The notes beneath the pieces were generated by a model that was given only the letters and a program-made list of their open reading frames with translations, had not been told where the DNA came from and searched no databases. A program made the position numbers and the translations under genes. A DNA stretch of 28,062 nt from a virus: positions 1-28,062 of IMG/VR virus record IMGVR_UViG_3300010354_000475; one strand, 5' to 3'. Within the stretch, counting starts at the first letter, position 1. Each line of letters begins with the position of its first letter. Shown one piece after another: positions 1 to 28,062 of this stretch.

Positions 1-52
1 CGAATGAAACTATAGTTCTTCGAAATATTTCGTGATAGTAATATTCAAACAT
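1..52 (-). CDS. 15: gp15-like proximal tail sheath stabiliser, N-terminal fragment
   Basis: This is the start of the next gene after gp14; only 17 codons fall in the window, reading MFEYYYHEIFRRTIVSF. A start of this type, aromatic-rich and then IxRRT, is what I recall for gp15 of T4-like cyanophages, and gp15 follows gp14 in the T4 order. In T4, gp15 caps the tail at the head-proximal end, stabilises the contractile sheath and provides the joining surface for the neck. The ATG at 52-50 has a good Shine-Dalgarno sequence, AAGAGG (minus strand, 63-58), five bases upstream, and lies 13 bases after the gp14 stop. The identification rests on a short fragment plus gene order, so the call is probable rather than certain. 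Confidence 0.75.
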   Translation of the reverse strand, partial: MFEYYYHEIFRRTIVSF

Positions 53-65
53 TGTAACCTCTTAA

Positions 66-581
66 TTATGGATTTCCAAAAGGATTTTGTTCACTAAAAT
101 CTAAAATTTCGTCTGCTTCTTCTTCAATAATATCATTTTGGGCAAATTTACCCCTTGCATTCAATTTATCTAAAGGATCTGCTAGATTGTTAGTATTTAT
201 ACTTCCAATAGCATAGATCGCTCCAGATTCAGATCCAACTATATTTTCTCCAGGTTTAAAGTTTCCAGTAATGTTTGAAACTTCAAGTATTTTGGAATTA
301 GCATTCCAAGACTTAACTCTAGCCTTAACGTTGCTAACACTTCCAGTTAATTTTTCATTATAAATGTAAGTTCCAAAACCTACCATAGTATTTGGTGGAC
401 CTATTTGAACAGTTGTTGAAGTATAACCCAATCCAGAATTTATAATCCTAATAGAACTTACAGATCCAGATCCGGAAAGAATTGCTGTAGCTGCTGCACC
501 AACACTTGAAATCCCAGTGAATGTAATTGGTGGTGGAGAACTATATCCAGATCCAGGATTTGTGACTGTAATAACTCCCAC
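66..581 (-). CDS. 14: gp14 neck protein, C-terminal part (separated from the N-terminal part by a frameshift)
   Basis: This frame holds the C-terminal 171 residues of neck protein gp14. The apparent start is a GTG that overlaps the stop of the upstream frame (TAGTG), but the frame stays open upstream and encodes a natural continuation (FVGGGGSGAKAQAV) back to the break near 636-639. I therefore read it as the tail of one gene, not a separate protein. It has two GxGY modules (GSGYSSPPPITF and GLGYTSTTVQIG), then a segment with FKPGENIVGSESGAIYA. It ends in a hydrophilic, acidic tail with KLNARGKFAQND and DFSEQNPFG, of a type I recall ending cyanophage gp14. Restoring one base gives a 468-residue gp14, well above the 256 residues of T4 gp14; the extra length is the repeat-bearing extension. 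Confidence 0.85.
   Translation of the reverse strand: MGVITVTNPGSGYSSPPPITFTGISSVGAAATAILSGSGSVSSIRIINSGLGYTSTTVQIGPPNTMVGFGTYIYNEKLTGSVSNVKARVKSWNANSKILEVSNITGNFKPGENIVGSESGAIYAIGSINTNNLADPLDKLNARGKFAQNDIIEEEADEILDFSEQNPFGNP
194..201 (-). promoter_or_regulatory. Possible internal late promoter element (TATAAATA) in gp14
   Basis: The minus strand reads TATAAATA at 201-194, an exact match to the core of T4-type late promoters, about 140 bases upstream of the gp15 start. It could give extra late transcription of gp15 and later genes. It lies inside coding sequence (AGT ATA AAT ACT, residues SINT), so in AT-rich DNA it may be chance. No other support is visible. Confidence 0.25.
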
Positions 582-1471
582 TATTCCATCCCCAATGACT
601 GCTTGTGCCTTAGCACCAGATCCACCTCCACCAACAAAGTTATTTTTGGAGCAACTGTATATCCTGCTCCTGCATTTGTGAGTTGAACTGCTTGGACACG
701 TAAAAGCTTTGGATCTGATTCACACAAATCAACGATCCCACTGATCATAACTGCGACACCAGTAGCAGTTACTCCACCTGGAGGAGCAGTAGAGAATACG
801 ACCTTTGGTGGGTCAGTATATCCAGAACCCCTATTAGTTATAGTAACGTATCTTACGCCACCATTTACAATAGATGCTGTAGCAGATGCTGTAGATCCAA
901 TACCAATCATTTGAATTGTTTGAATATACCCTTCATTTTCAATATTATCATCAATAAAGTCTATGTTAGTATCAATAACCTCATCTTCATATCTAAAGAG
1001 TTCGCAAGTTAATTCATAAACATAGTTTTTTTGAAGTTGATAGAAAGGTTTTTCGTGCTCAACATATTTTATTTCAAATAAACGGTCTCCTAATGGGAAG
1101 TAAATTAAATCACCCTCTTTAGGACGAGTTGCAAGTTTAACATCAGGCAATTTTTCCATCAAAGGTGTAATATAATTACTAAATCTTTCTTGTGAGATTA
1201 TGATTTTTAAATCATCTAATTCCTGAATACCAAACTTAGATAAAATAGTTCCTTGACCGCCATATCCATCATATGAATCAACATATGCTTCAATTGGATA
1301 TGCAAAATTAAATTCAGACTCTATAACCTCTTTTATGATAGTTCTTTCTGTTGCATATTGTCTAGGCAGATAATATACGTCAATACCATACATTCTAATA
1401 GATTCATTGATCAGGTCTTGCATTAATCCCTGTTCTGCTTTAGAACCGTTTAAGAAGAATGGATTTAGCAT
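581..1471 (-). CDS. 14: gp14 neck protein, N-terminal part
   Basis: gp14 forms the neck with gp13: the proteins bind the filled head at the portal and complete the surface that the tail attaches to. The first roughly 200 residues are the conserved core as I know it from cyanophage gp14: MLNPFFLNGSKAEQGL, then a segment with IDVYYLPRQY, YDGYGGQGTILSKFGI and LIYFPLGDRLFEIKYVEHE. After this come GxGY modules (GSGYTDPPKVVF and GAGYTVAPKIT). Up to residue 278 the sequence is sensible. The last 18 residues (from LLVEVDL) are out-of-frame translation caused by an apparent missing base near 636-639, ending at TAG. The intended protein continues in the frame that ends at 66. The start lies four bases after the gp13 stop and has no clear Shine-Dalgarno sequence, so translation is probably coupled to gp13. 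Confidence 0.92.
   Translation of the reverse strand: MLNPFFLNGSKAEQGLMQDLINESIRMYGIDVYYLPRQYATERTIIKEVIESEFNFAYPIEAYVDSYDGYGGQGTILSKFGIQELDDLKIIISQERFSNYITPLMEKLPDVKLATRPKEGDLIYFPLGDRLFEIKYVEHEKPFYQLQKNYVYELTCELFRYEDEVIDTNIDFIDDNIENEGYIQTIQMIGIGSTASATASIVNGGVRYVTITNRGSGYTDPPKVVFSTAPPGGVTATGVAVMISGIVDLCESDPKLLRVQAVQLTNAGAGYTVAPKITLLVEVDLVLRHKQSLGME
636..639 (-). other. Apparent one-base frameshift site inside gp14
   Basis: On the minus strand the sequence reads ATA ACT TTG TTG GTG GAG. Adding one T (ACT TTT GTT GGT GGA) restores a GxGY-type module (KITFVGGGGSGAKAQ) and joins the two halves of gp14 in one frame. The change falls in a short A/T run (aaa on the plus strand). The site does not match the X XXY YYZ consensus for programmed -1 slippage. 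A missed base in a homopolymer or a genuine lesion is more likely than regulated frameshifting. Confidence 0.85.
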
Positions 1472-1475
1472 TGGT

Positions 1476-2309
1476 TTATCCGATCATATCTAGAGGTGGA
1501 AGTTCATAAGTAGATGACATCTTGTCCATCAGAGTATCAATTTCTCTCTGAGCATCCTCAACAAGAGTTCTACCATCTAACTCAACTCCACCAGGAAGTT
1601 TTAATCCTCTAAATTTATTGGAAATATTATATCCCCACTGCCTTTTAATCAATGCTGTTAAGTATGGTTTTAAGAAAGAATCGTTCCAAACCTGAGTAAA
1701 ATCAGTTGGATTCATAACTTGATAACAATCAATAATTAACCACTGCCCTGGAGTTAAACTGGACCAATCGATGTCCATATATAAACGATCTTGTCTCTTG
1801 TTAAACCTTATTTGCTTCTGAGTATTTAATAACCAATCAATATCCTCAAGATATCTTTTAACCATTGAATATGTTAATAATTCAAGAGATCCCCAGTAAT
1901 AAACATCATTCAAAAATAATTGATATTTAATACTGAACATACTACTAGAAATGGAGTTAGTTCCCTCAAATTGATAAATTTTATTTACCCCAATTACATT
2001 TGATGGAACAGGTAAGTAATTACTATTCTCTTTGTAATCATACTGAGTCGTTACGGCATTAATAGTGTTACTTACTGTTGTCGTAGTAATTCCAACTTTT
2101 CCCCTACCTCTATCAATATCTTCCTGAGTTATTTGATACTTGAGATAGTTTTGAATTACACCATCAAAATGCCTTTCTTGGAAGAATTGTATGGCATCAT
2201 CAACAAGATCTTCTACTTGTTCTTGGGCAACATTTATTTCTAAAACTGGTGCCCCCAATTTTCTTAAACAATAATCTATTAGTTCTTGCCTTGAGGATGG
2301 TTGTGCCAT
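1476..2309 (-). CDS. 13: gp13 neck protein
   Basis: This 277-residue protein is gp13, which with gp14 makes the neck complex that seals the packaged head and prepares it for tail joining; T4 gp13 has 309 residues. The N-terminus MAQPSSRQELIDYCLRKLGA followed by NVAQEQVEDLVDDAIQFFQE is the helical signature I associate with gp13 of T4-like cyanophages. Further conserved-looking stretches are YLKYQITQEDIDRG, DIDWSSLTPGQWLIIDCYQ and LKPYLTALIKRQWGYN. The C-terminus is helical with GVELDGRTLVEDAQREIDTL. The start overlaps the upstream 55-residue gene by one base (TAATG), typical of translational coupling. It shows no repeat modules, unlike its partner gp14. Confidence is high from sequence and gene order. 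Confidence 0.93.
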   Translation of the reverse strand: MAQPSSRQELIDYCLRKLGAPVLEINVAQEQVEDLVDDAIQFFQERHFDGVIQNYLKYQITQEDIDRGRGKVGITTTTVSNTINAVTTQYDYKENSNYLPVPSNVIGVNKIYQFEGTNSISSSMFSIKYQLFLNDVYYWGSLELLTYSMVKRYLEDIDWLLNTQKQIRFNKRQDRLYMDIDWSSLTPGQWLIIDCYQVMNPTDFTQVWNDSFLKPYLTALIKRQWGYNISNKFRGLKLPGGVELDGRTLVEDAQREIDTLMDKMSSTYELPPLDMIG

Positions 2310-2476
2310 TATAGTTTAGATACAACTTCTTGCTGTTTTAAATATAATCTAGCATATGCTTTTGCAAAATTTCTAACGATTTCAATATCATCTATACTAT
2401 CTATATCTCTAGAGATTTTTTCATATTCGAAAAGTTTACTTATATTTTCCAATTCAATTTCCTTAGGATCAACCAT
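2309..2476 (-). CDS. Small conserved helical protein, 55 residues, function unknown
   Basis: This short gene fills the space between gp13 and the 73-residue gene. It begins MVDPKEIELENISKLFEYEK and ends YLKQQEVVSKL, and looks wholly alpha-helical and strongly charged. The start ATG (2476-2474) overlaps the stop of the upstream gene (ATGGTTGA) and has a GAGGAAA Shine-Dalgarno sequence about ten bases upstream. The stop overlaps the gp13 start (TAATG). Those two tight overlaps, the open frame from start to stop and the helical composition support a real gene. I recall short proteins with a similar FEYEKISR and AYxRLYLKQQE pattern at this place in T4-like cyanophages, but no function is known to me. 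A small virion or assembly accessory protein for the neck or baseplate is a guess from context. Confidence 0.82.
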   Translation of the reverse strand: MVDPKEIELENISKLFEYEKISRDIDSIDDIEIVRNFAKAYARLYLKQQEVVSKL

Positions 2477-2690
2477 TTGATAATTTCCTCAATAAAAATT
2501 TAATTTCATCAATATCGCCCTTTAGAGAAGTTAGATCATTCTCAATTCTTTTAATTCTTTCAACTTCACTTTCCTTAATCTGTTTCATTTTAATATAATT
2601 TTCATATTCAGAAACATTTGTGTTTATAATGGACTTTGTAGATTCATCCCTTAAAAGATGATCATGTCCTTGAACTCTACTATATTTCAT
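2469..2690 (-). CDS. Small coiled-coil protein, 73 residues, function unknown
   Basis: A 73-residue protein with an N-terminal segment MKYSRVQGHDHLLRDESTKS and a C-terminal helix of about 40 residues (from SEYENYIKMKQ through VERIKRIENDLTSLK to EIKFLLRKL) with heptad-like spacing of Ile and Leu, so a coiled coil is likely. It starts three bases after the stop of the DUF4815 gene, and its end overlaps the next small gene by eight bases. No Shine-Dalgarno sequence is evident at its start, so translation probably continues from the upstream gene. A similar small gene between the DUF4815 gene and gp13 is, as far as I recall, usual in T4-like cyanophages. A role in virion assembly is inferred only from its position among structural genes. 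Confidence 0.85.
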   Translation of the reverse strand: MKYSRVQGHDHLLRDESTKSIINTNVSEYENYIKMKQIKESEVERIKRIENDLTSLKGDIDEIKFLLRKLSNG

Positions 2691-2693
2691 AAT

Positions 2694-5600
2694 TTATGCC
2701 AACGCAATGACTCTAAGATCTCTTAGTTTTGGAGGATATACCTGGATATTTGATGTTGCAACAAGTTTAATACTGAAATATCTAAATGCTGCAAGATTAT
2801 CTATACTAAATTCATAATCCTTGAAATAGTTTTGTGAATTGCCATTACCAAAAAGATCATTATTTGCCACAAACTTATCAGGAGTTCCATTACTATTATT
2901 GATATCAATAACTTCTCCCGAAATAATTCTATTAGCATATCCTGGGAATGGATAGTAAATGGGAGTTTCAGATGGATCTTTTAGAATAGAGTAGAATGCT
3001 CTTAAATCAGAATTTCTATTGATATATCCAGCAACATATACTCTCAATGAAGTTGCAGCAACCTCTAAACTAATTGGTTTAGTTGCATAAGAGAATGCAA
3101 TAGGATCTTTGTTTAGAGTTGATGGTCTTGAATCATTTACATAATCTACAATTGGATTATTAATTCTGTTTGTAACCAGAATTGCACCAACTCTGTCAAG
3201 GTCGATAACTGGACTTAATCTATCATTTTCTGTTGTTAAGAAAGCTCTGATTTCTAAAGATTTATTTGCAGGTTGAGCAGCTAATTTAGTGGTTTCATTA
3301 ATCTTAGAGCAAATCAAGCGACTTGTGGTTGGATAGTTATCAACATTAAAATCAACTCTTTCATATCCTTGATCAACGAATGAAGGTTCGACTCCACTCA
3401 CACTTGTTGCAGAAACAGTTCTCATATCAGAAGCAACACTTGTTTTTGGTAAAGTCATTACCTGAATATTTGGTTTGATAATTTCAAATTGAATATTCTT
3501 GGTTGCTTTAACATTTGAACCACCTGCTGATTTAGAATCATAGAAATATAAACTTCCTAAAGATGGATCTCTATCTGAAGTATCAATTTTTAATTTATAG
3601 TAATCTAAACCAATTGGATTTAAAACACTAGAATCTTGTAATTCGTGGTTCTTATTAATTCTTCTCAATGAAACACCATTTAACTCATACTTATAAACAT
3701 TAGTATCTGCAAAATATGACTGAGAAGGAGTGCTATCAAAGTTTCTAGTAATGCCAGTTAATTCATTTCCAGAAACACCAGTATAACGAATAATCTCATT
3801 ATTAATGCGTACATATCCTGGTGTTGTTGCTCCTACGGATACGTTTTCAAATGTCCCAAATCCAACTGAAGAATTCAGAGGAATTGTTGAAGTTACTTCA
3901 GAAGTTGCTGCAAGATTAGAACTTAGTCTTGCAGGAGGAATATCGGATTGGACGTTTGAAATGGATACTGTATTAATTTCCGAATGCATTCCATGATTTT
4001 GGTGATTTACTTTAATATGCAATCCATCGGTAACAACTTCAATATCATTAATATAAACATCAGGAGTATAACTAAAGTTTAAGTTCGTATTAATTCCAGT
4101 ATTTTTGGTGTATCTTAAAGTGTAACCAATCCCCGTTAAAAAGTCTCCTTGAACATTATCAATAATGAGTTGATTATATGCGGTAATATTATCTACAGTA
4201 AGAAGTAGATTTCTACCTAAAGTTTGATCTCCAAGTTGATCTACTGCAAGAACATCACCTTTTTGATATCCATAACCACCAGTTCTGATTGTTGCGGCAA
4301 TCGCAACTCCAGCATTACCAGCACCATCTGTTCCTATTGTAATATCAGCAGTCGCATTCCTTCCACTCGAAGTTGAATTTGCAAGTATAACATTTTCATA
4401 TACAAATGAAGTTCCATTTGAAGGAGTATATCCAATTCCAGAATTAGTAATAGAAATACTTGCGATTGAACCCGCAGCACCGACATAATTACCAGTTGCT
4501 CCAGTAACTCTTTGAACAATAGTATTTCCTAATGCAAACTCGGGATCACTTAATGTGCTTGAAATACTTACTTTAATTTTCTTTGAAGAAATTTCAAGAG
4601 GATTATTAGCAAGAGTTGAAATTTGTTGATTATTTTCGGTCAAATCTGGATTGAAGAAACTTACATTTCCGGTTTGAACAAAAACTGCCGAATATAAGGT
4701 AAACTTAAGATCTTCAAATTGACTTGGCGTCCAAGTTGATGCATTCTGAGATTTAAACAGAACACCCACTTTACTGATATCTGGTTGATTAGCGATAATG
4801 ACTCTACCAGACTCTGGTAAAGATGCTGTTGTAATATCAACTTCACCAAGTCTAGAAATCCAAGCATAGTAATTAGTAGAATCTGATTTTAAAACTACTG
4901 CGTGCTCAGTATTTCCTTTTAGATATACTGGCGCTTCAAATTGAACTCTTGTTGCAACAGACCCATCTTCAGAAACTTGAATGTCTTCAGGATTCACGAC
5001 AATTTGACTGAATGGATATATTTCACCAGTTGGAAGACCAAGAGACATTGGCCTTAACTCAACAATTAATGGAAGAGTATCGTCTTTAGATTGCAAGAAT
5101 AGATCTATTGCTGTTACAAATCTTCCCTCTGGTGCAGTAATAGTAAATGATTGTGCCAGGGGATCAAGTCCTACTGGAGGAATCATACTATAGGAAGCAG
5201 TAGTTGAAGATTCTTTCCATTTTAAGAGGAAAGCACCAGAAGCTCCATTACCTCCGGCACCACCATCAATGCCTCCTCCTCCACCACCGCCATATGTTCC
5301 GCCGGTTCCACCATTTTTAACACAATTTGGTATTTCACCTGGTCCACCGCCGGCGCCTGCAAATTTAATACCATTTCCACCAGGCCCTCCAGTTGGACTT
5401 CCGCATCCTTCTTTATCTCTTGAGTGACCACAATTTCCACCACCTTCTCTACCAGATCCTCCACCATAACCACCTCTTAGAGTATCCGAAGAATCATATT
5501 TTCCATCTTCACCTTTTCCACCACCACCACTAGTGTCTCCACCAGATCCTTTTGATGTACTAGATCCACCAGCACCACCTCTGGCAATAATATTTTTGTT

Positions 5601-8600
5601 TACAATATAACTTGGTTGTCCATCTTCTGCTTTAACATCAGTAGTTGCTCCTCTTCCACCGGTTCCAACGATAACAGTGAGAACTTCTCCAGGAGTAACT
5701 GGAATAGTTCTAGAGCAGACACCAGCACCTGCGCCGCCTCCACCTGGCTTAGTAGATCTTCCAAATCCACCGCCACCGCCGCCACCGACGCCAGATGCTT
5801 GAACAGAAGTAACTCCACTTGGAACAGTAAATGTATAAGTTCCTGGGGTTGTGTATAACCTAAATTGCTCTATTTTATCTGAAGATGGGCTAGGTGAAGG
5901 ACTTGGTCCAGGAGAAGGTCTTGGACCGGGGGAAGGAGTTGGACCAGAAGGAGAAGGACTTGGCCCAGGTGATGGACTTGGAGATGGTGAAGGAGATGGC
6001 CCTGGTGAAGGAGATGGGGATGGAGATGGAGTAGGTTCTGGAGTAGGTTCTGGTTCTGGAGTAGGGAATGGTTCTGGTGGCTTTGGTGTTGGGGGTGCAG
6101 GAACTTCGACTCTTACTGGTTGTGAGAAATCGGTTGTTGAAGCTGGAATAGTTTGTGTTAGAGTTCCCAACTCTCTCAAACTATTCCTGAGTGTTCCGAT
6201 AGTTTCTTGAGTTGTTGTAATAGTTCCTTGAGCATAAAAAGCTGCTTCTGCTAAACTATTCAAAAGACCTGGAACAGTTGAATTTGATTGTAAACTAGAA
6301 AGTCTAAACAGTTTAGATCCTGTAGTAAATCTTGGATTGCTTGGTACACCAGAATTTGGAATGAAGAATGAAGACATCAACGTTCCAATATTATCAGTTA
6401 TTAATCTGACTTCTTGAACTATTGCAACTGCTCCGCTAGTTTTTCCAATAAGTCTCATGCCAGAGGATACATATCCATAAAAATTACCAATTGCTTGCTC
6501 TGCAAGAAGGAAAGTATCAACGTTTAAAACAGTAGACGATGAAGAATAGCTGGAAGGAATATTAGTGCTTCTATCGTATGGATTTAAACCATAAATTGAT
6601 GTTGGAGAATCGTATCTACCCTGTTTATGATTTGGTTGACACAATCTAAATCTAATAAATGCATCTGTTGAAGATGAAGAGCTGGTATCCGTTTCAACTG
6701 TTTCACCAATTCTGAATACCCCAGACTCCATTTGAATTTCAAGGAGTTTTGGAACCATAAAGCGACTTACATCTTGCCCATCAAAGAAAGCATACATTTC
6801 TGTATAAGGCTTTAACTTTCTTGAAATAATTTCAATATTTCTTGCACGACAATATGTTGCAATATCTACTGTTACAACATTAGATCCATAAGATACTGAA
6901 GTATCAGTAAAAGTAATGCGATTTGTAGAACCGGTTCTGGTAGAAGATCCAGTTTTATCAGTTGCATAAACAACATCTTGATACCACTTTCCATCTAATT
7001 CATATTTTTGCCCTCTAGATACTTCTCTAGGTGCAGAAGTGTTGGTCCATGAAGTTTCCCAAGCACCAAAAATCATTGGAGCCCATCCACTATTGCTATC
7101 CGGAGCAGACTCTAATTCAACATCAATAGTTCTTATCTCTTCCCTAATCCCTAAGTTAATGGGATCTAAAACGATAGGATCTAACCAAATATCAGAAGAT
7201 GGATTGATATCTGCAATACCTCCATAAAATGTTACTAGGTATGGAGTTACATTCTCAACTCTTGTTGCATATGGTTGTATAATTTCTTCAGTTTCAGAAT
7301 AATCTAAAGTTAAAACTCCTTTGCCAACTGTCCCAACAGATTTTCTAACGTTATTTCCAACAATAGATTGATTTGACTTATAATCAAAATCATCATTATT
7401 GAAATTGATATTACCTGCAGCATCAGTGTGACCGAGAATCAAATCGATAGAAGTTGTATAAACTGATGGTCTTAATTGAGAATTTTCAATGTCGACTGAA
7501 TTTTTAGTAATCTGAGTGGTTTTTTGAGATATTAATGTTGTAAAATTATCTACAAAGAAACCAGATTTAAATCTATCTAAACCATTTGCATCCTTAATTG
7601 TAAAGTTTGCGGTTTCAGTTTCAAGTAAAGATAGAGTTGTATAAAACTCAAGATTTTTAATCCTATCCTCAAGTTTTTTAATATCACTCATTCTATAACG
7701 CTTGTGATGCGATAAATCAATACCTGCAGTTTCGTAAGAACATAAGTATGCTGGTAGTGTAACAGTAGCAATATCTAGCGAATCTGTTAAGTTAAGAGGT
7801 GCTTTAGGGTTTTCAGAAGGATCTCCAATCAATAGTTGGAAATTACCTTCCTTAGATAAAATAATTTTATCAATCCTAGGTAAGTAATAAGAATAATCGA
7901 GAATAATATCCTCATCCGACGCTAAGATAGGTAAATTTTGATTATAAACGTTTGTGAAATTATTTGATAATGATTCAAAGGGTGATCTTGCATTCAAAGA
8001 AACAGTGTAATTTGATACTCTTGGTCTTAAATCTAAAATATTATAATTTTTAAGATTGTTTAGAGAAGGAATATCACAATAATCAAATTGCTTATAAGAA
8101 TCTACAGTTACAAAGCTTCCTGGATCTGATGGAGAGAAATCAGTAGACTCAAAAACAATCTTTAATTTCTTACGAGGCTCTCTTGCAGTTGATTTTCTAA
8201 CTATTCTACCATAGTCATAAAAAGTATCTCTTTGACCATTATCCAATGTATAACTATCAGTTATATTTCTACAATTTCCAGAATTTAAAGAATTTATAGA
8301 TGCAACTATTCCAGATTCTTTAAATTTTACAGTTTCTCCTGTAGAAAAACTAGAAGAATTTAGTGTAATGTAACTAACTGTATTGTTATTAATTTTTTCA
8401 ACTAAAATTGCTACACAGTTACTTCTTTCTCCAACAATTTCTTCACCTAAAATCATACTTGATGTTGTTACATCAGATAAACTCATTGTAATCGATGGGA
8501 GTGTAGGCGCAATAGTAGCACTATCAGTTTCAAATACTCCTAATAATTTTACAACATCTGGATAATTTAAACATATATCTTCATCATGAACTCTAGTTCC

Positions 8601-11033
8601 ATATGGATAATTACCAAATGTTAATCCATCATTAATTGTTGTTTGACCAATTCCAGAAAAATTATATTTTGATTTATCTACAACAATACTATTAACTCTA
8701 TTTCTAGTTTTAACTTTAGCACTTACATTAAGTTTTTTAATTGTATAAGTTAAAGTCGCGGTTCCATTTGCTAAAGATAGACCATTTATTCTAAGACTTT
8801 GACCACCAAGAGTAATAAAGAACTGATCTTCTCTTAATGGCTCAGTATTTCCATTAGAGTAAATGACCGCATATCTTTCTTCATCATATGACATAAATCT
8901 TTCATCATCTGCCAAAACAATAATTTCAGAAGTATTGCTTGAAATGGTAATTTGTTTTTGCCTTCTAATAATAATTTCAGAATTTTCTAAATTAGTTGAA
9001 GCAATTTTGTTATGAGGAAAAACAGTATAAAGTGTATTGTCTGTTGAAGATTGTAATGATGATGTTAAAATTTTAAAATCGGAAACATTTAAGGCCGATG
9101 CTGGTAATGTGCTGGCACATACGTCCGATACTGGGGTAACTTGAGTAATTGTGATACTCTTTTCACCAACGCTAACAATTTTTGCATAAGTTGGCTCTTC
9201 TTGACCGGGAGTAGAAAATGAAATTATATCATTTTCTAACGCAACTTTATTAAAAACAAAACTAGAACTAGTAACAGTGCTAATTCCAAAACTATATGCG
9301 GATATATTTACTGGACCAACAAAAGATTTTTGCTTCTGAACAATATCTGCAGTAAATGTGGATCCGGTTCCCACAATTCCATATACTGATTTAAAATCAC
9401 TAATATCATATGTTTTAAATGATGTAATAATTCTATTATTTTGAATACTATCAAAACTTAATCTTTCACCTTTTAAGAACCTACCGTTTACATTATATGC
9501 AGTAAGAATTCCAGAATTAACTACAGTATTTTTAAGAAAAGCAGTTGCTCCACTAGAACTTCCTTTGATGAAAGTTGGTACTTCTAAACTTATAGGATCG
9601 TTAAGAGTAATCTCGGTATATGGTTGAACATCAAATAGTGTTATATCCCATTCATTTATATTTTGATTTAGTGGATTATATGATCCAGATTCTAAAGCAA
9701 AATCATAAACCCTTGCAATTCCAATTTCTTTACCAGGAGCAGTATTTTCATCTGCACCTACCCTATCTGATCTAAAACTTAATGTGTAACTTGTTGAAAT
9801 GCCTAAAGGTGGAGTTCCGTGAACTCTATTCAACGTAAATGTGGATCCTGTATTATATACTAGACTTTGATTAACTAATGTCTTTGTTACTCTTGGTTTA
9901 TTAAAATCAATAAATGTTGGATTTGGAACATTAACTTCAAATCCTCTGATATAAGCTTTACCTGGTGATAATTTATAAACACCTAAAGATTCGCTTGCAG
10001 TTCGGTTTCCATAAGTCTGCTGCCCCTCTTTAAATATACCCTTATTGCCTTTTAAATTATCCAGAGACTCATTGACGGTAAGTTTAAAAGGAGTTACATA
10101 ATAATCTCCAGACTCATCGTAAGTTCTTCTAGCGAATTCATTTGCCAAAAGATTATATTCGGCATCTTTTTGAACTTTATCAGGAACTCCATCCCTAATT
10201 TTAAATAGTTCTAGATATCCCTCGTCCTGATTTTCATTAATAGAATATTTTGCTAACTTTACCTTAATTGAAAATCTGTCTGCTCCAGGAGCAGCATAAT
10301 TAGAAAATCCTTGAGAATTATCTGCAAGAGTTTCATCATCATCAAAAGTTATAACATCTTCAAAAATTTTTAATCCTACACTATAATTTACATTATTAGA
10401 ATTTGGATCTAATAATAGAGTCTCTTCATCAACGTTTACAAAATATCCTCTAATAAAATAAACTCCAGATGAAATATGGACAGAAGAACCAGTAACAGAT
10501 GAGTTTTGTGAGATTGTTCTACAAATACCCTGCCCCGCTTGAATTGTAGTTACTCCTCCCGCAACAAAAGGAACATCCTCTTCTGTAGTAATTATTTCAC
10601 CATCGTTAAACTGTCTTTTGTTATCAACACTAGAATCTCTATATGAAACATAGATTATTGTATTTCTAGTGGGAGAATCGCTAGAAGATAAAATATATTC
10701 AACTCTTGCTCTAACTTTAGAATTCTGACCTATAACATATTTACCTACAAGATCCCCTAAATAGGAATCTACCGAAAGACCAAGATATGATGGTTCAACT
10801 TGAATACCTTCATAATAATTATCATAAACAACATTGCCACCAAGAACCGGAGATCCTTCTTTAAAAATATGAGAACCAAACTTTTCAATCTGATTTTGAA
10901 GAATTGATTGTAAAGTTGTTAATTCTCTAGCTTGAACTGGATATCCTGGCTTAAATAAAACCTTATAAAAATTCTTTTTATCATCAAAATCGTCAAAATA
11001 AGGAGATACGTTAAGATTGGTTTCTTGTGGCAT
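2694..11033 (-). CDS. DUF4815-type giant virion protein, baseplate periphery and likely adhesin carrier (2779 aa)
   Basis: This huge structural protein takes the place of T4 gp9-gp12. The N-terminus MPQETNLNVSPYFDDFDDKK, followed by FKPGYPVQARELTTLQSILQ, is the DUF4815 signature of T4-like cyanophage structural proteins. Around residue 865-915 are two GE-type modules. Near 1115 is SDIKKLEDRIKNLEFYTTLS, a coiled-coil-like segment I recall from this family. Residues about 1644-1717 are a Pro/Ser linker (PSPSPSPGPS), and about 1720-1938 a glycine-rich domain with four Cys. The family backbone then resumes with PPVGLDPLAQSFTI and a beta-rich region with a GxGY module (GIGYTPSNGTSF). It ends PPKLRDLRVIALA. 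DUF4815 has no proven biochemical role. From gene order and the adhesin-like insert I infer a baseplate-rim protein that mediates host contact. It starts six bases after the gp8 stop, with no Shine-Dalgarno sequence seen. Family assignment is confident; function is inferred. Confidence 0.85.
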   Translation of the reverse strand: MPQETNLNVSPYFDDFDDKKNFYKVLFKPGYPVQARELTTLQSILQNQIEKFGSHIFKEGSPVLGGNVVYDNYYEGIQVEPSYLGLSVDSYLGDLVGKYVIGQNSKVRARVEYILSSSDSPTRNTIIYVSYRDSSVDNKRQFNDGEIITTEEDVPFVAGGVTTIQAGQGICRTISQNSSVTGSSVHISSGVYFIRGYFVNVDEETLLLDPNSNNVNYSVGLKIFEDVITFDDDETLADNSQGFSNYAAPGADRFSIKVKLAKYSINENQDEGYLELFKIRDGVPDKVQKDAEYNLLANEFARRTYDESGDYYVTPFKLTVNESLDNLKGNKGIFKEGQQTYGNRTASESLGVYKLSPGKAYIRGFEVNVPNPTFIDFNKPRVTKTLVNQSLVYNTGSTFTLNRVHGTPPLGISTSYTLSFRSDRVGADENTAPGKEIGIARVYDFALESGSYNPLNQNINEWDITLFDVQPYTEITLNDPISLEVPTFIKGSSSGATAFLKNTVVNSGILTAYNVNGRFLKGERLSFDSIQNNRIITSFKTYDISDFKSVYGIVGTGSTFTADIVQKQKSFVGPVNISAYSFGISTVTSSSFVFNKVALENDIISFSTPGQEEPTYAKIVSVGEKSITITQVTPVSDVCASTLPASALNVSDFKILTSSLQSSTDNTLYTVFPHNKIASTNLENSEIIIRRQKQITISSNTSEIIVLADDERFMSYDEERYAVIYSNGNTEPLREDQFFITLGGQSLRINGLSLANGTATLTYTIKKLNVSAKVKTRNRVNSIVVDKSKYNFSGIGQTTINDGLTFGNYPYGTRVHDEDICLNYPDVVKLLGVFETDSATIAPTLPSITMSLSDVTTSSMILGEEIVGERSNCVAILVEKINNNTVSYITLNSSSFSTGETVKFKESGIVASINSLNSGNCRNITDSYTLDNGQRDTFYDYGRIVRKSTAREPRKKLKIVFESTDFSPSDPGSFVTVDSYKQFDYCDIPSLNNLKNYNILDLRPRVSNYTVSLNARSPFESLSNNFTNVYNQNLPILASDEDIILDYSYYLPRIDKIILSKEGNFQLLIGDPSENPKAPLNLTDSLDIATVTLPAYLCSYETAGIDLSHHKRYRMSDIKKLEDRIKNLEFYTTLSLLETETANFTIKDANGLDRFKSGFFVDNFTTLISQKTTQITKNSVDIENSQLRPSVYTTSIDLILGHTDAAGNINFNNDDFDYKSNQSIVGNNVRKSVGTVGKGVLTLDYSETEEIIQPYATRVENVTPYLVTFYGGIADINPSSDIWLDPIVLDPINLGIREEIRTIDVELESAPDSNSGWAPMIFGAWETSWTNTSAPREVSRGQKYELDGKWYQDVVYATDKTGSSTRTGSTNRITFTDTSVSYGSNVVTVDIATYCRARNIEIISRKLKPYTEMYAFFDGQDVSRFMVPKLLEIQMESGVFRIGETVETDTSSSSSTDAFIRFRLCQPNHKQGRYDSPTSIYGLNPYDRSTNIPSSYSSSSTVLNVDTFLLAEQAIGNFYGYVSSGMRLIGKTSGAVAIVQEVRLITDNIGTLMSSFFIPNSGVPSNPRFTTGSKLFRLSSLQSNSTVPGLLNSLAEAAFYAQGTITTTQETIGTLRNSLRELGTLTQTIPASTTDFSQPVRVEVPAPPTPKPPEPFPTPEPEPTPEPTPSPSPSPSPGPSPSPSPSPSPGPSPSPSGPTPSPGPRPSPGPSPSPSPSSDKIEQFRLYTTPGTYTFTVPSGVTSVQASGVGGGGGGGFGRSTKPGGGGAGAGVCSRTIPVTPGEVLTVIVGTGGRGATTDVKAEDGQPSYIVNKNIIARGGAGGSSTSKGSGGDTSGGGGKGEDGKYDSSDTLRGGYGGGSGREGGGNCGHSRDKEGCGSPTGGPGGNGIKFAGAGGGPGEIPNCVKNGGTGGTYGGGGGGGIDGGAGGNGASGAFLLKWKESSTTASYSMIPPVGLDPLAQSFTITAPEGRFVTAIDLFLQSKDDTLPLIVELRPMSLGLPTGEIYPFSQIVVNPEDIQVSEDGSVATRVQFEAPVYLKGNTEHAVVLKSDSTNYYAWISRLGEVDITTASLPESGRVIIANQPDISKVGVLFKSQNASTWTPSQFEDLKFTLYSAVFVQTGNVSFFNPDLTENNQQISTLANNPLEISSKKIKVSISSTLSDPEFALGNTIVQRVTGATGNYVGAAGSIASISITNSGIGYTPSNGTSFVYENVILANSTSSGRNATADITIGTDGAGNAGVAIAATIRTGGYGYQKGDVLAVDQLGDQTLGRNLLLTVDNITAYNQLIIDNVQGDFLTGIGYTLRYTKNTGINTNLNFSYTPDVYINDIEVVTDGLHIKVNHQNHGMHSEINTVSISNVQSDIPPARLSSNLAATSEVTSTIPLNSSVGFGTFENVSVGATTPGYVRINNEIIRYTGVSGNELTGITRNFDSTPSQSYFADTNVYKYELNGVSLRRINKNHELQDSSVLNPIGLDYYKLKIDTSDRDPSLGSLYFYDSKSAGGSNVKATKNIQFEIIKPNIQVMTLPKTSVASDMRTVSATSVSGVEPSFVDQGYERVDFNVDNYPTTSRLICSKINETTKLAAQPANKSLEIRAFLTTENDRLSPVIDLDRVGAILVTNRINNPIVDYVNDSRPSTLNKDPIAFSYATKPISLEVAATSLRVYVAGYINRNSDLRAFYSILKDPSETPIYYPFPGYANRIISGEVIDINNSNGTPDKFVANNDLFGNGNSQNYFKDYEFSIDNLAAFRYFSIKLVATSNIQVYPPKLRDLRVIALA
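5217..5880 (-). other. Region coding a glycine-rich, adhesin-like domain
   Basis: This part of the 2779-residue protein encodes residues about 1720-1938. It opens with YTTPGTYTFTVPSGVTSVQA, the strand motif that commonly precedes phage glycine-rich domains, and continues with many Gly runs (GGGGGGG, PGGGGAGAG, YGGGGGGG). It closes with GAFLLKWKE. Long Gly runs in phage adhesins, such as Gp38 of T-even-type phages, pack as polyglycine II helices; a like fold here is inference. The DNA is visibly richer in G and C than the flanks because of Gly codons. Confidence 0.8.
5884..6110 (-). repeat. Tandem Pro/Ser codon repeat (linker)
   Basis: Degenerate tandem repeats (on the plus strand, units like ggagaaggacttggt and gatggagatgga) encode a Pro-rich linker of about 73 residues. 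It starts PAPPTPKPPEPFPTPEPEP and turns into PSPSPSPGPSPS. The repeat lies directly before the glycine-rich domain. Such a stretch probably forms an extended, partly rigid stalk. Repeat number may vary between strains by slippage, and short-read assembly could miscount it. Confidence 0.85.
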
Positions 11034-11039
11034 GATAGG

Positions 11040-12563
11040 TTAGAATTGCAAAATGACTTTAATATCTTCTTTCTGATTTGCAGACCTTGTTATGGATGGT
11101 CTATTATCAACATAGATTATATTTCCGGTATATTTTTTTACCTCAGGGTTTGATATGCCATTAGTAAAATTTTGCCCGAGATAAACTGTACCATTATTTA
11201 TTACCGTAGATATACCACTAAACCCACTATCAATTTCAATAGTGTTTGAGTCTACATTAATGTTTCCTCCAGTAAATGCATTTTGAACTAATCCATAAGG
11301 AGAATCCGTTGCAACTCCAGACTTTGTATATCCATACAAAGACCTGTCTTGCCAGTATTTTAATACACCAGTTTCATTGTCATAGGACACTGCTCTTCCT
11401 ACAGCAGTTCCAACTCCAGTTATGGTTTGTGTAAATGTTATATTTGCCGGAATCACTGCAGCACTTGCCCCAGGTTCCTTTAGTTTTAAAGCATACAGAG
11501 CACTTGCTTTTTGTATCGACAACACCGATGTAGAATCAAATGCTTCTGGATTTTCAATAATTCCAATTCTTGCAATTTTATTACCAACAATAAAATCAGG
11601 ATCACCAATATCATTTTCAATTCTAGAATAAAGTAAAATATTAGTAGAACCAAGCTCTCTATAAATATTTGCCCCATGCCCACCTTTTGGTGGAATTATA
11701 ACATCAAATTTTGGAGGATCGACAAGAAACAAACCAGAATTTTCTAAATCGACAGTTCCAAATGTATATCCAGATCCACCATTTGAAACAAATATCTTAT
11801 CTACCGTATTATCACTACCAACAACAATTGTAGCTGTTGCTCCTTGCCCATCACCTTTTATGGGAATATTTTGATAAAGACCTGGTGCTCCTAAATTAGC
11901 ACCCCTTTCAAGTATATTAATAATTTTTATTTGTCCACTCGAAGATGCATTCAACCTCACTGCAGCATTTTCTTGATTAGTTGTCCAATTTTTAGGCAAT
12001 GGAATAAAATTTGTACTATCAAATTTGACAATTTCATTTGGTCTAATTGTATAAAGATACTTCCAAATATATCCATCACCACTAGTTCCTGCTGCTCTTG
12101 GTTCAAGATCAGTAAAGGTTGGTTCATCCAAAGAAGGATTACCGGTTAAAGACTCCGGTGTTGTTCCATTCTGCAGACAAATATAAACTTTATAATCTTT
12201 TGTGACCACATAATAATCGGAAGAGTATAAAGATGTTGCCTGAGTTTGATTAGCTCTTTTGTCGATACTAATGTCATGGCGATACATATCGTATATCCTT
12301 CCAGATTCCCAATTTATTCTTCGGACAACTGGAGAAACATCATTAGCGGAAATTTTTTTCAAAGAAAACATAGTATCCCAGCACTTATTTTCCTCATCAA
12401 AATTATCACGCTGAAATGGAGGAAGAGATTCCCAAGAGCTGAGATATTCTGTTGGATTTGACAATCCTAAAAATACATAATATGAGTTTGTTGAATTGTT
12501 AATTTTATCCAAAAAACCCAAAGCATTAGATATTCTAAGTTGATCAGTTATAATTGCTGACAT
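11040..12563 (-). CDS. 8: gp8 baseplate wedge protein
   Basis: gp8 is a core part of the baseplate wedge; in T4 (334 residues) it dimerises and binds gp7 and gp10. Here it has 507 residues, long like other marine gp8 proteins as I recall them. The N-terminal half is highly characteristic: NSYYVFLGLSNPTEY, VRRINWESGRIYDMYRHDIS, YYVVTKDYKVYICLQNGTTP, then SLDEPTFTDLEPRAAGTSG and GYIWKYLYTI. Around residues 215-320 it carries a GxGY module (GGSGYTFGTVDLE) and a segment with DFIVGNKIARIG, shared in style with gp14, gp7 and the DUF4815 protein. The C-terminus ends ANQKEDIKVILQF. It is the only gene here preceded by a convincing late promoter. The ATG has only an A-rich leader and no Shine-Dalgarno sequence. 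Confidence is very high from sequence and order. Confidence 0.95.
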   Translation of the reverse strand: MSAIITDQLRISNALGFLDKINNSTNSYYVFLGLSNPTEYLSSWESLPPFQRDNFDEENKCWDTMFSLKKISANDVSPVVRRINWESGRIYDMYRHDISIDKRANQTQATSLYSSDYYVVTKDYKVYICLQNGTTPESLTGNPSLDEPTFTDLEPRAAGTSGDGYIWKYLYTIRPNEIVKFDSTNFIPLPKNWTTNQENAAVRLNASSSGQIKIINILERGANLGAPGLYQNIPIKGDGQGATATIVVGSDNTVDKIFVSNGGSGYTFGTVDLENSGLFLVDPPKFDVIIPPKGGHGANIYRELGSTNILLYSRIENDIGDPDFIVGNKIARIGIIENPEAFDSTSVLSIQKASALYALKLKEPGASAAVIPANITFTQTITGVGTAVGRAVSYDNETGVLKYWQDRSLYGYTKSGVATDSPYGLVQNAFTGGNINVDSNTIEIDSGFSGISTVINNGTVYLGQNFTNGISNPEVKKYTGNIIYVDNRPSITRSANQKEDIKVILQF

Positions 12564-12579
12564 TTTTTATTTTTTTGAT

Positions 12580-12587
12580 TATTTATA
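12580..12587 (-). promoter_or_regulatory. T4-type late promoter upstream of gp8
   Basis: The minus strand reads TATAAATA at 12587-12580, an exact match to the late promoter consensus recognised by the phage gp55-type sigma factor with gp33 and the gp45 clamp. It lies in the largest intergenic gap of the window (32 bases), with 16 bases between the element and the gp8 ATG. It would drive gp8, the DUF4815 gene and the neck genes. The predicted leader would be only about ten bases, A-rich and without a Shine-Dalgarno sequence. Confidence 0.7.
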
Positions 12588-12595
12588 CTGTAAAT

Positions 12596-15500
12596 TTATA
12601 GTACTGTGCTATATCCAACATATTTTAGATTTTTAAACCTCTGGATTATCGGATTTGATCCAATTCCAGAAATTTGATCTTGATATGTCTTGAATTCTTT
12701 TGGATCTGTTCTATCGGTAAGATTTGCTATCTTACCCCAACTATAATTTGCATATACTTCATCGTAAGAAGAAATGTTTATAATATCTGGATCAAAAGAT
12801 TGAACCAAAGTTGTTATTCTATTTACATAAGTTGTTATACCAATGGTATTAACAGGTATTTGTACAATCTGTCTAGAATATACCTGATAAACGTTGTTTA
12901 TCTTATCACCAGAAGTAGAAATGCCACTTATAGATCCATCATTTTTTAATGAAACTACGCCCGATCCAATATTTGAATTACTAATTACAAAATAATCTCC
13001 AGAATTCAATTGACTTATAGTAATAGCAGAACCAACTATAGTATCCCCAATAACAATAGAATTTCTTAAATATGAGTCTTTAGGAATATAAAGATCAAAA
13101 ATTAATGCATTACTAGAAATTCCGACTATGGTTGTTCCAATACCAACAACTTCACCAAAATCACCGACAAAGGATACATTTTTAATTATTTCAACTTCAG
13201 GAGATGGTTCATCGATAATAATCAAAGGTGTTTTTATTTCAGTAACTTTAAATCTTATAGGAGTATCAAGAACTGTATTTCTATATGTCAACCCAACTCC
13301 AACATTATCAAATGTTCTTACTTCTAAAATATCTCCAACTTTATAATTAGAACCACCGTCTTTAATATTATCAGCATTAAAGTTAAGAACAGGTAATTGA
13401 GTAATAAGATCGTTTTGAATAATAATATCTACGATTCCACCAAAACCAACTCCAGTTGATGTTTTAAGTCTTGCATTATAGAATGAGCTGTTTGATGGAT
13501 TTAAAGTCTCCGGATAACCAGAACCATTACTAATAACTTCTAAGTTTTTAATAGGTCCATATGTATATCCATATCCTGCATTTGTTATATCAATATTAGT
13601 TACAACACCATTACTAATAGTTGCAACTCCAACAGCATTACTTGAATTTGCCGACAATACTTCAACAACTGCATTTAATCCAGATTCTTCAAACCTAAGT
13701 TCTTCACCAACAATAAATGTAGATGGAGTAATAGGAACATATGATATGATAGGATTAATTGTTGATATTCCAGAAAGAATTGCTATAGTATCACTTTCAA
13801 CTCCAATAATAGTTTCTCCTAAAATAGAACTTGACACACCAGTTGTTGAAATTCCAGATTGATCAATTATTGAAGTCAATGACATTGTGTATGCAATTCC
13901 AGAAGAAATTGGAGAATTCTGAATTAGCACTTTAGGTGCCTGAGAATACCCATATCCACCATCAATTAAGTTAATTGAAGAAATACTTCCGGACGAAACT
14001 TGACAAGTTGCTATTGCACCTTTAAGTGGAGTTTGATCAATAATTTTGATTATAAATTTATCTTTATCGACCATGTTTTCAGCATCATTATCGAAGAATG
14101 TCTTTAATGACTCAACATATATTTCACTGCTACCAATCCCAATATCCTGTATAACTGTTGTAGATGGATAAATTGTAGTTTCATACCAATCTCTATTTTT
14201 ACCAATATTGACACCATCAATAACTAAATCAACATTCTGTTTTGAGAACACTACTGGTCTTAAGAAATCAATATTCTGCGAAATACCTCTACCTAAATAT
14301 GGATTTGTATTTGCGTAATCAGAAGAAACAACATCAGATACTATTCTTAGATTTTCATTAAATTTCTTTTGATCATTTACGATGGTCAATCCATCACCAA
14401 CTTTGACAGTTTCTAACAAATCAACATCAATAACGTCAACTTCTTCATTTCCTCTGTAGAAAATAATAGAAACTCTATCTTCATACTTAGGTGGTTCTGG
14501 GAAAGTAATAATACTTCCACCCTTGAAAGTATATCCTTCTCCAGGAATTTGGAGTATGTCATTATATAAAACTATCAGAGTTGCCTGAATATCAAGCGTA
14601 GATCCCCTCTTTGCTCTAATTGATCTAGGGGCACCATTTATTTTAATAGGGAATACTCTTCTGTTTCCATCAAATAAATCATCAAAATTATCGATAACAA
14701 GTAGATCACCAATGGACCAAGCAGAAAACTTAGTATTATAGATGCTGTCAACAAAAATCTTAAATTCTGAAAATGTAAGTGAAGAATCAGTAGGAATTCC
14801 ATCTATTCCCCCAATAGGAATTGTAAGAATATCCGATTTTTTATATCCATATCCAGAATTTTGAATATCAAAATCAATCACCTCTCCACTTTCACCAACA
14901 TTAATGTTTATCTTCGCTCCAGTTCCAATTCCACTAGAACCTGATAAAGTACTATAAACTAAAGGAATATTAGAATATCCAACTGGAGAATCAAATACAA
15001 CTTCTGGCGGAGAATATCTTCTAACTAGAACATTAGTCCCAGAAGAAACCGCAGAACCAAAAGAAGTTTCGGAATATATAAATGTATTTCCAATTCCAAC
15101 TATTTTTAATAATGCAGAAGAATTAATCGAAATATAATCTCCAATAACAATATCATCTATAGAATTTAAGTAGAATACAGTAGATCCAGATGAAACTGAT
15201 ATTGAGGCACTAGTATTAAACTTATCATAGAAACTTGTAAATGAAATTCCAGGATTTACAAGATTGAATGAACTTGAAATATTTCCACCAATAACAGTTG
15301 TAAATCCAATATAATATTTTTCATAGATTTGGTTACTCTCAGTTCTAATTCCAATATCAACTAATTCTGTAGTCAATGCATCTAATTTGATAGCGACTGG
15401 TGTGGATTGTGGAATTGCAACTTCTGTATTTTTAGATAACGTAATTGTCGACGAAATAGAATTGTAAGAAATAACAGGAGACGAATATGTAGATGTTCCA

Positions 15501-18500
15501 ATTCCAACATTACAAGTTATTTCTCCAGAATACGCAAATTTTGAGAATAGTCCTCTTTCTTCAACGATTGGAATAATATTAGTTCCTATGGAAACTGTTG
15601 ATGCAGTAGAGACTATTATTTCTTTTCCACCAGATACTCTATATCCAGATCCAGAGGATCCTATTGAAATTGAAGAAATTTGACCGCTACTATTAACCTG
15701 AGATATACCTCCAGCAGGTTTTAATGGTTGATATCCGCCACCAAATGTAGATCCAACACTCAATATGATGCCACCCGAAGGAATATTTGTAGTATTAATA
15801 TCATCTATAATGGAAAAGTCTTTTTCTGGATCTTTATTAAAGACTATCGTAGTTTGACCACTTAAATTTAATCCTAATTCAAATGCACCATTATTAGTTC
15901 TAAGTTCATTATTTGGAATCTGTAAAATATCTTTAATCAGGACAAAAAGATTGGATGTTGATATTCCACTAACTGGAGATCCATTTTCTTTAAGAGTGAA
16001 TACTGTTGTTATTCCATTAAACTCATTTGATAAATCATCTAATAAAATATTATCACTATAAGTTATCGAAGAACTATTTGTTGTTCCCGATTTATTAAAT
16101 ATTCTACCAGAGAAAGAGGAACTGCTTTGAATTCCGAGATAATCAACTTCATCATATCTGGGATTTTCTGCAACTATAGGAAGTTTTCCATAAGGTGCAT
16201 CGTAGAAATTGATTTTATTCCCTATAATATTATAATCACCTTTTAGTCTTTCACATACAGATCCAGTGCTATGAATTCCTGGAAGAGTTCCCATCCAAAA
16301 TCTATTAACAAGTAAAGTATTAGTTGAACCAAATCCAACAGATTTGACTCTCATAATTTCATCATCTACTTTAAAAATATCACCTGCAATAAAAATACTT
16401 GGATCATTAACTTTTACTCTAATATCTTTCAGAGCAACATTTGCAAATAGCGTTGTGGTTTTCCCTGCCGATACGATAGGAGATTGAATCATATTATCAA
16501 TCGTGATCAAAGATCTACTATTTCCACGTTTTCCTGTAAATGAATGTTGAGAACCCACTCCATAAGATGTTAATTTCAAATATTCGGGATATGCCTTCAA
16601 AGCTTCCGATGCAGATGCTGCAACTCTTACTGAAAGATCATTAACCTTTACAATATAGAGATTTGAAGGTAATTGATCCGTAAGTCCAATACCGGCAATA
16701 GTTGTTGTAGCTATTCCTATTGGTTCATCTGCACCAAAGTCATAAACTACTTCTTCACCAGTTGAAAAATAATGATTTGGAATGTTTATTTTATCTGCAG
16801 ATAAGTTGACACCAGAAGAATTATTTCCCCTGAAGGTTCTCTTCATAATAGGAAGTTTTTTATGATAAAGATCAAAAGATCTCTTTATAGCATTTTCCGT
16901 TCCAATATAGTCGGAATTAAAACTTACAATCTGAGCTTCATTTAAATCAAGAACAATCTCATTTGGTGGAATATCTGTTTCAGTAATAGTTTTAATTCCA
17001 TTATAATAAAATCTTATAGAAATATTCGCATCTACCGAAGGTATAAATGATAGATAAACTCTTCTTCCAATTATTTGTGTTGCAAAAGTTCCCAGACCAA
17101 CTAAAGAATCATCAGTAATTATAGATCCAAATTGTGTATGATAAACATCAGTTTGATTATTTAATGTAGAAAGTTCTAAAGATTGATATTTAAAACTAGA
17201 ATTATTTTGAATTGACATGTAATAATATCCACCACCATATTCATATGAATAATTGTGGAAAGTAATTGCAACTCCAACATTTCCGGAAGGAATATTAATA
17301 AATCCAGATTCTAATCTGGCATTATTTTCGGATAAAACACCGCCAGATGTTGCATTTTCATCTCTTACTGATAATTTAAAAGCATTCACTTCTATAGTAG
17401 ATCCATATCCAACATATGGAACAAGGTCTAAAATAAGATTTGAACCCTGAATATATGCGGAATATGTAGCAAAACCAACTGGTGGATTAATGTTTTTGGT
17501 AAACAACCTTCCATATTCTGTAACATATGCATTTACCCCATCGTGAATGATATTCAATTCAGTAGAGTCTCTATAAGTTCCATCTAAACTATTGGATGTT
17601 AAAATGATCTTAGAAGCCCTATATGAGATAGGGATAGACGCAACAGTAACAGTATTTGTTGTATTTTCTGGAACAACACTGACATCATTGGAAAGATTAA
17701 CAATAGATCCAACATTGTAACTCGTAACTGTTGTGCTACCTAAACCAACAAATGTATCAAATAAAGTATAGGAAACTAAATCAATATCAAAATCATTAAA
17801 TTCATAGTCAAAAGGTTTAAATTGAACTTGCCCTTCATCTCCACTAATCACAAAATCAAAAGTTCCAAGTTCATTGAAAGTTTCCAATCTTCCATATTGA
17901 TTTACAAATCCATTCAAATCATCATGTATTAGAGAAATTATAGAAAATTGTCTTTCATTAAAGAAAAGTTTGTCTTTAACATAAGCAAAGTATTTTCTAT
18001 GCCTATTTTGATAGATTGGGAATTTGTCTACAATTGCAAATCTTTCTGCCCTTGGGATATTGTTAAATTGATTACTAAAATCATCTATCATTAACACTCT
18101 ATTTCCAATGGACTCTGAATAATCTTGTATTTCGCGGGTATTGAATATAATTTGGTCAGATACTATTCTTCCACCCAAATTATATGCATTCTCAGAAACC
18201 ATATCAAAATCATGATATGAGTTAAGATCAATAACTTCAAATAAATCCGAGACAGAATTTAATTCCGAATAAGAAACAGTAGTAAATCCAACAGAAGGTG
18301 TTAAAGATTCTACATCCAAAGTTCCAAATTTTTTAAAACCTACAGTGTGGTTTAAGCTACTGACGGGATCATTCCACTCGGAAAATTGAGTTTTAGATTT
18401 AAGAACATAAGAGAAATATTGATAATAGTCACTATCGTGTATTCTCTGAACACTATCATTCAAGAATCCAATATTAGTATCCCAACCTCTTTGAACAACT

Positions 18501-21500
18501 GAGAAAGAATTAGTGCTATATTCCGCATCAAAAAACTCTACTTTTCCAACAATTCCACTCAAGTTTGATGTTTTACCAGTAATTCTATCACCACTTACAA
18601 ACTTATCATCTGAAAGAACACTTACAAATTCATTTTCCCTATCCCAATACTCTACAATACCCGTATATCCACTTGTTGTTATAACTTCCTCTCCCAAAAT
18701 AAAATTATTTTTTTGCAGTGTAACTTCAAATGTTGGAAAATAGCTTTCAGGAACAACGTATCCAAGGGAATTAATCGGAGAGTATGTTCCTGGAATTTCA
18801 CCATCACTTAAATATGGTGACATGTCGATAGTAATAGATGCTCCGCTTCCACCTATTGCTGCGGAAGATAGATAAATTTCAAACAATTCATACCCATAAT
18901 CTTCTGAATTAAGACCTCTAACATTAGTTGCCTCCTCAATCTCTCCAGATTCATTCAAGAAAGTGGAACTTACTTTAAAGTTTTCGAGTAAAACTTTACT
19001 TCCAACAGAAAAAGGAAAATCCGCCAAACTACTAAAAGCAGTATTAAATGTTAATGTCAATAACTTGGTTTCCTCATTATATGATGTCGATCCAGGATCT
19101 ATGTTAAATCCATTAGAATTATTAATAGGAATCAGATATGGTGTTTTATTATAAAGACCTGAGCTATTTTGAATTATTTCAATAAGAGAATCTTGAGGAG
19201 AAAACTTTAACTCCGCCTGTTTGTCTTGGACTTTAGTTAATCCATCCAAAACAATTATTGTTGGAACAGTCGTATAATTCTTACCAATGGAAGTAACTTT
19301 AATATCTTTAAAAATACTTAATGGTTCTACTTGAATAATTTGAGGTAAATTTCCGGTAGGTCTTAAACTATAATCAGAACTATAGTCAAATCCTATATTT
19401 TCAATTTTAACTTTTTTAGCAGATCCAATATCTTTACTGTATGGGAATACAATAGCACCAGATCCAGTTTTAGTTGAAACGGAAGTAATTCCAGGAAGAA
19501 CTCTATATTTTCTATCTTTTGATAAAACTTTAACATCATGCATCTCACCTAAAGTAGAATAAGAATCTGTAATATATGAGATAGATGCCTCTGAATTAGA
19601 ATATATGGTTTTTTCAGGTCTTTCTCCGAGAATATATTCTATAAAATTACTTCCAACATTATAAACCTTATGATTACCACTATAGACACTATTTTCAATC
19701 AAAAGAGTGCTACCATTGTCAATGTTTTCTTCGTCAATAATATATTCCAATTGACTGTTTGGAACATTATAGTTAATATTATCTAATTCAAATCTATAAT
19801 ATAATCTAGACGGAGTCTTATCACTTATCTTCAGTTCCACTGCAGCATTATTTGTAACTCCTACTTTTCCCATCTTCTTTACACTGAAGAAGATATCTTC
19901 TTCGGTTTTAGTAAATGTTTCTGTAAAATTAGGATCTTTATATAGATTAAATCTAAATGCAGAATAATTAATCTCATCATTAACAAATGATAATGATTTA
20001 TCCGTTAGATCAAATTTAATAGTTTCATTTCTGTATAATTTTATAGAAGGATTAACTAAAGAAAACTCTCCGAATGAACTGGTATTGATATCTACTATAT
20101 TTGGATTTATTGAAATTGCTTCATAATATGTTTCAGATAATTTTATACTATTAATATCAATAACAACAACATAATATATTTGATTATTCAGCAATGAAAT
20201 ATCTGGATCTTCAGATGTAGTTGTATGAATAATTTTATCGCCAGTAGAATATCCATGGTCTGGGATAAAAATAGAATTAGAACTTGTATCTACATCAATA
20301 ACCGTAAATGCCTTTGGATTTATAACTAATCTTCTATTTTCTTTGTTATACTTTACAACAATTGTTCTATTTGTTTTTGGAATATTGGAAACTTCAATAT
20401 TTTCATTAAAAAACAATGATGGATTTTTAGTGGTTGTTAGTCTTGCAATATTTTTAATAACTTTACCAATTTGAACATTATAATTTGTTCTAAAACTATG
20501 ATAAGCACTACTTCCAGAAGAAGTAAAATATAGCAATCCTTGCCCACCAAGTGGATTCAAATATTCCCCAGATGTAGTTAATCCTACTATTACTGTGGAA
20601 ATTCCAATGTGATCTTGATCATAATTATAAACATAAAACTCGTTACCATCAGATAGAGAAGATGAAGATATCTTATCTGTAGAAACTCCTAATGGTGTAC
20701 CTGAATTTGCATAGTATGCAATTTTTTCACCAGTTTTTAATCCATGATTTGGTAGATATATTGATCTGGTTCCAATTTCACGAATTTGCCATTTAGTGAC
20801 AAATGAAGTAACTCCAATTCCAGATAATGCAGATGAGTCGTAATCAACAATAATTGAACCAATTCCAACATTGAGAACCTTTGCTTTCTGAATGGAATTA
20901 AAACTTATATTAGAAGATCCTACTAAGTTAATATAATCACCAATTTTAAATTGGCTAGCATTAGAGGGATTGTTGAAAATTAATCCTGTTCTTAAAACTG
21001 TAGTAACACCAATAATAACTTCTGCTTCAGTGTCAATTGCAACTTGATAATTTAAAGGAATTGTGTTAAGGAAAATAGTAGTGCTTAGTCCAACGGTTCC
21101 GAGACCAACAGAGTTTGATGGGTTGAAATATAATTCTTTATTAGTGGGATAGATTTTATCAGTTAGATTAACTAAAGATGAAGATTCCACGGTGCTAATT
21201 TCAAATCTTCTTGGCTTCTCCGTTAAAGTTGATCCAGAATAATACGTTGATAATCCAACTCCTCTTTTAACTCTTATAGAAGAAGAGGATAAGTCGATAT
21301 TCAGTATTTTAATCTCTTCCCCTTCCTGAGATATATAAATGTCATTGGGTTTAATTGCATAATCATTCAAATTACCACTAACTTGAAAAGTTGTTATTAT
21401 ACCAGTAACAGAACTTGGTTCAACATTTTTTGTTATAGATAATTGATTTGTAAAAACATTTATTCTTGATTTTACATTCTTTTGATTATTTGTAAATATC

Positions 21501-24500
21501 TCATTTAATCCAATAATATTAATAACGTCCTGATCTTTTAATTGATGTGGGGTTGAAGCAACTCCAACAATAGTTTTAAAATCTCTAGAAGATCCAAATT
21601 CAACAGATGAAATTTCATCAAAGGTTACTGAAATTGAAGATATTCCAACACCTTTAATCTTTGTAACTTCAGCAAAAGATTTGTTTCCGAATTCATCCTC
21701 AGAAAGTGTAATTTTATCCCCTACTTTATAATTTTCTCCACCAGAAATGATATTAATATTATCAATTTTTCCATTGCCAACTCTAGTTATTTTATTAAGC
21801 TGCTCCTCATACTCTATGGGATTAAATGCATAACTATAAGAACTATTTTTAGAAATGATTCCATATGGTGTTGTATTTCTAATTAAATTAATAGTTTCAA
21901 ACACTAAAGAATTTTGAGTATTATCTGAGTCAAAATTAAATTCAATAGGAGTAGATTTATAATGATTACCTATTAAATATGGGAAAGATGGGCGCAAATA
22001 ATCTCTACTGAAAGCATTATCAATCTCTCCAAATGTTGCAAAATATGCGTATGTTCCGTTTGGAAATTCTGGAGTAGCGCAAAATCTTCCATTATATTCA
22101 TCTAAATCTCCATTACCAATATAATCATAATCTTCAACAAAAAATCCAGCAGGAAAAATGTTTATACTAGGTCTATTTGGTTTGTTGATATTTAAATCAT
22201 ATCCAGACTTTATCTTCTTGGGCAATCCAGATCCATCTGGATTTTCATATCCAAATGGCCCATAAATTGGATTTCCATCATATGCCCAACCAATTATCGG
22301 GGAGTGATAGTAATTATTAACTCTAGTATCATTTTCAATATCTTTTCTATAGAAAATTTGACCGCCTTCTTCTTTAGAAACAATAAGATTTTCCCGAAGT
22401 TTTCTAGGTGCATATGAATGAGTAATTTGAGTCATTCTCTCATCATACTCATTCTTAGTATCATAAAGGAAAATATCACTTGTTAAGATATTACCATTTT
22501 GAATTGATCTTTCGACAGAGTTAACATTCCATGATTGAATAGAAAATTCAAAATTAGCGCCAGATCCTGCGGAATTGACATTTAAAACTGTTGCATCGGG
22601 ATCATAGTTAATACCAGAAGAAACTATTTCAATATCAACTATACTTCCATTTGATATAATTGGTAATAATTTAGCTCCCGTTCCCTTTCCAATAACTTCA
22701 ATCACAGGGAGAGCTGTATATTCAGAACCTCCATTAACAATTAAAACTTCACTTATTTTTCCTTGAGAAATAATAGGTCTTAATTCAGCACCAGTTCCAT
22801 TTTCTAAAACAAAATCTGGTTGTCTATTATAGTTAATAATATCAGAAGATCCATATCCAACTCCACCATTTTCAACAAAAACCGAAGTTATAGATCCTCT
22901 AAATGCTGGAACAATTTGCGCTTCTAATAATGATGGGCTTAATTTTTTATTTTTAAATGACCCAATAACTTTGACAGAAATTGGAGGATAATTAAAAATA
23001 TGATTTCCAGATCCTGTTCCAGTAAAATTAACAAATTGTTCTGTTTTTAGATAGAAATTTTTATCTTGAGATTGGGTATTAATTTGGCACAGTTTAAATT
23101 GATCTTCATTAACTTTGTAAGCCAAATACTGAGATGTTGTTGCTAAACCAACAATAGGAGATCCTGTTGTTGAATATACTAACGTTTCTCCAGTTTGATA
23201 TCCATGGTTTTTGATATTAATTACATTAGAAAAAATATTAATATTTTCACTTGAAGTAACTGTTTTTTTATTTGAATATCCACTTCCAGACCTTACAATA
23301 TTAATAGATCCTATTGTGGATTTCTTTTGAGCACTTATTAGATAATGTGTTCCTAATACATTAGGTGATTGTAAATTAATAGGATTAATTTTTTTAATAG
23401 AATCTTGATATGTTGAATACAACTTTACAGAATAATCATTCTCAGGTGCAACATAATAAGAAATTTCTTTCCTAAGACCTTCAAGAGGAACTTGAGTATA
23501 ATCATATTTAATTTCTTCACCATCATAAAATTTATGCCTTACATTAAATGTAATAGTATCTGTTGAAAAATTAATTTGAGAACTTCCTTCTTTAGCACTG
23601 AATGGCATAGAATGCTCAAAAGTAGACATGTTAGGACTTACTTCAGCTTCAATACCATTACCTCCACTAATTTCAATAGTAGGAGTTGCTTCATAATCAA
23701 ATCCACCATTTAAAATATCAATTCTAGTAAGAGACCCATTAATGTGACAAATTGCCGATGCTCCTGAACCATTTTTATCAATAATATTCAATTGTGGCGG
23801 AGTTATAATATCGTAGTCACTTCCAGGAGATTTTACTTTAATATCTTTAATTGACCCATAGTAAATAAAATCATTTGATTTATAATTTACGATTTCAATC
23901 CCATTTACTAGAATTCCAGTCGGTCCGGGAGAAGTCGGTTTTTTTTCTTTAGACTCTAGTGGAGTATTAATTTTTTTTATTAAATTTTTTGGAGATATAA
24001 ATTTCTCAAATCTAGAAGAAGTTAGACTATTTTTAAGGCTATTTTGGAAATAAATTATTTCATTCGTAGATTTATATAATTTATTACTACTACCTACTAA
24101 AGATGGAGATTTTAAACTAACATCTAAGAAAATATTATTATCAATATTGGTTCTACTACTAGACAACTTAATTTGCGTAGGGTTATTAATAGATCCAACT
24201 ACTTTAACATAATAAATTCCTTCAGATAAATTTAGTTTATTATTTCCAGTTCCAGATTGGTAATAAACAGCATCACCAGTCTTAAAAGTATGCCTTCCAA
24301 TGTTTAAAATTTTATCAATCTTTTCAGGATCATTTTGATTAAGATCTTCGCTTATATAAACAGACGATGATAATACAATAGTATCATCAGTAATTGGTAA
24401 AATATCGCTAGTATATGTCGGTAAAGATTGAGAAGCAACATATAAAGATCCTTCAGAATCTCTATAAACATTTTGAACGTCTGTTAGATAAGTATTATTT

Positions 24501-26161
24501 GAAGATGATATAGAAGAATTATAACTAAAGTTAAATTTATTGATTTCACGTTCAACCTCATATACTAAAGTAGTATCTAATTCAAAATTAATAGCACAAG
24601 TAAAGGAAAACTTTCCATCTACAGATTCAACATTACCAAAAAATTCAGAAAATCCCAAATCATCTGTTCCCGGAACTAACTGTGGTCTAGATGAAATTAA
24701 TTTTACAGAATCTCCTTTATAGAAAATATGTTGATCATACACTTCAATCAAATAAGTATTATTAATAATATTATTCTTAATAATACTTTTAACTTTATAT
24801 TTTGGTGCAATGTTAAATTTCCAATTATTAAAAGCAGGTTCTTGAATATCCTTTCCTAAAGTTCTTAAATTAATTCTGTTACCTTCTACAATATAGTGAG
24901 AATTGTCAGATGTTGTTGCTTCAGACAAAACACCAGTAATTCTAAATTTAATTGGATTCTCATCACTTCCTACAGTATTTCCACCTTCACAATAATAATC
25001 CAAATAAATTGAATTTCCCTGAGGTATTTCTCTATCAATTCCAGAGCAACCTATAAATTGATTAAGATTTTTTCTTTGATATGAGATAATAGAGATCAAT
25101 CCATCATCAAATGTAACTCGTAAAATACCATTAGTCTCTGGAAATCCATATGTTGAATCAACTGTAATGACAGTTGATCCCTGAGAAACTTTATCAGTAA
25201 TAAATGTTTTTGGACCGATTACAAATTCACCATAGACAGAACCTTTTAGGTTGATATCTTTATTATAATCAAAATCTAAACTTACAGAATAATAAGTTTT
25301 ATCTTTTCTAGAAATTGTTTCTACTTTATTTACTGTCCCGAAAGCATATGAAATAAAGTCTTTACCATTTATAACCAAAGGGTTTTGATAGATTGTCGTA
25401 TCTACAAGATCCAAAGGATCTCCTTCTATTGCTTCTATTACTAACTCTTTATTAACTCTATACTGAGCATCTGATGAGCGAATTAAAAAATCTCTAGGTC
25501 TAATAATTTCAACTTCATCATTAAAAAGAGCCTTAAAGAGTATTTTAAACGAATCATCAGTTCCCTTAGATGAATAAAAATCTTTCAGTTGCTTAATGAA
25601 AACATTTTCATTAAGATCGATTTTGGAAGTTGTATTTTTAAAGAAATTTCTATTTTCAAATCCAGGTGCAAATTGCTTTTTAATTTTATTAAAAAACTCA
25701 TTCAAAAATAAAATATTTAAATTTTTAACAACAGACCTAGATGTATGATCTCCAGCAACAGACTGTTCAAAATTTAAAGAATTGTCGTAAGAAGTAATTC
25801 CACTAAACCCTCTTACACAATCGACAAATGAATTTTGTGTTTTAGATTTATAAAGAATAACTTCAGAATCAATCTGAATTAGACCATACCTATCAGGAAA
25901 TCCACTGGTGCTATCAACAGGTATTACAGTATCTACAAAACTAATATTTGATCTAATATTAGTGGTTTCAGTTAAATTAGTATTATTATCTAATTTGACA
26001 TACTGATCAATATTTTGAAGTATGTCTAAAACTCCACCTTGATATTCCTGACCTTTATAATATTCAGAAAATAACTCTTCGACCAAAGGATAATCTTCCT
26101 TTACAAAATTAGGAAGTTGATTTTTTAGTATGTTACTAATGTTAATCCTTGCTTTCTTCAT
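12596..26161 (-). CDS. 7: Giant gp7-position baseplate wedge protein (4521 aa) built of repeated modules
   Basis: This protein sits between gp6 and gp8, the T4 gp7 slot, but is over four times longer than T4 gp7 (1032 residues). The N-terminus (RINISNILKNQLPNFVKEDY, then EYYKGQEYQGGVLDILQNID) and the segment FYSSKGTDDSFKILFKALF resemble the start of large virion proteins at this site in T4-like cyanophages. The rest is a beta-rich mosaic. It has a YHYH-like domain (about 1285-1400) and six HxxxTGE modules (near 620, 874, 982, 1802, 1964 and 3124). More than ten GxGY-type modules lie mainly at 775-1190 and 3500-4280. There are three EYGR-type modules (about 2730-3060) and GE-type modules near 2490-2540 and 4112-4165. 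The start follows the gp6 stop by four bases, with a weak AGAGA. The gene symbol is positional: homology to T4 gp7 is not shown here. Structural role is confident, detailed function inferred. Confidence 0.78.
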   Translation of the reverse strand: MKKARINISNILKNQLPNFVKEDYPLVEELFSEYYKGQEYQGGVLDILQNIDQYVKLDNNTNLTETTNIRSNISFVDTVIPVDSTSGFPDRYGLIQIDSEVILYKSKTQNSFVDCVRGFSGITSYDNSLNFEQSVAGDHTSRSVVKNLNILFLNEFFNKIKKQFAPGFENRNFFKNTTSKIDLNENVFIKQLKDFYSSKGTDDSFKILFKALFNDEVEIIRPRDFLIRSSDAQYRVNKELVIEAIEGDPLDLVDTTIYQNPLVINGKDFISYAFGTVNKVETISRKDKTYYSVSLDFDYNKDINLKGSVYGEFVIGPKTFITDKVSQGSTVITVDSTYGFPETNGILRVTFDDGLISIISYQRKNLNQFIGCSGIDREIPQGNSIYLDYYCEGGNTVGSDENPIKFRITGVLSEATTSDNSHYIVEGNRINLRTLGKDIQEPAFNNWKFNIAPKYKVKSIIKNNIINNTYLIEVYDQHIFYKGDSVKLISSRPQLVPGTDDLGFSEFFGNVESVDGKFSFTCAINFELDTTLVYEVEREINKFNFSYNSSISSSNNTYLTDVQNVYRDSEGSLYVASQSLPTYTSDILPITDDTIVLSSSVYISEDLNQNDPEKIDKILNIGRHTFKTGDAVYYQSGTGNNKLNLSEGIYYVKVVGSINNPTQIKLSSSRTNIDNNIFLDVSLKSPSLVGSSNKLYKSTNEIIYFQNSLKNSLTSSRFEKFISPKNLIKKINTPLESKEKKPTSPGPTGILVNGIEIVNYKSNDFIYYGSIKDIKVKSPGSDYDIITPPQLNIIDKNGSGASAICHINGSLTRIDILNGGFDYEATPTIEISGGNGIEAEVSPNMSTFEHSMPFSAKEGSSQINFSTDTITFNVRHKFYDGEEIKYDYTQVPLEGLRKEISYYVAPENDYSVKLYSTYQDSIKKINPINLQSPNVLGTHYLISAQKKSTIGSINIVRSGSGYSNKKTVTSSENINIFSNVINIKNHGYQTGETLVYSTTGSPIVGLATTSQYLAYKVNEDQFKLCQINTQSQDKNFYLKTEQFVNFTGTGSGNHIFNYPPISVKVIGSFKNKKLSPSLLEAQIVPAFRGSITSVFVENGGVGYGSSDIINYNRQPDFVLENGTGAELRPIISQGKISEVLIVNGGSEYTALPVIEVIGKGTGAKLLPIISNGSIVDIEIVSSGINYDPDATVLNVNSAGSGANFEFSIQSWNVNSVERSIQNGNILTSDIFLYDTKNEYDERMTQITHSYAPRKLRENLIVSKEEGGQIFYRKDIENDTRVNNYYHSPIIGWAYDGNPIYGPFGYENPDGSGLPKKIKSGYDLNINKPNRPSINIFPAGFFVEDYDYIGNGDLDEYNGRFCATPEFPNGTYAYFATFGEIDNAFSRDYLRPSFPYLIGNHYKSTPIEFNFDSDNTQNSLVFETINLIRNTTPYGIISKNSSYSYAFNPIEYEEQLNKITRVGNGKIDNINIISGGENYKVGDKITLSEDEFGNKSFAEVTKIKGVGISSISVTFDEISSVEFGSSRDFKTIVGVASTPHQLKDQDVINIIGLNEIFTNNQKNVKSRINVFTNQLSITKNVEPSSVTGIITTFQVSGNLNDYAIKPNDIYISQEGEEIKILNIDLSSSSIRVKRGVGLSTYYSGSTLTEKPRRFEISTVESSSLVNLTDKIYPTNKELYFNPSNSVGLGTVGLSTTIFLNTIPLNYQVAIDTEAEVIIGVTTVLRTGLIFNNPSNASQFKIGDYINLVGSSNISFNSIQKAKVLNVGIGSIIVDYDSSALSGIGVTSFVTKWQIREIGTRSIYLPNHGLKTGEKIAYYANSGTPLGVSTDKISSSSLSDGNEFYVYNYDQDHIGISTVIVGLTTSGEYLNPLGGQGLLYFTSSGSSAYHSFRTNYNVQIGKVIKNIARLTTTKNPSLFFNENIEVSNIPKTNRTIVVKYNKENRRLVINPKAFTVIDVDTSSNSIFIPDHGYSTGDKIIHTTTSEDPDISLLNNQIYYVVVIDINSIKLSETYYEAISINPNIVDINTSSFGEFSLVNPSIKLYRNETIKFDLTDKSLSFVNDEINYSAFRFNLYKDPNFTETFTKTEEDIFFSVKKMGKVGVTNNAAVELKISDKTPSRLYYRFELDNINYNVPNSQLEYIIDEENIDNGSTLLIENSVYSGNHKVYNVGSNFIEYILGERPEKTIYSNSEASISYITDSYSTLGEMHDVKVLSKDRKYRVLPGITSVSTKTGSGAIVFPYSKDIGSAKKVKIENIGFDYSSDYSLRPTGNLPQIIQVEPLSIFKDIKVTSIGKNYTTVPTIIVLDGLTKVQDKQAELKFSPQDSLIEIIQNSSGLYNKTPYLIPINNSNGFNIDPGSTSYNEETKLLTLTFNTAFSSLADFPFSVGSKVLLENFKVSSTFLNESGEIEEATNVRGLNSEDYGYELFEIYLSSAAIGGSGASITIDMSPYLSDGEIPGTYSPINSLGYVVPESYFPTFEVTLQKNNFILGEEVITTSGYTGIVEYWDRENEFVSVLSDDKFVSGDRITGKTSNLSGIVGKVEFFDAEYSTNSFSVVQRGWDTNIGFLNDSVQRIHDSDYYQYFSYVLKSKTQFSEWNDPVSSLNHTVGFKKFGTLDVESLTPSVGFTTVSYSELNSVSDLFEVIDLNSYHDFDMVSENAYNLGGRIVSDQIIFNTREIQDYSESIGNRVLMIDDFSNQFNNIPRAERFAIVDKFPIYQNRHRKYFAYVKDKLFFNERQFSIISLIHDDLNGFVNQYGRLETFNELGTFDFVISGDEGQVQFKPFDYEFNDFDIDLVSYTLFDTFVGLGSTTVTSYNVGSIVNLSNDVSVVPENTTNTVTVASIPISYRASKIILTSNSLDGTYRDSTELNIIHDGVNAYVTEYGRLFTKNINPPVGFATYSAYIQGSNLILDLVPYVGYGSTIEVNAFKLSVRDENATSGGVLSENNARLESGFINIPSGNVGVAITFHNYSYEYGGGYYYMSIQNNSSFKYQSLELSTLNNQTDVYHTQFGSIITDDSLVGLGTFATQIIGRRVYLSFIPSVDANISIRFYYNGIKTITETDIPPNEIVLDLNEAQIVSFNSDYIGTENAIKRSFDLYHKKLPIMKRTFRGNNSSGVNLSADKINIPNHYFSTGEEVVYDFGADEPIGIATTTIAGIGLTDQLPSNLYIVKVNDLSVRVAASASEALKAYPEYLKLTSYGVGSQHSFTGKRGNSRSLITIDNMIQSPIVSAGKTTTLFANVALKDIRVKVNDPSIFIAGDIFKVDDEIMRVKSVGFGSTNTLLVNRFWMGTLPGIHSTGSVCERLKGDYNIIGNKINFYDAPYGKLPIVAENPRYDEVDYLGIQSSSSFSGRIFNKSGTTNSSSITYSDNILLDDLSNEFNGITTVFTLKENGSPVSGISTSNLFVLIKDILQIPNNELRTNNGAFELGLNLSGQTTIVFNKDPEKDFSIIDDINTTNIPSGGIILSVGSTFGGGYQPLKPAGGISQVNSSGQISSISIGSSGSGYRVSGGKEIIVSTASTVSIGTNIIPIVEERGLFSKFAYSGEITCNVGIGTSTYSSPVISYNSISSTITLSKNTEVAIPQSTPVAIKLDALTTELVDIGIRTESNQIYEKYYIGFTTVIGGNISSSFNLVNPGISFTSFYDKFNTSASISVSSGSTVFYLNSIDDIVIGDYISINSSALLKIVGIGNTFIYSETSFGSAVSSGTNVLVRRYSPPEVVFDSPVGYSNIPLVYSTLSGSSGIGTGAKININVGESGEVIDFDIQNSGYGYKKSDILTIPIGGIDGIPTDSSLTFSEFKIFVDSIYNTKFSAWSIGDLLVIDNFDDLFDGNRRVFPIKINGAPRSIRAKRGSTLDIQATLIVLYNDILQIPGEGYTFKGGSIITFPEPPKYEDRVSIIFYRGNEEVDVIDVDLLETVKVGDGLTIVNDQKKFNENLRIVSDVVSSDYANTNPYLGRGISQNIDFLRPVVFSKQNVDLVIDGVNIGKNRDWYETTIYPSTTVIQDIGIGSSEIYVESLKTFFDNDAENMVDKDKFIIKIIDQTPLKGAIATCQVSSGSISSINLIDGGYGYSQAPKVLIQNSPISSGIAYTMSLTSIIDQSGISTTGVSSSILGETIIGVESDTIAILSGISTINPIISYVPITPSTFIVGEELRFEESGLNAVVEVLSANSSNAVGVATISNGVVTNIDITNAGYGYTYGPIKNLEVISNGSGYPETLNPSNSSFYNARLKTSTGVGFGGIVDIIIQNDLITQLPVLNFNADNIKDGGSNYKVGDILEVRTFDNVGVGLTYRNTVLDTPIRFKVTEIKTPLIIIDEPSPEVEIIKNVSFVGDFGEVVGIGTTIVGISSNALIFDLYIPKDSYLRNSIVIGDTIVGSAITISQLNSGDYFVISNSNIGSGVVSLKNDGSISGISTSGDKINNVYQVYSRQIVQIPVNTIGITTYVNRITTLVQSFDPDIINISSYDEVYANYSWGKIANLTDRTDPKEFKTYQDQISGIGSNPIIQRFKNLKYVGYSTVL

Positions 26162-26165
26162 TTTA

Positions 26166-28062
26166 TTATTCTCTGATTAATTTTCCATTCGTATAACTTG
26201 AGGTTGTAATATAATTCGATCCAGAAATATCATTTCCAGATGAAATATTATCAGGAACAGGAGTGGCTGTAATATGATTAGTATCTAATTGCAAATACAG
26301 ATCATGCAAACCTATAACATCGTTCGATTTTGGTGTTGCTGAAACTTCAACAATAGATTCACCTTTATCTATGCTAGTTGAAATAATCTTGATTGGATTC
26401 AAAAGAATCTCACCCTTTTCATAATCTACCATTCCAACATTTTGTCTAACTTCAACTGGATCAACAGATTCCGGAACAATCTTGAATAAGAATATGGTTC
26501 CTTTTTTCATATCCGAGTTTGGTTTATCTGAAAAATAAACCGTATCAGTAATTCCGTTAACTTTAAATCCAGAGGTCTTAATATTGTAACCATTTGAATT
26601 GCTAATATGAAATTCATTGCCGAAGCAAATTTCATATTCTGCAAATTGGTTAATAGAAGCTCTAAAGTCTCTTCTTAAAGAAACTTTTGTAATGTTGGAA
26701 GTAATTGCCTCATCACTATCATCAATTAACTTAAGAACCTTACTATATTTAAACCTTGATCCATACTTATTAATTTCAATAGATTTTGAATATTTACTTA
26801 GATTTGAAATGACTTTATTAGCAACAATTTCTGAATTTGATACCATATTTGTATTGTAGTAGATACTCGTATCTAATTCAATATACAAATATTTTAAATC
26901 AATGACTTCTGTTACAATTCCAGCAACAGAATATTTTTTTAATTTATTTTTTAAGTTCTGAGCAGCACTTGAAGGTAAGAAAGAACCATTTTGTGGTTTA
27001 ACAGCAACAAAAACCTTTCCATATTGTGGTGGGGATAAATCTTCTCCACCAAATACAGAAACTGATTCTAATTCTGGATAAATCAAAGGTATAATTGCTT
27101 TAAAATCACCAGCAGTCACTGCTCTGTTTTGTGCTGCATAATTTTTAGGAGCATAATTACGAATAGATTGAACGGATTCAATTTCTCTTCCACCATCTGA
27201 TATTTGATTAGTAGTAATCAAAGATATTCCACGGGATATAAGTCCAATATTGGAGTTCAATCTTCCGGCAAAATTAAACTGAGATAGTCCATTAGCCAAT
27301 TCACCATTTGATACTACGTAATTAACCGTAATATAATTATTTTCATCAAGTTTTTTACCAAAAATACCATCTCCAAAAATTAATTCATATTTCTGATCTT
27401 GAACTTCTTGTATAAAGAAAACTTTTGAATTTCCATCAACATCAAAAATATCATTAGTTAAGGTATACTTGCTTGAAACATTACTAAAAATGGTTTTTGA
27501 AACTATAACACTAATTAAACTAGTATCGACATTTGAGTTTTCAATAATAAATCTTTGTGGTGGGCTTGGGACATTTGGATTTACAGTAAAATTAGTTGTT
27601 AAGAATGTCCCTTCATAAACATCAACATTATTAAAACTTGCAATTCCATTTACAACAGGAACGGTTATATCCTCAAGAGTCACAAAGGTATAACTTTCTC
27701 CTCCAAAATTTGAACTTGTTGTACATACAATACCCTTATTTAAGGTTACAATTCTGGGTATTGTTGAATAATTTGATACATCTATAAAGAAAGATATATT
27801 TGCCTTTGCTGCAGTTCTTGAACGAGGAACATATCCAATATTTCTTGCAAGAGATACAATGTTCTCTCTAAGAGTTGCACTGTCAATGAATACCTCATTA
27901 CTTACCATATTGGCATTGTAAGAGGATATGTAAGTATTGTATGCAAGAATATCTATCAGGACCGACATATTCGATCCTTCAAAATCATAGTCTGTAAAAT
28001 TTGAATTTGATCTAAGATAATCTTTAATAGAAAGTCTTATTTGATCAAAATCTAAATCCGTA
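26166..28062 (-). CDS. 6: gp6 baseplate wedge protein, 5' end cut by the window edge
   Basis: gp6 forms the continuous inner ring that joins the baseplate wedges and changes conformation when the tail contracts. The frame is open past the window edge: upstream of the first in-window ATG (27968) it encodes LDFDQIRLSIKDYLRSNSNF and DYDFEGSNM. That is the usual N-terminal region of gp6, so that ATG is internal, and only a few residues should be missing (T4 gp6 has 660; 631 are seen). Then come LIDILAYNTYISSYNANMVS and RENIVSLARNIGYVPRSRTA. A baseplate-J-like part follows with YELIFGDGIFGKKLDENNYI and AVTAGDFKAIIPLIYPELES. The C-terminal part is the wedge-ring region. It precedes the giant gp7-slot gene by four bases. 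Confidence 0.94.
   Translation of the reverse strand, partial: TDLDFDQIRLSIKDYLRSNSNFTDYDFEGSNMSVLIDILAYNTYISSYNANMVSNEVFIDSATLRENIVSLARNIGYVPRSRTAAKANISFFIDVSNYSTIPRIVTLNKGIVCTTSSNFGGESYTFVTLEDITVPVVNGIASFNNVDVYEGTFLTTNFTVNPNVPSPPQRFIIENSNVDTSLISVIVSKTIFSNVSSKYTLTNDIFDVDGNSKVFFIQEVQDQKYELIFGDGIFGKKLDENNYITVNYVVSNGELANGLSQFNFAGRLNSNIGLISRGISLITTNQISDGGREIESVQSIRNYAPKNYAAQNRAVTAGDFKAIIPLIYPELESVSVFGGEDLSPPQYGKVFVAVKPQNGSFLPSSAAQNLKNKLKKYSVAGIVTEVIDLKYLYIELDTSIYYNTNMVSNSEIVANKVISNLSKYSKSIEINKYGSRFKYSKVLKLIDDSDEAITSNITKVSLRRDFRASINQFAEYEICFGNEFHISNSNGYNIKTSGFKVNGITDTVYFSDKPNSDMKKGTIFLFKIVPESVDPVEVRQNVGMVDYEKGEILLNPIKIISTSIDKGESIVEVSATPKSNDVIGLHDLYLQLDTNHITATPVPDNISSGNDISGSNYITTSSYTNGKLIRE

Follow-up and report, generated by a model that had tools for sequence, protein, structure and literature searches.

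The tail fibre gp24 of cyanophage Pam3 (PDB 7ypx, 7yfw) has a TNF-like core with glycine-rich loops, and its glycine-rich domain, conserved in the stem and hypervariable at the tip, has been proposed to bind the receptor (PMC9608196). In a Klebsiella phage fibre resembling Pam3 gp24, mutations linked to host adaptation are located in the glycine-rich domain (PMC12671077). Gp38 of Salmonella phage S16 (PDB 6F45), a T-even-like adhesin in which variable segments lie between glycine-rich motifs, has a role in host recognition (PMC6630733); it caps gp37 as a separate protein, and its middle domain is different (PMC9608196). In phage Bxb1, polyglycine-rich domains are associated with the central fibre protein (PMC13252515). 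On the baseplate side, the pelagimyophage and cyanomyophage genomes that have been compared share five proteins, one of which is VrlC/DUF4815, and in the published pelagimyophages and cyanomyophages VrlC and gp14 flank a host-recognition cluster (PMC7029224).

The window analysed here, i.e., the whole stretch of DNA, is a virus record of 28,062 bases from IMG/VR and belongs to a cyanophage-like virus that is uncultured. Its minus strand encodes gp6, a protein at the gp7 position, gp8, a DUF4815/VrlC-like protein, two small ORFs, gp13 and gp14, which is the T4 order (Table 1). In T4, the genes for peripheral baseplate proteins and short fibres sit between gp8 and gp13. In the window, the gap from the DUF4815 gene to gp13 holds two small ORFs only, and fibre-like genes are located elsewhere. 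The protein at the T4 gp7 position (4,521 aa; 12596-26161, minus strand) is a baseplate wedge subunit (phrog_2885) and contains a YHYH domain (aa 1282-1376). While gp7 is described as replaced by VrlC in related phages, the window differs from this published substitution in encoding both proteins. The neck protein gp14 (phrog_460; 66-1471, minus strand) is found as two overlapping frames of 296 and 171 aa in the window and as one intact frame of ~472 aa in the clade relatives L004, L005, L014 and L018; the break in the window is probably an assembly or sequencing fault. Based on gp6 and the DUF4815 protein, the nearest isolates are Synechococcus phages (about 40-56% identity), and the window virus therefore likely has a cyanobacterial host. 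Searches for the psbA and hli families gave no match in 12 and 7 clade contigs, all of which are partial.

Table 1 Positions of the baseplate genes, the insert and its parts in the window.
Feature	Position (nt)	Strand	Evidence or remark
gp6	26166-27968	-	
gp8	11040-12563	-	
DUF4815/VrlC-like baseplate protein, 2,779 aa, insert-bearing	2694-11033	-	Single ORF; PF16075, E 2.4e-57; phrog_358
N flank, conserved domain ahead of the insert, aa 1290-1640	6114-7166	-	Common to the 277 relatives' loci
Pro/Ser repeat stalk, aa 1644-1716, 73 aa	5886-6104	-	Composition; tandem repeats; low AF2 pLDDT
Glycine-rich head, aa 1717-1951, 235 aa, predicted TNF-like plus glycine-rich (TG) fold	5181-5885	-	PF21722; AF2; Foldseek
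Most variable head loop, aa 1872-1884, candidate contact tip	5382-5420	-	As many as 8 residue types at one site; column variability
Second variable head loop, aa 1903-1907	5313-5327	-	Column variability
Third variable head loop, aa 1759-1763	5745-5759	-	Column variability
C flank domain from ..GLDPLAQSF, aa 1952-2126, most conserved segment	4656-5180	-	phi812 ORF65 homology; 87% clade identity

The frame of the DUF4815 protein is open over its whole length, insert included. Upstream of the insert, the protein matches the Pfam DUF4815 profile at 195 bits against a curated cut-off of 30. The phrog_358 match ends at aa 1628, and a phrog_5986 match picks up at aa 1955-2127. Family-like sequence stops at about aa 1640 and starts again at aa 1952-1955 with PPVGLDPLAQSF, and the stalk and the head, which interrupt it, sit directly ahead of the conserved DPLAQSF motif. 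The profile matches on both sides, together with the open frame, confirm the sequence-only reading, in which a proline-rich stalk and a glycine-rich domain had been proposed to interrupt the DUF4815 family sequence. The restart of the C flank, PPVGLDPLAQSFTI, was found at nt 5180, in accordance with the approximate position given in that reading; the insert itself, previously placed at 5217-6110, is real and extends slightly further at its low-coordinate end, to 5181. In the AlphaFold2 (AF2) model, the N flank consists of long beta strands that end at about aa 1640. The C flank (aa 1956-2126) aligns to residues 791-951 of ORF65, a DUF4815 baseplate protein of the Staphylococcus phage phi812 (PDB 9euf/9eui), and these residues start at the same DPLAQSF motif. 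The body of ORF65 has strongly diverged from the window protein, and, unlike in the latter, no proline rod or glycine-rich head aligned at the junction.

The stalk is composed of 51% Pro and 23% Ser, and its DNA contains imperfect 6/18-bp repeats, consistent with its earlier description as repeat-built. The glycine content of the head is 32%, compared with 6.6% over the remainder of the protein. Pfam Gly_rich_2 matches the head over aa 1728-1939 (61.3 bits, cut-off 24.3; E 1.8e-16; profile positions 1-225 of 226); this family is defined by sequence only, and its name carries no function. A tblastn search of the head against phage records returned nothing at 1e-5 and only weak matches at E values up to 10, probably because the low-complexity filter strips most of the head.

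The GC content of the insert is about 0.46-0.56, compared with 0.32-0.34 in the flanks. The difference in base composition noted in the sequence-only reading is thus true, but it is explained by amino-acid content, since Pro codons (CCN) and Gly codons (GGN) account for the GC rise. GC3 amounts to 0.12 for the stalk and 0.16 for the head, against 0.15-0.16 outside the insert, and the insert GC predicted from the codon usage outside is 0.481, with 0.486 observed. Recent foreign DNA as the source of the GC shift is ruled out by this prediction and by a GC3 equal to that of the flanks; the codon style of the insert is fully the phage's own.

AlphaFold2 models of 15 heads had a mean pLDDT of 74 and a pTM of 0.75, with confident core strands (pLDDT above 90) and a pLDDT below 50 in loops 111-153. 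When the predicted head model was searched against the PDB with Foldseek, the best match was Pam3 gp24 (7ypx, E 2.1e-5, TM 0.47/0.44), followed by the Bxb1 tail tip (9d93, 6.9e-5) and then the ALK/LTK TG domain; the best matches had TM-scores of about 0.4-0.47 and identities of 16-24%. In BFVD, 267 matches were obtained at 1e-3 or better, several of them to proteins with a phage fibre or minor tail annotation. The head is thus predicted, from a moderate match, to adopt a TNF-like plus glycine-rich (TG) fold of the Pam3 gp24 kind. The glycine-rich head family is also found in unrelated proteins, a 749-aa LamG-like plus glycine-rich protein of the same phage among them. Moreover, related glycine-rich TG domains are present in the ALK receptor and in giant-virus proteins, and the fold alone therefore leaves the function unfixed. 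The earlier comparison of the head with T-even Gp38 held insofar as the head belongs to a fold family established among phage adhesins; the closest architecture, however, is the Pam3 gp24 TG domain and not Gp38. S16 Gp38 was absent among the PDB fold matches listed, a PDB sequence search gave chance matches only, and no stand-alone Gp38-type gene for the head is present among the window ORFs; homology to Gp38 is rejected on the fold matches listed.

The placement of the head differs from those of the described systems. Pam3 gp24 forms a trimeric fibre of its own, which has a helical shaft and is served by a dedicated chaperone, gp25 (PMC9608196), whereas the window head is an internal insert on a proline rod in a 2,779-aa baseplate protein, with no separate fibre gene of its own and no chaperone identified in the two small ORFs downstream of the DUF4815 gene. 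The glycine stem is conserved and the tips are variable in Pam3 gp24; in the window head, the variable alignment columns cluster in non-Gly loops. Bxb1 is a mycobacterial siphophage, and its glycine-rich domains are not a DUF4815 insert. In a combined AF2 model of the flanks and the insert (pTM 0.33), the stalk had low pLDDT and no secondary structure; at this pTM, the position of the head relative to the baseplate is not readable.

To compare the junction among relatives, IMG/VR was scanned with the C flank, which yielded 79 loci, and three further scans from other lineages brought the number to 277 loci with both flanks, representing 202 distinct flank/linker combinations in a survey that hinges on the query sequences and on IMG/VR. 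Among the 202, the segment between the flanks is a short linker of 1-60 aa in 156, a split gene in 25, a glycine-rich head in 12, another domain in six and proline-only in three. The DUF4815 stalk and head are thus, as proposed earlier, an insert, absent from most relatives and located at a junction that varies radically between lineages. The isolates S-SM2, S-CAM9, P-SSM4 and Bellamy are without the insert. VrlC of Synechococcus phage S-SCSM1 (L083) resembles the window protein in having a proline-rich rod, made of PRPQPRP repeats, at the same junction, but its rod is without a head. L226 and L225 carry an unrelated insert of ~190 aa at this junction, DUF4214-like by eye and without a Pfam match, and no family was found above the cut-off among the inserts of other lineages scanned with Pfam.

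In the 25 split genes, the first gene closes with 62-311 aa of unrelated tail sequence; the second begins just ahead of DPLAQSF. DUF4815 is split exactly at the insert junction in many of L027-L035, L039, L044, L046 and L237-L269, where the first ORFs end in proline plus Lys-rich or collagen-like tails without a Pfam match. Since the split is seen in many different contigs, an assembly fault is an improbable cause. A tree of the flanks only was built from 78 representatives by a quick method. It places the glycine-head rows on one side of a branch (value 100), and this clade joins the proline-only rows L083 and L026 at a value of 99. Eight changes of insert class are needed on the tree, or five when insert versus short is scored. 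The topology of this unrooted tree is consistent with an order that we infer, in which the rod came first and the head later.

No contig of the window clade lacks the insert; many of these contigs are near copies, with about a dozen distinct heads. Among ten full-length members, the mean identity of the head is 77% (70% outside Gly columns), approximately the protein average, and that of the C flank is 87%. The least conserved segment in the clade is aa 2301-2500 (3534-4133, minus strand), with a mean identity of 66%, below that of the head. The expectation that the insert varies most at the locus is accordingly rejected inside the clade. In close pairs, dN/dS is 0.10-0.17 for the head, 0.06-0.29 for the stalk and 0.00-0.09 for the C flank, all indicating purifying selection; in most close pairs, no other part of the protein exceeds the dN/dS of the stalk, which also shows length changes. 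The average number of residue types per site in the head is 1.20 for Gly, 1.61 for strands and 2.40 for non-Gly loops, with the most variable sites concentrated in a few short loops and the glycine motifs fixed. The suggestion of a fast-evolving module is therefore only partly right: the site is variable between lineages and a few loop tips vary, but no clade member has lost the insert, and selection on it is purifying.

The insert is best explained, with moderate confidence, as a stalked TG-type receptor-binding (adhesin) head in a peripheral baseplate protein, a reading that rests on the literature on the Pam3 and Klebsiella fibres and on three features of the insert: a site that is variable, a rod and loops that vary. 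The nearly unrelated head of lineage L024, described below, also speaks for it. Weighing against it are dN/dS values below 1 throughout, faster change in a segment other than the head, and the modest TM-scores and low-confidence loops of the head model. A host-binding arm of the phage baseplate is plausible and would be a known part in a new placement. The DUF4815 protein, whose gene lies between gp8 and gp13, would be peripheral on the baseplate, and a proline-rich, probably extended rod exits it at an inter-domain junction where almost anything is tolerated, gene break included. The rod carries the predicted TG domain, in which glycine motifs are fixed and a few loops vary, and may keep it away from the baseplate. 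The loop tips may touch a glycan or protein of the host surface, as in Pam3-type fibres, and the head may provide reversible or secondary attachment beside the other fibres of the phage. The junction would be a docking position at which lineages added, changed or dropped display parts.

Alternatively, the rod and the head could be a structural adaptor that docks a tail fibre or another virion protein to the baseplate without host contact, which we consider unlikely. In the next lineage out (L024), the flanks are 56-61% identical to those of the window, whereas the non-Gly identity of the head is 11%, suggesting replacement of the head as the best reading, with very fast divergence as the alternative. 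The L024 head also matches Gly_rich_2 (3.2e-12), and with a profile HMM of the clade heads it scores 10 bits, compared with 41 bits for the clade's separate 749-aa fibre-like protein. A nearly unrelated head on such flanks speaks against an adaptor, as do the lack of any part at the junction in most relatives and the concentration of change in loops, unexpected for a fixed docking surface. The location in a structural protein of the baseplate, the purifying selection and the retention of the insert in every clade member would nevertheless suit an adaptor, and TG domains also form protein-protein contacts (the ALK TG domain is among the fold matches).

It is rather improbable that the insert is a general sticky decoration, which would bind mucilage, polysaccharide or particles weakly and non-specifically and increase encounters without setting the host range. 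Such a role could account for the low turnover in the clade without positive selection and for the collagen-like or Pro/Lys-rich tails that other lineages have at this junction, but a head that is folded and has defined variable loops points to specificity. A near-neutral low-complexity expansion in a permissive inter-domain loop is very improbable, because, even though the junction accepts very different contents down to a gene split and the stalk is repetitive and length-variable, the head is constrained (dN/dS as above), its frame and length are kept in all members, and it has family and fold matches at 1.8e-16 and 2.1e-5, respectively.

A receptor-binding head on the baseplate would probably not act alone, since the same phages have at least one further glycine-rich protein. 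This 749-aa protein of the clade is LamG-like and interleaved with glycine-rich segments (L314, 5635-7881, minus strand), about 27 kb from the head, and the ORF of a 4,372-aa collagen-like protein of the same clade starts downstream in L314 (8414, minus strand). Given these candidate adhesins, the head need not set the host range, and it is probably one of several host contacts.

Tentatively, and with somewhat more doubt than confidence, the DPLAQSF junction may generally serve cyanophage- and pelagiphage-like myoviruses as a docking site, into which lineages plug different host-contact modules. If so, these modules would comprise proline rods, TG heads, collagen-like or Lys-rich tails and other domains, with even the gene split included, and an adhesin would be carried inside the baseplate body itself, on top of the tail fibres. 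A single VrlC/DUF4815 position that repeatedly gains display-like modules would represent a concrete and testable candidate for an overlooked host-contact device in abundant aquatic myoviruses.
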